Part shown: piece after piece, positions 1-64,000 of the stretch
How positions within the stretch are numbered: the stretch's first letter is position 1
How the letters are laid out: each line of letters starts with the position of its first letter
Origin: a virus
Strand: one strand, 5' to 3'
Virus record (IMG/VR): IMGVR_UViG_3300027759_006101
Coordinates: 1 to 64,000 of that record
Length of the DNA: 64,000 bases
The notes under the pieces: generated by a model
The model's input: only the letters and a program-made list of their open reading frames with translations
What the model was told of the DNA's origin: nothing
Databases searched by the model: none
Translations under genes and position numbers: made by a program

Positions 1-2009
1 CTACTGTTTTCTATTTTTGAAAGTTTTATAATTTTTTGGATTTTTGTTTCATCAATTTTTATTTGAGCAACTTGTTTTATCGTGTTGTTTATTTGCTCAA
101 CACTTGAAAGATTTGAAGTTTTTAAGATACTTTGCGATATTAAATTAAAATTTTTAGACACTTCAGAAAAATTAGAGATTGCATAATTTTTTGATAATGA
201 TTCTGTCAAAGATAGCAAATTTTTTACATTAGAAATTTTTTCAGTGCTTAACTTTGCTGATGATATATTATTATTTTTAGTTACATTAATAATTTCAGAA
301 ATTTGCTTGATGTTTGCAGTACTGGAGTTACTTTGCCGCACTAGTGTTGTCAAAGAATTTAAAGTTTCTTCATTGTTTACTGCAGATAATAATTTTTTTA
401 TTTGAGTATTATTGGAGATATTACTTATCTTATTTAAAACAATATTTGAATATTCATCAGACAATTCTTTATTATTTAGAATATTTTTTACATCATTTGA
501 AATCTTATTTTCAGTCTTGTAATTCAATACTGAAACTTTTTGGTTTACGTAGTTTACATTATTTTGAACTACATTTAAACTTTCTTTAATTTTTTCAATA
601 TTATTTTGAATAAGTGTATTTGACTTATTTACAGTTTTTAAAATTGCGCTTCGGAAGTTATAATCAACTAAATTATTTTCAAAATTAATTTCTTTTGTAA
701 GATTTATAACACTCTTATTGTATTGATTTTTTTGCAAGAAATTATGCTGGTGAACATTTTGATAATTATTTCTTATCTTATATTCAGTATTTTTAAACTC
801 TTGATATATTTCATTCATAAAGTTTAAGTTTTGAATAAACTCACGATATCTGTTTTCGATACTTCTGTAAAAATTGTAAACGGAAGTTTGATTTCTTATG
901 TTAGTAGAATATTCTTTGGCAAAAGATTGATTTATTTGAGAAATAAATTCAAAGGAAATATTTCTGCTGTGTAAATTTATTTCTCTGTTGTAAAGATTTG
1001 TAACATCATTGCGTAGATTCAGATCTTTAAGTAGTTTATTAAAAATATCTTTAAAATCTGTCTGCTCTTGTAATACATCTTTTCTAAGTCTAATGTTATT
1101 ATAATTAGAAATATTTTTAGTATTATTGATAGATTGCAATAATATATTTTGGTTATTTTGTGTTGAGAAATTTGTAGCAGAATTTCTTATACTTTTTTCA
1201 ATTCTGTTATTTGAAAATAAATTTATATTATTTACATTCTCAATGTTTGACGTATTACTTATTTTGGTTAAGTTTGTAGATTCTTTTACGTCTTGAAGAA
1301 AAGGTGTAATTTGCTTGTCTTTAGCATTACCTGTTCTTACTTGAAAGTTTTTTTTTACCTTAGTATCATCTGGATTGAAACCTAATTTCTTCAAATGATA
1401 ATTTATCATTGATTGTTCAGAATCAGATGGTACAAAAGATTCTTGTTCTAATTCATCATCATAGTTTAAGTTTCCAGCAACATTTGATGATGAAACTAAC
1501 TGCTCCATATATCTGGGATAAAGTTGAAAAAAACCTTCCATAAGTTTTTCTTCAGTAATTTCAAACTGTTCAATATCCAGTTTTTTACTTACATCTTCAA
1601 CTTTTAAGTTTTTAAGATTCTTAAGTGCTAATAAGAAATCAATTTGGTCTTGGTTTAAGCCCATATCAGAATAATCATTTTCTACTTCTTTAATTTCTTT
1701 AGTAATTGTAGGAAAAATTATTTCAGGATCGACATTAGTTTTATGCAAATGCAATTGTTCTGCATAATTTTTGTGAAAAGGATTTATTCTGTAAAGTTTT
1801 TTAGGAGAGAGCTTGTCTTTTACATCTGGAACTTTATAGTCATTTGGATCTTCAGTTGTGCCAGCAGTATGCTTCTCTTTTTTTATGTTATATGAAAGAG
1901 CTTTAGTTGAGGGAATATATTGAAAATAACAACTCAAATCTTCTGATGTCACAAAGGCATCAGATTGAATTGAAATTTTATCGTAATCGATAAAATTTAT
2001 TTCTGACAT
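1..2009 (-). CDS. Partial large Asn-rich coiled-coil protein (3' end beyond window)
   Basis: An uninterrupted reading frame starts at the ATG complementary to 2007-2009 and stays open to base 1, giving 669 codons with no stop, so the C-terminus lies outside the window. The first ~270 residues are mixed and charged. From about residue 290 the protein is very rich in Asn, Ile, Lys and Ser, with long heptad-like stretches lacking Pro and Gly. This suggests an extended helical or fibrous structure. No catalytic motif is recognised. It is followed upstream by two other leftward genes with short spacing (20 and 3 bases), so it is probably the third gene of a structural operon. A tail fibre, tape-measure or internal virion protein are all possible; I cannot choose. 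A run of nine A on the coding strand near 1350 is a possible slippage site, but the frame reads through it cleanly. Confidence 0.75.
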   Translation of the reverse strand, partial: MSEINFIDYDKISIQSDAFVTSEDLSCYFQYIPSTKALSYNIKKEKHTAGTTEDPNDYKVPDVKDKLSPKKLYRINPFHKNYAEQLHLHKTNVDPEIIFPTITKEIKEVENDYSDMGLNQDQIDFLLALKNLKNLKVEDVSKKLDIEQFEITEEKLMEGFFQLYPRYMEQLVSSSNVAGNLNYDDELEQESFVPSDSEQSMINYHLKKLGFNPDDTKVKKNFQVRTGNAKDKQITPFLQDVKESTNLTKISNTSNIENVNNINLFSNNRIEKSIRNSATNFSTQNNQNILLQSINNTKNISNYNNIRLRKDVLQEQTDFKDIFNKLLKDLNLRNDVTNLYNREINLHSRNISFEFISQINQSFAKEYSTNIRNQTSVYNFYRSIENRYREFIQNLNFMNEIYQEFKNTEYKIRNNYQNVHQHNFLQKNQYNKSVINLTKEINFENNLVDYNFRSAILKTVNKSNTLIQNNIEKIKESLNVVQNNVNYVNQKVSVLNYKTENKISNDVKNILNNKELSDEYSNIVLNKISNISNNTQIKKLLSAVNNEETLNSLTTLVRQSNSSTANIKQISEIINVTKNNNISSAKLSTEKISNVKNLLSLTESLSKNYAISNFSEVSKNFNLISQSILKTSNLSSVEQINNTIKQVAQIKIDETKIQKIIKLSKIENS

Positions 2010-2028
2010 AAGTTACTTGTAAAGCAGT

Positions 2029-2691
2029 TTATACTTTCTTGAATCTTTGAGATTTTGGTTTTTGACTTGCTTCTGTAGTTAATGTATGATGATAATCTTC
2101 AGGATGTTCTAAGATATCACCATAATTTGGACTACCCTCTGAATCATCATAAAGATCATTGTAATATTTTCTAGTAACTTTGTCTGCTTCTTTATCCATA
2201 TCATCTGCAGTTTTGATAAACAAAGAACTGTTACTTAATTTAGAAAAGCCTTTATTACTTAATAATCTCATCCAATATGCATCTAAAACTGCTCTATTCT
2301 TTTTCACATCACGTATCAAAGCCTGAACTGCTGCGAGTTGTCTCTTTAAGTCTTGTTCTTCGCTTCCATCGTCATAGTCAAGAGTTCTGTTTTGTCCACC
2401 AGTGCTTTTATATAAGTCTGTGTCAGTTATATAATTAAATTGGGATTTATCTGCTTTAGGATACTGAAAGTTAACTATTTTTTGCAATCTTGACTTGAAG
2501 CTCTTGATATCTTCATCAATGCCTTTTTCATTTTTGATAAAAGATTCTCCTGTAGCAATAATCTCATCCAATCTCTTAATTTCATTTGTAATTTTTTCTT
2601 TATTAGAAAGATCATTAGCTGTCAATAATGACTTAGAAAAATCTCTGTAATTAGGATCGTTAAAGTTAGATTGAGAAAACTTGTATTTCAT
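2029..2691 (-). CDS. Hypothetical helical protein, 220 aa
   Basis: The protein is hydrophilic and mainly helical, with high Lys, Asp and Ser content and no signal peptide or membrane segment. I do not recognise a family. Residues ~110-145 look like a coiled-coil hairpin (QDLKRQLAAVQALIRDVKKN). A short FIKTADDMDKEAD stretch resembles the K-[TIV]-A motif that recurs in virion proteins elsewhere in the window. The start lies just after the stop of the 882-residue upstream gene, in the pattern TAA-GA-AATG. The gene is therefore probably co-translated with that gene and with the partial Asn-rich protein downstream. A structural or chaperone role is inferred from position only. Confidence 0.75.
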   Translation of the reverse strand: MKYKFSQSNFNDPNYRDFSKSLLTANDLSNKEKITNEIKRLDEIIATGESFIKNEKGIDEDIKSFKSRLQKIVNFQYPKADKSQFNYITDTDLYKSTGGQNRTLDYDDGSEEQDLKRQLAAVQALIRDVKKNRAVLDAYWMRLLSNKGFSKLSNSSLFIKTADDMDKEADKVTRKYYNDLYDDSEGSPNYGDILEHPEDYHHTLTTEASQKPKSQRFKKV

Positions 2692-2694
2692 TTC

Positions 2695-5343
2695 TTACTT
2701 CACCATTTCTTGAGTTACTTTACCAGGCTGTCCAAGATTAACTTGACCAGACGTTGCTTGAGAATCTGTCTTAACTTCTGGAATGTTTAAGTTGAGAGGT
2801 GCATTTTTTTGCAAAAGTTCTGCTTCTTTATCTAGTAATTTGTCTAGCTGCACATCAAGATTTCCACGAGCTGCTTTGAAGACTTGAGCAAAACCATTAG
2901 GTTGGCTTATTACACCAAATAAATTAATTCCACCTTCGATAAAAGGTTCAAACTGCTCTTGCATACCTTCCAAAATATATCTCAATCTTTTTTGAAATTC
3001 TATTTCTTCTCTTATTATGTTAGTAGTTTTGTAATCATTGACTTTTTTCAAATATGACGTTAACTCATTTTCATAAGCAGTCATATTATTTACAAGAGTT
3101 CTTTTTTGATTTGCATCTAAAGTTTCAAACTCTCCGACTGACTGAAGCTTTTTATATTCTGCTACTAAAGTTCTTAGTAACTTAACGTGATCTTCTAACT
3201 TTTGAACAAAAAGTTCATAATTTTGTTTTACTTTAGGAGGAAATTCCATAGGAGCGCTTAAATTGCTAGCTTCTCCTAATCCAGTATCAACAGTTTGCTC
3301 AAGTTGAGATTTTATCTTAACTTCAAACTCTTGAAGAGCTTTTTTATTTCTATCTACAAGACTTTTTATCTTGAATATTTCTTGTCCAACTTGACCTAAA
3401 ACAGTCAAAACACTGTCTACTTCTGCAGCATTTTGAATAAGATTAGCACCTTCAGAAGTTAATTTACCTTGATCAAAAATTGATTGATCCTGTGGAGCCA
3501 ATCTTCCTCTTCCACCAACCTGTAAATCAAATTGTTGATAAAATGATTTTGATAAAACATCAAAATTTTGAAATAATTTAACTAAACCCAAATCACCACT
3601 TTGGAGAAATTGAACAATAGCATCAGCACTTAAAACTGTTTTTACTATATTCAACAATCCATTGATATTGCCAGATATAAGCTTGTTTTTATCAACTACT
3701 GCAGGTCTAGATGTCTGAGGCGTACCTTGAGCAATTACCTGTCTGTAATAAGCGGATGCTGGTCTTGTAGATGGATTGCCAAACAATTGCTTGAGAGCAT
3801 CATTATGAGCCTTTTGAAATGATAATGTAGCAGGATCTTGCATTTGTGAAGAAATTGAATCTCTTAATGTTTCAAAATATTTTGAAATAGAGCCTACTAT
3901 ACTCTGTTGGGTGTTTTGCAATTCGCTTGCACCAAGTGCTCTTCCTATTTTGTTTTGTATACTTGAACTATTTGTTGAAAGAAAGTTATCAATTCCATCA
4001 TTAATTTGCTTTATTAAAACAGGCCTGAACTGATCTAATTGACTAACAAACCCTTGAGCAACTTCCAAAATATATTGAGAATTGTCTTGCTCTTGAGCAA
4101 TTTTTACAAATCTTGTCCCATTTGAACTGCTGAAAAAAGTTCTATCTCTTCTTGATGGCATTGAGCTTTGATTTTGATTTTGCGCTCTTCCGGTCATATC
4201 AGAAATACTTTGTGGGTGAGCTCTAGATTCTTGAGGACTCAGACGAGCTGTCATTGGTTGAGTGTCAAGGTAAGTTGTCATCCAGGTATCTACAAGTCTT
4301 CTGCCAGCGTTGATAACATATTGGTATTGCTTCAAAGCTCTAAAAACAGGACTTGTAATAAGAGTTTTATATAACTCTCCGTACTTTTCAATTTCCTTAG
4401 TCAATGCTCTTTCAACTTGATTCGAATCTAAAGCACTAACAAGAGCTCTTTGCAAGTTAGTTCTTTCTTGCATAGATTGCAGAGCGTCACGAACACTTTG
4501 TCTTTCTCTTCGTACAGCTTCATTTTGTTCAACATTTCTGTGCTGAGATAGACTGAATATCATTCTTGCAAGTTCCATATCAGCACGATCATCAATGATA
4601 GCTAACTTGCCAATTTCAGGATTTCTACCTTGAGCGGATTTTCTGAGCATATCAAAAACATTAAGTTCAGGATATTTTTCTTGTAATTGAGCACCACCCT
4701 TAACTAAGTCTACAGTTACACCCTTAGAACGTCTTGTGGTGTAATGCTCTAAAGCAAACAATATAATAGTATCGACACTAGTGCCAGCTTGAACTGCAAT
4801 TTTCAGTATTTCATCAATAAAAGACAATATCTCTGATTGAGGAATACCAGCTTTGAAAATGAAATCAAAAATTTCACCCAAGTTTTGGTCAGAAAGACCA
4901 TAGCCCTTCAATCTATCGATAATAATGCTTCTATCTTCTAAAAGAGTAGAAGCATCTTCGAAAGGCTCATTTATTTTTTCAGCATCGTTTCTAATAGTAT
5001 CGATCACTGACTCAAATTTAGATTTTGCTTTACTTTCAGTTTTGTTTTCAGTTGTTGATTGTTTTGAGCCAATACTGTTAAAAAACTTAGTTTTATTAGC
5101 TTCTGTCCAACCAGAAGCACGTCCAGTGCCACTTTGAACTTCACCAGTAATAGCTAGTTTATCAATATCGGAAGGTGCATTATTATATAAATTAACAATA
5201 GAATTTATATATGAATCATTTGCAGATGTTACTGTCTTATTTTCGAAAATCAAATTTCCAGACACAAAAACAGATGATTCTTTAGTTTGTGTTTTGAACA
5301 AACTAGGATCGGCTGCAAAACTATCATTGAAAACAATTTTCAT
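2695..5343 (-). CDS. Large helical virion-like protein, 882 aa
   Basis: The sequence is mostly alpha-helical. Residues ~115-330 carry a series of short helices and residues ~650-850 a long coiled-coil-rich part; Gln and Ser are frequent throughout. A Ser/Arg/Gln-rich low-complexity linker near residues 370-405 separates the halves. RFVKIAQEQD just after the linker contains the recurrent K-[IV]-A-Q motif. There are no signal peptide, transmembrane or catalytic motifs. It is first or second in a leftward block (5522 to beyond 1), starting 3 bases after the stop of a small DUF5679 gene. By size, composition and neighbours it could be a tail-associated or internal head protein. No family is recognised. 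Confidence 0.75.
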   Translation of the reverse strand: MKIVFNDSFAADPSLFKTQTKESSVFVSGNLIFENKTVTSANDSYINSIVNLYNNAPSDIDKLAITGEVQSGTGRASGWTEANKTKFFNSIGSKQSTTENKTESKAKSKFESVIDTIRNDAEKINEPFEDASTLLEDRSIIIDRLKGYGLSDQNLGEIFDFIFKAGIPQSEILSFIDEILKIAVQAGTSVDTIILFALEHYTTRRSKGVTVDLVKGGAQLQEKYPELNVFDMLRKSAQGRNPEIGKLAIIDDRADMELARMIFSLSQHRNVEQNEAVRRERQSVRDALQSMQERTNLQRALVSALDSNQVERALTKEIEKYGELYKTLITSPVFRALKQYQYVINAGRRLVDTWMTTYLDTQPMTARLSPQESRAHPQSISDMTGRAQNQNQSSMPSRRDRTFFSSSNGTRFVKIAQEQDNSQYILEVAQGFVSQLDQFRPVLIKQINDGIDNFLSTNSSSIQNKIGRALGASELQNTQQSIVGSISKYFETLRDSISSQMQDPATLSFQKAHNDALKQLFGNPSTRPASAYYRQVIAQGTPQTSRPAVVDKNKLISGNINGLLNIVKTVLSADAIVQFLQSGDLGLVKLFQNFDVLSKSFYQQFDLQVGGRGRLAPQDQSIFDQGKLTSEGANLIQNAAEVDSVLTVLGQVGQEIFKIKSLVDRNKKALQEFEVKIKSQLEQTVDTGLGEASNLSAPMEFPPKVKQNYELFVQKLEDHVKLLRTLVAEYKKLQSVGEFETLDANQKRTLVNNMTAYENELTSYLKKVNDYKTTNIIREEIEFQKRLRYILEGMQEQFEPFIEGGINLFGVISQPNGFAQVFKAARGNLDVQLDKLLDKEAELLQKNAPLNLNIPEVKTDSQATSGQVNLGQPGKVTQEMVK

Positions 5344-5345
5344 AT

Positions 5346-5522
5346 TTACTCTGCTTTTGTAATTTTAAAAGTTGAGCAGGAACAATGGGGACACTTACCT
5401 TGAAGAGCGTGTCTGCTTGATTTCATAACTACTCTTTTTGGAGCAGTAACCATTACCATAGTTCTACACTTTACACAATACATTTTATGTGTGTTAGCTG
5501 CATCAGATAATTCTGAACTCAT
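5346..5522 (-). CDS. DUF5679-like single zinc ribbon, 58 aa
   Basis: This small gene is read from the ATG at 5522 to a TAA at 5346. The protein has a YCVKCRTMV motif near residue 15 and CPHCSC near residue 46, with the intervening MKSSRHALQGKCPHC. That order (YC.KC, a basic beta hairpin, ALQG.CP.C) is the pattern of DUF5679, a tiny zinc ribbon common in phages and archaea and of unknown function. A GGGAGAAA Shine-Dalgarno lies about 9 bases before the ATG. It sits 3 bases upstream of the 882-residue gene and diverges from the FmdB-like zinc-ribbon gene at 5575. Four cysteines are intact, so zinc binding is likely. Confidence 0.85.
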   Translation of the reverse strand: MSSELSDAANTHKMYCVKCRTMVMVTAPKRVVMKSSRHALQGKCPHCSCSTFKITKAE

Positions 5523-5574
5523 TTTATATTTTCTCCCTAATAGATTTCATAGAATTTTGTACAAGTACCTTCAT

Positions 5575-5922
5575 ATGCCACGTTATGAATTTGCTTGTAA
5601 TTGTGAAAATGAACCTAAATCTTTTGTAATTTCACTTTCTTTTAGTGAATACAAAGAAGAAATTCCTTGTCCGTGTGGAAAAGGTTTAGCGAAAAGAGTG
5701 TTTAATTCTTTTAATGTTCAAGATGGTCTGACAGCTAAAGAAAAACAATTTGGGACTACTCAAAATAGAAAACATATGGCTGACTTTGTCAAAGAACAAA
5801 AAAACGTAAGAAAACAATCTTACGACCCAAATTCAAGAGAATCTCAATCAAATGAATTATGGACTGGGAAAGAGGGTCTTGATGGTATTACTTCAATGCC
5901 AGTAGAAAGAAAAAAGGAATAA
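5575..5922 (+). CDS. FmdB-like N-terminal zinc-ribbon protein, 115 aa
   Basis: The N-terminus MPRYEFACNC, followed by a CPCGKG knuckle at ~residues 37-42, is the arrangement of the FmdB/CxxC_CxxC_SSSS putative regulatory zinc ribbon (MPxYEYxCxxC). The first half binds zinc and the remainder is a basic, disordered tail. The frame can be opened further upstream to 5491, but that would overlap the divergent DUF5679 gene. The MPRYEF start matches the family, so the ATG at 5575 is chosen. No clear Shine-Dalgarno precedes it. It is followed after 4 bases by the 257-residue gene. The role in the virion or in regulation is unknown. Confidence 0.8.
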   Translation: MPRYEFACNCENEPKSFVISLSFSEYKEEIPCPCGKGLAKRVFNSFNVQDGLTAKEKQFGTTQNRKHMADFVKEQKNVRKQSYDPNSRESQSNELWTGKEGLDGITSMPVERKKE

Positions 5923-5926
5923 GATT

Positions 5927-6700
5927 ATGGAAGAAAATACAGAGCCTGAATCATTTATTGTTCAAAATGTTACTTTAGGTCCTCATTATGTAAGTGATAT
6001 TAGATTAAACTTTGGGCCACTTGAGGCTATTGATTTGACTTGGGAAGATTCTAAAGTTATCAAAGCGTCAAAGGATTTGAGAACATCTTTGCGTATGGGA
6101 TTCTTAAAAAAAATATCATCAGAACAATTTGATAGTATCGAAGAGAAAGCTGCGATTAGAGGAAAGAAAGAATTACTTAGACAGCAGAATGCAAACAACC
6201 TCAGAACAGTTGATGTTGATGGGAAGCAACTCGAAGTAGAAACAATTGATACCGAAAAAGTTTACAAGAAAGAAACTGAGGTATCAACAGCTGGGTATGC
6301 AAATGATTCACTATCATATGCAACAGCCTTTGACATTGCGCAAACACAAGCACAACTAAGGGGAGATGAATTGTCAATTGAAGAGTTTGCTGAACAAGTA
6401 AACAACAACGCAAATTTAGTGCAAAATTTGCTTAGACAACAAAAAAACTTAGATGAAAATTCATCAACTTCAGGTGACAGCAGAAGAGGCAAGGCATTTG
6501 TCGCAGAAGCATCAGACAACCCAGTTAATGGAACATCTGTTAAGCAAGTCAACTTGACGAATTATAACAGAGACAGAGTTGTTGCTGGTGCAGAAATGAA
6601 CTTTTTAGATGCTCCAGATGACGACGGTATTGCTGACACTATCGATTTAGAAACTGAGATTGACCTTGAAAGTGAAAAGGGCTCAATACGACGGGTTTAG
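5927..6700 (+). CDS. Hypothetical structural-block protein, 257 aa
   Basis: The protein is acidic and Asn/Gln-rich. The N-terminal ~70 residues (predicted beta, SFIVQNVTLGPHYVSDIRL) look like a small folded domain of the kind that anchors other phage proteins. Residues ~85-185 are helical and polar, and the C-terminus is strongly acidic (many Asp/Glu). No family is recognised. It follows the FmdB-like gene by 4 bases and ends just before a rho-independent terminator at 6724-6755, so the two probably form one short transcription unit. Confidence 0.7.
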   Translation: MEENTEPESFIVQNVTLGPHYVSDIRLNFGPLEAIDLTWEDSKVIKASKDLRTSLRMGFLKKISSEQFDSIEEKAAIRGKKELLRQQNANNLRTVDVDGKQLEVETIDTEKVYKKETEVSTAGYANDSLSYATAFDIAQTQAQLRGDELSIEEFAEQVNNNANLVQNLLRQQKNLDENSSTSGDSRRGKAFVAEASDNPVNGTSVKQVNLTNYNRDRVVAGAEMNFLDAPDDDGIADTIDLETEIDLESEKGSIRRV

Positions 6701-6723
6701 AAAAGACTTAATAAGACTTGATT

Positions 6724-6755
6724 AAGGCTATCTTGTCGGTAGCCTTATTTTTTTT
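6724..6755 (+). terminator. Rho-independent terminator
   Basis: A 7-bp stem AAGGCTA/TAGCCTT with a 9-base loop is followed by a run of T. It lies 24 bases after the stop of the 257-residue gene and just upstream of the Shine-Dalgarno GGAG of the Fn3 protein. Confidence 0.8.
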
Positions 6756-6764
6756 GGAGAAAAT

Positions 6765-7874
6765 ATGTCAGACGAAATACAAGCAATGTCATATACCCAG
6801 AGTGCATTAGTATATTATAATACTGCTACATCTACACCAGGAATTTTTATAGAATGGGAGCGTTCAGGTGCTAATGGAGTTGAATTTTACAAAATTCAAA
6901 AGTCTGATCAATTTGATGGAACTTACACCACAATAGAGACAGTTCCATTTCCAATCAATGAAGGATGGGATTCAAATGGCCATCCTAGTACTTATTATAG
7001 AATTCAAGAAGTAGATACAAATGGAACTGTACTAAATACAAGTTCTCCATTTTTGGGAGATGAGCTATTAATAAAATCTAGCATTAGATACGAGTTGGAA
7101 CATCTTTTAAATATTTCAATTTATGATGAAGAAGTTGTTTTTAGAAAAGATAGAAAAATTGCAACAGTAGCATTCCCATATTGGAATTATTCTCCAAGAC
7201 CCGATGTTAGAATCAGCGGACCATCAAATCAGGGTGATAGAGACCCAATGATTCAATTATCTGAAACTGCACCAATTTATACCACGATAAATGAAACATT
7301 TGACCCAATCATCAAAAATAGAGATGGGTACGAGTCAGGATTAACAAACGGACACAATTACCCAAATGGTTTAAGATACAAATGTGATTACAAAGGAAAT
7401 ATATATTTCATTGATGCAAATGGAAATTCTGTTTCAATACAATCATACGATAATGTGTTAGTTTCTTACAGTATCAAAATGTTCACAAATGATCATATAA
7501 ACAATGCTTTGTATATGTCTTTACAACAAATCAATGCTCAACCAGGTGCGTCAAAATACCAATCAGTAGCATCTACACCATTTTTCTATGAACCAGCAAT
7601 TGTTTATGGAGCAGTTTATTATCTCTTGAGAAGTCTCCTGATTAGTTTAACAAATAGACAAAGAAGATTATTGATTGAAGACCCTGATGCCCAATTTGTA
7701 GATCAATTAAGACAAACAGCAACTATGTACAAAGAAGATTTTGACAAGATGTTAGAAAAACTTCCAATTGCTACATATCCTGGTGTTAGGTCAGTTGTAG
7801 TTCCAGAATACAATATGCCAGGAGGAAGAAGTAGATTCTTCAGATACATTTGGAACATTGGAACTGGAGGATAG
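6765..7874 (+). CDS. Fn3-domain virion/neck-like protein, 369 aa
   Basis: Residues ~12-90 look like a fibronectin type III fold: alternating strands with IFIEWERSGANGVEFYKIQKS, then STYYRIQEVDTNG. The rest is a mixed alpha/beta region with a long amphipathic section near residues 245-320. Fn3 domains are common on phage head, neck and tail proteins, where they are thought to bind carbohydrate or cell surfaces weakly. GGAG precedes the ATG by 6 bases. It is flanked by a terminator upstream and an AT-rich hairpin downstream, so it may be a monocistronic unit. Assignment to the neck or connector is inferred from position ahead of the gp36-like connector. Confidence 0.7.
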   Translation: MSDEIQAMSYTQSALVYYNTATSTPGIFIEWERSGANGVEFYKIQKSDQFDGTYTTIETVPFPINEGWDSNGHPSTYYRIQEVDTNGTVLNTSSPFLGDELLIKSSIRYELEHLLNISIYDEEVVFRKDRKIATVAFPYWNYSPRPDVRISGPSNQGDRDPMIQLSETAPIYTTINETFDPIIKNRDGYESGLTNGHNYPNGLRYKCDYKGNIYFIDANGNSVSIQSYDNVLVSYSIKMFTNDHINNALYMSLQQINAQPGASKYQSVASTPFFYEPAIVYGAVYYLLRSLLISLTNRQRRLLIEDPDAQFVDQLRQTATMYKEDFDKMLEKLPIATYPGVRSVVVPEYNMPGGRSRFFRYIWNIGTGG

Positions 7875-7902
7875 ATTTTTTTAAAAATTTCTTTTAAAAT
7901 TA

Positions 7903-7939
7903 ATCATTTAATTAAATTATTCTTTAATTTTTAAATGAT
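7903..7939 (+). terminator. AT-only inverted repeat, possible terminator, in a 151-base gap
   Basis: ATCATTTAATTAAA (7903-7916) pairs imperfectly with TTTAATTTTTAAATGAT (7923-7939) and is followed by a T-rich tract. The gap 7875-8025 is extremely AT-rich and otherwise holds short TTAATATA repeats near 7953-7971. The stem has almost no G-C pairs, so a strong terminator is uncertain. Confidence 0.4.
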
Positions 7940-8025
7940 CTTTTAAATTTAATGTTAATATATTAATATATACTTCCCTTAATTAATGGGTGTAAAAAAA
8001 CAGACTGAAAAGCAAGGAACACAAA

Positions 8026-8427
8026 ATGAAGAAAGTAATTCGACTTTTAGAAAATATGCGAACAAAAGTAGCTCAAATGGATCCATCATTAGTAGACAAG
8101 ATTGATGATGCAATGATGACAGATCAACAAGAATTCAATCCAATGGTAAATAATATTCAAAATCCAAAGATTGAATCATTTGCTAAACCAATGTCAGAAG
8201 TGACTGTAAAGTCTGATGACGGTACTGTCCACAGTTTTGCTGTCGAAATCAAAGCTAAACACAATGGACCTATACCTGACACTCAATTGATGTCAAAAAT
8301 CCTTCAATCAATTGAAAGCCATTCTGACAATGTAAGTGAATATGCTTCTGGAGACAGCCCTGCTAATTCTTTTGAAGTAGTCAGTTTCAAATACGAAAGA
8401 AGAGACGATAAAAAGAACTCTAAGTAG
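8026..8427 (+). CDS. Hypothetical protein, 133 aa
   Basis: The N-terminus contains MRTKVAQMDPSLVDK, one of many occurrences of the basic-V/I/T-A-Q/S motif in this genome. The C-terminal half (residues ~60-125) appears to be an alpha/beta domain with a beta strand TVHSFAVEIKAK followed by a helix. No family is recognised. The stop codon TAG directly abuts the TATAAT box of the next gene, so the two genes are probably expressed separately. There is a weak purine-rich AAGGAAC 6 bases before the start. Confidence 0.7.
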   Translation: MKKVIRLLENMRTKVAQMDPSLVDKIDDAMMTDQQEFNPMVNNIQNPKIESFAKPMSEVTVKSDDGTVHSFAVEIKAKHNGPIPDTQLMSKILQSIESHSDNVSEYASGDSPANSFEVVSFKYERRDDKKNSK

Positions 8428-8433
8428 TATAAT
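8428..8433 (+). promoter_or_regulatory. TATAAT box 6 bases before ATG (leaderless-type)
   Basis: GTATAAT is followed by six bases (TTCCTT) and then the ATG at 8440. There is no Shine-Dalgarno in the six-base gap. The same arrangement recurs at 29515, 29533, 35544, 50507 and 60644. Confidence 0.6.
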
Positions 8434-8439
8434 TTCCTT

Positions 8440-8988
8440 ATGGACGATGATCAGATCAAAGTATTAAGACACTCTTTTACAAACCCGCACCGTGAAGATT
8501 TACCAAAACCAAAAGTAAATAAATTTGGGCATACAGTTCTTGGTGAAGAAATGAAAATGTCTGATCAAGAAATTGATTTCAAAATCGATGAATTTGGGGC
8601 TTTAAGTGCAGAGCCTAAGCAAAGCCTTTTCGACAGCCCAGAATTTCAAAAATGGGCAGAAAATCAGCCTAATGCGAAGACTATTGAGCCTGAAGAACAA
8701 GCAACAGAATCTCAAATTTCAGAAAAAAGTTCAATACTTCCAAATAGTGTCAATATTGCAGATCTAATTTCTGAACTTGATAAAATGGATGGCACTAATG
8801 AACGTAAGCAAACTGAAGAACAATGGTACAAGAATTGCTTAAACAAAGACTGTATGTACAATCTCCCAAAAGATGCTAAATTCTGTCTTGAATGCGGTAC
8901 TCATCAGTTGCCCAAGTTTTGCACTGAATGTGGATATAGTTTCCCAGGAACGGAAAAGTTCTGCCCTGATTGTGGAAAGAAAAGATAA
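8440..8988 (+). CDS. Double zinc-ribbon protein, 182 aa
   Basis: The N-terminal ~125 residues are acidic and disordered. The C-terminal ~55 residues hold a DZR-type double zinc ribbon: CLNKDC...CLECG, then CTECG...CPDCG, giving eight cysteines in four knuckles. Such ribbons mediate protein-protein or nucleic-acid contacts. An RHSFTNPHREDLPKPK patch near the N-terminus could be a docking peptide. The start is set by the ATG 6 bases after the TATAAT box; no ribosome-binding site is present, suggesting a leaderless message. The function in the phage is unknown. Confidence 0.75.
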   Translation: MDDDQIKVLRHSFTNPHREDLPKPKVNKFGHTVLGEEMKMSDQEIDFKIDEFGALSAEPKQSLFDSPEFQKWAENQPNAKTIEPEEQATESQISEKSSILPNSVNIADLISELDKMDGTNERKQTEEQWYKNCLNKDCMYNLPKDAKFCLECGTHQLPKFCTECGYSFPGTEKFCPDCGKKR

Positions 8989-9025
8989 TCAAGGAACAAA
9001 AAGCTTAATTTGAGAAAAATCTATT

Positions 9026-9703
9026 ATGTCTCCTTGGTACAAAACAGCTAAAGAATGTCTTGCTATTCGTAAAAATGTATTACGAGTTGATCTTTGTGTA
9101 TTTATTGACAAAGAAGAACAATTTACGAATAAAGATTATTTAAACTCAACAATTAAGTCTATTCTTACATCAGCAATAATTAATGGGTTGGACATTATTG
9201 GAGTGATATCTGCTGACAACCCAACTGTTGGATTGCTAGCTCAACAGATGTGTATAGAGCAAAAAATGGACTTAGTAGTAGTGCCTGGGCAAACGTATAT
9301 CACTAGAGATAATGAGTCTTTGTATGTTTACAATTTGTCAACTCCTATGCCTAAAAATCTTACCTTAGATAAAGCTTGTGAATTTGCTCACAAGAAAGGT
9401 GGATTTGTAATGGTTGCAAATGTTTCTAAACAAATTGCACAAAAAATTAATCGTTTGCAAGGAAGTCTTTATGCGCCAGATGCAGTTGAAGTATTCAATG
9501 CACAAACTGGTGGATATAGGGACATAGATATTGATTTCCCAAGATTTGTTTCTTCTGGAGCAACTTCAGCAAGTGACTTAGAAGAAACAAATGTTTTTAC
9601 TTTGTTAGAAAGAAAAAAAGCAGTAGAAATGGGATTTATTCACAATGAGCAAGGTGTAGATTATACGCCTAAATATTTACTGCCAAAAACTGGAGAAATC
9701 TAA
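9026..9703 (+). CDS. PHP-fold protein lacking metal ligands (pseudoenzyme), 225 aa
   Basis: The order of motifs matches the PHP (polymerase and histidinol phosphatase) superfamily, but the metal-binding residues are replaced. The usual DLHxH is DLCVF (22-26). The usual TDH is SADN (62-65). The PGxE strand is PGQTYIT (87-93). The AHKKGG helix-turn is retained, but AHP becomes ANV (131-133). AVEVFNAQ (153-160) matches the PHP xxEVxN strand. The final SDAH becomes SGATSAS (177-183). It is therefore probably non-catalytic and structural or binding. MSPWYKTAKE at the N-terminus resembles other N-termini in this genome. The gene overlaps the next start by one base (TAATG). Family assignment is by motif order only. 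Confidence 0.65.
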   Translation: MSPWYKTAKECLAIRKNVLRVDLCVFIDKEEQFTNKDYLNSTIKSILTSAIINGLDIIGVISADNPTVGLLAQQMCIEQKMDLVVVPGQTYITRDNESLYVYNLSTPMPKNLTLDKACEFAHKKGGFVMVANVSKQIAQKINRLQGSLYAPDAVEVFNAQTGGYRDIDIDFPRFVSSGATSASDLEETNVFTLLERKKAVEMGFIHNEQGVDYTPKYLLPKTGEI

Positions 9704-10197
9704 TGCCAAGATCATATTGTTCAGTAAGTGATGTCAAACAGTATTTGCCGCCTAATGTTGTTACTGAAGGAGATAACCCAGTACCAAACTTTAGAAATCC
9801 TACGCCTGAATCTGCTTCGAATATCAATATTGATTTTTTTATTCAACAGGCTTCAGCAGACATTGACGCTAGTTTAGCAACAATTTATGATGTTCCTCTT
9901 AAACAAATAAATATGGGAGGAGATGTATCTTATCCTCACCCAATACCTGTTATTTGTGCAATATTATCTGCTCAAATGTATTATATGCAAGCATTACAAG
10001 GCTCAGATTCGCAATATTCGGAAGCTCAAAAAGTAAGATTTGATTTTGCACAAAATCAAATTGTAAGAATACAAAATGGAGAAATCAGGCTCTTTGGGCA
10101 GAGAAACCTTAGAGGTGATAGATTTGTCAGATCTACCTTAAGAGGAATATCAATAAATCCAACTGAAGGAAAAAGATCTAAGGGTCAAAATCAATAG
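9703..10197 (+). CDS. gp36/DUF1320-like head-tail connector, 164 aa
   Basis: The N-terminus SYCSVSDVKQYLP, followed by a helix FFIQQASADIDASLATIYDVPL and a P-x-P-V-I-C-A-I-L helix, matches the pattern of the Mu gp36 / DUF1320 and HK97 gp6-like connector adaptors. These form a dodecameric ring beneath the portal. Length (164) is typical for the family (130-170). The N-terminal half is the helical bundle and the C-terminal ~50 residues are basic. It overlaps the PHP-like gene by one base and precedes a 258-residue gene by 10 bases, a normal place for head-tail joining genes. Confidence 0.6.
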   Translation: MPRSYCSVSDVKQYLPPNVVTEGDNPVPNFRNPTPESASNINIDFFIQQASADIDASLATIYDVPLKQINMGGDVSYPHPIPVICAILSAQMYYMQALQGSDSQYSEAQKVRFDFAQNQIVRIQNGEIRLFGQRNLRGDRFVRSTLRGISINPTEGKRSKGQNQ

Positions 10198-10207
10198 GTG
10201 ATTATGA

Positions 10208-10984
10208 ATGCTTGAAAGAGTCTATGATACTTTGCGTGGCATTTTATATCACGAACTTCCTAAAAATGCCAAAGATCAGATTGTAATTTTTGACAGACCA
10301 GTTACAGGGTTTTACATTGGTGAGCAAGCGGTAAAACCAAACGGTATATCTTTTACATTTAAGGGTTCAAGTTCCCCGCTTAAAGATATAGCTTTTGGCC
10401 TTCAAGAATTTGAGCATTCAGTTACAATAGACATTACAGTTGGTGCAGATAATATAGAAACTACCGAAAGAGTAACCCAAGAAGCTGTAAGAATTGTTTT
10501 ATCAGTTTTACGTAAACACAGAAGAATGTGGGTTGTAGATGTTTGCCCTATATGCAAAAAATTTACATTGAACCCTCAGCATTTTACAGTTGATCATAAT
10601 GACATTTTGTCCACCTACGTAACTTCAGTAACAAGTGAATTTAATAATTTATGGACAGACACTCATGACCCAGATTTAGCTCCTCCTGCCTTACCTTCAT
10701 CAGGACTTGCAGCTGAAGCATTTATCAGAATGTATAACGATGTAGGAGCTGGCACAAGCGTATCAAACTTGACAACCACTTCAAGAAATAACATCTTAAG
10801 GATGCGAGCTGATAACGTTGAACCTGTTAGATTATTATATGATGTAATTTGCAATGACATCAAAGGTTCAGATGATGCTACAAATAGACAGCTTTTTAGA
10901 AATGGAACAATTACTATAAGAGCTAAAGAATTAGTCAGACAATTGTATTTCGGACCGGATAACGTTCCAACTACTGCATACTAG
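10208..10984 (+). CDS. Hypothetical connector/tail-completion-like protein, 258 aa
   Basis: The protein has an alpha/beta N-terminal half with VFDRPVTGFYIGEQAVKPN and long beta strands (residues ~40-80). This recalls tail-terminator or completion proteins, but without a motif that proves it. A CPICKKF pair at ~117-123 could be half of a zinc site. The C-terminal half is helical. It sits between the gp36-like connector and the 1565-residue protein, 1 base before the latter. That position supports a joining role. Confidence 0.6.
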   Translation: MLERVYDTLRGILYHELPKNAKDQIVIFDRPVTGFYIGEQAVKPNGISFTFKGSSSPLKDIAFGLQEFEHSVTIDITVGADNIETTERVTQEAVRIVLSVLRKHRRMWVVDVCPICKKFTLNPQHFTVDHNDILSTYVTSVTSEFNNLWTDTHDPDLAPPALPSSGLAAEAFIRMYNDVGAGTSVSNLTTTSRNNILRMRADNVEPVRLLYDVICNDIKGSDDATNRQLFRNGTITIRAKELVRQLYFGPDNVPTTAY

Positions 10985-10985
10985 A

Positions 10986-13900
10986 ATGAGTCAAGTAAAG
11001 AGAAAAGGACTTAAGTTCATAATCGACCAGATTGGTAAAGCCAAATATGCTTATAAGAATTTGGTTGGAGATTTGGCTGCCAATAGGGGATTGTTTTTAG
11101 ATTATGAAGCAATAGTCCCTAAAATAAAAGGCTCCACAATTTTTCACGATTACGATTTAGCTGGTAAAACTCTTTCAGGCACAATAACAACTCCTTATCA
11201 AATTTATAATTCAAATGAAAATATTTCTTTTGGATTTCAAGGTGGTCAATATGCAGTTGATCCCAAGATAGCAAGTTTTGGAAACTCAGGAGGATGGACT
11301 CCTCAGTATTATAATCCTCCAACAACTGAAGGATGGGAAGTTCTAGATTATAATGCTTGGTCTACTTTTATCCCACCATATAATGCAGCTGGAAATGCAA
11401 ATACAAGCTTAATTATTTACAACATAAATTCAGAACCTAGTACAGGCTCAAATAGAGTAAATTATAATTTTCCAGTAAGATACACAGGGACAGGATACAC
11501 TAGAGTTAATTTATTTAATTCTGCACGTTGGATTTCTCTTAAGAATACGACAGGCTCTTCAAGTGTCAATCAAGCAAGGATTATTATTCCTAAAAAATAT
11601 TTTGAAAATTGCTTACATTTTGACCCAAGAACAAATACTCCTAAAGATTTTGCAGTTTATTCTCATCAATATTTAATTACTGCTGGATTGGGTGCTACAT
11701 TTAGTTTAGCTGGTTCTATGGCTGGAATAGCATTGACTTTACTCCCGTTTACAATTCAAGAAGCAAGTAGTACAGGAAATACAACAGCAAGAATAAGAGA
11801 TAATTATTTAATTAATGTCAAGACACCAACAACTTGGACAAATAATTACTGGTTGCACTTTGGGTTTTACTGGGAAACATATGATTTATTTTTCCGAGAT
11901 TATATACCAGCATTTTCGACTGGCACAGCAACAACTTTTAATAGCAACAATTTAGATACTGTTTGGTCTATATATCCGAGAAAAACATTCTTCCAAAAAG
12001 ATATAACCAATTACTTGACTTTTGAAAAAACTGGAGTCAATGATAGTAGTATTTATTTATTCTCTTCAAACAAGGGTAATAATAATTTTTATGACGGAGA
12101 TAATCCTTATTCATTAAGTCCTTTTAGATATAAGTATCCTGAGACAATTGGTAAGACTTCATTAGGCGACACAAGTTCATTAAGCAATTTTCATACTATA
12201 AATAAAGATGAATTTCTTCCTTTGGTAATTACGTCTTCTAATGTAATTTCTGGAAATGAATTTGAAAATGGCGATAACGAAATATTTTTGTTTTTCGGAA
12301 AACCAATGCCAATTACTATGGCTCCATCAGACTGGGATAAATTTAACAATTATCCTGAAATAGATGAACAATACAATATTATAGCGAAAGTAATTCTTTC
12401 TTATCCATCATTATCAACTTCTAATACAATCAAGAAAATAACTGATACAACTTACAACTTGAACAATGCTTCAATCATCCATATAGATAGAAGAGCTAAT
12501 AACTTTGCAGTACCATCTTTAGGAGATACAGATTTTATTACCTATTGTCTTCAAGAAGTTTTAGCATTCACCCAGTTCACAAGATCTACAGAATTTGAAG
12601 ATAATTTTAATTCTCTTGCAATTAGACTACTTGTGCCATTTTCAAATTTTAAGTCAAAAGGTTTACAAAACATTTCTAACTTAAATGCAAGTAGCTTACA
12701 GTTATTGCATAATTTATTAAAATATCCCAATACTGATTTACTTCGCTCTAATAATGATTTTATATCTTGCCTTGGTTCAATAACAATTTCAGGCGGAACA
12801 AATGTAATTACTGGCACTAAAACTAGATTCCTAAGTGAAATTTCATCTGGAGATTATATTTATAGTTCAGATGGAACGATTTTATATGGGGTAGTTTCAA
12901 CTGTAATAAGCGATACTTATTTGCTTTTAGATACACAATATAAAAAGAATGTGTCAGACCAAAAATACAAAATAAAAACAAGTATATCTTTATTAGAGCC
13001 AGGTTTTATAGATTTTTCTGTAGATGGCAATAAAACCATATCTGATATAGGTGTAAATCCGCCAACTAAAACATTTTTTGAATATTCAAATGATGGTATT
13101 TTCCTGAATAAAGAACGTCTTAATACTGATACGCAATTTGAAGTTTATCAAAAAAACATTCCGCTCAAAGATTTAAGTAATCACCAAAATTCTGGAAATA
13201 AGCTGGTAAAAGACTACTCTATTTCTGTAAAGTTTAGAAATACTGAGCAAAATTTTACTACAAAAAATCTTTATATAAACTCAAGTAAATTTTTGATATC
13301 AGACCAAGAATATCAACAAAGAATTAATAAAAAATTATCATTGAGTGGATATTACAAAAAAGGTACTAGTCAAGAACAAAAAAATGCTTCGTTAGGAACG
13401 TTAAATAGCATAGAGCTTTATAGACTTTATGGTAATTCTTCAATAATTCCTGACTTACAAATGGGCGAAAATAGAACCATTCTAACAAAACAAGTCGCCC
13501 CAACTGATAATACAAAAATATCTAAAACTGATTATGTCAATAACTTAAAATCGACTAACCCAAATATAACACAGTCAGAAATTGATTCAAATGTAGCAAA
13601 TTATGAATTGACTCAATCCTTTTATTCCACTGACACATCTTCTCTGCCAAGTACATTTAATTCAATTGAAGAGTTAGGTATTACAGTTTCCGATTATTCG
13701 AATGTAGAAAACTACTGGATTTCAAATGTAGAACAAATCATCGGAGATTCAAATACCACAAAATTCTATACTCCCAATAATTTAGAAGATATTAGATCCG
13801 ACTCATTTTTGGTATGTATATCTGGTTTTGGTACAGCTGATTATTCAATTAATTCTATAGAAAATATATTTAAACAACAGATAGAAGTTGATAGCAGTGT

Positions 13901-15683
13901 CGGCATCAATGTATCAACAACAGCAGGTACAAAAAATCTGTCTTATCAAAAAATTGCATTTAAGTTTACTTCTGCAGAAAAACAAGACATTAAGTCTTTC
14001 AAACTTAAACTTGCAAAAACAGCATTATGGCTTAATGAACAAGCTTACATTCAATGTTCAATTTATGATAATTACAATAATTTACCATCAAATAAATTAG
14101 TAACAGGAAGTAAAGTTTTTTACAAAGATATTGAAAATGTTTTAAAAGATATTTACTTTTATATCAATTTTTCGCTTACAGAAAACAGAACATACTGGAT
14201 GGTTTTAGAATCCAATACACTGCAACCTCTTTACGATCAAAATACTTTAGGATTGATAAACGTAAATGACACATCAGTCACAGGTATTTATAATTCTGAA
14301 AATAATACATTTACTGATTTTACTAAATATTTAAAAAATGCAGAGATTGGAATTGGTGGCACATTAGCATCACAAATATCAACTTGGTACTCAATATCCA
14401 GCATTGGGTCAAGTACAAGTATGACTATTGCAAGTACTGGCACAACATTTTCAAATCAAAACTATGTTGTAAAGTATCAGTTTAATATTGCTATCCAAGA
14501 ATCATCTCCTAGCGCTGAAAATATTGCAGTTAATGATGGTTATAATTGGTCATATCAAACAGGAACACCTTACAGAATTTTTTACTCAAACGAAGAAGAA
14601 ATTTATGCTTCGTTCAACAGAGATTATAAAAATACTAACCTGACTATGGCTCAAGCTAATAAGACAAGAGAGACCAATGACTATTTTGTAGATGGATTTT
14701 GGTCCCTAAACAATAAAGATATTTTTACTCCAAGTCTTATAAAAATTTACCCAAGAAGTATTGTTCAAAGACTCACAGGCATTGCAGCAACTGGAACTGT
14801 TGGGACTAATTTGATAAATATAAACAAACAATATTTTGATGATATTGTAATGATAGGACTTGGTATAACTAGCACATCATTATCTGCGGGAACAGCCATA
14901 ACAAATATTATTTATGATGAGTCTCTAGAAAATTACAGAGTTTATCTCTCTAACAACACTACTGGTTCTGCAAATACAACATACTATTTTGGCGATAACA
15001 AAATAAGATTAGTCAAAAGAGCTAACGACATTCATTTGTATTTAAAATACTTTGTGAATGACACCTTGAATACATCTTACATAAAATTAGATAAATCACC
15101 AACTTGGATTTCATATTGGTACAAAAAAGAAGACTGGAATTATAACGACTTAAACTTAAATGAAAACTCTGATTTAATATCTACACACAATAAGTTAGAT
15201 ATTTCCAATTTTTCTGGGTTGGGACAAACAAACTATTTTAATGGAAAAATTATAGGTGACTTTATTTCAAAAGCCTCAATAGGTTCAACTTTTGATTTTA
15301 GAATTACTACTAATGGCGGAGTCAAACTTCTTATAAATGACGAAAGCGCTCCCTATATAAATCAATGGAAAAATAATAGCAATAATTCATTTACAACAGC
15401 ATATTCCGCAACTGGTTCTTCGTTGCCAATTAAACTATCAATTGAGTTTTGCAATCTTGAAAATGAACATTCAATTAAAGCAGAATGGAGACAAACAGGT
15501 ACATCAACCTGGTATGACATAGATTCATCGTTTTACTTTGAGTCAGACAATGCTCCAGTGCTCATAAATGCTAATAAAATAAAGAATCTATCTTATCTAG
15601 TAGTTGGAAAAACTTTTGACGAAATCAATACTCCAACTTTGGGATTTGCTGAAACAGATAGGATCGTTATAAGGAATAAGTAA
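10986..15683 (+). CDS. Giant multi-domain tail/fibre protein with C-terminal PA14-like domain, 1565 aa
   Basis: This is a very long, Asn/Ser/Thr-rich beta protein. The N-terminus (residues ~1-45, basic helical KRKGLKFIIDQIGKAK) may anchor it. Residues ~960-1110 form a beta-sandwich (KIAFKFTSAEKQDIKSFKLKL, then YIQCSIYDNYN), resembling a region of the downstream 817-residue protein. Residues ~1370-1540 match PA14 by pattern: FRITTNGGVKLLINDESAP, a W, then IKLSIEFCNL and KAEWRQ. PA14 domains bind or present glycans. No peptidoglycan hydrolase or lyase motif is seen. It is followed after 1 base by the 282-residue gene. The likely role is a baseplate or fibre protein contacting the host surface. 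Confidence 0.7.
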   Translation: MSQVKRKGLKFIIDQIGKAKYAYKNLVGDLAANRGLFLDYEAIVPKIKGSTIFHDYDLAGKTLSGTITTPYQIYNSNENISFGFQGGQYAVDPKIASFGNSGGWTPQYYNPPTTEGWEVLDYNAWSTFIPPYNAAGNANTSLIIYNINSEPSTGSNRVNYNFPVRYTGTGYTRVNLFNSARWISLKNTTGSSSVNQARIIIPKKYFENCLHFDPRTNTPKDFAVYSHQYLITAGLGATFSLAGSMAGIALTLLPFTIQEASSTGNTTARIRDNYLINVKTPTTWTNNYWLHFGFYWETYDLFFRDYIPAFSTGTATTFNSNNLDTVWSIYPRKTFFQKDITNYLTFEKTGVNDSSIYLFSSNKGNNNFYDGDNPYSLSPFRYKYPETIGKTSLGDTSSLSNFHTINKDEFLPLVITSSNVISGNEFENGDNEIFLFFGKPMPITMAPSDWDKFNNYPEIDEQYNIIAKVILSYPSLSTSNTIKKITDTTYNLNNASIIHIDRRANNFAVPSLGDTDFITYCLQEVLAFTQFTRSTEFEDNFNSLAIRLLVPFSNFKSKGLQNISNLNASSLQLLHNLLKYPNTDLLRSNNDFISCLGSITISGGTNVITGTKTRFLSEISSGDYIYSSDGTILYGVVSTVISDTYLLLDTQYKKNVSDQKYKIKTSISLLEPGFIDFSVDGNKTISDIGVNPPTKTFFEYSNDGIFLNKERLNTDTQFEVYQKNIPLKDLSNHQNSGNKLVKDYSISVKFRNTEQNFTTKNLYINSSKFLISDQEYQQRINKKLSLSGYYKKGTSQEQKNASLGTLNSIELYRLYGNSSIIPDLQMGENRTILTKQVAPTDNTKISKTDYVNNLKSTNPNITQSEIDSNVANYELTQSFYSTDTSSLPSTFNSIEELGITVSDYSNVENYWISNVEQIIGDSNTTKFYTPNNLEDIRSDSFLVCISGFGTADYSINSIENIFKQQIEVDSSVGINVSTTAGTKNLSYQKIAFKFTSAEKQDIKSFKLKLAKTALWLNEQAYIQCSIYDNYNNLPSNKLVTGSKVFYKDIENVLKDIYFYINFSLTENRTYWMVLESNTLQPLYDQNTLGLINVNDTSVTGIYNSENNTFTDFTKYLKNAEIGIGGTLASQISTWYSISSIGSSTSMTIASTGTTFSNQNYVVKYQFNIAIQESSPSAENIAVNDGYNWSYQTGTPYRIFYSNEEEIYASFNRDYKNTNLTMAQANKTRETNDYFVDGFWSLNNKDIFTPSLIKIYPRSIVQRLTGIAATGTVGTNLININKQYFDDIVMIGLGITSTSLSAGTAITNIIYDESLENYRVYLSNNTTGSANTTYYFGDNKIRLVKRANDIHLYLKYFVNDTLNTSYIKLDKSPTWISYWYKKEDWNYNDLNLNENSDLISTHNKLDISNFSGLGQTNYFNGKIIGDFISKASIGSTFDFRITTNGGVKLLINDESAPYINQWKNNSNNSFTTAYSATGSSLPIKLSIEFCNLENEHSIKAEWRQTGTSTWYDIDSSFYFESDNAPVLINANKIKNLSYLVVGKTFDEINTPTLGFAETDRIVIRNK

Positions 15684-15684
15684 T

Positions 15685-16533
15685 ATGAATTACGCATCAG
15701 CCCTTATATTAAATAAAATGGTTTTAGCATTAGAGAAAACAAGATCTACTGTAGATTTAGCTTTGTCTTCGAGAGAATATGCTTTGGCAAATAATTCAGA
15801 AGAAAGAGATTTACAACTTTTATATGGATTGTCTGCTCTTAAATCGATAGCTTACAATTCTTATGATGACACTTTGTCTTTTGGAAAATCACTTTTAAAA
15901 TCAATAACATCAACTACTAATTTATCTTTTCCGACTGGCGATCAAATTGGTTTATCAGTTTATGATATGTTAGGGCCAATCGATGAAATGTCTGATGGTT
16001 ACGTATTCGGCGCAATTTACTTAGCTAATGACGAATTCGGAAGCTCACTTTATATTTCTTTAGCCAGACCAGCAAATGACTATAATGGCGACCCTCTTAT
16101 TATTTCAAAAGATATCGACCAAAAAACAGCTGAAGATATTTTATTGAATTCTAATGAAATTGTTTTTCCAGAATACAACCCTGACTATCATATTGTTGTT
16201 TACAAGTTCTTGGCAGACGTTCAATATTACGATCAAACGATAAATAATTCAAGAGTTTTCTTCAAATTATTCGACTTGAGACAGCCTAGAGGATATTTTG
16301 GATTTAATGACCAAACGTTAAATCAGTTTATTACACCAGTAGTAATAAGAAATTACGAACAAATTACAGAAATATATAATAGTCAACATAGTTTAGTCAA
16401 AACTATAATAGCAAATTGGGTTGGCAATTCTGGATGGGACCCAAACTTTACCACTTATTGGTCAGTTTCTGAAGACGGTTTACCAGCTGAACTTGCAGAC
16501 TTTATAGAAAAAGAGTTAGGTATAAATATTTAA
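15685..16533 (+). CDS. Hypothetical tail-block protein, 282 aa
   Basis: The N-terminal ~75 residues are helical (MNYASALILNKMVLALEKTR), and the rest is mainly beta with aromatic-rich strands. No family is recognised. It lies 1 base after the giant fibre protein and 1 base before the 817-residue structural protein; all three share the Asn/Tyr-rich beta composition of phage adhesion proteins. AAGGAATAAG provides a ribosome-binding site. It may be an adaptor between the fibre and the baseplate, inferred from position only. Confidence 0.65.
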   Translation: MNYASALILNKMVLALEKTRSTVDLALSSREYALANNSEERDLQLLYGLSALKSIAYNSYDDTLSFGKSLLKSITSTTNLSFPTGDQIGLSVYDMLGPIDEMSDGYVFGAIYLANDEFGSSLYISLARPANDYNGDPLIISKDIDQKTAEDILLNSNEIVFPEYNPDYHIVVYKFLADVQYYDQTINNSRVFFKLFDLRQPRGYFGFNDQTLNQFITPVVIRNYEQITEIYNSQHSLVKTIIANWVGNSGWDPNFTTYWSVSEDGLPAELADFIEKELGINI

Positions 16534-16534
16534 A

Positions 16535-18988
16535 ATGGCCATATCATCAAAAATAGAAGAAATAATTTTAGAATTATCTAAAACAGCTGGTAACATTTAT
16601 GATGCTTTGACCTTAGGATTAGGTGACTTAAGCCAACCTAATTCTTCAATATTTGAAATCAATAACTTGTTAAGCTTAGCTAACACTGGGTACCCATATT
16701 TTGGTGTGGTAGAAACATCTCCTTTGGGATTTGGTCTAACTTATGACATAACAAATGACCCTTACTACCTTACAATAAATGGCGGTCAAGTAGCATATGA
16801 TGGAACAATTTTGCAAACTACAACTCAGAAAATTCCATTGCGAAAAGAATGGTCAAAAGACTATTCTAACACCTTTGTTGGTTCAGATGGATATAAATAT
16901 GGAATAACTATCGGTTTACCATTTGATGAAGTTCAAAAGGCTAAGCAATTTTATTTCACAACTGTTTCTCAAAACACAAATGCTAATTCAACTATTCTAT
17001 ATGTAAACGATACCCTTGTTGCTCAAAATCTTGGCTTTCCAATTCAAGGAGTTGTTGGCAATACAGTAATTACTTTTTCCGGTGTGAATGAAGATGGAAC
17101 TGCTCTTATCATAGATCCTTCTTATTATAATGGAAGTGCATTTGGCAAATTAGCTACTGCAGTTTTTGTAAATACGACGATTACTTTTATCTTTCAGCCA
17201 AAACTTAAATATATAACTGGGTTTCCTGTCGAAGAGCCATTAGAATACATTACTGGCTTTAAATATTTTCCACCACTGCCTCAAAGTTGGTTACCTGTTG
17301 CAAAAGTGTTGTGTAAAAACCCTGAAAATCCATTGGTAATATCTTCAGGAACAGGTTTCACAAGAACAGCTGTAGATATGCCTACATCAACATCTTCTGA
17401 CCCTATTTTAGGCACTGCAGATGACAATAACCTTATTATTCAAAGCTGCAATGATACTTTGAGCATCTTACAAAATTATAAATCAAATGATTATTTAAAT
17501 ATTTTAGTCAATGGGATTTTCAATTATATAAATTTCACCGCAAATAGTAGTGGATTGACTTTAAGGCAATTACTAGCTACACAACCATTTAGACCAAATG
17601 AATATTATTCAAAAGGACTATCAAGCAGTGGATTAGAAAGATTCGAGTTTCCATACAATTTTGCAAAAGCTTATTATCAATCTAGTGGGCAAGATCTCCA
17701 GCACACATTTGCTATTTTCAGAGGAGAATTGAATACTTATAGTTCAGCAATTGGGAGCACAATAAACTTTAGCGCAGTTGGACTTACAAATACAACCTAT
17801 AATTGCTCAAACTACATTTCATCTTTACATAGTGGAACTCAAATTTATGGCATTTCTGCTGTCTATAATATAACGGGCAATGAATATGTAGAGAGTAGCA
17901 ATACATATACCAATTTAATTTCTTCTAATACTACAACTACTAATTATTTGGTTGAGTTAAACTGGACAGGGACAGCTATTTCTAACGTCTTATTTTATAA
18001 CGTTTACAAAAAGCCAAGACTTACAGATGAGCTTTACGAAAGAAAAATTACTAATGTAGATGAAATTCAATATCCGCCATACAATACAATTCCTACATAT
18101 GCAGACGACACTAGTTTGTCTTTAGTAAATGGTCTGAACGCATTTTTATTCCAAGCTCCAGAAGATGCATACGTTGGTGGTGTGACTGTCAAACTATTAT
18201 ATGAAGCTGGTAGTCAAACTAATGGAATAGGAACTACAGGATTGTCAGTTTCAATTTATTCCGCTACTGGTTCAACACCAACATATAACGGAATGCTTTC
18301 AAGCCAAGCGACCTTAAGATATTCAGATATAGTACAAGGCACAAATACTTACACATTGAAATTTGATTCTGGAGTAAACATTACAGAAGATTCATTCTAT
18401 TATGTTATGATAAACAAACCAGAATCTTTCTCTACTGCATTAGGTTCTACTTCTTTATATATTAGAGCTAAAAGTGGTGTAAGTGGAGTCGCTAGAACAT
18501 CTATAGACAACGCCGGGTCTTGGACAGGCACAGGTGGTTCACTTTGGTTTGAAGCAAGAGGTTATTTAGATAATGGCAATATTGCTGGAGAAATAGTAAG
18601 AAAAGGCGTGACTCTTACAAATAGAGTATCTTTTGAACCAAGAAGACTTTCAGTATTTGTTCCTCCAGTAGATGATTTGTCAACCTCAGCAATTAGATTG
18701 AATGGTTCAGCTACAGGAATTGCAACAACTACAGATACCTCAATCAAGAATGATTTAATTGTTTATGTTACTGCTAGAAATGGTGACTTTGGCGAAATAA
18801 AAACTTTATCAGCGACTGTGCCACAAGGTACTTCAAGAAATACAAGATTCAATTTAGGATTGGAAACAGACATATTTGATCATGTTTTAGATGTTTATGT
18901 AGTGCCTGGGACAAATCTCAACAGAGAGAATAACGGCCCAATAATTTGGGATATTTATGACCTTATAACAGTAGAAACTGTTCCATAA
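16535..18988 (+). CDS. Large beta-rich tail/baseplate protein, 817 aa
   Basis: The N-terminal ~45 residues are helical, with NIYDALTLGLGDLSQPNSS. The remainder is beta. Residues ~400-510 look like an Fn3-type module (SAVYNITGNEYV, LVELNWTGTAISNVLFYNVYKKP). Residues ~530-690 form a beta-sandwich with ITEDSFYYVMINKP, similar in pattern to part of the 1565-residue protein. Residues ~720-817 form another small beta domain. No enzymatic motif is seen. It follows the 282-residue gene by 1 base. A baseplate or fibre role is likely; the two similar domains may be carbohydrate-binding. Confidence 0.65.
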   Translation: MAISSKIEEIILELSKTAGNIYDALTLGLGDLSQPNSSIFEINNLLSLANTGYPYFGVVETSPLGFGLTYDITNDPYYLTINGGQVAYDGTILQTTTQKIPLRKEWSKDYSNTFVGSDGYKYGITIGLPFDEVQKAKQFYFTTVSQNTNANSTILYVNDTLVAQNLGFPIQGVVGNTVITFSGVNEDGTALIIDPSYYNGSAFGKLATAVFVNTTITFIFQPKLKYITGFPVEEPLEYITGFKYFPPLPQSWLPVAKVLCKNPENPLVISSGTGFTRTAVDMPTSTSSDPILGTADDNNLIIQSCNDTLSILQNYKSNDYLNILVNGIFNYINFTANSSGLTLRQLLATQPFRPNEYYSKGLSSSGLERFEFPYNFAKAYYQSSGQDLQHTFAIFRGELNTYSSAIGSTINFSAVGLTNTTYNCSNYISSLHSGTQIYGISAVYNITGNEYVESSNTYTNLISSNTTTTNYLVELNWTGTAISNVLFYNVYKKPRLTDELYERKITNVDEIQYPPYNTIPTYADDTSLSLVNGLNAFLFQAPEDAYVGGVTVKLLYEAGSQTNGIGTTGLSVSIYSATGSTPTYNGMLSSQATLRYSDIVQGTNTYTLKFDSGVNITEDSFYYVMINKPESFSTALGSTSLYIRAKSGVSGVARTSIDNAGSWTGTGGSLWFEARGYLDNGNIAGEIVRKGVTLTNRVSFEPRRLSVFVPPVDDLSTSAIRLNGSATGIATTTDTSIKNDLIVYVTARNGDFGEIKTLSATVPQGTSRNTRFNLGLETDIFDHVLDVYVVPGTNLNRENNGPIIWDIYDLITVETVP

Positions 18989-18993
18989 TATTT

Positions 18994-20442
18994 ATGAGAA
19001 AACAAAACAATAATGTCAGAGCTTTTGCCGACGTTACGCTTAGTCCTACTGGTATTGCTACATCAGAATCAGTAGCAACTCAACACGTCTACAAAGAATC
19101 CTATGAAAACCTTCAAAGTTTAATTTCGTTTCCAGCTTACGAAATAGGCTCTTTTGATCTGATAGTCATATCTAAAGATTATGGTGAAGATCCAGATTAT
19201 AATCTTAATTTTAACAACATTGATAAAAATTATATTTTTTCTGTCGAGAACTTTACAATTGGAAAAAACCAAACAATTGGCACTGACAGATTTGCTGGAG
19301 AAGGTATCAATCCTCAAACTTTTTCCATTGGACATATTGATAACACTGTAACTATGAGATTCCCATTTAGAGTTGATTCTTGGGGCTATATGGATTTTTC
19401 TTTAGCAGCATTTTTTGATTACTGTATGCAAGCTAAATATGGTTCTCCTACTTCAGTTTTAGGAAGGTTTTCTTCGACTAATTCAGCAGTAGTTGGCTCA
19501 GGCACAACTGTTCTTTATGTGGACAATGTTGCAGAATTTTTGCCTTTGACATTACCTTTTTCAGCAAACATAAAGAATGACGACACTGAAGCAGCTATAA
19601 ATGTTCAAGTTACTGGTATTTCTAAAGCAAATAAAACATTAACTTTATCATCGGGAGCAGGGTCAACATTCAACAGAGATTCTAGTTACATAGCATCTTA
19701 TGTAAGAAATTATTCAAAAGAATCTACTTTCAATTTGTTTTCAGTGAAACAGGGTCTTTTATTTGGATGTATGGTTGATAAGTTTTCTATAAACTTTACT
19801 CCTGGAGAAACAGTCAATGTTGATATTGAACTTAAAGTTTTAGGAGTAGACAGAAAATATCAAACAAGTATTTACAATCAATTTGAAACTATTGTTCAAA
19901 AATACTTACAAAAAAAACCTAGCTACTTATTGAATGGGTACAGCCTTCAAGTAAGTAAAAACACTCCTGACTATGGTTACTTTGGTTTAGGGACAATAAG
20001 TGATAGCAAAGTGTTTCAGGGTTTTCAAAAAAGCAAATTAGATAGTATCTTCGTAGACAGCATTTCGTTATCAATTGAGAACTCTCTTACACCTGTCTAC
20101 ACTATGAATTCTAAATCATCATCTTCCGTCAAGAATAAAATGAAGAACTTGTTACCTTTTGCTTACTATAGTGAAGGAAGAAAAATTTCTGGCACACTTA
20201 CATATACTGGACCTATGAAACCTTATCTGATGGCAGAATTCTTGAGTGGTCCATCAAGCTTAAATAATGGTGGTATAAGTTTCAATATGGGGCCAGTAAA
20301 GCTTGATTTACCAGAAGTTGTTTGGACTGCTCAATCACAAGAACATAGCGCTGAACAATATCAAAAAAATACAGTAAATTTTCAAGTTGTTACTCAAAAT
20401 TATAATCAAGATTACACTCTTGAATCAACAGGAAATTATTGA
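18994..20442 (+). CDS. Probable tail tube protein, 482 aa
   Basis: The core pattern fits phage tail tube proteins: long beta strands ending in VDKFSINFTPGETVNVDIELKV near residues 270-285, where the tube family has a strand-turn-strand with a G-E turn. An N-terminal extension of ~100 residues and a C-terminal region rich in strands make it longer than typical tubes (~140-300), so extra surface domains may be inserted. It overlaps the next gene by one base (TGATG), which is coherent with a tail assembly operon. Tail sheath is an alternative, but the sheath C-terminal motif is not evident. Confidence 0.5.
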   Translation: MRKQNNNVRAFADVTLSPTGIATSESVATQHVYKESYENLQSLISFPAYEIGSFDLIVISKDYGEDPDYNLNFNNIDKNYIFSVENFTIGKNQTIGTDRFAGEGINPQTFSIGHIDNTVTMRFPFRVDSWGYMDFSLAAFFDYCMQAKYGSPTSVLGRFSSTNSAVVGSGTTVLYVDNVAEFLPLTLPFSANIKNDDTEAAINVQVTGISKANKTLTLSSGAGSTFNRDSSYIASYVRNYSKESTFNLFSVKQGLLFGCMVDKFSINFTPGETVNVDIELKVLGVDRKYQTSIYNQFETIVQKYLQKKPSYLLNGYSLQVSKNTPDYGYFGLGTISDSKVFQGFQKSKLDSIFVDSISLSIENSLTPVYTMNSKSSSSVKNKMKNLLPFAYYSEGRKISGTLTYTGPMKPYLMAEFLSGPSSLNNGGISFNMGPVKLDLPEVVWTAQSQEHSAEQYQKNTVNFQVVTQNYNQDYTLESTGNY

Positions 20443-20852
20443 TGAGTATTTTCGTAGATGCCAGTAAAAGATTCGAATTAAAACTTAAGTGTGACATTAT
20501 CAAAGATCCAAATAATGAAATTATTTGTTACAAAATACATCAAAACGGAGAGACTGATATTTCTTGCGATGTAAAGGCAAGAAGTTTTAGTGAAATGTCA
20601 CATATTATTGAAGAATCTACAATTATAAATTCAGTAACAGGTAATCCTTTACTGAGAACTTCTGTCTTGTGCAAGATGATAGTTTACACTTTTTTTTCTA
20701 GCATACGAATAACTTCAAAAGTATTAATTGATGACGAGTTGAAAGAACAAACAGAAGTGCATTATCCTGATATCAATAATGTTAATTATATAAGATACGA
20801 ATTAGTCAAAGCTTTAGCTAAAAAATGGTTGGAGCTTACAGGCGGAAAGTAA
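20442..20852 (+). CDS. Hypothetical tail assembly protein, 136 aa
   Basis: This is a small alpha/beta protein with an N-terminal strand (MSIFVDASKRFELKLKCDI) and a helical C-terminus. The ATG at 20442 overlaps the tube gene stop as TGATG, and this is preferred over an upstream TTG at 20439. No family is recognised. It lies between two tube-like genes and 1 base before a gene that starts with TTG. It could be a tube chaperone or a small tail-end protein. Confidence 0.6.
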   Translation: MSIFVDASKRFELKLKCDIIKDPNNEIICYKIHQNGETDISCDVKARSFSEMSHIIEESTIINSVTGNPLLRTSVLCKMIVYTFFSSIRITSKVLIDDELKEQTEVHYPDINNVNYIRYELVKALAKKWLELTGGK

Positions 20853-20853
20853 A

Positions 20854-22179
20854 TTGCCAAACTATGTTTCAAATGTAATTAATAATACTCCAGCAGCTTC
20901 ACACAATATTTATTTATCAGATTTATTGAATAAATTTGATCCATTAGTTAATAATGTTGTTCCAGCTTTTCAAATGAAGTTATCCTATGGTGGGCATAGA
21001 GTTAACAAAGCTTCTAATGGCTCGAGAGCTTACATTTGGGACTTATATAGATTAGGATATTCTGCATCTAATAATAATAGAGAATTTGGTTTTTTTTCAA
21101 GATTTCCAATCATATCAGATCCAATGTTCAGTGATCCTGGAAATTTACTTGGAGCTCAAACTAATTACCATCCACTTTATTGTTCTCAATATACTGATAA
21201 TGCAGGCTCTTCTATATACGCACAATTAAAAAACTTTACCAAATTAGGAATTACAAACGTTCCTGTTTTTTCAAATCAAAAATTTACAGCAAATTTATCA
21301 TTTAGCCCACTTTTCTCTACTTCAAGAAATGTACAGTATCCCGCTGAAGCTTTAATTTATAAAGCTACAGTAATACCTTTCTATCCTATTATTTGTGCTT
21401 CTTCAATTCCAACTCACAGAACTTTTGGCCCAGCATTTGTAAGTAGATTTAGCATTAGTGTTGACGGTACTGATTCTCTCGGAGATGTACAAATACAAGT
21501 TAGTTTAGTTGGAGGCAAGTCGATGATTTCTCCAACAAACTTGCCTGCATACAAACCGTTTCAAAATCCAGAATTAAGAACTCCGATGGTCGATTTGTAT
21601 GGAAACAATTTACCTGAAACTAATTTTATTTTGCAAAATATAGGTCTACCCTCATCACCATTTTCGAATTATTATAGACCTACAAACTTATCAGATTGTT
21701 TTTTTGATGCTTCTAGATTTCACTTAAATTATGGTTCTTTTGTAAACTTTGTCCGAAATAGCAAAAATGTAAATTTCAGATTGATAAATATGACTTTAAA
21801 TGTTGAACAAAATATAAGTTTTGATTTTACTATGCCAGGTGGAGATCTTCTAGGAACAGGATCACCACCAGTTTATTTTGGAGATGTAGTTGGGCCAAGA
21901 TTTGCTCATTTAGAAAGCAGAGAAGTAACTGGTTCGATAAAAATTTTCAGCTATGTAAATACAAGTATAATTAACAAAAATACAACCTCATTAGCTATGG
22001 CATTTGGTCCAGTTTATTTTTACACAATAAAAAATGTAGATTGGTCAAATCCAGAAATAAGCATCAATCCTTCTGGTGGATATACTCACGAATACAATTT
22101 TATTGCAAGATTTGGAGAATTTACTACATTTTACAATTCTAATAATAATAGGCAGGTTTCGGAATTTTGGATACAATGA
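20854..22179 (+). CDS. Tube-like structural protein starting with TTG, 441 aa
   Basis: No in-frame ATG occurs until about residue 38. The conserved-looking N-terminus PNYVSNVINNTPAASHN and the GGCGGAAAG Shine-Dalgarno 4 bases before 20854 support the TTG start. The protein is beta-rich, with a C-terminal FGPVYFYTIKNVDWSNPE...HEYNFIARFGEF pattern reminiscent of tube or baseplate-hub beta-barrels. No enzymatic motif is seen. The downstream gene begins inside its stop (ATGA), so the pair is translationally coupled. It may be a second tube or a distal tail protein. Confidence 0.6.
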   Translation: MPNYVSNVINNTPAASHNIYLSDLLNKFDPLVNNVVPAFQMKLSYGGHRVNKASNGSRAYIWDLYRLGYSASNNNREFGFFSRFPIISDPMFSDPGNLLGAQTNYHPLYCSQYTDNAGSSIYAQLKNFTKLGITNVPVFSNQKFTANLSFSPLFSTSRNVQYPAEALIYKATVIPFYPIICASSIPTHRTFGPAFVSRFSISVDGTDSLGDVQIQVSLVGGKSMISPTNLPAYKPFQNPELRTPMVDLYGNNLPETNFILQNIGLPSSPFSNYYRPTNLSDCFFDASRFHLNYGSFVNFVRNSKNVNFRLINMTLNVEQNISFDFTMPGGDLLGTGSPPVYFGDVVGPRFAHLESREVTGSIKIFSYVNTSIINKNTTSLAMAFGPVYFYTIKNVDWSNPEISINPSGGYTHEYNFIARFGEFTTFYNSNNNRQVSEFWIQ

Positions 22180-22763
22180 AAGAATTTATCGATTTTTATA
22201 ATACAGTAAAGTCTAATTACGTGCATATCTTAGAAGTTGATCCTGTAAAATTTATAATCAAAGAAATTACTTGGAAAGATGGCTTACTAATAGATGCCAA
22301 GTCTTTTAGAAAAAAAGATAATATAGTATACCAAAATACAGAGTTTGAAAAAAGAGAAATCTTGAATATAGCTATCTTGGGTGCTTTTGATACTCAGGAT
22401 AGTAAAATGTACTATCCTGAATTTAAAAGTTCATTAATCGATTTATTAGACCACACAATTGTTGAAAAACTTTGGGTCGAGTACCAAAAACATCTTTATC
22501 TTTCTGCAGATGAAGCAAACTTTTACTACATAGCAGCTAAAAAGTATTTCAATCCTAATGATCATGAAACATATCCAGTGCCACCAATAGTAGTTGAAAT
22601 TGACTATATGCTTAGAGGCTTGGTATCATTCAGCAAAGAAGAATTTTCAAATCTTAGTATGAAAGAATTTGAAACAATGCAACTTATTTTAGCTACTAAA
22701 AATGAATCTAAGCAAAAGTCTCTTGCTGATATTGATATTGATCTAGAGAAAGAACTTAAGTAA
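22176..22763 (+). CDS. Possible tail assembly chaperone, 195 aa
   Basis: This helical, acidic protein of 195 residues follows the tube-like genes, the usual place for tail assembly chaperones. The ATG at 22176 overlaps the upstream stop as ATGA and is preferred over a TTG at 22167. The C-terminus is a long charged helix. No programmed -1 frameshift product was found: downstream, the rightward strand is occupied by a convergent gene whose last 21 bases overlap this one. The assignment is by position and size only. Confidence 0.5.
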   Translation: MKEFIDFYNTVKSNYVHILEVDPVKFIIKEITWKDGLLIDAKSFRKKDNIVYQNTEFEKREILNIAILGAFDTQDSKMYYPEFKSSLIDLLDHTIVEKLWVEYQKHLYLSADEANFYYIAAKKYFNPNDHETYPVPPIVVEIDYMLRGLVSFSKEEFSNLSMKEFETMQLILATKNESKQKSLADIDIDLEKELK

Positions 22764-23549
22764 ATCAGAACTTTCTTCTTTACGAATTTTATCAGCCACA
22801 GGAGTTCTATCCCATTGGTGAAAAACGTAATACTCTTCATCATTAGTACTTAGTACTTTCTTGTCATTATATTTGACTTGAACATTGTTTCTCTTGATAG
22901 CTTCTCCAGTTGCGCAAAAATTATCAACGTTTGGATTTGTAATTAATACTTTTGGATTCATAGCATAATATTGAGACAAATACCCCATAACTTGTTGGTC
23001 CTGAACTAAATACTTAGCTACTCTGTTTGTATTAGAGAAAAGCATCAAACAATGATTTACAAAATGCTCAATTTTTCCAGCAAACATTCCACCACTTAGT
23101 ACTAAATTATCAAGATAAGATTCATTGTGTGATCTTAGCAATGGACGATATGAATTTTCCCACATACTATTGCAATCGTTTTCAAGAATTTTCATTCCTT
23201 CTGCAACAAGAAATAAATTGTATTGCGGTCTTGACATCATAAACTCAAATGGGTCTCTTTGAAAAATAACATCTCTCAAATCTGTATTCATAACATATTC
23301 AAATTGGTCTTGTTTGTCAGATAGCCAATCATAAAATGCCATATATCCAGTATATAAGTTTTCTTCAGTTTCAATAATATAATCAAAGTATTTTTTCAAT
23401 TTCTCAATATTGTAAGGGCTAACTGATTTTACAAAAATTGCTTTTTTGAATGACTTAAACTTTGAAATAGACTCTAAAAATAAATCACCATCTCTTGAGT
23501 CTAAGCATTTGTCTCCAAAAGAATAGTTTATAAGTAAATTTTTTTTCAT
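22743..23549 (-). CDS. Glycosyltransferase-like protein with D-x-R-D-V motif, 268 aa
   Basis: The start at 23549 overlaps the upstream stop as ATGA; a longer frame to 23582 is less likely. A motif MNTDLRDVIFQRDPFEF at ~residues 88-104 matches the acidic D-x-R-D-V-x-F-Q-x-D-P-F signature of a nucleotide-diphospho-sugar transferase group with a GT-A-like fold. The DxD-like acids would bind metal and the sugar nucleotide. A later LDNLVLSGGMFAGK segment fits the acceptor region of the same group. It is the last gene of the leftward sugar operon and overlaps the end of the convergent tail gene by 21 bases. It probably transfers the sugar produced by the upstream enzymes; donor and acceptor are unknown. 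Confidence 0.6.
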   Translation of the reverse strand: MKKNLLINYSFGDKCLDSRDGDLFLESISKFKSFKKAIFVKSVSPYNIEKLKKYFDYIIETEENLYTGYMAFYDWLSDKQDQFEYVMNTDLRDVIFQRDPFEFMMSRPQYNLFLVAEGMKILENDCNSMWENSYRPLLRSHNESYLDNLVLSGGMFAGKIEHFVNHCLMLFSNTNRVAKYLVQDQQVMGYLSQYYAMNPKVLITNPNVDNFCATGEAIKRNNVQVKYNDKKVLSTNDEEYYVFHQWDRTPVADKIRKEESSDLLKFFL

Positions 23550-24379
23550 AAGTTTGTCTCCAATTTGATTTTTTTGTAACACTCTTCTATACCAGAAATG
23601 AGTCCTTTGAGGGATATATTCATTTTGTGCAAATCATACTTGCCTATATATGAATTCTTAAGCTCAGTGTTATCAAGGTCTATTTCAACTTTATGTTTGT
23701 CTAAATTGTTGATAATCTGTGCAATATCATATAGGGTGTACTTTTGTTGATAACTGCAATTACAATCTTTTTGAGGATTTTCTGATTCTATGTAATGTTT
23801 GATAATTTGCATAAAATCATCAAAAAACATAAAGTCCATATATCTATTGTCAAAAACACTAATATTTTCATTATTGATATATCTTAAGATGTTGCCTTTA
23901 ATCATCCGTGTCTTGAGTTCATTGTAATTGAAGATATTGAATATTCTAATGTTGTAAAACTTATCACAAAAATATCCTGATTTTGCAATTAAGTTTTTGC
24001 TAATTCCATATGGATCAAGTGGAAGTGAAGATAAATAATTTGAACTTTCATTCATTTGAAAAGCTCTGTCTAATTCAGCTCCAGAACCAAAAGATATATA
24101 TTTACCATAATGTTTTTCATTTCTTAGAATATTGAAATGCATAGAAAGATTAGTGTGGACATATTCTGGTAAATCTTCTGATAATCTGCTGCCACCTTTT
24201 ATCGCAGTGTGAAATACTACGTCAAAATATTTATCTTTGAAAAAATTATCAACTTGTTCAGCATTTGTAACTTCTAAATTTTGTCTTGTAGTTAAGGTCA
24301 AGTTGTAATCGTTCTTTAAGTTTTCTGCAATGTTTGAAGCAATATATCCATTAGCCCCTGTAATCAAAATAGATTTCAT
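23546..24379 (-). CDS. NAD(P)-dependent sugar epimerase/dehydrogenase (extended SDR), 277 aa
   Basis: The N-terminal Rossmann motif SILITGANGYIASNIA contains GxNGYIA, a variant of GxxGxxG. The catalytic YGISK is present at ~135. The SFGSGAEL segment provides the Ser of the SDR triad. The 277-residue length is slightly short for NAD-dependent epimerases (~310). The start at 24379 is chosen because it overlaps the upstream TAA by one base and begins directly at the Rossmann strand. It belongs to the seven-gene leftward sugar operon. The likely reaction is oxidation, reduction or epimerisation of a nucleotide sugar. Confidence 0.75.
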   Translation of the reverse strand: MKSILITGANGYIASNIAENLKNDYNLTLTTRQNLEVTNAEQVDNFFKDKYFDVVFHTAIKGGSRLSEDLPEYVHTNLSMHFNILRNEKHYGKYISFGSGAELDRAFQMNESSNYLSSLPLDPYGISKNLIAKSGYFCDKFYNIRIFNIFNYNELKTRMIKGNILRYINNENISVFDNRYMDFMFFDDFMQIIKHYIESENPQKDCNCSYQQKYTLYDIAQIINNLDKHKVEIDLDNTELKNSYIGKYDLHKMNISLKGLISGIEECYKKIKLETNL

Positions 24380-26106
24380 TACCAGTTTTCCGACCAAGAA
24401 ATATTTTCAAGCAAGCCTGGAATAAAGTTTCCATTTTCATCTAAACGAGCAATTACTTTAGGTTCATGAACTTCGTCAGGATGAGTCATAACTTCACAAA
24501 TAGCAGGACCGTCTATTTGAAAAAATTGTTGTAACTTTTCATCTATTTCATCATTGTTATAAACTCTAATGAACGGAAGATTGTATACATCTGCAACTTT
24601 TTCATAATCAGGGAATGTAACTCCACTGTTCCTATCAGCTGCAACTAATCTACCATTGAAGAAAATATTTTGTGTAATCTTCATAGAGAGATATCCGTCG
24701 TTGTTAATAAGTAATATCTTTAATGGCAAATTATTGTGTCTAACTGTCTGAAGCTCGTGGACATTCAAGTGAAGACTTCCATCACCTTCCATACAAAGAA
24801 TATTATGGTGTGTCGCAGCTCCCACAGCACATGGCAATCCATATCCAAGCGGAGCACCACCAGTATTTGTTATTAATCTTTGCCCATCTTTAAGCTTACA
24901 TACTTGCATAGTTACAACATTTGCAGAACCATCACTGGTTACAATATGATAATCGGATGGAATGTGATTGTTGAGTTTTTCAACTAATGCATACACAGAA
25001 GCTACGTCTTTCATATTCCTGTGTCTGTCTAAAACTACAGGTGCCTTGAAAGTATCGCAATGCTTTAGCCATGAATTAGATGCTGGTGTGATATTTTTTG
25101 AATTTAATTCTTTTAAAAATTCTTTTGCATCAGCAAGAACTTTAATATTTGGGAAAATAGTTGGCTTGTCAAGTTCCGCTGCGTCAATATCTACAACAAT
25201 TCTTTTTGCATTTTTAGCAAAGTTTTTAAAATTGTATCCAATTTGTCTTACATACAATCTACTGCCAATAGAAAGCATCAAGTCACATTCATTTAGTAAC
25301 TTATTTGCACACATTTGAGCATGTGTCCCAAATCTTCCATAGTATGATTGGTAAGATTCATTTACTAAATCATTGCCATTTACAGCTGTAATTACTGGTA
25401 TTTGAGTTTTTTCTAAGAGAGCGAATAGTTCGTCTACTCCTCCACTCAACCTAATTCCATTACCTAATACAAACAATGGTTTTTGAGCAGAATTAATAGC
25501 TTCTACAACCCTGTCAATCAATTCTGAATCAATCTTCAATGGTTCGGGTATATCAAAACCCTCAAGCTCTTCAGGTTCAATTTGCACAGTTTGTACATCC
25601 AAAGGAATATCTACCCAAACTGGCCCTGGTCTCCCAGATGTAGCTAAATAACACGCCTTTTCAAGTTCATACCTAATTCTTAAAGGATCGTTGACTTGGA
25701 CAGCATATTTTGTCATCGTTTTGACAGTTTCAATAATATTGAATTCTTGGTCACCTAATTGCCTTAAGGGTAAACCTGTAAAATTAGTACTCATAGGTCT
25801 ATTGACTTGCCCACTAAGATTCAACACAGGAATAGAATCTAGCCAGCTGCATAAAGTACCTGTCAGGGCATTTGTGCCTCCAGGGCCAGATGTCAATAAA
25901 CAAACTCCAAGTTTGTTGTTCATTCTTGCGTAGCCTTCAGCAGCTAATGCAGAAGCTTGCTCGTGATGGTTTGCAATAAAATTTACACCTTCTGCATTTC
26001 CCAAAGAATCAAGCAAGTGCATACAACCCGCACCACATAATGTAAAAATTGTGTCTACATTATAAGTGTCTCTTAAAAACTTAATTACATAATCAGATAA
26101 CTTCAT
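24379..26106 (-). CDS. Acetolactate-synthase-like TPP enzyme, 575 aa
   Basis: Full-length three-domain TPP enzyme of the IlvB family. The catalytic glutamate lies in NHHEQASALAAEGYAR (E49). The cofactor-binding motif GDGSLHLN...INNDGYLS lies at ~445-475, and the central Rossmann-like domain is present. Length (575) equals that of acetolactate synthases. In polysaccharide clusters, homologues are thought to add or remove two-carbon units; YerE in yersiniose synthesis is the characterised example of the reaction type. Position between a dehydroquinate-synthase-like cyclase and an epimerase supports sugar rather than amino-acid metabolism, and no regulatory subunit gene is present. It overlaps the cyclase gene by 14 bases. 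Confidence 0.8.
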   Translation of the reverse strand: MKLSDYVIKFLRDTYNVDTIFTLCGAGCMHLLDSLGNAEGVNFIANHHEQASALAAEGYARMNNKLGVCLLTSGPGGTNALTGTLCSWLDSIPVLNLSGQVNRPMSTNFTGLPLRQLGDQEFNIIETVKTMTKYAVQVNDPLRIRYELEKACYLATSGRPGPVWVDIPLDVQTVQIEPEELEGFDIPEPLKIDSELIDRVVEAINSAQKPLFVLGNGIRLSGGVDELFALLEKTQIPVITAVNGNDLVNESYQSYYGRFGTHAQMCANKLLNECDLMLSIGSRLYVRQIGYNFKNFAKNAKRIVVDIDAAELDKPTIFPNIKVLADAKEFLKELNSKNITPASNSWLKHCDTFKAPVVLDRHRNMKDVASVYALVEKLNNHIPSDYHIVTSDGSANVVTMQVCKLKDGQRLITNTGGAPLGYGLPCAVGAATHHNILCMEGDGSLHLNVHELQTVRHNNLPLKILLINNDGYLSMKITQNIFFNGRLVAADRNSGVTFPDYEKVADVYNLPFIRVYNNDEIDEKLQQFFQIDGPAICEVMTHPDEVHEPKVIARLDENGNFIPGLLENISWSENW

Positions 26107-27127
26107 AAACGTTTTCCAGTGCCTCTTTAATTATAGAATAATCTTCAATTTTTTGAATTAATGGTTGGTTATCTTTAATTAGCACCATGTTAACACAGCC
26201 AGTATTTTTCTTATCTGACATGACACATTCCATAAGGCTTTCATAATCAAACCATTCTTGATTAAAAGATACTGTATTTTCTAGAAGTTTTTTGACAATA
26301 TTTAATGTTGCAGAATAATCTTTGTAATTGTAGTTATAAAATAGTTCACTTACCCTCAAGGCTACAAGACATCCAATTGCCACTGCATATCCATGCGATA
26401 ACTTGTACTTTGAGGTAATTTCTAAAGCATGACCAAATGTATGACCAAAGTTCAGAAATTTACGTTCTTTTTTATCAAACTCATCAATCTCTAAAACAGA
26501 AATTTTATAATTAAGACTTTCATAAATGTGATGCAGAACATTTTTATTTTCAGAAATCAAATCAATGACTTTTGATTCTTGAATTTTATTTCTTAAGATA
26601 TCAAACTTCATTAATTCGCCTAAACCACTACAAAAGTTTTCTTTACTTAAGCCATCAAGCCATTCTTCACAAATAAGAATTTCACACGGAGGATAAAATG
26701 TACCAAGAATATTTTTTCTTGACCCATAATTGATAGAAGTTTTACCACCAATACAACTATCAATTTGAGAAAGCAATGTTGTTGGAACTAAATAATATTC
26801 AATGCCTCTACAATAAACAGAAGCACAAAAGCCCACTGCATCTTGTAAAACTCCACCACCAATAACTACAAGCTTAGTTTGCGTATTGACTTTTTTTTCA
26901 GCAAATTTATCAAATATTTTTTCTAGACCACGCCATGATTTTAAGTCTTCATTTGTGTCTGTAACTATGAGATCACCTAATCCAAATTCAGGAAAACAGT
27001 GAGCAACATTTTTGTCAACTACTGCAAGATGATAATCTTCTCCAATGAGTTTATATATTTCGCTCAAGCTTACAAAATTTACAGAATAATCTTTGATTTT
27101 TGATTTGACATTTATTTGGCTGTACAT
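26093..27127 (-). CDS. 3-dehydroquinate-synthase-like sugar phosphate cyclase, 344 aa
   Basis: The sequence shows the family signature GGGVLQDAVGF (90-100), YCRGIEYYLVPTTLLSQIDS (105-124), GGKTSI (127-132), then E171 in GELMKF, the GHTFGHALE metal and substrate motif (228-236) and H245. The metal ligands are conserved. In AroB the last motif reads HGEAV, but here it reads HGYAV (245-249), a change beside the active site that suggests a non-shikimate substrate, as in sedoheptulose-7-phosphate or aminoquinate cyclases. The length is typical (340-360). It lies between an SDR and a TPP enzyme, overlapping the SDR by 16 bases. It probably makes a carbocyclic intermediate, or acts as a related lyase. 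Confidence 0.75.
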   Translation of the reverse strand: MYSQINVKSKIKDYSVNFVSLSEIYKLIGEDYHLAVVDKNVAHCFPEFGLGDLIVTDTNEDLKSWRGLEKIFDKFAEKKVNTQTKLVVIGGGVLQDAVGFCASVYCRGIEYYLVPTTLLSQIDSCIGGKTSINYGSRKNILGTFYPPCEILICEEWLDGLSKENFCSGLGELMKFDILRNKIQESKVIDLISENKNVLHHIYESLNYKISVLEIDEFDKKERKFLNFGHTFGHALEITSKYKLSHGYAVAIGCLVALRVSELFYNYNYKDYSATLNIVKKLLENTVSFNQEWFDYESLMECVMSDKKNTGCVNMVLIKDNQPLIQKIEDYSIIKEALENVYEVI

Positions 27128-27750
27128 GAATAACCACCATCTATAACTATATTTTGTCCTGATATATATGAATTTTGCACTGTCAAAAAATATACTAAAT
27201 CTGCAACTTCTTTTGTATATCCCAATCTACCAAGTGGAATTTTACTTCTTAAATTCTTCAAATCTTCTTCTGTATTATTTTGAAAAGTCATATCAGTGAT
27301 GAAAAATCCAGGAGACACAGTATTTGCCAAAATATTATAAGTACCATATTCAGCAGTTATAGCTTTTGTAAGAGAGTGTAAGGCATTTTTACTAGCACTA
27401 TATGAGGATCTTCCAGGTTTTGCATAATCTACCCATACGCTTCCAATATTTACAACCCTGCCATAATTTTGTTTTTTCATATAAGGTAAGCAAAGTTTGA
27501 ATAATCTCAAAGGTGAGAAATAATTTACTGTCATCATTTCTTCATATTTCTCACCTTCAAATATAGAGTCTATTATGTTAATTCCAGCATTATTTATCAA
27601 GATATCAATTTTGTCTGGAATAAAAGAAAAGGCTTGAGATAAATCAAGTTCTTCACGAGTTGGAGCAATAACTTCGTGACCATTTTTTTTGAAAATTTCA
27701 GAAATATCACTGCCTATGCCTCTTGACCCACCAGTGATAAGTATTTTCAT
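27112..27750 (-). CDS. Short-chain dehydrogenase/reductase, 212 aa
   Basis: This is a classical SDR, slightly short (212 residues). It has TGGSRGIG (6-13) for the dinucleotide, NNAGIN near 53-58, SVWVDY and YSASK (~120) for the Ser-Tyr-Lys catalytic triad, and a C-terminal SGQNIVIDGGYS. It probably reduces a keto group of a sugar or cyclitol. It overlaps both neighbours (4 bases with the lyase-like gene upstream, 16 bases with the cyclase downstream), so it is part of one coupled operon. Confidence 0.8.
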   Translation of the reverse strand: MKILITGGSRGIGSDISEIFKKNGHEVIAPTREELDLSQAFSFIPDKIDILINNAGINIIDSIFEGEKYEEMMTVNYFSPLRLFKLCLPYMKKQNYGRVVNIGSVWVDYAKPGRSSYSASKNALHSLTKAITAEYGTYNILANTVSPGFFITDMTFQNNTEEDLKNLRSKIPLGRLGYTKEVADLVYFLTVQNSYISGQNIVIDGGYSCTAK

Positions 27751-28547
27751 AGTTCTGAAGCAGCTTGATTGATCCTAAATTGTATCATTTTAATTCTATT
27801 TTCATCTTGCAGTGAAAGTTTCTGATACAACTCCATTTTGTTAGTAAGCCATTCATATTCAAACATTTGAGCTTTAAAAAGAGCTCTTGATAAATTTTTC
27901 AACGCAACAGATGGATCAAAAATTGCATATCTTGTTTCAAATTTGTCTAAAAGTTTTTGTGAATGTAGTTTTTTCAAAAAATCTAAAGACTCAATAGATA
28001 CAGCTCCGCCAATACAAGCCTTGGCACCTAATTTCTTTGTTCTTTCAAAAACGTCATGAGCAATTTGGTAAACTTCTTCAGAATTTACAAAAGTTCTATC
28101 CTTTTTCATAGAAGATACTAAGTCAACTCTTCCCAATGTAACACCATATAATGATTCTGCAGCTTTTTGAGAAAGAATTTTATCAATGTTTGCAACAGCT
28201 GTTTGTGTTTCTATATTTACGTTCAATTGCAATGAATTTACTACTTCTGATGGCAGATTATTATGAATGGCATTTATGAATTTAGTTAGCCCAAATTCAG
28301 ACTCAACCATTGGAGCCACTAAACCCTTAACTCCAATTACCATTGAATCTTTAATATCTCTAATTGCTTCTGGACCACCAATTTTTAATGTGACTTTTGT
28401 ATTAGATTGATTGCAAATTTCTTTCAACCTTAAGACTTCGTTAAAAGTTGCACCCTCATCTTCAAAACTTGTTTTAATCCCAACTAGCCCATAGTTTTCA
28501 ACTAAATCTGTAAGGATATTTACGCACTTGAATTCTCTGTTGTTCAT
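27747..28547 (-). CDS. HpcH/HpaI-like aldolase/lyase, 266 aa
   Basis: The protein matches the phosphoenolpyruvate/pyruvate-binding TIM-barrel pattern of the HpcH/HpaI aldolase and citrate lyase beta family. Recognisable parts are VTLKIGGPEAIRDIKD, the loop GVKGLVAPMVES, the strand LNVNIETQTAV with an acidic metal ligand, and LGRVDLVSS. Such enzymes cleave or form C-C bonds using pyruvate or acetyl-CoA-like donors. The length (266) is typical. It is second in the leftward operon, starting 9 bases after the RmlB-like gene. Together with the TPP enzyme it suggests carbon-skeleton extension of a sugar. The exact substrate is unknown. Confidence 0.65.
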   Translation of the reverse strand: MNNREFKCVNILTDLVENYGLVGIKTSFEDEGATFNEVLRLKEICNQSNTKVTLKIGGPEAIRDIKDSMVIGVKGLVAPMVESEFGLTKFINAIHNNLPSEVVNSLQLNVNIETQTAVANIDKILSQKAAESLYGVTLGRVDLVSSMKKDRTFVNSEEVYQIAHDVFERTKKLGAKACIGGAVSIESLDFLKKLHSQKLLDKFETRYAIFDPSVALKNLSRALFKAQMFEYEWLTNKMELYQKLSLQDENRIKMIQFRINQAASEL

Positions 28548-28556
28548 AGTTTTATT

Positions 28557-29507
28557 TTACCAAATGAATTTATTTTTGTAATAATTGACTATGTTTAAAA
28601 TCTCATTGTCAAAATTTACTTGTGGAGACCAACCTAAATTTTTAAGTTTAGAATCATCAATTGCATATCTGACATCTTGCCCTGGTCTCATAACGTCATA
28701 AGAGATATAATCATCATAGTTTACAGAAGATTCAAAGTATGCATCTATAATTTTTTTAATTGTATCAATATTCGATTGTTCAAAACCTCCGGCTACATTG
28801 TAAATCTCATTAGACTTACCTTTCTCTATAATTGCAATTATTGCTGATGCAGTATCACTTGCATGTAACCAATTACGTATAGGAGTTCCGTGATTGTGTA
28901 ATGGGATTTTTCTTTTCAAAGTTAAAAACTTACAAGCTTTAGGGATAAGTTTTTCAACATATTGACCAATACCGTAATTGTTAGTTGGTCTGACAATATT
29001 GTAATTTAGATCGAAAGTTCTAGCCCAAGCCACAATTAACATATCTGCAGAAGCTTTAGTTGCAGAGTAAGGATTGCTTGGTTTCAATAAGTCAGTTTCT
29101 TTATGACTCCCATCAACCACATCTCCGTATACTTCGTCAGTGCTGAAGTGAATAAATCTTGGTATTACATATCCTTCTGTTTTGTAATTTTTAAGAAGCT
29201 CTAAAATATTGTGAACACCTGTAATGTTTGAGTGTAAAAAAACATCACTTTTACGTATTGAGTTATCTACGTGAGTTTCTGCAGCAGTATTTATAAAAAC
29301 ATCACAATCAACTAATCTTTTTATATCGCAAATATCAGTTTTCTCAAATTTGAATTTTGGATTACAGAAAAAATCATCCAAAACACTTACATCAGAAGCA
29401 TAAGTACAGCTATCGATGCCATAAACATACCAGCCTTTGTCTAAACAAGCCTTAGTAATATATCTGCCTATAAAACCTAAGCATCCAGTTATATAAACGA
29501 TTTTCAT
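28557..29507 (-). CDS. dTDP-glucose-4,6-dehydratase-like enzyme (extended SDR), 316 aa
   Basis: The Rossmann motif GCLGFIG (8-14) is followed by HFSTDEVYGDV and YSATKASADML (~150), which is the RmlB-type signature: T-D-E of the active site plus YxxxK. VRPTNNYG and a C-terminal GGFEQSNIDT are also RmlB-like. Length is 316 versus ~350 in canonical RmlB. It is the first gene of the leftward sugar operon. Its start is 7 bases downstream of a TATAAT box with no Shine-Dalgarno, so its message is probably leaderless. It would make a 4-keto-6-deoxy nucleotide sugar. No RmlA nucleotidyltransferase is seen in the window. Confidence 0.8.
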   Translation of the reverse strand: MKIVYITGCLGFIGRYITKACLDKGWYVYGIDSCTYASDVSVLDDFFCNPKFKFEKTDICDIKRLVDCDVFINTAAETHVDNSIRKSDVFLHSNITGVHNILELLKNYKTEGYVIPRFIHFSTDEVYGDVVDGSHKETDLLKPSNPYSATKASADMLIVAWARTFDLNYNIVRPTNNYGIGQYVEKLIPKACKFLTLKRKIPLHNHGTPIRNWLHASDTASAIIAIIEKGKSNEIYNVAGGFEQSNIDTIKKIIDAYFESSVNYDDYISYDVMRPGQDVRYAIDDSKLKNLGWSPQVNFDNEILNIVNYYKNKFIW

Positions 29508-29514
29508 TTAAAAT

Positions 29515-29520
29515 ATTATA
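29515..29520 (-). promoter_or_regulatory. TATAAT box, leftward, 7 bases before ATG
   Basis: ACGTATAAT on the minus strand is followed by ATTTTAA and the ATG at 29507. It heads the leftward sugar operon. It lies 12 bases from the opposing box at 29533-29538. Confidence 0.65.
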
Positions 29521-29532
29521 CGTTATAAGCGG

Positions 29533-29538
29533 TATAAT
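29533..29538 (+). promoter_or_regulatory. TATAAT box, rightward, 6 bases before ATG
   Basis: GCGGTATAAT is followed by AAGTTT and the ATG at 29545. It heads the rightward sugar operon. The 37-base region between the two start codons contains both boxes, leaving no room for independent -35 elements. Confidence 0.65.
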
Positions 29539-29544
29539 AAGTTT

Positions 29545-29946
29545 ATGAATCGCAAATATCTCCCAACTCTTTCCGAATTGATTGATAGGCTTTCGATTGT
29601 TCAACTAAAAGAAGTTTTTATTTCAGAACATAAAGCCGAATATGCTAAAGAAATATCAGATATTCTCCATGATATTCAAGAACATATTGATGAAAATAAT
29701 GCAGAAATTACAGCTGAAGTAATCCGAGCAGTAGTTGTCTTGTCACAGATGAATTTGCATATTTGGCACAATGAAACAAATTACCGCAAGGGAATCAAGG
29801 ATGGAAATAATCTTGAATTGACTCACGGCTTGAATGGAATTAGAAACACGGCAAAAAATAAAATTCAAGAAGTAGTTGGTGGACGAAAAGACTACAAAAT
29901 TGACTGTTTAGCTGCTGATTTTAAGGACTGGGAGATAAGCTGGTGA
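29545..29946 (+). CDS. Small helical protein of sugar cluster, 133 aa
   Basis: An all-helical protein beginning MNRKYLPTLSELIDRLSIVQLKEVFI. The LSELIDRLSIVQLKE helix and the IWHNETNYR segment recall small helical proteins found beside glycosyltransferase genes in bacterial polysaccharide loci, but I cannot name the family. It is the first gene of the rightward operon and its end overlaps the GTG start of the CgeB-like transferase. It has no Shine-Dalgarno and lies 6 bases after a TATAAT box. It may be a regulatory or scaffolding partner. Confidence 0.6.
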   Translation: MNRKYLPTLSELIDRLSIVQLKEVFISEHKAEYAKEISDILHDIQEHIDENNAEITAEVIRAVVVLSQMNLHIWHNETNYRKGIKDGNNLELTHGLNGIRNTAKNKIQEVVGGRKDYKIDCLAADFKDWEISW

Positions 29947-30956
29947 ACAGACGTAAGGCTTTGTTGATTTACAGTAGATGGCAATACGGTGGACCTCCTG
30001 TGCTGTCTAATTTTGTAAATAATCTGACTGGCTCATATGAATATTTTTCTGCTGATAAGCCTGAATATGAAATTGAAAATGTTTATATTGGTCCTGAACC
30101 TGGTGAAATAAGCACAACAAAAGAATTGTCAGAAATTTTACTTACAAAAGATTATGACATAGCTGTTGTAAGCGAACTTGAAGATTGTGTCATTGATATA
30201 GATGTTGCAAAAAAAATTGGAAAAAAGTTATTTCTTTTAAATTGGGATTGCAATGTGAATATTTCTTCTCATTTAGAAACAAACTTTAGACTATTTTTGA
30301 AAAAACCTATAAATATTTCTTTTTTGAGAACTAAACATTCTTTGTGGGAATTGTCGCAATATTGCAATGTGCTCAATATGGATTATGGATATGGAGAAAT
30401 GTATCCAAATATTTATTGTTTTTCTACCCCGCAAGATGAAAGAATTTTCAAGAAAACTCCTGAGTCTGAAAAAGAATATGATGTTTTATTTTGCGGCTCA
30501 CTTCATATGCAAGAAAGAAATTCAATATTAAGTAAACTAATAAATTCTGGAGTAAACGTAAAGATTTCTGGAGGAAGATGGCCAGCAGAAAATACGATAC
30601 AGAATTTTGAAGATTATGCAAAAGAATTTGGCAAAGCTAAAATTTCTTTAAATTTTGCAGCTAGCCCTTATTGTAGATATTCACGTAAGGGAAGAGTTTT
30701 AGAGTCCCTATCTACAGGATCGTTATGTATTTCAACATATCCAGACATTTTTAAGTCAAGGCTTGGAACTTGGTTTGAGGTAGATAAACATTTTGCTGAA
30801 TTCAATTTAGATAATTGTGTTGATGTTGTAAATTACTATATCAATAATCAGACAGAAAGAAGAAGAATTGCTGATTCAGGTTATGAGCATTGGAAGAAAA
30901 CTTGTTCAGCTGATGTGTTTTGGCCAAAGCTTTTTGAAATTGCAGGTGTATTATGA
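29943..30956 (+). CDS. CgeB-like (GT-B) glycosyltransferase, 337 aa
   Basis: The start is GTG, preceded by GGGAGATAA, and overlaps the upstream stop. The N-terminal half resembles the DUF3880/CgeB N-terminal domain, with FLLNWDCNVNISSH. The C-terminal half has YDVLFCGSLHMQERNS, then KISLNFA and a RKGRVLESLSTGSLCIS segment. That is the CgeB-type glycosyl transferase 1_2 pattern, where Arg and Glu of R-x-x-E contact the nucleotide. It is paralogous to the gene at 31894 (shared KKLF...W, SxYCNV, YDxxxxGS/GN, AKISL). It probably transfers a sugar in glycan assembly. Confidence 0.7.
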   Translation: MNRRKALLIYSRWQYGGPPVLSNFVNNLTGSYEYFSADKPEYEIENVYIGPEPGEISTTKELSEILLTKDYDIAVVSELEDCVIDIDVAKKIGKKLFLLNWDCNVNISSHLETNFRLFLKKPINISFLRTKHSLWELSQYCNVLNMDYGYGEMYPNIYCFSTPQDERIFKKTPESEKEYDVLFCGSLHMQERNSILSKLINSGVNVKISGGRWPAENTIQNFEDYAKEFGKAKISLNFAASPYCRYSRKGRVLESLSTGSLCISTYPDIFKSRLGTWFEVDKHFAEFNLDNCVDVVNYYINNQTERRRIADSGYEHWKKTCSADVFWPKLFEIAGVL

Positions 30957-31894
30957 TGGAAAAAGTTCTTATAACGGGTGGTGCTGGTTACCTTGGATCT
31001 GTGTTGACTGAAGTGCTACTTTTGAAAGGCTACGCAGTAACAGTTTTAGACAGCCTGGTTTACAAACAACTATCATTAACTTCTTTTTGCTACAATAAGA
31101 ATTTTAATTTAGTCGTTGGAGATGTACGAGATACAAAACTTCTTACAAGTCTGGTAGAAACTCATGACATCATCATTCCATTAGCTGCAATTGTAGGGAT
31201 GCCTGCTTGTAAAAAAGATCCAGAACTTACTGTAGCTGTAAATTATCAACAAATTAAAAACATTATTGAGATAATTCAGCCAAGTCAGAAATTGTTAGTT
31301 CCTAATACAAACTCTCAATATGGAAGTTCTGAAACAATTATCACAGAAGAAAGTCCTTTTAATCCACTGTCTCTATATGCTCAAACAAAATGTGATGCAG
31401 AAAAGCGTGTTTTAGAATCTGGTAATGGTATTTCTTTAAGACTTGCTACAGTCTTCGGTGTTTCATATAGACAAAGAATGGATTTACTTGTAAATGATTT
31501 TGTTTACCGAGCATTTACAGATGAATTTTTAGTTTTATTTGAATCACATTTCTTACGAAATTATGTTCACGTAAGAGACGTTGCTAAAGCATTTGTTCAT
31601 CTTATTGAGAACTACCATTCGCTAAATTTCAATGCCTATAATGTTGGTCTTACTTCAGCAAATATGTCAAAGCTTCAATTGGCTCAAAAAATCAAAGAAT
31701 ATGTTCCAAATTTAGTCATCATTGAAGAGCAATTCAAGGAAGATTTTGATAAGAGAAATTATGTCGTATCAAATGAAAAACTTGAAAAGACTGGATGGCA
31801 TTGTGACTTCTCTTTAGATTCAGGTATTGAAGAATTACTTTCTGCTTACAAGATGATTTCTAACTACAAGAATAAGGATTTCACAAATCTTTAA
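30953..31894 (+). CDS. NAD-dependent sugar epimerase/dehydratase, 313 aa
   Basis: Extended SDR with GGAGYLGS (8-15), the D-V-R-D loop, PNTNSQYGSS with the catalytic Ser/Thr, and YAQTK (~143) as the catalytic Tyr-Lys pair. The C-terminal YVHVRDVAKAF and GW motifs bind the nucleotide sugar. The start overlaps the upstream stop as ATGATGG (MM); either ATG is possible. It overlaps the next gene by one base. The active site is complete, unlike that of the two SDRs further downstream. Confidence 0.8.
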   Translation: MMEKVLITGGAGYLGSVLTEVLLLKGYAVTVLDSLVYKQLSLTSFCYNKNFNLVVGDVRDTKLLTSLVETHDIIIPLAAIVGMPACKKDPELTVAVNYQQIKNIIEIIQPSQKLLVPNTNSQYGSSETIITEESPFNPLSLYAQTKCDAEKRVLESGNGISLRLATVFGVSYRQRMDLLVNDFVYRAFTDEFLVLFESHFLRNYVHVRDVAKAFVHLIENYHSLNFNAYNVGLTSANMSKLQLAQKIKEYVPNLVIIEEQFKEDFDKRNYVVSNEKLEKTGWHCDFSLDSGIEELLSAYKMISNYKNKDFTNL

Positions 31895-32886
31895 TGAAAG
31901 TTTTATTTGTTTACAATCCCTGGAACACACGAAGGCCTAATGAGTCATCTTATGATATGAAGCTTAAAGGGAGTTTTGAAGCAGCTTTTGGTGAGACAAA
32001 CGAGCATACATATGAAGTTTTGCATTATGGTTTCGAAAATGATGTCATAAGAGATAATAAAACTCTCAATGAAGAAATATTGAAAAGAGATTTTGATGCA
32101 GTTTTTGTAAGTGAAGAGATGCAATTTCACATTACAAAAGAGACAGCAAAAAAACTTGGTAAAAAGCTTTTCAATATGCTTTGGGATACTTGGATTTCTA
32201 TATCTTCTAGTCCAGAAATAAACTTACGAATTGCTCTTAAACAACCTAAAATTTGGGGAGAACATTATAACCCTTGCTCTATGAAAGAATTATCTGAATA
32301 TTGCAATGTAATTGTATCTGATACTGCATATGGGAAAATAGACACTAACATTTATGCAATGTCATCCCCATATGATACTAGAATTTATTACCCAAATTTT
32401 GATGAAGAAAAAAGTATAGATATTTCTCACAATGGTAATATGTATATTCCAGAAAGAATTGAATTTGCAAAAATATTTCACAATGCTGGAGTTGATATTG
32501 ACTATGGCTCTAAAGCTAAGGGATATCTAACTAACTCTGACTATGCAAAAATTCATCGTTCTGCTAAAATATCATTGTGCTATACAAATTCAATATTTGG
32601 CCCAAATCATAAACAAAGAAAAGGAAGAATTGACGAAATCGCAGCTTGTGGCGGTTTTATGTTAATGACTAATCCTGAAGTAATGAAATGGAGAAATAAT
32701 TATTGGTTTAAGGATGGCGTACATTATGTTTCAATGGATCAGAGTAATTGTGTTGATAAAGTAAAATATTATCTTTCTAATGCTGATGAAAGATCAAGAA
32801 TTAGTAAGAATTTTTATGATGAGTGGAATACAAAATATTCACCAAGACCATATTGGGAAAAACTTTTTTCATTTATAAAGGATTAA
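31894..32886 (+). CDS. CgeB-like glycosyltransferase paralogue, 330 aa
   Basis: This is the second CgeB/DUF3880-type transferase in the operon. It has KKLFNMLWDTWISIS, SEYCNVIVSDTAYG, SIDISHNGNMYIPERIEFA, then AKISLCYTN and RKGRIDEIAACGGFMLM, the R-x-x-E equivalent with a different flank. Similarity to the gene at 29943 is clear by eye but moderate, so the duplication is old or the two were acquired separately. It overlaps the previous gene by one base and the next start follows after 6 bases. It likely adds a different sugar or uses a different acceptor. Confidence 0.7.
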   Translation: MKVLFVYNPWNTRRPNESSYDMKLKGSFEAAFGETNEHTYEVLHYGFENDVIRDNKTLNEEILKRDFDAVFVSEEMQFHITKETAKKLGKKLFNMLWDTWISISSSPEINLRIALKQPKIWGEHYNPCSMKELSEYCNVIVSDTAYGKIDTNIYAMSSPYDTRIYYPNFDEEKSIDISHNGNMYIPERIEFAKIFHNAGVDIDYGSKAKGYLTNSDYAKIHRSAKISLCYTNSIFGPNHKQRKGRIDEIAACGGFMLMTNPEVMKWRNNYWFKDGVHYVSMDQSNCVDKVKYYLSNADERSRISKNFYDEWNTKYSPRPYWEKLFSFIKD

Positions 32887-32892
32887 TTTTTA

Positions 32893-33864
32893 ATGTTTGA
32901 AGGCAAAAACGTTCTTATCACAGGTGGAGCTGGAATGATTGGAAGAGCTCTAACTGAAAAGTTGATAAATCTAAAAGCAAATATTACAATAGCTGATCTA
33001 CATTTTCCACTTGATTTAGAAAATAAAGTAAATTTTGTAAATAAGGACTTGAGATACTTACATAATTGTGAAGAAATTTGTCAAGGACAAGATTTTATTT
33101 TTAACTGCATTGGCGTAAAAGGTTCTCCTCAAGTATGTGCTTCACAGCCAGCAGATTTTATGGTACCAATGCTTCAATTCAACACAAATATGATGGAAGC
33201 TGCAAGAAGAGCTAATGTTCAGTGGTATTTATATACAAGCTCAGTAGGCGTTTATTCTCCTGCTGAAATCTTTTATGAAGATGATGTATGGTCAACTTTT
33301 CCATCTCCTAATGACAGATTTGCTGGGTGGGCAAAAAGAATGGGAGAATTGCAAGCTGAAGCATATTCAATCCAATATGGTTGGAATAAAGTTTCAATTG
33401 TCAGACCTGCAAATGTCTATGGAAAATTCGATAATTTCAATCCTGTAAATTCTATGGTGATTCCTTCACTTATTAGAAAAGTTCAAGAAAATGAAACTTT
33501 AGAAGTTTGGGGTGACGGTTCTCCAATTAGAGATTTTATTTTTGCTGATGATGTTGCTGAAGGTATGATTACCTGTGTTGAAAATAAAATCACAGAACCA
33601 ATTAATTTAGGTTCTGGTTCTGGTTATTCAATAAAGCAAATTGTTGACTTAGTGATAAAAGCTTCTAATAAAAACCCAAACGTAGAATGGCTTACTGACA
33701 AACCTTCTGGTGACAAAATTAGAATACTTAGTTCAACAAGAGCTAATTCACACGGTGTATTTCCAAAGACTAATTTGGAAAATGGTATCAAGATAGTTAC
33801 AGATTGGTTTGTTGAAAATAAGCAAGACATAGACAAAAAATATAATGTTTTTGTGAACCATTGA
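32893..33864 (+). CDS. Epimerase-like extended SDR with altered Tyr, 323 aa
   Basis: The Rossmann motif is GGAGMIGR (10-17). TSSVGVYSPAE supplies the Ser region. The YxxxK motif is changed: it reads AGWAK within RFAGWAKRMGELQAEAY (~137), so Ala replaces the catalytic Tyr and Phe sits one residue earlier. The DGSPIRDFIFADDVAEGM and LGSGSGYSI motifs are normal. The surrounding WAKRMGEL pattern is typical of GDP-fucose-synthase-like SDRs. Either catalysis uses another residue or the protein acts as a partner of the next SDR. It is co-transcribed, starting 6 bases after the previous gene. Confidence 0.75.
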   Translation: MFEGKNVLITGGAGMIGRALTEKLINLKANITIADLHFPLDLENKVNFVNKDLRYLHNCEEICQGQDFIFNCIGVKGSPQVCASQPADFMVPMLQFNTNMMEAARRANVQWYLYTSSVGVYSPAEIFYEDDVWSTFPSPNDRFAGWAKRMGELQAEAYSIQYGWNKVSIVRPANVYGKFDNFNPVNSMVIPSLIRKVQENETLEVWGDGSPIRDFIFADDVAEGMITCVENKITEPINLGSGSGYSIKQIVDLVIKASNKNPNVEWLTDKPSGDKIRILSSTRANSHGVFPKTNLENGIKIVTDWFVENKQDIDKKYNVFVNH

Positions 33865-33872
33865 GGATTTGT

Positions 33873-34826
33873 ATGAATTACTTTGAAAATAAAAAAATAG
33901 TTGTTACTGGAGGCAGTGGTTTTCTGGGAAGCAATTATATTGAGGGTTTACTCAAAAAAGGTGCAAGCGTCAAAACAAATACGCATAAGCGTTCTTTGCA
34001 AGTAAATGCTGAAAATCTCACGGTGCTTGAAAACTGTGATTTGACCCAATTAGATCATTGTATTGAATTAGTTGATGGGGCAGATTATGTAATTCATAGC
34101 GCAGGTAACATTGCACATCCTAGTACTGTAGCAACAGACATCCAAATATCTATTCAAAACATCAATGTTCTTGGAAATGTTTTAGATGCATGTAACAAAT
34201 GTTCAGTTAAAAAATTCTTAGACCTCAATAGTTCAACTGGATATCCTGATAGAAGATTACCAATTACAGAAGAAGAATTTTGGGAAGATGAGCCTTACGT
34301 TTCTTATTTTGGGTATGGATGGATGAGACGTTATAGAGAAAAGCTAATGGAGCATGTATCAAGATTCTCCAAAACCGAAATCTTAGTAACAAGAGGTACT
34401 GCGATTTTTGGCCCTTATGACAATTTTAACATTAAGACTTGCCATGTAGTACCAGCTCTGATTAATAGAGTCTTATCTGATGAAAATCCATTTATTGCTT
34501 GGGGTAGTCCAGATGTAGTAAGAGATTTTTTGTTTGTAGAGGATGTTGTAAACGCTTCTTTGCTTGTTCTTGAAAAAGGCGTACCTATGAGACCCTATAA
34601 TGTTGGGGCTGGCAAAGCAATTACTATCGGAGAAATTCTGGATGTCATATTGAAAACCACCAAAAAGTCACCAGAAATTATATGGGATAATTCTAAGCCT
34701 ACTACAATTCCTTTTAGAATGGTTAGCACAGAAAGAATTACAAATGAGTTGGGATTTTATCCAGAATACACATTTGAACAAGGCATTGAAAAAACTGTGG
34801 AATGGTACAAAAAAGTTTATAAATGA
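33873..34826 (+). CDS. Epimerase-like extended SDR with YxxxR, 317 aa
   Basis: The start at 33873 follows GAGGA with good spacing; an in-frame TTG at 33861 is less likely. The Rossmann motif is GGSGFLGS (12-19). The catalytic region reads YGWMRRYREKLMEH (~147), giving Tyr with Arg in place of the usual Lys. The rest (RGTAIFGPYDNF, VVRDFLFVEDVV, YNVGAGKAI) is normal for GDP-fucose synthase or NAD-epimerase-like enzymes. It directly follows another SDR with a changed catalytic Tyr, so the two may form a heteromer. It overlaps the next gene by 4 bases. Confidence 0.75.
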   Translation: MNYFENKKIVVTGGSGFLGSNYIEGLLKKGASVKTNTHKRSLQVNAENLTVLENCDLTQLDHCIELVDGADYVIHSAGNIAHPSTVATDIQISIQNINVLGNVLDACNKCSVKKFLDLNSSTGYPDRRLPITEEEFWEDEPYVSYFGYGWMRRYREKLMEHVSRFSKTEILVTRGTAIFGPYDNFNIKTCHVVPALINRVLSDENPFIAWGSPDVVRDFLFVEDVVNASLLVLEKGVPMRPYNVGAGKAITIGEILDVILKTTKKSPEIIWDNSKPTTIPFRMVSTERITNELGFYPEYTFEQGIEKTVEWYKKVYK

Positions 34827-35521
34827 TGAAGCAATTTTTAGTAACTGGAGTATCTGGAGGTTTGGGTAAATATTTATTTGATAATTTACCTGATTGCTCT
34901 GGGCTGCACAGAACAAATTTTGATGAAGTAAGTTCAGAATCTTACGATACTATAATTCACTGTGCCTACAATAAAGAAAATATAATTACTGATTACAAGC
35001 AGTATATTGAAGATAATATTTTTTTATTGCAAAAAGTTAAAAAAATTAAACATAAAAAATTTGTTTATATATCATCAATTGATGTTTATAATGAGCAGAA
35101 AAACAATTACTCATTATTTAAAATGTTTGCTGAATCTCTCTTAAATAGTGATGACTTAATTTTACGTCTTTCTTGTTTATTAGGTAAAACTTCAAAACCA
35201 AATCACGTTTCTAAAATAATTTCTAATGTTGAATATATAAGTCTTGAAGAAAATTCAACTTTCAATTACACACTTTATTCTGAGCTTTTAAGTTTTTTTT
35301 CTGAAAACCTACATATCAATAAAATTGGAATTTGTGATTTTGTTGCAAATGATTTTGTGTACTTAAAAGATGTCATCAGCTTTGCTAAATCTGATACCAA
35401 GACTGGGCAATATTGCTATAACTCAAAATATCAATTTGTAAATCCTATATACTTAGATCATCCAGAGTATAATAAAAGCTCTTTAGAAAAATTAAATCTC
35501 TTTATTAACAATCCTGAGTAA
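34823..35521 (+). CDS. Short SDR-like sugar reductase, 232 aa
   Basis: The N-terminus MKQFLVTGVSGGLGKYLF contains GVSGGLG, an SDR dinucleotide motif. YISSIDVYN gives the catalytic Ser strand and YSLFKMFAESLL (~98) gives YxxxK. At 232 residues it is shorter than the neighbouring epimerases and lacks their C-terminal substrate domain. It is the last gene before a new TATAAA box at 35544, so it probably ends the first rightward transcription unit. The reaction is unknown; reduction of a 4-keto sugar is plausible. Confidence 0.7.
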   Translation: MMKQFLVTGVSGGLGKYLFDNLPDCSGLHRTNFDEVSSESYDTIIHCAYNKENIITDYKQYIEDNIFLLQKVKKIKHKKFVYISSIDVYNEQKNNYSLFKMFAESLLNSDDLILRLSCLLGKTSKPNHVSKIISNVEYISLEENSTFNYTLYSELLSFFSENLHINKIGICDFVANDFVYLKDVISFAKSDTKTGQYCYNSKYQFVNPIYLDHPEYNKSSLEKLNLFINNPE

Positions 35522-35543
35522 TTACAAAAAACAATTTCCACGG

Positions 35544-35549
35544 TATAAA
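35544..35549 (+). promoter_or_regulatory. TATAAA box 7 bases before ATG (leaderless-type)
   Basis: CGGTATAAA is followed by TGTATTG and the ATG at 35557. The CGG before the box is also found at 29533 and 50507. It would drive the second rightward sugar unit. Confidence 0.55.
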
Positions 35550-35556
35550 TGTATTG

Positions 35557-36162
35557 ATGGAAAAATACTTACCTGAAGACCTAATTGCATTTGAAACAGA
35601 TATTGCAAATTGTTTCAATGAAGGCATTATCAAAGCACCCGTTCATTTATATGATGGCAATGAAGAACAAATCATAAAAGTTTTTCAAGATGTATCAGAA
35701 GATGATTGGGTTTTTTGCACTTGGCGTTCACATTATCAATGTTTGTTGAAAGGTGTGCCAAAAGAACAAGTGAAAACCGATATTTTAAATGGTAAATCTA
35801 TAACTTTATGCTATCCTGAACACAAAGTTTATTCTTCTGCTATTGTAACAGGAAGTATTCCAATTGCTACAGGGGTAGCTTTAGATATAAAGCGTAAAAA
35901 TCAAAATAACAAAGTATGGTGTTTTGTTGGAGATATGTCTTCTGAAACTGGTGTTTTTTTTGAAAACTGGAAATACGCAGTTAATCACGACTTACCAATT
36001 ACTTACGTAATTGAAGACAACAATAAATCAGTTTGTTCAGAAACTCGTAAGGTGTGGAATTGTGATAAGTTATTTTTTGAAAACGAAAATAGAAAAATAA
36101 TTTACTACTCATACACTTCTAAATATCCTCACGCTGGGGCTGGAAAAAGGATTCAATTTTAA
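35557..36162 (+). CDS. E1-alpha-like TPP-binding subunit, 201 aa
   Basis: This is the TPP-binding (PP) half of a two-subunit TPP enzyme of the pyruvate-dehydrogenase-E1-alpha/transketolase type. CTWRSHYQCLLKG resembles the RxHxxxLxxG helix. GSIPIATGVALDIKRK is the conserved scaffold. FVGDMSSETGVFFENWKY followed by YVIEDNNKSV is the metal-TPP motif GD(G/M)...N. At 201 residues it is shorter than E1-alpha (~330). The ATG at 35557 is preferred to a TTG at 35554. The partner Pyr domain is encoded immediately downstream (TAATG). Confidence 0.8.
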   Translation: MEKYLPEDLIAFETDIANCFNEGIIKAPVHLYDGNEEQIIKVFQDVSEDDWVFCTWRSHYQCLLKGVPKEQVKTDILNGKSITLCYPEHKVYSSAIVTGSIPIATGVALDIKRKNQNNKVWCFVGDMSSETGVFFENWKYAVNHDLPITYVIEDNNKSVCSETRKVWNCDKLFFENENRKIIYYSYTSKYPHAGAGKRIQF

Positions 36163-36698
36163 TGAAATACTTTGATGAACTTAAAAGATCAATGGAATGG
36201 CTTGCTGAAAAAGAAGATACTTTATTTTTAGGCCAAGCTGTTGAGTATCCAGGCACAGCACTTACAAATACTATTGCAAATGTAGACAAAAGTAAGTTGC
36301 TAGAAATGCCAGTAAACGAAGAAATGCAAATGGGTATGACTTTAGGTATGGCGTTAAATGGTAGTGTTCCTGTATCTTTTTTCCCAAGATGGAATTTTCT
36401 TATATTAGCAGCCAATCAACTAGTAAATCACATCGATAAAATAAATATAATGTCAGATGGTGGATATAAGCCAAAAATCATTATCAGAACAGCTATAGGT
36501 TCACAAAGACCATTGCATCCTCAACACCAACATATTTCCGATTTTACTGCAGGTTTTAAGGCTCTTTGTGATTATGTTGATATAATTAGACTGGAAGAAC
36601 CACATCAAGTTTTTAATGCTTATAAATATGCCTATGAAAGAACAGATAATAGGCCAACATTATTGGTAGAATGGGGAGATTTTTACAGTGAAAAATAA
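36162..36698 (+). CDS. E1-beta/transketolase Pyr-domain subunit, 178 aa
   Basis: The partner of the preceding gene. It holds the pyrimidine-binding (Pyr) domain with the activating glutamate in LEMPVNEEMQMGMTLGMAL (~45-55), the FPRWNFLILAANQLVNH helix and SQRPLHPQHQH. Ordinary E1-beta proteins have a further ~130-residue C-terminal transketolase domain, which is absent here. The pair therefore forms a minimal enzyme of about 380 residues. It overlaps the upstream stop by one base and the downstream GTG start by 11 bases. In sugar clusters such pairs are linked to PLP enzymes. The likely chemistry is decarboxylation or C-C ligation. Confidence 0.8.
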   Translation: MKYFDELKRSMEWLAEKEDTLFLGQAVEYPGTALTNTIANVDKSKLLEMPVNEEMQMGMTLGMALNGSVPVSFFPRWNFLILAANQLVNHIDKINIMSDGGYKPKIIIRTAIGSQRPLHPQHQHISDFTAGFKALCDYVDIIRLEEPHQVFNAYKYAYERTDNRPTLLVEWGDFYSEK

Positions 36699-37863
36699 CT
36701 TATCTCATCCTCTTATGAATGACAATATTGATAGAGAAGATATTAATTCTGTAATTGATTTCTTGTCAGGTGAAAATATCCCCAAGCTTACAAATGGACC
36801 TAAAGTTGTTGAATTTGAAAACGCTTGGGGCAACTGGCTTGGAACTAAATATAATCTTTTTGTAAATTCAGGAGCTTCAGCAAATGAGTTAACTATGCTG
36901 GCAATTGCTCATATGATAGGTGAGGGAGAAATTATTGTCCCACCTCTTACTTGGATTTCTGACATTTCTTCAGTCTTATTCGCAGGGCATAAATTAGTTT
37001 TTGTGGATGTAAATTTCACAAATCTTTCTTTTGATATAGACAAGCTTAAAGCAGCAATTACACCAAACACTAAAGCAATTTTCTTAACTCATGTTCTTGG
37101 AATTAACGCTATCACAAAAGAACTCTTAGAAATTTGTGAAAAAAATAATATTCTGCTAATCGAAGATGTATGCGAATCTCACGGTACAACTTATCAAGGA
37201 TGCAAAGTTGGTAATTTTGGATTCGCAAGTAATTTTAGTTTTTATTTTGCACATCATATGTCAACAATTGAAGGTGGCATGATATCCACTAACAATTTTG
37301 AATTTTATCAAGTTTGTCGTGCATTAAGATCTCATGGTATGGTTAGAGAAATGACAAGTTCAGCTATGAAAAACTCTGTCATTGAAGCTAATCCAGACTT
37401 AAATCCTGATTTTATTTTCTTGCGTCCAGCTCATAATTTTAGAAGCACTGAAATCAATGCTGTCATTGGCTTATCACAGTTACCAAAGCTTGATGATAAA
37501 AATCAAGAAAGAATAGATAATTTTGATTTATTTATATCAAATTTAAATTCTGAAAAGTATCATATCGCAATTAACACTGAAGGCAATTGTAACTATGCTT
37601 TTATAGTGATTCTGAAAGAGCCAAATTTTGATAAACGAAATGCTCTGGAAAATAAACTTGCTGAAAATGGAATTGAGTTTAGAAGAGGACTGTCTGGTGG
37701 TGGCAATCAAATGAGACAGCCTTTTTTCAAATCTATTTATCAAGACTTTTCTGATTATCCAGTTATTGAGCATGTGCATAATTTTTCTTGGTATATTGGA
37801 AACTACCCAGGTCTGGAAAAAGAAAAGATTAATTTTTTACTTGAGATTTTAAATAGTGACTAA
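36688..37863 (+). CDS. DegT-family PLP enzyme with Lys-to-His (ColD/RfbH-type 3-dehydratase), 391 aa
   Basis: Full-length DegT/DnrJ/EryC1/StrS protein. NSGASANELTMLA binds the PLP phosphate and EDVCESHGTTYQG carries the PLP-stacking region. The usual catalytic SF-x3-K-x4-GEGG reads SFYFAHHMSTIEGGM, so His189 stands where Lys would form the internal aldimine. The same replacement defines ColD (GDP-4-keto-6-deoxymannose 3-dehydratase) and the RfbH/E1 group, which deoxygenate C3. The start is GTG with GGGGAG upstream. It follows the split TPP enzyme, so deoxygenation coupled to branching is plausible. Confidence 0.8.
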   Translation: MKNNLSHPLMNDNIDREDINSVIDFLSGENIPKLTNGPKVVEFENAWGNWLGTKYNLFVNSGASANELTMLAIAHMIGEGEIIVPPLTWISDISSVLFAGHKLVFVDVNFTNLSFDIDKLKAAITPNTKAIFLTHVLGINAITKELLEICEKNNILLIEDVCESHGTTYQGCKVGNFGFASNFSFYFAHHMSTIEGGMISTNNFEFYQVCRALRSHGMVREMTSSAMKNSVIEANPDLNPDFIFLRPAHNFRSTEINAVIGLSQLPKLDDKNQERIDNFDLFISNLNSEKYHIAINTEGNCNYAFIVILKEPNFDKRNALENKLAENGIEFRRGLSGGGNQMRQPFFKSIYQDFSDYPVIEHVHNFSWYIGNYPGLEKEKINFLLEILNSD

Positions 37864-37865
37864 AA

Positions 37866-38636
37866 ATGAAAAAAAATTACAGTAATATTAAGATATTAGT
37901 CATAGGCGATTCTTGCACAGATGTTTTTGTGTATGGTAATGCCTTTAGATTAGCACCCGAAGGCCCAGTACCCGTATTCAATCCGGAATCTGAAAAACAG
38001 AATGGGGGAATGGCTTTAAATGTCAAGCATAATATCGAAGCAATTGGGGCAAATGCAACACTCTTGACTCAAAATGAAGACATATTCAAAACAAGATATG
38101 TTGACTCAAGAACAAATAGTCTTTTACTACGTGTAGATACTAATGACACAGCCACTAGAATAAGTAGAGATGTTATTCAAAGCATCACTAATAACACATA
38201 TTTAGATGTTGTATATGATGCAATCATTATTAGTGATTATTGCAAAGGTTTTTTGACAGAAGAAGATATTGATGAAATTTCACTTAATAATTTTAACATT
38301 TTTTTAGATACAAAAAAAATACTAGGTGATTGGTGCAAATACGTTACTTTTATAAAAATTAACTTTTCAGAGTTTGAGCGAACCAAACATACAATTGATA
38401 AATTAGATATTTCTGAAAAACTTATAATAACTAAGTCTGACGATGGTTGTGATTATCAAGGTGAAAATTTTCCAGTAGAAAAAGTGAATATCAAAGATGT
38501 TTCCGGAGCTGGTGATACATTTATTTCTGGGCTTGTATGTGAATATGTCAATTCTTATTCTGTAAAAAATGCGATATTGTTTGCTCAAGAATGTGCCACT
38601 AAAGTTGTTCAAAAAAAGGGAGTTTGTACTATATGA
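37866..38636 (+). CDS. PfkB-family heptose-kinase-like protein (HldE N-domain type), 256 aa
   Basis: It matches the ribokinase/PfkB fold with the HldE/RfaE-type N-terminus. VIGDSCTDVFVYGNAFRLAPEGPVPV resembles the GDxxxDxxxxG, R-x-x-PE-x-PVPV signature. The anion hole and catalytic base are DVSGAGDTFISG (~211-222). At 256 residues it is shorter than the HldE kinase domain (~318), mostly in the lid region, and the C-terminal nucleotidyltransferase domain of HldE is absent. It probably phosphorylates a sugar or heptose phosphate. It starts 2 bases after the DegT gene and overlaps the Mpo1-like gene by 4. Confidence 0.75.
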   Translation: MKKNYSNIKILVIGDSCTDVFVYGNAFRLAPEGPVPVFNPESEKQNGGMALNVKHNIEAIGANATLLTQNEDIFKTRYVDSRTNSLLLRVDTNDTATRISRDVIQSITNNTYLDVVYDAIIISDYCKGFLTEEDIDEISLNNFNIFLDTKKILGDWCKYVTFIKINFSEFERTKHTIDKLDISEKLIITKSDDGCDYQGENFPVEKVNIKDVSGAGDTFISGLVCEYVNSYSVKNAILFAQECATKVVQKKGVCTI

Positions 38637-38923
38637 TTATGAAAGAATATTACGCTATGTATTTGACACTTCACCAAAATAAAGTTTGTAGAAGACTTCA
38701 CGTACTTGGCCAAATCATGACTTTATTGTGGATTGCCGGATGTTTGAATTATGGCTATTTTTGGTTTTTGTTATTGACGCCATTTATTGTTTATCCTTTT
38801 GCTTGGAGCGGACACTATTTTTTTGAAAAGAATCAACCAGCAGCATTTAAAGATCCAGTCAAGGCTAAAATTAGTGATTGGATGATGCTTTTTGATATCT
38901 TAAGAGGAAAAATAGATTTTTAA
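38633..38923 (+). CDS. Mpo1/DUF962-like small membrane protein, 96 aa
   Basis: The pattern Y-x3-H-x-N-x4-R-x2-H-x2-G, then YPFAWSGHYFFEKNQPAAFKDP, then DWMM, is that of DUF962 (yeast Mpo1/YGL010w). In yeast this family is an Fe(II) dioxygenase acting on 2-hydroxy fatty acids, with conserved His ligands. Two hydrophobic segments lie around residues 30-65. The ATG at 38633 overlaps the kinase stop as ATGA; an ATG at 38639 is also possible. It is followed by a PhyH dioxygenase, overlapping by one base. A lipid-tailoring role is possible. It is unusual in a phage. Confidence 0.75.
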   Translation: MIMKEYYAMYLTLHQNKVCRRLHVLGQIMTLLWIAGCLNYGYFWFLLLTPFIVYPFAWSGHYFFEKNQPAAFKDPVKAKISDWMMLFDILRGKIDF

Positions 38924-39795
38924 TGTCTAACTTAGATTCTTTGATTAGAAACAATTTAGATTTGCCAATATCTGAAGATGTCTCCATTTATAAGGATGTT
39001 GAAAACAGAAAAAAGTTCACAAACGAAATATGTAAAGTTGTAAACACAGAAATTGATAAAACTTTGCATCCCTATGATAAAGATATACTTGAAGATATCA
39101 GAACTAATGGATACGCTATAGTTGAAAATTTTATATCTCCAGACGAAATAGAAGAACTCAAGAAGTACATAAGTAATTTTAAGGGTTACCAATTTCATAT
39201 TCCAAATAGATCCTTTAACAAAATACCTGAAAAATATTCATCTGATTTAAATTGGAATGTTTGCTCTTATAAAACAAATCACTTATTACATAATCCTTTT
39301 TTGCTCAAGCTAATGACAAAACCTGATATAATCTCTTTAGTTCAAGAGTATTTAGGCTGTCTTCCAATGATATCGGGCTTAAATATCTGGTGGAATAAAT
39401 ATACAGGACAAGAGTTTCACACTCAAAAGCTACACAGAGACTATGATGATTTCAAGTTCATAACTATGTTTATTTATCTCACTGATGTAAACACTAAGAA
39501 CGGTCCTCACGTTTACTATCCGAAGACCCATAATGGCGAAGAACCATCTACAGAACCAATCGAAATTACAGCAAAAGCAGGCACAGCAATTTTTGGTGAC
39601 ACATATGCTTTACACTATGGAAAACCCCTAGAAGAAGGCGAAAGGCTTATGTTTTGGACAAGATTCTCTTTGCATAAAAATAATAATTTTTACAGAGATG
39701 GGTCTGAAGAATATATTCAAGAGCCAAGTGTTTTTTTTGATGTTATTGATGACAGTGATATCAATAGACATGTTTTGAGAGCATTTACTAAATAA
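38923..39795 (+). CDS. PhyH-family Fe(II)/2-oxoglutarate dioxygenase, 290 aa
   Basis: After a variable N-terminal ~60 residues the double-stranded beta-helix core is clear. GYAIVENFISPDEIEELKKYI is the PhyH entry helix. HTQKLHRDYDDFKF (~168-178) supplies the HxD metal pair. FGDTYALHYGKPLEEGERLMFWTRFS supplies the distal His and the Arg that binds 2-oxoglutarate. The length is typical (~260-300). Such enzymes hydroxylate lipids, sugars or small metabolites. It lies between the Mpo1-like gene and a methyltransferase at the end of the operon, so it is probably a late tailoring step. Confidence 0.8.
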   Translation: MSNLDSLIRNNLDLPISEDVSIYKDVENRKKFTNEICKVVNTEIDKTLHPYDKDILEDIRTNGYAIVENFISPDEIEELKKYISNFKGYQFHIPNRSFNKIPEKYSSDLNWNVCSYKTNHLLHNPFLLKLMTKPDIISLVQEYLGCLPMISGLNIWWNKYTGQEFHTQKLHRDYDDFKFITMFIYLTDVNTKNGPHVYYPKTHNGEEPSTEPIEITAKAGTAIFGDTYALHYGKPLEEGERLMFWTRFSLHKNNNFYRDGSEEYIQEPSVFFDVIDDSDINRHVLRAFTK

Positions 39796-39804
39796 GGAGA
39801 AAAT

Positions 39805-40395
39805 ATGGAAGAAATAGATTATCTTAAAGTTAATCCGGAATACGGAGACACAATGATGGATCTTGTTTTTGCTCAAAGAGTTAAAGAAATTATTGATGAG
39901 TATAAAATTACAACTTGGTTTGAAACTGGAGTTGATGTAGGAACAACAGCATTAACAGTTACAAAAATGGTCGAAAAGTGGATTGGTGTTGAAATTCGTG
40001 AAACTTCTTGTGAAAGAGTAGCTAAAAGATTTTCTGACAATAATGTAACTAATGTTGAAATAATTCAAGGAAACTCTCCTATCGTATTATTGAATAAAAT
40101 GCATACATTAGATGTTGACCATACTATATTTTTTCTGGATGCTCATTGGGGAGCCTACTGGCCACTATTAGATGAAATTGACACAATTTCAAGGGGTAAA
40201 GGAATACTCATAATGCACGATGTGCAAGTACCAGGTCACCCAGAACTAGGCTATGACCAATATGGTGGAAAAATATTAAATTACGATTATGTCAAGGATG
40301 CTCTCGCAAGATGGAGTCCTACGCACAGAATTGAATATAATTCTGAGACTAAGTATATTCATCCCAGGGGAATAATGTACGCATTTCCAAAATAA
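39805..40395 (+). CDS. Class I SAM methyltransferase-like protein, 196 aa
   Basis: The motif-I region reads TWFETGVDVGTTALTVTK (~32-49), followed by IGVEIRETSCERVAKRF, where the acidic residue at the end of strand 2 would bind the SAM ribose. IFFLDAHWGAYWPLLDEID and GILIMHDV follow as motifs IV-V, with HD near the metal site of sugar or catechol-type methyltransferases. AAGGAGAAAA precedes the start. It is the last gene of the rightward sugar island and is followed by a strong terminator shared with the capsid block. Methylation of a sugar is likely. Confidence 0.7.
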   Translation: MEEIDYLKVNPEYGDTMMDLVFAQRVKEIIDEYKITTWFETGVDVGTTALTVTKMVEKWIGVEIRETSCERVAKRFSDNNVTNVEIIQGNSPIVLLNKMHTLDVDHTIFFLDAHWGAYWPLLDEIDTISRGKGILIMHDVQVPGHPELGYDQYGGKILNYDYVKDALARWSPTHRIEYNSETKYIHPRGIMYAFPK

Positions 40396-40397
40396 AA

Positions 40398-40430
40398 AAA
40401 GAGGAGTAAAAAATACTCCTCTTTTTTTTT
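40398..40430. terminator. Bidirectional rho-independent terminator
   Basis: AGAGGAGTA (40400-40408) and TACTCCTCT (40414-40422) form a 9-bp stem flanked by A-runs on the left and T-runs on the right. It lies between the convergent methyltransferase and major capsid genes and would work in both directions. Confidence 0.9.
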
Positions 40431-40445
40431 GTGACTAGTTTAGAA

Positions 40446-41300
40446 TTAGCTTACGGTAATTCTTGAAACTGCATAGTCATTGATGAGCGCAAAACCGAGC
40501 TCTTCGTAAACAACCCATCCAAGTCTAAGTCTCTTTGGATCGTCTGCTGGGAGAACAGTAATGTCTTGGCGAACTGGCATTGCACCAACGAATTGGGCAG
40601 GAGCAAGAACGTAAACACTGTTCTTTGGAACCATTGTGGAGACATGGATGTCTGCGGAATAAATATGTCCGTAGAGACCAGTCATAAGGATATCTCTTTG
40701 AGTTGCCTCATCGAAGAATTCCTTACCCCAGTTTCTGATATCCTTGTATCTTTGCGGGTGAAGAACAACCTTAGCGCCGATTAACTCGTGCTCTTCGATG
40801 AGGGTCAACGCAAGGTTGACGTTCTCTGGTTGAAGAGTACCAGAAACGGAGATTGATTGGTCAGTTGGAACACCAGCATTGATGACCTTGAAGACTTCAG
40901 TATCTTCTTGTCTTTGGAGGGAGTCCTTAGCACGGACTTGAGCTCTATCGACGATGTAGAATCTTCTTTGGCGAATCTCATTGAGTCTGATCTGTGGATG
41001 AGCAGCCAACTCAATGGTTGGAACAAGAAGCTCTTCTGCTTCAACTTCTGCAGCAGGAACAGCACCACGCTTAGGAATAACGTATGACTTTACAGCCACG
41101 TCTCTCTCATAGCGAGCTAAAGCACCTTGTGGGAGCTCATCGACCATAAGAAGCTTACGGCCAATTGCTTGGTACATAAGGGAGGTCTTGATTGGCTCAA
41201 CCATTGCTTGTGCAAGTGCTGTGCGTCCCTCTGGAGTCTCAAGAGCCATTGCAATAATGGACTCTCTTTGCTCATTTGTGTTTCTCTTAATCATTGACAT
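40446..41300 (-). CDS. Major capsid protein (HK97-fold-like), 284 aa
   Basis: The best capsid candidate, by position at the end of the protease-scaffold-decoration series and by composition. The N-terminal ~60 residues are helical (EQRESIIAMALETPEGRTALAQAMVEPIKTSLMYQAIGRKLL). A beta-rich core follows, with YVIPKRGAVPAAEVEAEELLVPTIELAAHPQIRLNEIR. Internal sections such as VVLHPQRYKDIRNWG and MPVRQDITVLPADDPKRLRLGWVVYEELGF fit the A-domain and E-loop of HK97-like capsids. G-C content and codon choice are higher than in neighbours, typical of a highly expressed gene. AAAGGAG is a strong ribosome-binding site. No cleavage site is evident. Confidence 0.75.
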   Translation of the reverse strand: MSMIKRNTNEQRESIIAMALETPEGRTALAQAMVEPIKTSLMYQAIGRKLLMVDELPQGALARYERDVAVKSYVIPKRGAVPAAEVEAEELLVPTIELAAHPQIRLNEIRQRRFYIVDRAQVRAKDSLQRQEDTEVFKVINAGVPTDQSISVSGTLQPENVNLALTLIEEHELIGAKVVLHPQRYKDIRNWGKEFFDEATQRDILMTGLYGHIYSADIHVSTMVPKNSVYVLAPAQFVGAMPVRQDITVLPADDPKRLRLGWVVYEELGFALINDYAVSRITVS

Positions 41301-41332
41301 TTGATTTTTTCTCCTTTAATTTACGCTACTGA

Positions 41333-41986
41333 TTATCTTGCACCAAGTTGGGTGAAGTAAATAAGACCAGCGGCTGAATCGTATGAATCGACTCTACCAA
41401 CGATGATTCCATCGGTTCCAACTGCACCTGGGTCTAATTGAACAAGTTTACCTGCACTACCAGAAGCTGCTGCAACGGTAAGAAGGTCACCAATAGCAGG
41501 GACCCAAGTACCACCGTCAGCGGAAACAGTTGAGGATGCAGTGCCTGACCATCTGTCAGTAACGAATTGACCGCCAGGAGTATTGAAAACTCCAACGCCT
41601 CTTCTTGGGCCTTCATATCCTGAAGAACCTGCAGTTGGGTTTGTAACACCATTGACGTTCTCAGCTAAGAAGTCGCCAATAGCTCTCTTTGATACAACAT
41701 AGAAACCATTGTTGTTAGCAACAAAGTTACCTGATGTATCAGTGTAAGAAGAACCAACTGGATCTGCTAAGATCATTGTGTTACCAGTTCTTGCTGTATC
41801 ATCAGCGGAAAATCCAACGAATCTACCTAATTGCTCAGCAACTGTGTCGAATGCACCTGCAGCTCTATAAGCAGCAGCAACATTACCATCAGTTCCGATC
41901 ATAAGAGCATCGCCTGCAAGGAATGAAGCGCTTGATGCTGTTGGGTAGTTAGCAACAATTGCAGTATTTAATGCACGAATAGCCAT
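41333..41986 (-). CDS. Head decoration / capsid-stabilising protein, 217 aa
   Basis: This Ala/Gly/Thr/Ser-rich beta protein has few charged residues (MAIRALNTAIVANYPTASS, then FLAGDALMIG). The closing GTDGIIVGRVDSYDSAAGLIYFTQLG resembles the DUF2190 or capsid-decoration type beta-tulip. Position directly upstream of the major capsid gene, a TAGGAGAAA Shine-Dalgarno and elevated G-C content all fit a highly expressed head-surface protein. It would sit on the capsid as a cement protein. A minor capsid or head-fibre role is an alternative. Confidence 0.65.
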   Translation of the reverse strand: MAIRALNTAIVANYPTASSASFLAGDALMIGTDGNVAAAYRAAGAFDTVAEQLGRFVGFSADDTARTGNTMILADPVGSSYTDTSGNFVANNNGFYVVSKRAIGDFLAENVNGVTNPTAGSSGYEGPRRGVGVFNTPGGQFVTDRWSGTASSTVSADGGTWVPAIGDLLTVAAASGSAGKLVQLDPGAVGTDGIIVGRVDSYDSAAGLIYFTQLGAR

Positions 41987-42019
41987 TTTCTATTTCTCCT
42001 AAATTTTTAAGTGAGGAAA

Positions 42020-43708
42020 CTAATCCTCGAGTTTTGGCATTGTCCAAGTGCCCTTGAGAGCACCTTGGATGTCAAGAGCTGCACTGTTAGAAGCAAAGCT
42101 TCCGTGGAATGCAGGGGATGTAGATACGCCTAAAGTTGAAGCAGTTTTTGTCATTTTTTCTGCAGCAGCAGCAGCGACTCTTTCAGTTGATGTTTGTGCA
42201 GACTTGAGTAAAAGTTTAGTTTGTCTAATCATTGAATCTGCTTTCAAGCCATCATTAAGCATTTGCTCTGCATATGAATCTACTTCGTCAGAAGTGATAA
42301 TTCCTGCAAGTGCAAGTTTAGATGCACAACCATAAGATGTTTTGATTCTAGCTAAGTCGAGTGAACTAGCGGCTAATTCTTTTCCAACATCTTGTGTCAT
42401 TTTATTGACTTCAATCGCTGTGTTTTTACCTTGTTGCATAGTCATTGATGCATCACCGATTTGTTTTGTATCAATTGTTGCAGATGCTTTTTCCATATCA
42501 TGGTCTTTGCCAGATTCTTTGTTGGTTGGACAGTCGTTATTTGCACATCTGGTAGAATCTCTTTCCATTTCTTCATCAGACATAGACATTCTTGTACCGC
42601 AAGAAGTGCACTCAACTGTGTTTTTCTTGTCTTTCTCAGCAATTCTGTTGTTACCAGCATTTGCACGAGTGGTCTTGTGTGGCATATTTGGCATTTGAGT
42701 TGGAACTTCAAAAAGATTTGCATCTTCAAGTCCCTCTGATGGATTCTCGAGAGATTCCCAATTAACAACGTACTCTAATGAGCCATCGCCTGAACCTTCA
42801 AACTTCATAGGCTTTGTTACATCTGGAAATTGAAGTGAATCTGGGTTGTTTGTAGGAACTCTTTGCTCAGCCCAGCTTGGGTTTTGCTCTTTGAGTGAGT
42901 TGCCTTCGCCACCCTCAAAACTCATTGAAGGGTAATCGATTTCACCTTCCATATTAACCATATCTTCGTTGTATTTGAATGTGCTGTGCGCTGGATATGC
43001 CTCTTCTTCAGCAGCGAGCTTCATAAGAATTTCTTCTCTTTCTGCTCTTCTTAAAAGGGCTTCTCTTTGTGCCTTGCGCTCAGCTAATGCTTGTTTAGTC
43101 ATATTTCTAACCTCATTGCTGTTTTTTGTAAATTTTTCAGTATTTTCATCTTCAATTTCATCTTCATCATCAGAATCCATATCTTCCATGTCATCCATGT
43201 CTTCCATTTCATCTTCTGAAGAATCTAAATCTCCGCCAAGAAGATTATCTAGCGCCTCTTGCACAGCTTTTTGTGCTTGATCAACCATATCAGCGGGAAC
43301 TTCAATTTCAAAAGTTGCTACATCGTCACTTTCATCTGCTTCGTCACTGTCTTCCATGTCATCATCTGACATCTCATCATCATCTTCATCAAGTTCTTCT
43401 TCATCACTTTCAAAGTGATGAAATTCCATTTCTTCATCGTCGGATTCATCGTTTGCGAAGTCAACAGTCTCTTTGCCATCCTCTAAATCTAAACCAGCAA
43501 GCTTTATTCCGGCTTGTTTAGCAATATTAGGAAGATACTTTGCTCTGATTGCACTTGCCACAACTACAGCTTCATCATCATTCAATGATGCAGTTCTAGC
43601 CATATCATTTGTACATTGAACAAAATCTTCTTTGTCTGTTGCTTGAATTTCTGCCAATTTTAAAGCTGCAAATTTAGCATTTTCGGCATTTTTCGAATTT
43701 TTATTCAT
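42020..43708 (-). CDS. Acidic scaffold-like protein with zinc ribbon, 562 aa
   Basis: Helical N-terminal ~85 residues (NAKFAALKLAEIQ, ARTASLND) are followed by two strongly acidic low-complexity tracts (~90-130 and ~170-195, nearly all D/E/S/M). A basic helix and a central disordered part come next. A zinc-ribbon-like ECTSCG...CANNDCPT lies at ~365-392, and a helical C-terminus (~410-562) is rich in Ala and Lys. Acidic helical proteins between protease and capsid genes are usually scaffolds. Several K-T-A-S type motifs occur. Its codon bias leaves long open antisense frames, which are not genes. AAGGGAAGC precedes the start. Confidence 0.6.
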   Translation of the reverse strand: MNKNSKNAENAKFAALKLAEIQATDKEDFVQCTNDMARTASLNDDEAVVVASAIRAKYLPNIAKQAGIKLAGLDLEDGKETVDFANDESDDEEMEFHHFESDEEELDEDDDEMSDDDMEDSDEADESDDVATFEIEVPADMVDQAQKAVQEALDNLLGGDLDSSEDEMEDMDDMEDMDSDDEDEIEDENTEKFTKNSNEVRNMTKQALAERKAQREALLRRAEREEILMKLAAEEEAYPAHSTFKYNEDMVNMEGEIDYPSMSFEGGEGNSLKEQNPSWAEQRVPTNNPDSLQFPDVTKPMKFEGSGDGSLEYVVNWESLENPSEGLEDANLFEVPTQMPNMPHKTTRANAGNNRIAEKDKKNTVECTSCGTRMSMSDEEMERDSTRCANNDCPTNKESGKDHDMEKASATIDTKQIGDASMTMQQGKNTAIEVNKMTQDVGKELAASSLDLARIKTSYGCASKLALAGIITSDEVDSYAEQMLNDGLKADSMIRQTKLLLKSAQTSTERVAAAAAEKMTKTASTLGVSTSPAFHGSFASNSAALDIQGALKGTWTMPKLED

Positions 43709-43829
43709 TTTATTGCTGCTTCCCTTAATAAAATCAAATCTTTTATCAAAGTGTGTTATAAAAGTATTCCTTTATAAACTGATTATTTTTTCTTGATAAA
43801 TAGGTTTTACACCTTTTTTATCTATTTAC

Positions 43830-43847
43830 GGGGAGATAAATCTCCCC
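43830..43847 (-). terminator. Hairpin after the protease gene, in a 146-base gap
   Basis: GGGGAGA (43830-43836) pairs with TCTCCCC (43841-43847) around a 4-base loop, 8 bases past the protease gene stop. A run of A/T follows on the minus strand. The rest of the gap to 43708 is AT-rich with no reading frame and may hold a promoter for the scaffold gene. Confidence 0.65.
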
Positions 43848-43854
43848 ATAAATC

Positions 43855-46800
43855 TTAGTCAATCCAAGTAATTGAGACATCCAATTTTGATGGATCTTTT
43901 TTGCTTGTTTTTACAGATGTTCTAGAATAGTTTCCACAGCTATGGCAGAAAGTATTATTCTTTACTTTATTTGCTTTTCTATTTCCACAACTTGGACAAA
44001 TCATACCGACAGGAAGCATTTTAGATGCTGTTCTGTCAAAGTCAGGCATTGCAGTTTTTAAGTAAACATCTGAATCAACTGTTGCTGAAAGTCTAACCAT
44101 TGTCTTGATTGAGTTTGCAACTGTTCCTAAAGCAGGAGGCGCAGGAGAAGCAGCTGGAACCTCAGTTGGAGCTGTTGCTGCACCAAGGCCCATATCAGGT
44201 CCTAAACCACCAAGGTCTTCAGACTCTGGAGATTCTTTACCCTTGTCACCCATAGATATAAGCTCAATTGATTGAAGAATCTTGTATGTTGTTCCGCAGT
44301 TTTGACAATCTGCATTTGATTCAGAAATATTTACATCATCTGATCCGCAAACTGGGCAAACACTTCCCCAAGGTTTCTTTTCACCTGGCTCTGTCATTGC
44401 ATCAAGATCTGATGTTTCGTTCATTTCTGTACCAGTCATAGCAGAGATTCCTAAATCTCCGCCAATAGGAGCCATAGCGCCTAAATTAGGGTCTACAGGG
44501 CCTGCAGCAGGAGAAGCGGGAGCTGGAGCACCCATAGGAGGAGCTACTTGTGCATATTTAGATAAAACTTCATCTCTTCTATTTTTTCTAGCAATTCTTG
44601 CACCTTCAGTCATTACTACAGGTAATTCTTCAGCAATTACTTCTGCATCCGCATTTTCTTCGTCAACCTTGAAAGTTTTGGATGACATTGTTGAAACTGT
44701 TGCGGTTACATCACCATTTTCTGAAACAACTAAATCAGTAAATGAGAAAGTGTTTGGATCTACTGTAAATCCGTGACCTTGAAGAACTTCCATTGCTTTT
44801 TGTTTGAATGCTTCATCAAAGCTATCGTCTCCAGGAGACATTCCGTTCAAATCTTCAGCAACGCACATAAATCTAAGGCAATCTGATTTTGTGTGTGTAA
44901 CAGTCATTCCAGCAGTTCTGTCTGCTTCTTGTTTTGCTTCAATAGCTCTTGAAACTAATTTTTCTGCCAAATCGAAATCTTGGCAAAGTCTTTTTGCTGC
45001 TAATGCAATTTTGCGAGTTGGAATATTGAAGTTTGTTGAATAATCAGCAAGCCATCCAATCAAATTATTCTCAATTTTTTCTGCACTGGCAGTCTTGACT
45101 CCCCAAAACTCTCTTCTTGCTCTAGATCTTAATCTACCTTCAGTTGCAGTGGTGGTTTTTGCTCTATCAATTGCTGCCATAAGTTGTTTTTCTGGCATTG
45201 AGTCAACGACATCAACACCTTCACCTGGTGCAGTTCTTGTTTCTTCAGAGGACATTGCCATAGCACTAATTGCAGATTTCAAATCGTCTTTAGAAATTAA
45301 GTCACCAGCTCCGTCTACAGCTGATCTAAGCGCTGATCTGAGTTCTTCATTCTTTGAAGGTTGAGTATCAACATCAAGGCCAGTTTCAGGAGCAGCAGCC
45401 CCAGCCATCAAAAGTTCTGCAATTCTAGTGACACCTTCTTTGGTGATTTCGCCTTCTTCAACAGCAACCGAAAGTGCTTGCGAAAGGTCTTGAGCAGTTA
45501 CTTCTGAAGTTACAGCAGCGCCTAATTGTTTGAGGACAGCTGTGACTGGATTATCAACAGAAGATTGTCCAAAAAATTCTTCTTTCTCAGTATTTGCTGC
45601 ATCCATTTCTGTACCAGCAGCAGCAGTTCCAATCATTTCTGGAAGCATTGGTTCTTCAGATAAAACTTGTGCAACTCTCAAAATTGTCTTTGGAGTTTCA
45701 AACGAAGAAACAACTGCTTTGCCTAATGCTTCAATTGTCTTGACCATGATAAGTTGTGCAGGAGCACTTCCTTCAGATCTGTGCTTAGAAAGTCTATTTT
45801 CTAAAACTTCAGTTGGAACACCCTTAGTTACTTCATCAACAAGTTCAGTCAGAGATTTTCTAACTTCATCATCCTTGACTCTTCTTCCATAAAGTCCAGC
45901 TTTACCAAGTAAAATTTCCTTGACAGCTTCGGCACCTTCGCCTGTTCTTTTAGTATCAAGTTGTTGTTCTTTGCCAACAGTAGGAGCACCAGTATTTTTA
46001 GTTTTCACACCGTCTTGTAAATTACTATATGACTCACCAGATCTTACTTCTTCTAAAAGACTTTCTCTGTCGCCATCTCTGTCCTTAACATCAAGTAAAG
46101 CTGTTCTGACAAATGATGAATAATCTTTTAACAGTTCTGCAGCAACTCTTGTGCCTTGTCCTGATTCCATCATAGAAATTTGATTTTCATTGAGGATAGG
46201 TTCCCAAGAAGTTCTTTTACCATTAGTAAATCCGGTTATCGATCCATCAGTTGAAAGAACAACTCTATTACCCGCACTGTCTTCAACCTTAAAATCGATT
46301 GTGACAGCAGCAGCTAATTTTTTTCTTTGCTCTGATGCAATCTTAGCAAAATGATCCATTTGATTTCTGCTCCCCGCCTCTATAGGCTTGTTTGTTTTTA
46401 TGTTTTTATTTCTCTCATTAGCAATTCTAATGACATTTTGAATACTTTGATTGACTTGTTCTACGTTATTCAAATTATTTTTTAAACTCAGAATACTTTG
46501 TGCAAAGTTTCCAAATTTATCAACAGTTTTATGATTTGTACTTGCAAAAACTTCTCTTCTACCATCTTTAGAAGCCCAAACTAAATTATAGTTTGTAGAT
46601 GCTAATGCAACTCCACTTCCAATAGGATTTGGATTACTGAAGTTAGTCATATCCATAACTTTTCCAACTGATTCAGTTGGAGAATAATTAGCTAAACCAA
46701 TTTGTGGGCTTGCCATTTGTTGCGATGGATTTGGTTGTGCAGCTTGTGGCATACTTTGAGGTTGATTTATTGGCTGTGGTCTTTGACCACTACCAACGTC

Positions 46801-47994
46801 AACTCCATCGTCGATCATGTCTTGCATAGTAGACTGAAGTTCAGCCATTGACTTAGTGATTTTGCCTACGTGTCCTAAATCAACATTGTCTTTACGTGCA
46901 AACATATTCATTACAGCAACTTCTAAAAAGTTCAAAGAAAGATTGATAAGATCAAGAATGTTAAGGCCAGATCTTGGATCAATTCCTAAGGCTCCCAAAA
47001 CTGCTGCAACTGTTGAATTTTGATTAGCTCCCTGACCAGCTAATAGTTGTCCGCCAACTAATGTGCCTGCTTGTTGTGCAAGTCTGATAGCAACATTGGT
47101 AGTTTGATTTGCTTGTCTCAAACAGCTTTCATATGCTGTTCTTTCATTAATATTTTCAGGGATTTCTTGTAAAGCTAAAACAATATTTGAATTTATTTCA
47201 TTAGCTTTCTTTTCTAAATTTGTTGCTGCACTTAAAACGTCATCAACATCATAAATTTCTTGAATTTCACAAGACTCAAAAGCACCATCACCTACACAGC
47301 TTAATTCTATAAACTTAACTCCATAGTTTTTTTCATAAGCTTTCTTGCCGGTTTCAGGATAAGTCTTGCCTTTATATTTTTTCAAGTGCTCACAATAGTC
47401 TCTTTCAGTATAGGCTTTATTGTTACAAATGGAACAAACGCCCCACTCAACACTTGCACCCATACTTACATCGTGAATAACACCTGTTCTAATATTTCTT
47501 GCGATATCAGGATATGCTTCCTCATCTACAAAGAAAGTACAGTAAACACAGTTTTCTTTTTCGTCCCATTCAGCGTAAACAACCATTCCTTTAGCTTGTT
47601 CAATATCATCATTTTTATGATTTGTATATATTGGAACACCTTCGAAAGATTTATATGCTGGGATTTTTTGACCTTTTAATTCAACTTCTTTAAGTAATTC
47701 TTCTTTAGAAAACAAGTCACCGTTTGCATTAACAACGTCTGCATCAATTGCTCTGGCTCTTACCCAAAGTAATTTAGCACCTTTACGAGCTTGCATTTCT
47801 TTAACGATATCAAAATCTTTGTATTTTTCTAATACTTCTTTAGGATCAGCATAGAGTGATTGTAAACCAATTTTTGCTGCTTCCCTCATATTTGAAGAAG
47901 CAGTTTTTATTAAGTGCTCTCTTGCCGCAACTCTGTCGTTTTCATTAAGAAAACTTTGCACAGTTATAGCACCACCTTTTGCAACTCTATACAT
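43855..47994 (-). CDS. Giant prohead protease with zinc ribbons, 1379 aa
   Basis: Residues ~70-210 match phage prohead proteases. ADVVNANGDLFS is followed by PIYTNHKND (His126), and GVIHDVSMGASVEW supplies the Ser (S177 or S181). A CSICNN...YCEH zinc site lies at 187-203 directly after it. The next ~1000 residues are helical and low-complexity, with a Pro/Gln stretch (~405-440) and repeated helical pairs. Near the C-terminus are two zinc ribbons: CPVCGSDD...CQNCG (~1215) and CPSCGNRK...CHSCG (~1335). Usual prohead proteases are 180-350 residues, so this is a fusion, perhaps with scaffold and internal proteins released by self-cleavage. Many K-T-A-S-like motifs occur. AAAGGA precedes the start. 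Confidence 0.7.
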   Translation of the reverse strand: MYRVAKGGAITVQSFLNENDRVAAREHLIKTASSNMREAAKIGLQSLYADPKEVLEKYKDFDIVKEMQARKGAKLLWVRARAIDADVVNANGDLFSKEELLKEVELKGQKIPAYKSFEGVPIYTNHKNDDIEQAKGMVVYAEWDEKENCVYCTFFVDEEAYPDIARNIRTGVIHDVSMGASVEWGVCSICNNKAYTERDYCEHLKKYKGKTYPETGKKAYEKNYGVKFIELSCVGDGAFESCEIQEIYDVDDVLSAATNLEKKANEINSNIVLALQEIPENINERTAYESCLRQANQTTNVAIRLAQQAGTLVGGQLLAGQGANQNSTVAAVLGALGIDPRSGLNILDLINLSLNFLEVAVMNMFARKDNVDLGHVGKITKSMAELQSTMQDMIDDGVDVGSGQRPQPINQPQSMPQAAQPNPSQQMASPQIGLANYSPTESVGKVMDMTNFSNPNPIGSGVALASTNYNLVWASKDGRREVFASTNHKTVDKFGNFAQSILSLKNNLNNVEQVNQSIQNVIRIANERNKNIKTNKPIEAGSRNQMDHFAKIASEQRKKLAAAVTIDFKVEDSAGNRVVLSTDGSITGFTNGKRTSWEPILNENQISMMESGQGTRVAAELLKDYSSFVRTALLDVKDRDGDRESLLEEVRSGESYSNLQDGVKTKNTGAPTVGKEQQLDTKRTGEGAEAVKEILLGKAGLYGRRVKDDEVRKSLTELVDEVTKGVPTEVLENRLSKHRSEGSAPAQLIMVKTIEALGKAVVSSFETPKTILRVAQVLSEEPMLPEMIGTAAAGTEMDAANTEKEEFFGQSSVDNPVTAVLKQLGAAVTSEVTAQDLSQALSVAVEEGEITKEGVTRIAELLMAGAAAPETGLDVDTQPSKNEELRSALRSAVDGAGDLISKDDLKSAISAMAMSSEETRTAPGEGVDVVDSMPEKQLMAAIDRAKTTTATEGRLRSRARREFWGVKTASAEKIENNLIGWLADYSTNFNIPTRKIALAAKRLCQDFDLAEKLVSRAIEAKQEADRTAGMTVTHTKSDCLRFMCVAEDLNGMSPGDDSFDEAFKQKAMEVLQGHGFTVDPNTFSFTDLVVSENGDVTATVSTMSSKTFKVDEENADAEVIAEELPVVMTEGARIARKNRRDEVLSKYAQVAPPMGAPAPASPAAGPVDPNLGAMAPIGGDLGISAMTGTEMNETSDLDAMTEPGEKKPWGSVCPVCGSDDVNISESNADCQNCGTTYKILQSIELISMGDKGKESPESEDLGGLGPDMGLGAATAPTEVPAASPAPPALGTVANSIKTMVRLSATVDSDVYLKTAMPDFDRTASKMLPVGMICPSCGNRKANKVKNNTFCHSCGNYSRTSVKTSKKDPSKLDVSITWID

Positions 47995-48072
47995 ATAAAA
48001 ATTCCTTTAAAATAAAGTTTCTGATACCTGTATTCTAAAAATGTACTCTTTAAACCTTTGATTACTTAAAGC

Positions 48073-48098
48073 TAAACCCGTCGGTTTCGACGGGTTTA
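48073..48098 (-). terminator. Strong hairpin after portal gene
   Basis: TAAACCCGTCG (48073-48083) and CGACGGGTTTA (48088-48098) form an 11-bp stem with a GTTT loop, 20 bases past the portal-nuclease stop. The following minus strand is only moderately T-rich, so it could equally be a processing or attenuation hairpin before the protease gene. Confidence 0.75.
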
Positions 48099-48117
48099 TT
48101 GTACAGTTTAGTTAAAA

Positions 48118-50499
48118 TTATAAATATTTTTCACCATCTCCATTTGAACTTTGACCTGTACGTTTTTTAATTGCATTTATCAAGACGTTCAAACAATCTT
48201 GAGGATGATCTTGTAGCTCTTTATCAGTAAATCTAATTATAATCCAACCATTGACTGCTAATTCTGAATCTCTTCTCTTATCTTTAGCAATTTTATCTGG
48301 ATTGTTGTGCCAAATTTCTCCATCTGCTTCAACACCAATTTTCAAGTTTGGAATTGCTCCATCCAATTGATAATCCATTGTTGGACCAGCTGAATATTGA
48401 GCATAAAGTGGGAAAGGCATATTCAATGACATCAATAATCCATATAATTTCTTTTCTAAAGACGTAAACATCTTTGGTTGATTAATGTTTTCTAATTTTT
48501 TTGCAATAACCTGTCTGATAGATTCATTTTTGTTATTTGCATAATGATGCATTTCATTCATAGCATAATTATTCAATGGGTAAGAAAGCGAACCGCCAAT
48601 AAACGGTGTATCAATTACTCCAAAAAGACCATCATACTCAACTGGCAGAGGGCCTAAATTAGCTCTACCAGTAACAGGTTTCAGACTCATTAAGAAAGCT
48701 TCGTGAGCTGAAGATTTTATTTTCTTACTTGCGGTTCTAATTTTATCTGATTTATTTAAGTCGTCTAGTCTATTTTGATATATACTATTTACAATGTCTG
48801 ATGCGAGCCTATAATTTTCAAGCATAGATTTTGCTGTAGGCGCTGGAGCTTCTGGCATTGGGGCCGGAGGAGCTGCTCCAGCTGGAGAAGCACCAGGAGC
48901 TCCACCAACACCAAGGTCTGGTGCAGGAGGGGCTGCGCCCATGTCTGCACCTCCAGATGCGCCAAACCCTTGACCTGTTACGCCACCACTTTGAAAACTT
49001 AATGATATATTTGGTGTTCCAAAACTTTGGTCGCTCATAAAATTAGCGCCTTGTTCATATCTAAGTCTTTCAATTTCTTGGTCAGAATCAAGACCAAATG
49101 CTTCAATCAAGGAAACATTTGAAATTACACCATTCTGATTTGCTGTTACAAGCATCTGCAATTTGCCAGTGTCGTCTCTTAACTGCAGGTCATCAAATTT
49201 AATACGTGGATAAACAATTTCTTCTTGCCCACGTTCTCCTTCAATAACAAATCCATTCCATTTTGCAACGGGCATGAAAATATTCATTTCTACCCAGTGA
49301 GCAACTTCTCTTCGGAATGTTTCTAGTCTTTGAGCCATTGCAAGAAGACCAACTTGAGCGTTTCCGTAAGTAGGTCCTTCACCATTCAACAAGGCTTTAT
49401 TAAGCATGACACCATCAAGAATTTCTTGTTCGATAAGTTCAAATTCACCAGTCAAAGGGTGAATTTTTCCAGTTGCACCATACCACTCTAGATCAAAGTT
49501 ATGGTGAGTAACAAGAGTTAGGTTTGGATCATTCGCAATTGACGCTAATTCATCTTGAACATTGTCGATGTCTTCTTGAGATGCTGGTCTTGTATCGCTA
49601 CCAATCTTTACAACTTTGATTGGTAAAATAAGGCGTTCAGCAATCATATACTGAGCTTGTCTCAGTTTATCTTTGTATGTCAAAATTGGGAATAATGGTC
49701 TTATCATAGAGATGCCATAATCTTCCCAAGGATTTGAACCATACTTAAAGTGATGTATGGAAATCTGGTTTAATTTGATAGGATCGCCCTTGAGAATAAG
49801 TTTCTTAATTCCGTCTGGGATAGAATCATAAATATCTTTAGGATGTCTTTCGTTTACAATTCGGATTTCTTCAGCAGACGGTCTGTAAGCATAGCTACCC
49901 TGCTGGTCAATCATCCCTGGAGTCTTAATTACATTATCAGGGTTTAAAATAGAAATGGATTTCCAAGAAGCTCCATCGTGTTGACATTCTTGATTTTTAT
50001 CTTCGTCCCAGTTTGAACCGTGGCAGTGAGGGCAATCAATAGATAACAGAACAAAAGCATCACCTAATAAATGATATACTTTTGAAATTTCAGGAAGCCA
50101 TTTTTGAAAATTAAGTTTTTCTACTAATTTTTCAAAATAATCTTTAACGTAAGAAGATGAACATTCTAATTTCCAACCAGAGAATGGATAATTGGTATAG
50201 AAGTTAATTGCTGCAGAAACTTTTGGTTCATTGTTCTTCCACCAGTTTGCCCATAGATACACTTCACGTCGAGCATTTGGGATTTGAAATGAAGATGGAG
50301 TAAGGAATGGAGAATAGAAGTTAGGAGCAGTTGTGATAGAATTGATACTGGCAGATCTTGTAACACCAGGACCTAATCCTAAGCCAATACGACTACTTGC
50401 ATATGCTTGTTTTGATTCTGAAGTGGCTGTACTAGTCGAGCCTGAAACTTGTGTTGCTGCTGTTCTAATAGCAGATGCAAGAGATGTTTTTGTTGCCAT
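48118..50499 (-). CDS. Portal protein fused to a C-terminal Vsr/DUF559-type nuclease, 793 aa
   Basis: The first ~500 residues are portal-like: YLWANWWKNNEPKVSAAINFY, LPEISKVYHLLGDAFVLLS, a CPHCHG...CQHDG zinc-like insertion (~155-175), and DEIQDELA / HNFDLEWYG in the wing and stem. A Pro/Ala/Gly linker (~510-553) follows. The last ~115 residues match PD-(D/E)XK nucleases of the Vsr/DUF559 group: EKKLYGLLMSL, then MDYQLDGAIPNLKIGVEADGEIWHNN with the D and the E-x-D catalytic pair (~712-728), D-x-x-RD, and GWIIIRF. It is one continuous frame. A TATAAT box lies 7 bases before the ATG with no Shine-Dalgarno. The nuclease may act on incoming or packaged DNA, or may be structural. Confidence 0.8.
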   Translation of the reverse strand: MATKTSLASAIRTAATQVSGSTSTATSESKQAYASSRIGLGLGPGVTRSASINSITTAPNFYSPFLTPSSFQIPNARREVYLWANWWKNNEPKVSAAINFYTNYPFSGWKLECSSSYVKDYFEKLVEKLNFQKWLPEISKVYHLLGDAFVLLSIDCPHCHGSNWDEDKNQECQHDGASWKSISILNPDNVIKTPGMIDQQGSYAYRPSAEEIRIVNERHPKDIYDSIPDGIKKLILKGDPIKLNQISIHHFKYGSNPWEDYGISMIRPLFPILTYKDKLRQAQYMIAERLILPIKVVKIGSDTRPASQEDIDNVQDELASIANDPNLTLVTHHNFDLEWYGATGKIHPLTGEFELIEQEILDGVMLNKALLNGEGPTYGNAQVGLLAMAQRLETFRREVAHWVEMNIFMPVAKWNGFVIEGERGQEEIVYPRIKFDDLQLRDDTGKLQMLVTANQNGVISNVSLIEAFGLDSDQEIERLRYEQGANFMSDQSFGTPNISLSFQSGGVTGQGFGASGGADMGAAPPAPDLGVGGAPGASPAGAAPPAPMPEAPAPTAKSMLENYRLASDIVNSIYQNRLDDLNKSDKIRTASKKIKSSAHEAFLMSLKPVTGRANLGPLPVEYDGLFGVIDTPFIGGSLSYPLNNYAMNEMHHYANNKNESIRQVIAKKLENINQPKMFTSLEKKLYGLLMSLNMPFPLYAQYSAGPTMDYQLDGAIPNLKIGVEADGEIWHNNPDKIAKDKRRDSELAVNGWIIIRFTDKELQDHPQDCLNVLINAIKKRTGQSSNGDGEKYL

Positions 50500-50506
50500 A
50501 ACATAT

Positions 50507-50512
50507 ATTATA
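50507..50512 (-). promoter_or_regulatory. TATAAT box 7 bases before portal ATG
   Basis: CGGTATAAT on the minus strand is followed by ATATGTT and the ATG at 50499. No ribosome-binding site is present. It lies in the 28-base gap after the upstream gene stop. Confidence 0.65.
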
Positions 50513-50527
50513 CCGTTCTATTTTTTA

Positions 50528-51055
50528 TTAGAACCAAGTTTGATTAGATGGAAGTTGTCCGAAGAGTTTTGGATCTTGTTTGCCACTTAATGCTTGTGTA
50601 TAACCTTCACCATTCTTTAAGTGCAAAAATCCTTCACCTTTTTTGTAAGCATTAGAATCTGCTGGACTGACATTATTGTTTTGTTGCCTTGAGCCATCTA
50701 AAAGATTTTCAAGAGTAGTTTCTTCAGGGTTGGAGTGATGTTCAGAATGTCTTCTCGCTTCATTGGATGCTGACTGTGGACCAGTAATAAATTGACCATT
50801 ATTGTCCATATTCATTCTATGAGGTCTCTTTACAAGTAACTCCCAAATTTCTGCCTGCTGCTCTTTTGTCATATGATAATAATCATCGACAGTTTTGTTC
50901 ATTTTTTTAAGAATACCAGGTAGTTCATCGTAAAGACCTTGTGGCTGATTGTCAATATCTTTAACAATGTCAATTCCGGCATTTTGCTCATTAGTAGATT
51001 CATTTCTTGAAAAATCTACTCCACCGCCAAATGATACGACTTTTCTATACCACAT
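50528..51055 (-). CDS. Hypothetical protein with MWYRK N-terminus, 175 aa
   Basis: A short disordered-looking protein starting MWYRKVVSFGGGVDF, followed by a helical DDYYHMTKEQQAEIWELL segment and Asn/Gln-rich tails. It overlaps the upstream 527-residue gene by 11 bases. The N-terminus is similar to MWYSRIIES of the right-edge gene and MSPWYKTAK of the PHP-like protein, hinting at a shared targeting or anchoring peptide. No family is recognised. Confidence 0.65.
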   Translation of the reverse strand: MWYRKVVSFGGGVDFSRNESTNEQNAGIDIVKDIDNQPQGLYDELPGILKKMNKTVDDYYHMTKEQQAEIWELLVKRPHRMNMDNNGQFITGPQSASNEARRHSEHHSNPEETTLENLLDGSRQQNNNVSPADSNAYKKGEGFLHLKNGEGYTQALSGKQDPKLFGQLPSNQTWF

Positions 51056-52628
51056 CGTCGTATTCTTCTCTTTTAGATTGCATTACATAATCTAAGCCGA
51101 GTTCATTTGCAAAGTTTTTAAGATCGTCTTCAGAAAATTGATGACCCCAATCATCATCATCAGTATCACTCAATAGTTGTTCGATACTTTTGTCATTTTT
51201 GTTGTTTTGTCTATGGGATTCTAATTCTTCTTCTTTTGAATCTTCGCTAACTTTCTTTGATGCAGATATATTTTTATTGAGTAAATTACTTACTGACTCT
51301 TTAGGCTCAGCTTTATTTTTATTGAGTTCATTTCTATAATTCTTTGGTTCTTTGCTATCAAGCAGTTGTTCAGCGTATGATTTCTCCATTTCGCCTTTTC
51401 TTGAATAAAGACCATCTTCGAGTTGTTCTTCTCGAGTAGTCTCAGTATCAGAATCTACATCATTGAGTTTTCTTAATAAAGCCTCAAGATAGTCACTACC
51501 GCTTTGCTCTTCTCTAGGTAATTGAGAATCTATAGTTTTCATAGAATCAGATTGAGCTTGCTTTGGTCTTAGAACAGGTTTACTACCTTGCTGATGGCCA
51601 TAACTTGACTCTTTTGTCTCAGAAAGTTGTTTTTCTCTAGAGTCTGATTCGTTATGTTTACCTCTAACTTTATTTGCGCCTCTATCAGAATTCTCAAATC
51701 TTGCTTCAAAACCAACTTCACCGTCAGTCAGTTTTTTAGATCTTTCACCTTCAGCAAGATTAAGTAAATTGGCTTCATTATCAGGATGCCTATGGACATC
51801 AAGTTTGCCCATAACTTGATCATGTGATTGGAAAGCTGTTTTCATCCAGTCAGCATATGCACAAGTCACAGTTCCATCTTTACCAATTCTTGAGTCAATG
51901 CAGTTTTCTCTACACTTAGAAATCTCCATTGGTACAGGGCCTTTACCTTGAAGTTTTCCTTTAGGGCATAAAAGATAAGGCTCATTGTCTTGTGTTGATA
52001 ATGTAGTGTATGCAACTCTTTTCATTTCAGATGGAGTTATGCTTGAAAATGTCTGTTTTACTTTTTCGGCAACTTCTGATACGGCTTCTTTGTTGCCAGA
52101 AAGAACTAAAGTTCTTGCTTTATCTAAAAATGATTTAGAAATAACATTATCAGCAAATCTATACAAATTATCTAAAGAATTAATGGACTCAATCTGCCAA
52201 TATCCAGTAGATTTGTCTTCTTTTTTGTATGCAACTCTTTCAAATTTAACAGCAGAGGATTCTTTGTTTAAAAAACTTTGAAGAGACACGTATGCATATC
52301 TTAGAAGATTTCTTTGTTGTGCTAATTTGATATTATTTAATGTTTTGTATGCGCTATGAACTTTTGATGCTGGTAAAGCAACAATAATTTCAGGTCCACC
52401 CATTGACTTAAAGCTATTTGTTATAGGATCGTCACCAAAATCATCAGCACTTAAAACATGAAAAGGAGAAGAGTGTGGAATTCTTTCTCCATCACCAACA
52501 TTTGACAAAGTATCTTGGAGCATTTGCAACAATCCCATACCGCCAATCTTGGAATTCCCCAAAATTTTCTCAACTTTGTTTGGATCGTGTGTTTCATACT
52601 TAGTAGTGATTTTGTATCCGTGTTCCAT
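51045..52628 (-). CDS. Hypothetical virion-block protein, 527 aa
   Basis: The first ~240 residues appear folded: two mixed alpha/beta parts containing EIIVALPASKVHSAYKTLNNIKLAQQ, then a Cys-containing section CPKGKLQGKGPVP...SKCRENC...VTCAYADW (~220-260) that could bind a metal. The remaining ~280 residues are highly charged and disordered (S, E, K, D, N). K-[LTV]-A motifs occur several times (IKLAQQ, KRVAYT, WMKTAF). It starts 2 bases after the previous gene stop, with GGAAATTAATT upstream. A role near the portal is inferred from position. Confidence 0.65.
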   Translation of the reverse strand: MEHGYKITTKYETHDPNKVEKILGNSKIGGMGLLQMLQDTLSNVGDGERIPHSSPFHVLSADDFGDDPITNSFKSMGGPEIIVALPASKVHSAYKTLNNIKLAQQRNLLRYAYVSLQSFLNKESSAVKFERVAYKKEDKSTGYWQIESINSLDNLYRFADNVISKSFLDKARTLVLSGNKEAVSEVAEKVKQTFSSITPSEMKRVAYTTLSTQDNEPYLLCPKGKLQGKGPVPMEISKCRENCIDSRIGKDGTVTCAYADWMKTAFQSHDQVMGKLDVHRHPDNEANLLNLAEGERSKKLTDGEVGFEARFENSDRGANKVRGKHNESDSREKQLSETKESSYGHQQGSKPVLRPKQAQSDSMKTIDSQLPREEQSGSDYLEALLRKLNDVDSDTETTREEQLEDGLYSRKGEMEKSYAEQLLDSKEPKNYRNELNKNKAEPKESVSNLLNKNISASKKVSEDSKEEELESHRQNNKNDKSIEQLLSDTDDDDWGHQFSEDDLKNFANELGLDYVMQSKREEYDDVV

Positions 52629-52630
52629 AA

Positions 52631-53497
52631 TTAATTTCCTAACCCAAGCATTGACAATTCTTCTTTATCAAATCCTCTGTCAGTTAATGCTTTTTTGATT
52701 TCTGCCAATTCTTCTTTAGCACCCTTTTTATTTGCTGGATCCTTGAAATCACCTTGAGGAGTTGACTTACTGTAATCAAGTAAATCCATCAAGAAACAAG
52801 CTCTTAAAATTAATTCTGAAGTAGATCTTTTGTGGAAATTTGGAGATTCGTCATAATTCAAAGATGCAGTTTTGACAGCTTCTTTTTTTGAATCTTCTTT
52901 TTCGTCTTTATCGTCATCTTTTTTTAGTTTCCTGTTATAATCTTTGACGATATCTACCGCACGTTCAATTGTTTCTTTATTCCAATACTTAAGCTTGGCA
53001 ATATATCTTACAATATCGTTTTTCTCTACACCGTGATCTAGAAGTTTTCCAACCTTGCCCATCAAAACTCTGAATGGATTTCCACGAGTTTTTTTCTTTT
53101 TCTTTTGTGCTGCTCTTGAATTATTGTACACTTTGTCTTCCTTCTTAGATGTGATATAGAGTTCATATATTTCTCTACCAATATCTTGATAAGTAGGGTC
53201 CAATTCACCTGTAAGTGGGTCTTTAGTTCTAGTTCTTCCACTATTAGAATGCATTAATGCTTTAGATAATTTATCAAGTTTATGTTTAAGATTTTCATCA
53301 ACAATTCTTACGCTTACATTTGCAACTTGATCTGCCATTACTTGAAAATCGTCTTTACATGCTAATACTTCTTGCAGTAAAGTTTGCAATTCTGATTCTG
53401 TAACGCCTTCAATTTGTTCCCCTCCAAGTGGAATATTATTGATTCCATTTGCAGGATTTGATGCTAATGCCGGTCCTTCAGAATTGTTTGGTTCCAT
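52631..53497 (-). CDS. Hypothetical helical protein, 288 aa
   Basis: A predominantly helical, Lys-rich protein. The N-terminal ~90 residues are acidic, and residues ~120-190 hold a basic KKKKKTRGNPFRVLMGKVGKLL helix that may bind DNA. The C-terminus (SELILRACFLMDLLDY) is amphipathic. AVKTASLNYDESP carries the recurrent motif. No family is recognised. It is coupled with neighbours on both sides at 2-base spacing. The basic segment near the portal suggests DNA or head-interior contact, but this is inference. Confidence 0.65.
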   Translation of the reverse strand: MEPNNSEGPALASNPANGINNIPLGGEQIEGVTESELQTLLQEVLACKDDFQVMADQVANVSVRIVDENLKHKLDKLSKALMHSNSGRTRTKDPLTGELDPTYQDIGREIYELYITSKKEDKVYNNSRAAQKKKKKTRGNPFRVLMGKVGKLLDHGVEKNDIVRYIAKLKYWNKETIERAVDIVKDYNRKLKKDDDKDEKEDSKKEAVKTASLNYDESPNFHKRSTSELILRACFLMDLLDYSKSTPQGDFKDPANKKGAKEELAEIKKALTDRGFDKEELSMLGLGN

Positions 53498-53499
53498 TT

Positions 53500-54306
53500 T
53501 TATCTTAAGTCTAAATCAATATTGTTGTAAATGTCAGAAACAGTTTGCGCTCTATTTTTAGATTTTTCTATCATTTGATCTTGAAAATTCTTTTGTATGG
53601 AGAGTCTTTCATTTCTAACACGGTCTTGGTTAGCAATACGCATACTTTCTCTTTGGTCTAAACTTTCAGGATCAATCATTCCAAATGTTGAGTTGAATTC
53701 ATTATCTGATGAAGTTCTCAAAATAGAATGAGCTCTGGAATTAACAACATTTGCTTTCTTAATTTTGTTAATGTTTTTCTCTTCCCAAGATTGATGCCTA
53801 GATGCTTTAGCTTCTCTCAATCTTTGTTGTTCTACAACTGCTTGTTCAGTTGTTGATTCTTGGGAATTCAAAAATTCTTTTGAAATTGAAATCATATCAG
53901 GATTGAAAATATTAGAAGATCCTCTGAGCATACAATCCATATATTCCTCAGATGAATATGCCTTCAAACCACTTGTTGTAGTTCTTGCACTTTCACCGTC
54001 ATCATAAAAAGAACCTGATCTCTTAATAGCAGAAAAATCTTGTGCTAAAAGTCTATCTTCTACAGTTTCTTGTCTTAAGTCATTGTAAAGAGATGGGCCG
54101 GAAATTTTTTCCCATGATTTGCTGAAAGAATTAGCTTCTTTAGTAAATCCTATGTTTTGCTTAGAAATTTTCATTCTATTTTCAGCAGAATTCATTCTCA
54201 ATTCAGCATATGGGTCTTCTTCAACTTCAACTTGAGCACCAACAAATTTTTTCTCTAAAAAACTTGGTATATTTTCAATTTCTGATACTTTTTTAAATCT
54301 ACTCAT
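53500..54306 (-). CDS. Hypothetical helical protein, 268 aa
   Basis: Charged and largely helical, with no catalytic motif. The N-terminus MSRFKKVSEIENIPSFLEKKFVG is basic. The centre contains EEYMDCMLRGSSNIFNPDMIS, and the C-terminus is a long charged helix. It is preceded by AAGGATG and by a hairpin in the gap after the 344-residue gene, so it may start a sub-operon. No family is recognised. Confidence 0.65.
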   Translation of the reverse strand: MSRFKKVSEIENIPSFLEKKFVGAQVEVEEDPYAELRMNSAENRMKISKQNIGFTKEANSFSKSWEKISGPSLYNDLRQETVEDRLLAQDFSAIKRSGSFYDDGESARTTTSGLKAYSSEEYMDCMLRGSSNIFNPDMISISKEFLNSQESTTEQAVVEQQRLREAKASRHQSWEEKNINKIKKANVVNSRAHSILRTSSDNEFNSTFGMIDPESLDQRESMRIANQDRVRNERLSIQKNFQDQMIEKSKNRAQTVSDIYNNIDLDLR

Positions 54307-54333
54307 TTTTTCATCCTTAATTTATTCAAGAAT

Positions 54334-54357
54334 GTCCCAAGGCCTAAACCTTGGGAC
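54334..54357 (-). terminator. 9-bp G-C-rich hairpin after the 344-residue gene
   Basis: GTCCCAAGG (54334-54342) pairs with CCTTGGGAC (54349-54357) around a 6-base loop, 17 bases past the 344-residue gene stop. On the minus strand it is followed by a T/A-rich tract and then the next Shine-Dalgarno. Confidence 0.7.
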
Positions 54358-54373
54358 TTTTCTTCTTGAGGAA

Positions 54374-55408
54374 TTAATTTTTCTTGTCGTATTTCTTGGT
54401 AAATAAGGCGTCGATCCAATCTTGGTCGCCATAGCCTAAATCATTTTTCCAATAATCAATGAGTCTTGAATAATCAGCATCAGAAAGTGTTGCTGTCTTA
54501 ATCATTGATGACGCTGCAGCAATCTTAGTACTGTGATCGAGCTTTGATGCTAAAACACTTCTGATTTTTGCTGTATTGTCAACCTTTTTAGTAGCAACTT
54601 CGCCAATTCTTGCTTGGATATACTCAACTGGGAAACCCTCTGCAAGAGCCTTTTGTGCAAAAGCTGTTTTCATAGCAGGAGTCATTCCAGAATTTTGAGT
54701 CTTTCTAGATGCAGTCTTAACTGGTTGTGGTTGAACTGATTGCTCTTCAACACTTTGAACAAGTGCTTCTCTGTAAGCTCTTCTTTGTGCTAATCTAACA
54801 GACTTTTCTTTTTCAGAAGCAATTCTTGTTTCAATTTGTGAAGCAAGTCTGATTCTTCTGTCGTGTCTAGCAGCAAGAATAGCACTCTTTAAGTGCTCAT
54901 CGCCAGCAGCTTCTGCAGCTTCAACTGCTTCTGCGGAAAGTTGTGAAGGATGGTTGAAGACATATGCTTTCTTAACTTTCTCATCTTTCTTAGGACCTTT
55001 TCTCTTCATCGGGCCCTTTGCATGATCTTCGTGATCTTCTTCTTCTTCGTCTTCGTGATCTTCGTCTTCGTGATCTTCAGATTTGTTTTTCTTGCCTTTC
55101 TTGTTCTCTTCAAGCCACTTAGCTAAGCCAGGATTAAGGCCTTTCTTAGCCATTTTGGTTGAATTGTGATACATAGATTCATCTTCCACATCTTCATTTG
55201 CGTAAGAAGAACCAGCTTCTTGTAACATATCAACCTTTTCTTTGCCAATAGAGTCTAAGAGTGCTTTAAGACCTTTATCTTTGTCTTCCTCACCATTTTC
55301 AGCAGCTGCTAATCTTTGGTTAAAGTTATCCCAGTCAATTCCTTGAAAAACAAGGTCAGAATCAAGAGGGTCTTCTTGATATCTGTTTGGGAAAATTCTA
55401 TCTGCCAT
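54374..55408 (-). CDS. Helical protein with His-Glu-Asp repeat, 344 aa
   Basis: The N-terminal ~95 residues are folded-looking. Residues ~110-130 are an acidic His-rich repeat (HEDEDHEDEEEEDHEDH) followed by a basic stretch (PMKRKGPKKDEKVKK). The rest is alpha-helical with at least seven K/R-x-A motifs (VKTASRK, MKTAFA, TKIAAAS, IKTATL, RLASQ, RIASE, RLAQR). The repeat could bind divalent metals or serve as an electrostatic spacer. GAGGAGAAAAC gives a strong Shine-Dalgarno. A scaffold, internal or head-associated structural protein is likely; no family is recognised. Confidence 0.65.
   Translation of the reverse strand: MADRIFPNRYQEDPLDSDLVFQGIDWDNFNQRLAAAENGEEDKDKGLKALLDSIGKEKVDMLQEAGSSYANEDVEDESMYHNSTKMAKKGLNPGLAKWLEENKKGKKNKSEDHEDEDHEDEEEEDHEDHAKGPMKRKGPKKDEKVKKAYVFNHPSQLSAEAVEAAEAAGDEHLKSAILAARHDRRIRLASQIETRIASEKEKSVRLAQRRAYREALVQSVEEQSVQPQPVKTASRKTQNSGMTPAMKTAFAQKALAEGFPVEYIQARIGEVATKKVDNTAKIRSVLASKLDHSTKIAAASSMIKTATLSDADYSRLIDYWKNDLGYGDQDWIDALFTKKYDKKN
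55024..55079 (-). repeat. Low-complexity repeat coding HED/DED units
   Basis: Degenerate direct repeats of GATCTTC/GTGATCTTC units within the 344-residue gene encode the acidic His-rich tract. Tandem similarity indicates repeat expansion. Confidence 0.7.
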
Positions 55409-55457
55409 AATTTTGTTTTCTCCTCAAGAAAAAATACATTAAAAAAACTTCTTAAAT

Positions 55458-55477
55458 TTAAAGGGTAATTCCTTTAA
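55458..55477 (-). terminator. Possible terminator after DUF192 gene
   Basis: TTAAAGG/CCTTTAA forms a 7-bp stem with a 6-base loop just past the DUF192 stop. On the minus strand a run of seven T follows about 13 bases later. The stem is short, so confidence is low. Confidence 0.4.
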
Positions 55478-55482
55478 TGCAT

Positions 55483-55788
55483 CTATTTATTTTCTTTATC
55501 TAAAATCAGTTTGTTGCCCTTCATTATAAGCTTATCGCCTATTTTTATACCCAATTTGTCAAAAGTTCCCTTATTTGCTTCTACAACAAAAATAATCTTT
55601 GAACTTTCAGGATAAACAGATTTAGGATCATCTGCTTCCATATCTTTAATGTCTCGAATTCTGTACTTATCATCTAAAAAAGCTAATGATAATGGAAAAC
55701 TAACATTTTTATTCCAAAAAGAGTAACAGTCAGGATAATCAAACTTGAAAACGACAACTTCGAAGTTTTCTAAAGGCTCCGCAAACAT
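55483..55788 (-). CDS. DUF192 domain protein (annotated ATG is inside the domain)
   Basis: The protein from 55788 reads MFAEPLENFEVVVFKFDYPDC, YSFWNKNVSFPLSLAFLDD, then YPESSKIIFVVEANKGTFDKLGIKIGD, the DUF192 pattern (GLMxREPL, FWMxN, PLDxxFLD, VLExxxG). The typical family start lies ~25 residues earlier: the in-frame upstream codons translate as EFEIRFLANNDKLRTKGLM and continue the domain perfectly, but contain no ATG, GTG or TTG. They run straight back to the TGA (55867-55869) ending the preceding gene, in the same frame. So the full domain needs TGA readthrough, an unusual start such as ATT at 55831-55833, or the domain is truncated. Function of DUF192 is unknown. Confidence 0.7.
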   Translation of the reverse strand: MFAEPLENFEVVVFKFDYPDCYSFWNKNVSFPLSLAFLDDKYRIRDIKDMEADDPKSVYPESSKIIFVVEANKGTFDKLGIKIGDKLIMKGNKLILDKENK

Positions 55789-55866
55789 TAAGCCTTTTGT
55801 TCGTAATTTGTCATTATTTGCTAAAAATCTAATTTCAAATTCATCACGGAATTTGTCTTTAGTGAG

Positions 55867-56358
55867 TCAAGAACCAACTTTCTTAAATTTATTAGCAGAA
55901 GCCTTTACACTTCTTGCAGCTTCTAAATCAAATCTATCTTTAGTTCTTTGTTTTCTAAACTCATTGACATTTTCTGTTGAGAGAAAATGATCTCTAAGAG
56001 CTAATTTTGCCCTATCTGTCAGTTCTACAGATCTGCCATAGCCTGTTATTAATCCAGCTGTTTTCAATGCAAGCAAATCATTATCAGAAATATTGTTTGG
56101 AACACTGCAGACTTTTCCATCTTTGTTTAAGGCCAATTGAGACGCTGCAGTAACAAGTTCGTCAGTAGAAGCATCTATAGTCCTAAGCATATCAATATAT
56201 CTAGTGCTCAATTTAGCTGCTTCTGCCTTTTTAGGTTGTTGGGAAACTCCTAATAGTTGAATTTGGATGTCTGATAATCCAAGTCCTTCCATTGATGGGC
56301 CGTCAAATAATTCTGCGTGTAAATCTAAACTATGTACTGGTTTAATTGGTATTGGCAT
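55867..56358 (-). CDS. Hypothetical protein with winged-helix-like part, 163 aa
   Basis: The start at 56358 has AAGGAG with 6-base spacing; a longer frame to 56400 is less likely. Residues ~95-130 (LLALKTAGLITGYGRSVELTDRAKLALRDHFLS) fit the second helix and wing of a winged-helix domain. The N-terminal ~40 residues are a short Pro-rich lead. The C-terminal ~30 residues are basic, ending VKASANKFKKVGS. The TGA stop is in frame with the DUF192 domain beyond it (see the DUF192 entry), so a fused readthrough product is possible. No family assigned. Confidence 0.65.
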   Translation of the reverse strand: MPIPIKPVHSLDLHAELFDGPSMEGLGLSDIQIQLLGVSQQPKKAEAAKLSTRYIDMLRTIDASTDELVTAASQLALNKDGKVCSVPNNISDNDLLALKTAGLITGYGRSVELTDRAKLALRDHFLSTENVNEFRKQRTKDRFDLEAARSVKASANKFKKVGS

Positions 56359-56368
56359 AATAATCTCC

Positions 56369-56809
56369 TTATCTGTTTGGTAATCTATTTTTCCAAGCAT
56401 TGCCTTCGTCTACATTTTTCTGATATGTTTCTTCCCAAGTAAAAGATAAAGTATCTCCCGCCATAGATGGGCTTGATGCTAAATTTCCTGGATCGATATA
56501 TGCTGGACCTGGAACACTATCTGGGCCGTGCAATAAGCCTTCAATGTTTGGACCATCTTGCTCTCCACCCAAATCAAAATAATCTCTAACAAATCTATTG
56601 GGTTTTATCTTTTGTCTAAAGTAGTCATTTTCTTTATATTCATCTTCAATTTCTTCATATTCAACAAAATGAACGTGTGGCACCTTAGTTACCGACTGTT
56701 GAGGATAGTATTGAGCAAATTTGTTGAATAATTTGTCAGACTGAGCGAATTTGCCTGATGAATCTAATTTTTCACAAAGGTCCAGCAAAAGTAAAATTTG
56801 TTTATTCAT
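56369..56809 (-). CDS. Hypothetical protein, 146 aa
   Basis: The start at 56809 follows the upstream TAA directly and is preferred to an in-frame ATG at 56836 inside the upstream gene. The N-terminus MNKQILLLLDLCEKLDSSGKF is an amphipathic helix. KFAQSDKLFNKFAQYYPQ carries the recurrent K-F-A-Q form. The C-terminal ~90 residues are polar with few hydrophobic residues. No family is recognised. It is part of the leftward structural operon between the 329-residue gene and the winged-helix-like gene. Confidence 0.65.
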   Translation of the reverse strand: MNKQILLLLDLCEKLDSSGKFAQSDKLFNKFAQYYPQQSVTKVPHVHFVEYEEIEDEYKENDYFRQKIKPNRFVRDYFDLGGEQDGPNIEGLLHGPDSVPGPAYIDPGNLASSPSMAGDTLSFTWEETYQKNVDEGNAWKNRLPNR

Positions 56810-56810
56810 T

Positions 56811-57800
56811 TTAAAATGTTGGTCCCATAAATCCACTTAATAATGTGTCATATTGCTCTTCGACACTTGCATCTTCAGTTGGTGTTGGTTTTACAAAATT
56901 AAAATAAGAAGAAGGCATTTTTGGTTGACGTATATTACTTTCAATAGATTGGAATGGGTCTATTTGTTTTAATTCTGCACTTTCTTCACCAGTAAACTTT
57001 CTAGGAGTTAAATTGACATTTGCATCAGGATTTGGATAAGTCAATAAGGTGTCTTTCAATTGGTATTCTTGATAACCGTCTTGATCTGGTGTATTGACAT
57101 TTATCAAATCATCAAAGTATTGTTCTAAATCAGATCCGTGTTCTAACAATGGGGTTTTACCTAACGGTTCATTACTGATTTGTTCTACATCATATCTATT
57201 TCTTGGCTCAGCATATTCTTCAGTAATTCTATTTCTTCTTTTGATTTGATAGTCTTCTGCTACACGGTTTATGTCATTTTCTGAAATTGCAAAGTGAATT
57301 CTTGATGGTTTGTCTGGATCTTTGTATTCTTCTCCCATAAACTTATAATCTTTTTTGTATTTATGCCTGTCTTCTAAAGACTGTTCCATAGTCATAAGAT
57401 GCTCAGGTTTAGCATTAAAATTTTGTTTTATGTACTGGGGAGAGTTTTTATGTAAATCGTTAGCTGCATTTTCTAAAGACTGTTTGTAATTATGAAGTTG
57501 AGCACGAAGTTTAGCTCTCATTCTTTCTTCAGGGGTTAAATTGTATGGAATTGATTCTTCGTAATGTTTATGTTGTGGAGTAAGACGGCTTTCGATATTT
57601 GCATCTCTGCCATCAAATTCCATATGGGTTTTACGGAGCAACTTATCAAAATTTGCGTCTTCATCGACATACAAATTTATCTCATGTCCGCCTCTATTGT
57701 TACCACCCTTACCAATAGGACTTTTTCCAGGCATGAATGGAGACACTTGTCCGCCGCCACCAACGCCTCCAAATTGTGCTATACGAATATTTTCAGACAT
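56811..57800 (-). CDS. Hypothetical polar protein, 329 aa
   Basis: The N-terminus MSENIRIAQFGGVGGGGQV is Gly-rich and contains the K/R-I-A-Q motif. The rest is hydrophilic, with many Asn, Asp, Lys and Tyr residues and probably little stable fold. One helical part at ~85-130 (LTPEERMRAKLRAQLHNYKQSLENA) is clear. It lies 45 bases downstream of TerL. By position between terminase and portal it could be a head-completion or internal protein. No family is recognised. Confidence 0.6.
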   Translation of the reverse strand: MSENIRIAQFGGVGGGGQVSPFMPGKSPIGKGGNNRGGHEINLYVDEDANFDKLLRKTHMEFDGRDANIESRLTPQHKHYEESIPYNLTPEERMRAKLRAQLHNYKQSLENAANDLHKNSPQYIKQNFNAKPEHLMTMEQSLEDRHKYKKDYKFMGEEYKDPDKPSRIHFAISENDINRVAEDYQIKRRNRITEEYAEPRNRYDVEQISNEPLGKTPLLEHGSDLEQYFDDLINVNTPDQDGYQEYQLKDTLLTYPNPDANVNLTPRKFTGEESAELKQIDPFQSIESNIRQPKMPSSYFNFVKPTPTEDASVEEQYDTLLSGFMGPTF

Positions 57801-57845
57801 AATGATTTTTTCTTATTTTAAAATTTATAATCCTTTATACTTTAA

Positions 57846-59957
57846 TCATCTTCTGTTCAAATTGACCATTTTTGATTTAGGCAATCTTGCGATAATTTTA
57901 GAAGTAAGACATTCAAAAGAAACTGCGGCAACACAGTCACATATGTCGTCTTTGTAACCAGACAATGCTTCGATATAGTATCTTTTGCCTTTCCATTTTT
58001 TTTGCAAGAATAAAAACTGAGTTTTTGCTTCTTGAACTTCATTTAGTGGTTGTAGTGTATTGTGCATATCTGCGTAACTACCACCTGATAAATCATAGAC
58101 ATCAATCCTGTCATCTCTAATTAATTGAGCTAATTCTGTATAGATTTTTTCTTTATATTCTTTATTAAATTGTCTCTCTATAATTGGAACGCCATAACTT
58201 TGAAGCTTTATAACTGATGATTGTGAATTCCAGTGATCAATTGAAACTTGCTTAAATCTAAATCTACGATGTAAATCAATTACATAGTCTTCAACTTCTT
58301 TTTCTTTGACAGGTTGATTTCTTGTAAGAGGATTCCAAAAATGGATATGATCTATGACAACTCTCTTAAGAGGTGTATGGTCAGGCCCAATAGTCCCATA
58401 CATTGTCTCTGTATGAGCAATGACAAGAGCATAATAGTCAGATGTTCTCGCAGGGTCAATATGGCAAAAATATTCGAAAAGACCGTCTGGCATTTCTTTT
58501 CTTTTAACCATATTTTGACTTTTGAACATTTTATCTATATCTTCGGACATAAACATAGGGTCTGATGATGAAGCACCAAACTCAGCTCCATATTGCATTT
58601 GAAATTCTTGTGGGTCTTTTCTCTTTTGCCCATCAAGCCATTCTTTATCAATGTTTGGATTAGTAAGCCAAGTAGGAAGTCTCATCACAAGAGTTGTTGG
58701 ATCTTCCTGTCTATTTTCATGCAAGTCATATAGCAATCCAATAGGGCCTTTGGGGTTGGAAAGAAGCATCATTTTGCCATCTTTACCAAATGTAGCTAGT
58801 GATGGCTTCAAATCATCATAAAGACCGTAGTCAACGCCAGAATCTGGATTATCTCCTGCCATGGCTGCAACTTCGTCCATAATAATAGACCAACAAGTAA
58901 GACCAACAAGACCTGAAGCATTACTACTACCACATCTTAGGACTAATGATCCAGCAAAAGGATTGATTTTATCTTCTGCTCTTCTGACATTTTCTTCCCT
59001 ATCGTGTTCAGTATAAAACCTCATTTCAAGTTCAGTATCTTTACCTATATATGGAGCAAAAAATGGAGAAGCCAGAACTGTCTGTTTGATTTTTGAGAAG
59101 ATTGCTTTTTTAGCCTGTTCTTCATTTCTAGCAACGTTCAAGAGTACAATCTCATCAAATTCCATTAGTCCATATCTTGCTTGTGGATGACCCATAGATA
59201 TTAAACGATATAATTCATAAAGAGCCATAGCAGATACAAGGAACGATTTGCCAGAACGTCTCCCCAGTACTAAGACTAATTCTTCAAACTTGTATCTTTT
59301 TGTGCATTTTTCTTGAACTTGCATCCTTAGTTTTGGATCAAATTCCTCAGAATACAATAAATCGTTTTCTGTTTGAAACCCATCTATTATTGGCCTTGAT
59401 TCTAATACTTCTACCTGTCTTTCAGCATCTGGATTAGTTGCTTCTTGACGAGCATATCTATATCTTTCATCTCTTACGTTACTGTCAAGCCTAGAACACT
59501 GTAAACAAGGCGAATTTACAACGTTAAAAATAGTTTTAAATTGCTTTTCTTGTTCTCTAGCTTTAAAGAAAGCAGTTTCATTTTTATGGACATAATTCCA
59601 TACGCAACCATTACATCCAGAATCTGATTTATCATCTAAAATTGTAAGACTGGTATTTCCTTCCTGACCCATATAAAAACATTTCAAAATTAATTTTTGC
59701 CAAGGATAAGGCCTTAAATTACAAAAATACGGATGCTCAATAAATGTAATAATGTCTACAATTTGGTCAGGATTGAATCTATCTTTTGCAGGTTTGGCAG
59801 GAGGTGCAACTTCTTGTCTTCTTGCTGGAACAATTTCATCAGCAAAATCATTTGCATATTCAGTATCTTTGAAAAGTTCAGTTACAGAATTGGCTTGTTG
59901 TAGAAGCTGACTTCTAAGTTCATTGGAAGACTTGACTACAGGAGTTGGTTTTCTCAT
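57846..59957 (-). CDS. terL: Terminase large subunit (TerL), 703 aa
   Basis: The ATPase motor and nuclease that packages DNA into the prohead. Walker A is GRRSGKS (~233). Walker B is IIMDE (~358), with the catalytic Glu. The coupling motif region LLSNPKG follows. The nuclease domain has HIDPARTSDYY (~497), VSIDHWNS (~577) and KDDICD (~668), which supply metal-binding acids. An unusual insertion before the ATPase, CNGCVWNYVH...CLQCSRLD (~114-155), has two CxxC pairs that could bind zinc. The length (703) is above the usual 450-650 because of this insertion and an N-terminal ~70-residue extension. It overlaps the TerS candidate by one base. Confidence 0.95.
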   Translation of the reverse strand: MRKPTPVVKSSNELRSQLLQQANSVTELFKDTEYANDFADEIVPARRQEVAPPAKPAKDRFNPDQIVDIITFIEHPYFCNLRPYPWQKLILKCFYMGQEGNTSLTILDDKSDSGCNGCVWNYVHKNETAFFKAREQEKQFKTIFNVVNSPCLQCSRLDSNVRDERYRYARQEATNPDAERQVEVLESRPIIDGFQTENDLLYSEEFDPKLRMQVQEKCTKRYKFEELVLVLGRRSGKSFLVSAMALYELYRLISMGHPQARYGLMEFDEIVLLNVARNEEQAKKAIFSKIKQTVLASPFFAPYIGKDTELEMRFYTEHDREENVRRAEDKINPFAGSLVLRCGSSNASGLVGLTCWSIIMDEVAAMAGDNPDSGVDYGLYDDLKPSLATFGKDGKMMLLSNPKGPIGLLYDLHENRQEDPTTLVMRLPTWLTNPNIDKEWLDGQKRKDPQEFQMQYGAEFGASSSDPMFMSEDIDKMFKSQNMVKRKEMPDGLFEYFCHIDPARTSDYYALVIAHTETMYGTIGPDHTPLKRVVIDHIHFWNPLTRNQPVKEKEVEDYVIDLHRRFRFKQVSIDHWNSQSSVIKLQSYGVPIIERQFNKEYKEKIYTELAQLIRDDRIDVYDLSGGSYADMHNTLQPLNEVQEAKTQFLFLQKKWKGKRYYIEALSGYKDDICDCVAAVSFECLTSKIIARLPKSKMVNLNRR

Positions 59958-60637
59958 TAATTGTCTTGTTGAATTTTATTTCTAAGAGCAACAATCTCTT
60001 CTCTGATGATTCTCTTATCGTTTTCATTTTCCATTCTTTCATGCAATGTGGCAAGAATTTCGAAAATATTGATGTTGTAGATTCCTTGATTATCTCTTGA
60101 ATCTTTGACCATTAATATTTTGGTGATAAGTTTTTCTACCATTGATGCTCTTTTAAGTTTCATTTCTGAATTTTTTGAGCAATCAATTCCTCTTACATCA
60201 TCAAGTTCTACAAGCAAAGCCGTTAGCGCTAAATGATGTTCTCTAAATATCCAAGGAGCAATAAGTTCTTCTCTTTGCTCGTAGTTTTTTAATCCTGATG
60301 TGGAAATCTTTTTTAAATCGCAGTGTTGCTCCATATGGGTATTGATCTGCATCCAGTTTAATTGGGCATCATAATACTCGGCAAAAAATCTTATAACTGC
60401 TTGGTTTTTTCTTCCAGATTCAAGATAAACGTGTTCTAATAAATCACGGAATGGAGATGTGCATAAAGCGCATCTTGGCTCGACAAATTGAGGATAAGAA
60501 ATATCGCTCATACTGTCAGGAGGAAGAGGCTTGAGTGGCTTGTCTGTTTCTTTTAGATCTCTGAAATATCTAGTGGGTTTTTTTGGACCATCATCGGGAA
60601 CAATCAAAGCGTCAATTGTTTCTTTATTATCTTCCAT
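59957..60637 (-). CDS. Terminase small subunit candidate with zinc-like site, 226 aa
   Basis: The placement is right for a small terminase: it overlaps the TerL start by one base. It has a CALCTSPFRDLLEHVYLE segment (~56-73) with NTHMEQHC (~100-107), possible C-x2-C-H-C metal ligands around a helical domain (residues ~65-110) that could bind DNA. The C-terminal ~90 residues are helical and may oligomerise. I do not recognise a specific TerS family, so the function is by context. The ATG lies 6 bases after a TATAAT box with no Shine-Dalgarno. Confidence 0.55.
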   Translation of the reverse strand: MEDNKETIDALIVPDDGPKKPTRYFRDLKETDKPLKPLPPDSMSDISYPQFVEPRCALCTSPFRDLLEHVYLESGRKNQAVIRFFAEYYDAQLNWMQINTHMEQHCDLKKISTSGLKNYEQREELIAPWIFREHHLALTALLVELDDVRGIDCSKNSEMKLKRASMVEKLITKILMVKDSRDNQGIYNINIFEILATLHERMENENDKRIIREEIVALRNKIQQDN

Positions 60638-60643
60638 TTACTC

Positions 60644-60649
60644 ATTATA
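60644..60649 (-). promoter_or_regulatory. TATAAT box 6 bases before ATG, beside terminator
   Basis: GTATAAT on the minus strand is followed by GAGTAA and the ATG at 60637. The upstream terminator hairpin begins 4 bases away. This gives an independent start for TerS-TerL expression. Confidence 0.65.
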
Positions 60650-60653
60650 CAAA

Positions 60654-60685
60654 ATAAACAAGCCGCATATTTGCGGCTTGTTTAT
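60654..60685 (-). terminator. 14-bp perfect terminator hairpin
   Basis: ATAAACAAGCCGCA (60654-60667) and TGCGGCTTGTTTAT (60672-60685) form a 14-bp stem with a 4-base loop, 16 bases past the stop of the 237-residue gene. TTTT follows on the minus strand. Confidence 0.9.
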
Positions 60686-60701
60686 TAATTTCAAGATATA
60701 A

Positions 60702-61415
60702 CTAATCTGCTAAAGCTCTTTTAAGCCTTTGATATGGAGAAACTGAATCTGCTGCCTTGACAAGATACTCATCTGCTAGGCCGAAATCAGCGTAGTTCCC
60801 TTCGTTAAATTTATTGCTTGAAGAAGTTGCTGAAGACAAATCAACTTCAGCTGTGCCTTTTCTCATTGATACAACATACTTATTGTTTGATGCTGTTTTG
60901 ATTTCTGCATCTTGTGATTGAGCAATTAAGACATTGTTCAATAAAGTTTCTTCAATGAAAGGCTTGAGGGCAACGTGTAAATTGTCCATGCCAACTCTTG
61001 TAGACTTAGCCATTTCAGCCCATCTTTGCCATTGAGATAAACCCTTTTCATCTGTCTTAACAATTGAATGTGGTCCAGTGCAAAGTTTCTTGACAAATTC
61101 TTTAGCTGACAATTTAGTAAGAGTTTTTTCAATTATAGGAGCGCAATCAGAGTACCTAGTAGGAACGACAGAAACTTCAATCGCATCTCTTTGTTTGACT
61201 TTTTCAGCAGAGTCAAATAACTTGGAAGCAACTCTATTAGCAATGTCCAAATCAAAATTGTCGGCTGCAAGTAATTCTACAACTTCGGACTTATCAAAAC
61301 CTTGATTTTTATATTTTTGTGCTTGGCTATTGGCTACAACAAAAACACCATCATGATGTGAGCGTAATTCATTGCGCCAGTTGTAAATCATGTCATTTGA
61401 ATTGTTTTCAGACAT
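60702..61415 (-). CDS. Hypothetical protein, 237 aa
   Basis: The N-terminal ~70 residues are helical with a UBA-like look (YKNQGFDKSEVVELLAADNFDLDIANRVASKLF). The middle is helical with EFVKKLCTGPHSIVK and the C-terminus is short and polar. EIKTASNNKYV contains the recurrent K-T-A-S motif. TAGGGGAAAG precedes the ATG at short spacing. It is the first leftward gene after the divergent region at 61.5 kb and ends at a strong terminator, so it forms a separate unit from the terminase genes. No family is recognised. Confidence 0.65.
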   Translation of the reverse strand: MSENNSNDMIYNWRNELRSHHDGVFVVANSQAQKYKNQGFDKSEVVELLAADNFDLDIANRVASKLFDSAEKVKQRDAIEVSVVPTRYSDCAPIIEKTLTKLSAKEFVKKLCTGPHSIVKTDEKGLSQWQRWAEMAKSTRVGMDNLHVALKPFIEETLLNNVLIAQSQDAEIKTASNNKYVVSMRKGTAEVDLSSATSSSNKFNEGNYADFGLADEYLVKAADSVSPYQRLKRALAD

Positions 61416-61470
61416 TATCTTTCCCCTAAGATTTTTTTTTGAATTCCACTAAAAAGGACTTAAATAAATA

Positions 61471-61506
61471 AAACCTCTAGACGTACTTTTAATGTCTCAG
61501 AGGTTT
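61471..61506. other. Stem-loop in the gap between divergent genes
   Basis: AAACCTCT (61471-61478) and AGAGGTTT (61499-61506) pair exactly, with an inner GAC/GTC pairing. The gap 61416-61589 has no reading frame. Both flanking genes point away from it, so it is not a terminator of either. A TATAAT at 61523-61528 could be a rightward -10 box for the gene at 61590. Confidence 0.5.
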
Positions 61507-61589
61507 TTGTGGAACATATTTATATAATACGAGAATTTCAAAAATATATTCCAAAGGTTAAGATAGTAGATTTGTAAAATAAGAAATGT

Positions 61590-64000
61590 ATGTGGTACTC
61601 AAGAATTATCGAATCTGCAACAGCGTGGGACGTTTTATCTACTAAAGAAGTAACTTGGGCTGGATCCTTCTCCAGAACATTCAAAGATTTTTCATTTTAC
61701 GATGCAAATGAAATGCCAACAATGACTGCTTTGCTAAAACTCATAGGAGAAGTTGAAAAAGGCAAGGGCAATGATTCAATACTAGAAAAATATTTTGAAA
61801 AAGCAAAAGTCGATATTAATGCTTTATCAGATATTTCTATATTTTGTCATAGTATGTCAAAATTTATTGATAGTGAGATGAAAAAACAAGGAAGTTCTGC
61901 AAATACAGATATGATGAAAGTTTTAGACTTTCTTGGAAAACTTAATGAATTTATTAGGTCGCAAGGCCAAGAAGGTTTGGAATTAGGTCAAAAAATTACA
62001 GACTATAATAGTCTGAAGTATTCTGTAAATAGTACATTAGGTATGGGCTACACCACACTTAACTTACTTTTACGAAAAGGCACAAATCTAAATGAATCTT
62101 TAGCTATGTTTGTTTTACGTGGAGATGATATCACGAGATTAGGATATCCATCAAGCGAACAGAGAGATTTGCTCCTTGATCAAATTATAGAGGCTAAACC
62201 AGAATTACAATATTTTCAAGATCATACAAGTGTAATCAACTTAATCAGACGTGGTGAAGGAAATTTTTACTTACCGCAAATAGAAGAATATATTTATTCA
62301 GGAATTGATGAAAGCAAAGTTTTAGAAGTTCTTTTTAAATTATTGTTACATGGTACTCCACAAGATAAAGTTGCATCATTATTATCTTTACTTCCTAACA
62401 AATATAGACTAGCAGTTGCAATAAAAATAGATGAGTACAAAGATTTTGAAAACTTCTCTAAAATTATGGCTTCTAAACTGTATTCAAGCATATCTGAACA
62501 TGATTTCAATAGTGAAACTTCTTTTCTTGCAAAATTAAAATCTTTCAAAACTTTTCTTGAACTAATTTACAGTAAAGGAGACGAATGTACTCCGCTTTTC
62601 ATACAAATGGGGCTTGCAAAACCTGAAGTTATAATTAGATATTTAGAAAAAAATCCAGAAGACTTTGAAAAATTTTCTGAGGATATTTTAGATAGTCTTG
62701 GTGCTGAAGTTAAAAATAAAGTTGTTAAAAATGGTGTTCAAGCAAAAACAAGAATACAAAATGATGGTTTTGCTGCTTTAGAAAAAGCACAATCAGAAAA
62801 AGTTATTGAAGTTAAAAAAGCAACTGAAACTTCCCTTAACTGGGCATATGGTAAAAATCCAAATAAAGTGACTGCTCCTAATGGTATGTCTGAAAGTGAG
62901 CTCAGACAGAAACAAAAAACAGATGAAGTTTTCGATAAATTTATGATTTCTTACGAAGACCGTATGAAGCAAGAATCACCTTTTGCTGGTGTCAGTGAAG
63001 AAAACATTGAAAAATATTCTGATCAAATGGTCATTATAGAGTTTAGCACTTGGGCTCTCAAAGATTTTATGAGAAGGAATAATATTCCTAAGTTGAAATT
63101 AGGTCCAGTTGATTTCACCGAAGAAAAATGGGGAGGATTATTTGTACCAAGATTTCCAACAAAGGATAGAGGTCCTGTTCCTGCAATCATTATCAAAACA
63201 GATATATGGCAACAATTAGCATATCACAAAGCATTAGCAGAAAATATAGGTATGGATGCTCAGCATTATCTTGAAGCAACAAAAAGACACGAAGTTGCTC
63301 ACGCCTTACAATATCTTCAGTCTGGTGATTTTTCATTGCAAGATTCTGTTGAATTAAATCCAGAATTAACTCCAGAAGAAGCATATATTGCAAACCCGTC
63401 AGAACTTTATGCAAGAGTTCACGGAGATATTCCTTATCTCTCTAAAATATTTGATGCTCATATTGGTAAATTAATGTCAGATCCAAAGATATATCAAGCA
63501 GCCAAAGAACAATGGATACTTGATATTCAAGACGAAATGGTTCACTTAATGTCTGGTGGCACTAACGCCAAAAGATTACTTGAGGATATGGAAACTGGCA
63601 GATTTGGTAGTTACACAACATCTACTGGTCAAACAATAAAATTATCAGATCCTCTTGAAGCAATTAATAAAATGTTGCAACGTCAAAGGAATAGATTAGA
63701 AATGATCTTCCATGAGACATTCCAAATTCAAGGAAGAAGAGATTATAGAAGAGGTTTAATAGGTAAAAAAAATCAACTTGCTAGACAAATTGAATCTTCT
63801 CCAATTGATAGTCCTGAAAGAACAAAATTAGAAAAAGAATTAAAAGAAGTGCAATCAAAATTAGTTGAATCTGGAAAAATGTTAATCTTTGACGTAAAGG
63901 ATGTTACTGAAGGAGTGATCGAAGGATACCTAGCAGATTACTTTGGTAAAATTGCAAAGGCCGTAGCAGATGGTTTGCTCACTACTGATGTTGTAAATCC
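61590..64000 (+). CDS. Partial large protein with HExxH zincin-like domain (C-terminus beyond window)
   Basis: The frame from the ATG at 61590 stays open to the end (803 codons). A shifted ATG at 61586 leads to a different short frame and is not used. The N-terminus MWYSRIIES resembles MWYRKVV at 51055. The first ~430 residues are helical repeats. Residues ~470-650 hold the metalloprotease-like part: RHEVAHALQYL (H567, E568, H571) followed 34 residues later by NPSELYARVH, where E605 could be the third zinc ligand of a gluzincin. The last ~150 residues are coiled coil. No clear Shine-Dalgarno is present. It may be a virion protease or injected effector. Confidence 0.7.
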   Translation, partial: MWYSRIIESATAWDVLSTKEVTWAGSFSRTFKDFSFYDANEMPTMTALLKLIGEVEKGKGNDSILEKYFEKAKVDINALSDISIFCHSMSKFIDSEMKKQGSSANTDMMKVLDFLGKLNEFIRSQGQEGLELGQKITDYNSLKYSVNSTLGMGYTTLNLLLRKGTNLNESLAMFVLRGDDITRLGYPSSEQRDLLLDQIIEAKPELQYFQDHTSVINLIRRGEGNFYLPQIEEYIYSGIDESKVLEVLFKLLLHGTPQDKVASLLSLLPNKYRLAVAIKIDEYKDFENFSKIMASKLYSSISEHDFNSETSFLAKLKSFKTFLELIYSKGDECTPLFIQMGLAKPEVIIRYLEKNPEDFEKFSEDILDSLGAEVKNKVVKNGVQAKTRIQNDGFAALEKAQSEKVIEVKKATETSLNWAYGKNPNKVTAPNGMSESELRQKQKTDEVFDKFMISYEDRMKQESPFAGVSEENIEKYSDQMVIIEFSTWALKDFMRRNNIPKLKLGPVDFTEEKWGGLFVPRFPTKDRGPVPAIIIKTDIWQQLAYHKALAENIGMDAQHYLEATKRHEVAHALQYLQSGDFSLQDSVELNPELTPEEAYIANPSELYARVHGDIPYLSKIFDAHIGKLMSDPKIYQAAKEQWILDIQDEMVHLMSGGTNAKRLLEDMETGRFGSYTTSTGQTIKLSDPLEAINKMLQRQRNRLEMIFHETFQIQGRRDYRRGLIGKKNQLARQIESSPIDSPERTKLEKELKEVQSKLVESGKMLIFDVKDVTEGVIEGYLADYFGKIAKAVADGLLTTDVVN

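Follow-up and report, generated by a model that had tools for sequence, protein, structure and literature searches.

The PHP fold is a distorted beta/alpha barrel, and the metal site of PHP proteins is formed by nine ligands with the consensus H, H, D/H, H, E, H, C/H, D/N, H (PMC3666897). Stand-alone PHP phosphoesterases include RNase AM (Rnm/YciV/TrpH; PDB 7ug9, 9etk) and TM0559 (2anu). A degenerate form of the domain is carried within E. coli DNA polymerase III alpha, where five of the nine ligands are replaced and the non-enzymatic scaffold remains as a stabilizing element that also positions a partner (PMC3666897). Among dead polymerase PHP domains, Arg is the commonest replacement at six of the nine positions, standing in for the charge of the metals (PMC3666897). 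The connector of phage Mu consists of portal gp29, adaptor gp36, and terminator gp37 (PMC11915804). The stopper ring usual in other phages is absent from Mu. Literature searches for phage neck or virion proteins with a PHP fold, or for phage pseudoenzymes of such a kind, returned no relevant paper. To our knowledge, and in the papers found, PHP pseudoenzymes have previously been described only as domains within replicative polymerases. Pseudoenzymes with this fold are already known, then, and a free-standing one encoded in a phage neck cassette is, as far as we could find, undescribed.

A PHP-like gene in the neck cassette of very large phages

The DNA analysed here (the window) comprises 64,000 nucleotides and is part of a virus record of 358,269 bases. 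An open reading frame at 9026-9703 (+), with an ATG at 9026 and a stop codon ending at 9703, encodes a predicted PHP-fold pseudoenzyme of 225 amino acids (AF2 model, Foldseek, hhalign), and the gene is single copy in the record. It belongs to a plus-strand run consisting of a zinc-ribbon protein, the PHP-like gene, a gp36-family adaptor, a probable tail terminator, and large tail proteins, with the genes for terminase, the Mu-type portal, and the major capsid protein further along the same window. The upstream neighbor (8440-8988, +) matches zinc-ribbon family PF12773 (E 1.7e-9), and a zinc-ribbon gene also precedes the PHP-like gene in the relatives inspected. The downstream neighbor is a head-tail adaptor of the Mu gp36 family (9703-10197, +; PF07030, E 4.2e-4), so that an earlier note made from the sequence was right in placing the gene in the head-tail joining region. 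Across the adaptor family, matches reach E 1.6e-7 for PF07030, which is above cut-off in L057 and L094, and E 4.5e-8 for phrog_195.

The window phage resembles Mu in having a portal of the Mu type, an adaptor of the gp36 family, and a terminator-like gene. The Mu connector as described contains no PHP-fold protein, whereas in the family of the window phage a PHP-like gene lies directly 5' of the adaptor gene and overlaps it in every locus inspected, at 34-81% identity; in all of these loci it is encoded within the neck gene cassette. The stop codon of the PHP-like gene and the start codon of the adaptor gene share 1 nt in the window (TAATG) and in L014, L054, L056, and L117, with an overlap of up to 20 nt in L021. 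Co-location and overlap across so divergent a set indicate that the PHP-like protein and the adaptor are probably translated in coupling.

The probable tail terminator (10208-10984, +; 258 aa) is assigned through its homolog in L054, which matches the tail terminator family phrog_176 (E 3.3e-5); the window's own copy gave no significant match. It contains a CPxC zinc-ribbon-like segment (CPIC type) that is conserved in relatives and is unusual for a terminator. The portal protein (48118-50499, −) matches PF06074 (E 4.9e-7) and phrog_16240 (E 1.4e-28). Its C-terminus carries a nuclease-like domain at residues ~706-777, with a match to DUF559 over the cut-off (E 4.3e-6) and one to REase_MTES_1575 just below its cut-off (E 6.3e-9). 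In four related large phages the matches run as far as query residue 788 or 787; those to the portal and to the C-terminus lie in separate pieces in G005, and the match in G006 has two internal stops. Several relatives possess an extra run of genes upstream of the neck cassette, after the homolog of the ORF at 6765-7874 (L023, 2374-6909; L051, 29-4167; L056, 410-6805). This run, which is absent from the window, includes proteins of ~390-490 aa that start like YLRSGKTLxxLxQxYxI.

Compared over its full length, the major capsid protein (40446-41300, −) shares 47.7% identity with its counterpart in Bacillus phage G (497 kb), which identifies the virus as a very large phage and a distant capsid relative of phage G; identity to the capsid protein of uncultured phage LR745208 (485 kb) is 34%. 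Between the tail and capsid genes lies a sugar/cyclitol-type biosynthesis cluster (22743-40395), comprising a TPP enzyme (24379-26106), a 3-dehydroquinate synthase-like cyclase (26093-27127), an HpcH/HpaI aldolase-like protein (27747-28547), E1/transketolase halves in two ORFs (35554-36162 and 36162-36698), a DegT aminotransferase (36688-37863), a PfkB kinase (37866-38636), and a PhyH dioxygenase (38923-39795).

Stepwise scans of IMG/VR, with the protein as query, then with its alignment, and then by way of the conserved adaptor neighbor, revealed homologs of the PHP-like protein with a conserved open frame in 24 other contigs of up to 479 kb. Twenty distinct family proteins were compared, with the lowest pairwise identities at ~34%. 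The gene is single copy in the four related records where copies were sought (315,852, 378,848, 441,498, and 478,840 bases) and is found in one more record of 300,536 bases. When four different family members served as tblastn queries, none of 50,697 named phage records yielded a homolog; the phages that carry this gene come from metagenomes only. Profile searches of Bacillus phage G, Tunturi_5, and LR745208 found none either, a weak negative with no positive control among the three records. Sequence searches of Pfam, NCBIfam, PHROGs, and the PDB with single members and profiles produced nothing useful for the family, and PF02811 matched none of 18 members at E values up to 10, leaving the Pfam gathering cut-off unreached. 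A weak match to the PhoH-like phrog_32482 (best E 0.0014) was set aside, as two fold searches and the profile comparison indicate a PHP protein.

The PHP fold and its lost metal site

The identity of the fold was examined by structure prediction, the check that the earlier note had proposed, with a fold other than PHP counting against it. A first AF2 model, from 15 similar phage sequences, was mediocre (pLDDT 62) and in Foldseek matched RNase AM at E 4.9e-6. A second, built on a more diverse set of 18 phage sequences, attained a pLDDT of 84.8 and a pTM of 0.82. Its best 18 Foldseek matches in the PDB were all PHP proteins, with the PHP domain of RNase AM in first place (E 2.3e-7, probability 1.00), TM0559 at E 1.1e-6, and ordinary TIM barrels next at lower probability; in the Foldseek viral library the first matches were PHP-containing proteins and DnaE polymerases. 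Both models thus match PHP proteins best, and because neither input alignment contained a cellular PHP sequence, the Foldseek match is an independent test of the fold.

Profile and sequence comparisons lead to the same assignment. By hhalign the phage family aligned with four intact PHPs at 97.9-98.4% probability, with unrelated neck proteins as controls at 0.05 and 0.6%. This match spans residues 39-161 only, so that the register of motifs I and V relies on the multiple alignment and predicted strand positions. A tblastn scan of genome contigs with the phage alignment identified three cellular proteins (L042-L044) at 25-28% identity, with a best E of 7e-11 relative to the candidate stretches. 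These best sequence relatives are short, stand-alone proteins above the Pfam cut-offs for PHP and PHP_C, and their PDAVEVFN strand is near-identical to that of the phage protein. They retain intact ligand motifs (DLHxH, TDH/ADH, GxE, HP, and SDAH), whereas the phage family has neither these motifs nor a Pfam PHP match. The agreement of Foldseek, profile-profile comparison, and tblastn confirms the product of the ORF as a predicted PHP-fold protein. Its source was probably a stand-alone cellular-type PHP phosphoesterase of the RNase AM (PHP plus PHP_C) class, rather than the DnaE of the phage. An origin from the phage's own DnaE PHP domain was not supported, since profile comparison with the intact DnaE PHP domains of these phages was negative (0.6%, from a narrow alignment), which makes the stand-alone origin more likely.

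The phage protein shares its predicted fold, strand order, and motif order with RNase AM and TM0559, and keeps the DAVEV-type strand. It differs from them in the replacement of all eight alignable ligands, in a loop that takes the place of one barrel helix, in its N- and C-terminal additions, and in its location in a phage neck cassette. In cellular PHPs a helix links the last two barrel strands, as may also be judged from their longer sequence there. DSSP of the second model assigned no helix to the corresponding residues 159-172 (9500-9541), which form a conserved, family-specific loop of the type GGYRDIDIDFP. TM-scores against stand-alone PHP structures are moderate (0.44-0.52), as the C-terminal part of the phage protein differs by this loop. 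The N-terminal extension (residues 1-20; 9026-9085) is not found in the short cellular PHPs compared, and its residues W4, R15, K16, and R20 are invariant in an 18-member alignment.

Eight of the nine ligand positions are replaced in the window protein, at C24, F26, A63, T90, S98, N132, T180, and A182. Motif I (PHP DLHxH, ligands 1 and 2) survives as DLCVF at residues 22-26 (9089-9103), within a strand predicted at 18-26 in the second model, with C24 and F26 in place of the ligands. The loop after motif I, which carries the third ligand (D/H), is longer here by about six residues, so that this ligand is not alignable. Motif II is represented by SAD at residues 62-64 (9209-9217), where ITDH of cellular proteins aligns with V-I-S62-A63 and A63 replaces ligand 4. 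Motif III, PGxE in PHP proteins, reads PGQTY at residues 87-91 (9284-9298), with T90 at ligand 5. S98 (9317-9319) occupies the position of ligand 6, the extra His ahead of the xxGL strand. Motif IV (HP, in the form AHP) is ANV at residues 131-133 (9416-9424), with N132 replacing ligand 7. It is followed by the retained scaffold motif DAVEVFN at residues 152-158 (9479-9499), and motif V (GSDAH) has become GATSA at residues 178-182 (9557-9571), with T180 and A182 at ligands 8 and 9. The earlier note had traced five motifs in order with every ligand changed. The order and the changes are upheld, with the qualification that replacement is established for eight of the nine ligands, the third being unalignable, and that the S98 site had been omitted.

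Ligand loss extends across the family. Ligands 1, 2, 4, and 9 are His, and ligand 7 is His or Cys, in 0 of 20 members; position 1 is instead C, R, A, or G and position 2 is F, Y, or W, so that the HxH, TDH, HP, and final H ligands are retained in no relative. Relics of other ligands persist in certain members, with Glu at ligand 5 in L056 and L094 and Asp there in L054 and L125, His at ligand 6 in L054, L056, and L057, and Asp at ligand 8 in L054. In L094, Arg occupies ligand positions 1, 6, and 8, and in L125 Arg occupies positions 1, 4, and 8 and Lys position 6. These deep-branch relics and Arg/Lys replacements support the alignment register as well as the view that metal binding was lost long ago, a loss that on the family alignment is placed before the phage lineage diversified. 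The claim that the scaffold was kept as the ligands were lost is likewise sustained, with scaffold residues conserved in order and ligand loss fixed in 20 of 20 members, and the prediction that the protein is catalytically dead, a pseudoenzyme, is supported. Decay of a single copy is ruled out by the absence of the ligands from all members together with purifying selection.

Selection and the probable role of the protein

By the Nei-Gojobori method, median pairwise dN/dS is 0.17 for the PHP-like gene, against 0.05 for the adaptor genes of those genomes, both rough values because synonymous sites are near saturation in many pairs. The PHP-like protein is clearly maintained by selection and is less constrained than the adaptor. 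We favor, with a little better than even confidence, a non-catalytic assembly or neck protein that acts with the adaptor ring. An intact scaffold without metals, the family-specific additions, and coupling to the adaptor gene are together best explained by a protein-binding part of head-tail joining. Most of the barrel would have been kept as a metal-free scaffold that now serves as a docking or assembly part of the neck, supplemented by a basic segment at the N-terminus, a conserved tail at the C-terminus, and the loop that stands where cellular PHPs have a barrel helix, and the protein may bind the adaptor/portal ring as a neck component of the virion. The closest functional analog would be the PHP domain of E. 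coli DNA polymerase III alpha, likewise degenerate (PMC3666897), which has in common with the phage family a scaffold that outlives its ligands and Arg at ligand sites, although it is a domain inside a polymerase and the phage protein is free-standing. The suggestion of the earlier note that the fold was reused as a structural or ligand-binding part is plausible in view of where the gene lies, its overlap with that of the adaptor, and the purifying selection on it.

Whether such a protein belongs to the finished particle is a narrower matter. That the metal-stripped PHP fold serves in the virion as a specialized part of the neck, together with the gp36-type adaptor ring, in phages of ~300-480 kb, and is thereby the first PHP-fold viral structural protein, is put forward tentatively, at well short of even chances. 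A chaperone, regulator, or moron-type gene would show a similar position beside the adaptor, and the dN/dS of 0.17 against 0.05 suggests weaker constraint than expected of a core ring. An assembly chaperone or regulator of head-tail joining, non-catalytic and absent from the finished particle, would be consistent with a gene that overlaps the adaptor gene and is strictly co-located with it, with faster evolution than the adaptor, and with a Mu connector that requires only portal, adaptor, and terminator; a literature search gave no precedent for a PHP-fold chaperone, however, and this reading is considered rather unlikely, at about one chance in four.

The remaining alternatives concern the protein itself. 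The old active-site pocket might be kept for binding a phosphate group, a DNA end, or a nucleotide without cutting, as it is polar (N132, T180, and S177), with N132 present in 18 of 20 members and S177 invariant in the 18-member alignment, and as L094 and L125 have Arg at 24 and 180 and Arg/Lys at 98. Pocket residues nevertheless vary by clade (C/R/A/G at 24; T/D/A/Q/R at 180), which speaks against a single conserved ligand, and Arg in place of a metal is also known as a purely structural substitution (PMC3666897), so that retention of a binding pocket is judged improbable. Persistence of enzymatic activity, through a different metal set or Cys24-based chemistry, would draw on C24, constant in all 13 members of the window's clade, and on the conservation of D28 in close relatives. 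It appears very unlikely, for C24 gives way to R, A, or G in other members and no second set of conserved His, Asp, Glu, or Cys residues replaces the lost ligands across the family. A chance motif match in a protein of another fold could be argued from the empty Pfam, NCBIfam, and PDB sequence searches and from the lack of a profile match to the DnaE PHP of the phage itself; the concordance of Foldseek, of hhalign with its controls, and of tblastn to intact PHPs makes it exceedingly improbable.

The favored reading, a non-catalytic protein acting with the adaptor ring, would if true place a free-standing PHP pseudoenzyme as a fixed component of a virus assembly cassette, showing that phages recruit enzyme scaffolds for their necks, and would provide a handle on head-tail joining in very large phages. 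Since standard libraries miss the family, other such genes may hide among unannotated neck genes.

Follow-up and report, generated by a model that had tools for sequence, protein, structure and literature searches.

A portal gene that runs in frame into a C-terminal endonuclease domain was identified in a viral record of 358,269 bases (IMG/VR record IMGVR_UViG_3300027759_006101). The window analysed here comprised the first 64,000 nucleotides of this record. Based on profile matches and a predicted fold, the gene is assigned with high confidence as a portal carrying a putative DUF559/EDxHD endonuclease (Vsr-like, PD-(D/E)XK). Across its relatives, the nuclease is probably a fixed, single-copy and active component, neither an inactive clamp nor a passing mobile gene. 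Its carriers were uncultured giant phages, which form a large group.

Portal and nuclease domains of the fusion gene

Within positions 48118-50499, the plus-strand frame contained 47 stops and the minus-strand frame was open over 793 residues. These coordinates agreed with those of the initial annotation, to which the minus strand, not stated there, has to be added. The unbroken passage from portal into nuclease that it had described was confirmed as one minus-strand frame holding portal, linker and nuclease (Table 1). The portal family phrog_16240 matched residues 60-421 (E 1.4e-28, PHROG profile search) and Pfam Portal_Mu matched residues 229-468 (E 4.9e-7). Together, the portal profiles covered about residues 60-483. 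A Pro/Ala/Gly linker, previously placed at about residues 510-553, was present at about residues 491-556. It was followed by a segment with two conserved islands (residues 557-670), located between linker and nuclease, which had not been mentioned before.

In Pfam searches with the 793-aa protein, MTES_1575 matched residues 710-777 (E 6.3e-9) and DUF559 matched residues 706-776 (E 4.3e-6). DUF559 scored 27.0 bits against a curated cut-off of 20.6. MTES_1575 scored 36.2 with the protein alone and 39.5 in a six-frame search, the curated cut-off being 38.2. All three Pfam families, Portal_Mu, MTES_1575 and DUF559, were matched in 18 of 18 aligned relatives. The motifs from which the nuclease had been proposed were located at residues 710-713 (YQLD), 723-733 (VEADGEIWHNN) and 751-757 (GWIIIRF). 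Profiles, predicted fold and invariant residues agreed on the proposed identity of a portal joined to a Vsr/DUF559-type PD-(D/E)XK nuclease.

Table 1. Coordinates of the portal-nuclease gene, its parts and other head genes in the window
Feature	Position	Strand	Basis
Portal-nuclease fusion gene, 793 aa, stop codon included	48118..50499	-	Open frame, portal and nuclease profiles, relatives
Portal core, residues 59-490	49030..50325	-	PHROG/Pfam matches; 28% identity to Bacillus phage G gp14 over 59-487
Pro/Ala/Gly-rich linker, residues 491-556	48832..49029	-	Translation; poor conservation
Intervening segment, residues 557-670	48490..48831	-	Variable; conserved islands 563-567 and about 589-620
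Candidate head-protease site 1, RLAS, residues 564-567	48799..48810	-	Conservation and motif enrichment
Candidate head-protease site 2, RTAS, residues 588-591	48727..48738	-	Conservation and motif enrichment
DUF559/EDxHD nuclease domain, residues 671-785	48145..48489	-	Profiles, predicted fold
Predicted catalytic set E682, D713, E724, D726, H731, D740	48280..48456	-	Conservation
Next gene downstream: prohead protease (residues ~52-243) with long scaffold-like tail, 1379 aa	43855..47994	-	phrog_18299, relatives
Major capsid protein, HK97 fold	40446..41300	-	NCBIfam capsid_Caudo_2 E 2.2e-56; phrog_2522 E 4.8e-68
Terminase large subunit	57846..59957	-	phrog_2 E 9.6e-29

The model of the full-length protein had a pLDDT of 40, too poor for placing domains or for judging a clip-stem-wing-crown fold of a 12-mer. 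An AlphaFold model of the nuclease domain, built from 48 rows, reached a mean pLDDT of 82. The first matches of this model in the PDB, searched with Foldseek, included I-Bth0305I (3r3p, E 8e-5, TM to target 0.73-0.77) and NGO0050 (3hrl, TM to target 0.82), and many DUF559 proteins were matched among viral models. A sequence search with the alignment profile again recovered 3r3p and 3hrl. The structure prediction suggested as a check in the initial annotation thus yielded a Vsr/DUF559 fold of the PD-(D/E)XK type.

The residues E682, D713, E724, D726, H731 and D740 were invariant in 41 of 41 distinct fused portals, and a search for relatives that had lost the D and E-x-D residues found them kept in all of these proteins. 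D713, E724, D726 and D740 were also invariant among 48 rows that included bacterial and free phage DUF559 domains; E682 and H731 were conserved to at least 90% in the same alignment. By homology, the set is predicted to form an EDxHD-type active site, and the fused nuclease is probably catalytically intact. An inactive domain acting as a clamp had been offered as one of three roles; the other two, trimming of DNA and attack on competing DNA during ejection, may each apply. It can be reasoned that a nuclease close to packaged DNA is hazardous and that a DNA-binding fold could grip DNA as a structural clamp or plug, but the inactive role is disfavoured because the six predicted catalytic residues were invariant in all 41 sequences and the dN/dS of the domain was 0.13; it is considered very unlikely.

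Distribution and descent of the fusion

In IMG/VR, the portal query returned 43 loci and the portal alignment 64. The nuclease part as query returned 57 loci, two of which were free-standing phage DUF559 genes. The proposed search of portal relatives for the same C-terminal domain found the nuclease in frame in all full-length relatives that were examined, 41 distinct proteins, with L069 as the only exception. There, one in-frame TGA (GAATTGAGCTGCT) was located at the linker, at positions 6669-6671, and the nuclease continued in the same frame; this could be a true gene split or a sequence error. The deeper members L225 and L227, with portals 43-47% identical, also held the nuclease (profile E 1.9e-28 and 1.1e-37, respectively). 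Because the fusion recurred in dozens of independent IMG/VR contigs, it did not represent an assembly join, and chance or an assembly artefact was ruled out. The nuclease domain was single-copy in each of five records of 300-379 kb, the present record included, and a separate nuclease gene was found in none of the four further records of this size. The domain was absent from phage G-like portals (27-31% identity), and no such domain was present, fused or free, in the 504-kb and 110-kb phage G-like records. One phage G-like portal (L228:3671-6721) continued in frame into a sequence homologous to phage G gp15 (E 2e-36), so that the 3' end of the portal gene looks prone to fusion.

Pairwise dN/dS values, which are relative as synonymous sites were rather diverged, were lowest in the portal core (0.077), followed by the nuclease (0.126) and the island 589-620 (0.133); the linker reached 0.33 and the variable segments preceding the nuclease 0.48-0.58. 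Portal and nuclease distances were correlated with a Mantel r of 0.94 (0 of 2000 permutations). In the tree, the fused nucleases clustered together, apart from their bacterial and free phage relatives, with a support of 89, which is suggestive of a single grouping but not proof of it. Judged from the correlated distances and the single nuclease group, the fusion most likely arose in a single event or early on and was retained thereafter.

A homing endonuclease captured at the 3' end of the portal gene, now selfish or a domesticated remnant, was weighed against this background. The nearest folds and several profiles belonged to homing endonucleases, and portal and protease genes of relatives hold inteins with LAGLIDADG enzymes. 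However, the domain was present in every full-length member and vertically inherited, a DNA-binding module was absent, and no relative with an empty site was found within the clade, the stop codon in L069 being the sole exception. Homing capture accounts for the origin of the domain better than for its present role, and as an explanation of the fusion it is improbable.

Head module and candidate protease sites

The portal gene was part of a head module that also encodes terminase, protease and capsid proteins. In the 1379-aa protein encoded downstream, the head maturation protease family phrog_18299 was matched with E 3.7e-20; the protease domain was N-terminal, and C-terminal stretches were zinc-ribbon-like with weak Pfam matches. 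For the terminase, a sequence search matched no solved relative. Gene order resembled that published for a group of bS21 phages (PMC9723584). The record was left unassigned to this group because it contained no S21 profile match. LAGLIDADG inteins were observed in the portals of L225 (residues ~88-871) and L227 (residues ~363-698) and in the prohead protease gene of L069 (8192-9334), and the protease genes of L062 and L070 contained insertions of similar size. Two N6/N4 DNA methyltransferase genes were present in the same genome (G000:C1:131541-132191 and 174468-175076).

A short motif, [KR]-h-A-[SAG], was enriched in the head proteins. It was defined as [KR]-[TVILFYM]-A-[SAG], i.e. with a hydrophobic residue or Thr at the second position, and expected counts were obtained from shuffling. 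The head cluster (40446-61415, 17 proteins) contained 26 occurrences against 4.6 expected, with a z-score of about 11 that is somewhat optimistic because the motif was spotted by inspection and then tested. Among 125 tabulated residue-class patterns, it ranked first in the head-cluster proteins. With portal and protease left out, 15 occurrences remained against 2.7 expected. In the tail-cluster proteins, counts were at chance level (4 against 4.4 expected). Enrichment was also found in the head loci of most relatives and in the head cluster of phage G (L046, 16 against 2.8 expected), which are partly independent of the initial observation.

In the portal, the motif occurred at residues 12, 564 and 588, the latter two between linker and nuclease. 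At site 1, Y563, K/R at position 564 and A566 were each present in 41 of 41 sequences. A few members had lost or changed site 2 (K/R in 40 of 41, A590 in 37 of 41). In the protease/scaffold protein, conservation was 0.86 for motif Ala residues and 0.66 for other Ala residues (six sites, sampling p 0.028), which weakly favours a cleavage motif. Judged from these sequence patterns, [KR]-h-A-[SAG] is a candidate head-protease specificity, possibly shared with phage G; it could be a binding motif instead of a cut site. A T4/phiKZ-type A-x-E site at AHE 598-600 was rejected: its E was not retained in L062 or L073, and L067-L071 had a different block.

Known systems and possible roles of the nuclease

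The catalytic domain of the EDxHD homing endonuclease I-Bth0305I (3r3p) has the fold and the conserved acidic core in common with the portal nuclease at 19% identity. Unlike I-Bth0305I, the portal nuclease is associated with no intron, intein or NUMOD, and it is fused to a portal and fixed in its lineage. No mobile intron or intein context and no additional DNA-binding profile were found for it, and it was not classed as an EDxHD homing endonuclease. The DUF559/MTES_1575 restriction endonucleases, such as NGO0050 (3hrl), share the D, E-x-D-G, H, D and R residues; the other members of these families found here were free-standing or part of helicase or homing proteins, unlike the portal fusion. 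Of the 35 phage records that the nuclease domain matched, none carried a portal annotation. Bacillus phage G gp14 has a homologous portal core (28% identity) and a Pro-rich tail but lacks the nuclease domain. In T4, endonuclease VII and gp4 are nucleases of the portal or head-completion stage, but they are separate proteins, and the fold of endonuclease VII is unrelated to that of the portal nuclease.

Enzymes fused to portals have been described before. Portals joined to a PBECR RNase, a 2H phosphoesterase or an inorganic pyrophosphatase were predicted in 2017 by Iyer et al., and these portal-effector fusions, which belong to the 'polyvalent protein' group, were suggested to travel in the virion and to be injected (PMC5512222). 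The present gene likewise has an enzymatic domain in frame with the portal, in this case a predicted DUF559/EDxHD DNase and not an RNase, phosphoesterase or pyrophosphatase. The initial annotation knew of no characterised equivalent. This held for a portal joined to a DUF559/EDxHD nuclease, for which no report was found in the open-access literature searched, but not for portal-enzyme fusions in general. Portal-effector fusion as such was thus already known, and its DUF559/EDxHD DNase version is apparently new. In the MuF polymorphic toxins of temperate phages, effectors are attached to a head protein encoded beside the portal gene (PMC5576092); the carrier there is MuF, whereas here it is the portal. 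No Phage_Mu_F domain was found in the genome.

The crown and C-terminus of the portal face the capsid interior in T4, SPP1 and P22, and the C-terminal barrels of P22 stand where the ejection proteins gather (PMC4493910, PMC4992974). Since crown and C-termini are on this side, the nuclease domains would be located inside the head. Up to 12 of them would ring the inner mouth of the channel on flexible tethers of ~100-180 residues.

Based on sequence and on analogy with these portals, a chain of loading by fusion, proteolytic release and delivery with the genome is tentatively favoured, at somewhat less than even confidence. The nuclease would enter the procapsid as part of the portal, which would serve as a loading device. 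The prohead protease of the adjoining gene would free it during head maturation at the sites 564-567 and 588-591, and the freed nuclease would leave with the DNA at ejection and cut host or competing DNA. We infer the release and ejection steps, and release is favoured because the motif [KR]-h-A-[SAG], specific to the head proteins, has conserved copies in the stretch that separates the linker from the nuclease. Cleavage of a portal by a prohead protease is possible since the portal of SPN3US is cleaved by its own prohead protease (PMC10052503). There, the cut takes off an N-terminal propeptide, whereas the cut proposed here would free a C-terminal domain. Further points count against release. 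Site 2 is not kept in all members, and in L225, the deepest member, the intervening segment was absent by eye. A free DNase in a filled head would also put the packaged DNA at risk, unless it is inhibited or specific. The more specific proposal, that a head protease with the new specificity [KR]-h-A-[SAG], cutting between A and [SAG], frees twelve nucleases that are expelled before the genome or together with it and destroy host or rival DNA, is doubtful in its entirety.

The main rival of release and delivery is a role in packaging, in which the attached nuclease would trim or debranch DNA at the portal or complete heads. T4 endonuclease VII binds gp20 and frees stalled branched DNA (PMC10893049), and the T4 gp4 DNase, a head-completion nuclease, is required for packaging (PMC7824862). 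In addition, the fusion is located within the head/packaging module and has long tracked the portal. However, the C-terminus should point into the capsid, past the point at which branched DNA would stall, the nearest folds were not resolvases, and a long flexible tether is unlike the needs of a fixed docking site. The terminase also appears to retain its own nuclease residues (Asp set HIDPA, SIDHW and KDDICD, by eye), and substitution of the portal nuclease for a dead terminase nuclease was rejected on the same observation. A packaging role is possible but rather unlikely. A nuclease that remains attached and cleaves foreign or unmodified DNA on its way through the portal, with the phage genome spared for instance by methylation, is more doubtful still, to about the same degree as homing capture or slightly beyond it. 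The two N6/N4 DNA methyltransferases of the genome might protect phage DNA, but no link between methyltransferase and nuclease was found, and the lack of a C5 methylase in the genome also counts against such cutting.

If the nuclease is active, this lineage of giant phages keeps a DNA cutter covalently attached to the channel that its own genome must traverse, and how the phage genome escapes cutting becomes a question. The fusion would also be a defined way of loading an enzyme into the capsid in fixed numbers. Beyond the nuclease, the motif in the head proteins predicts a head-protease specificity, which phage G may have in common with these phages.
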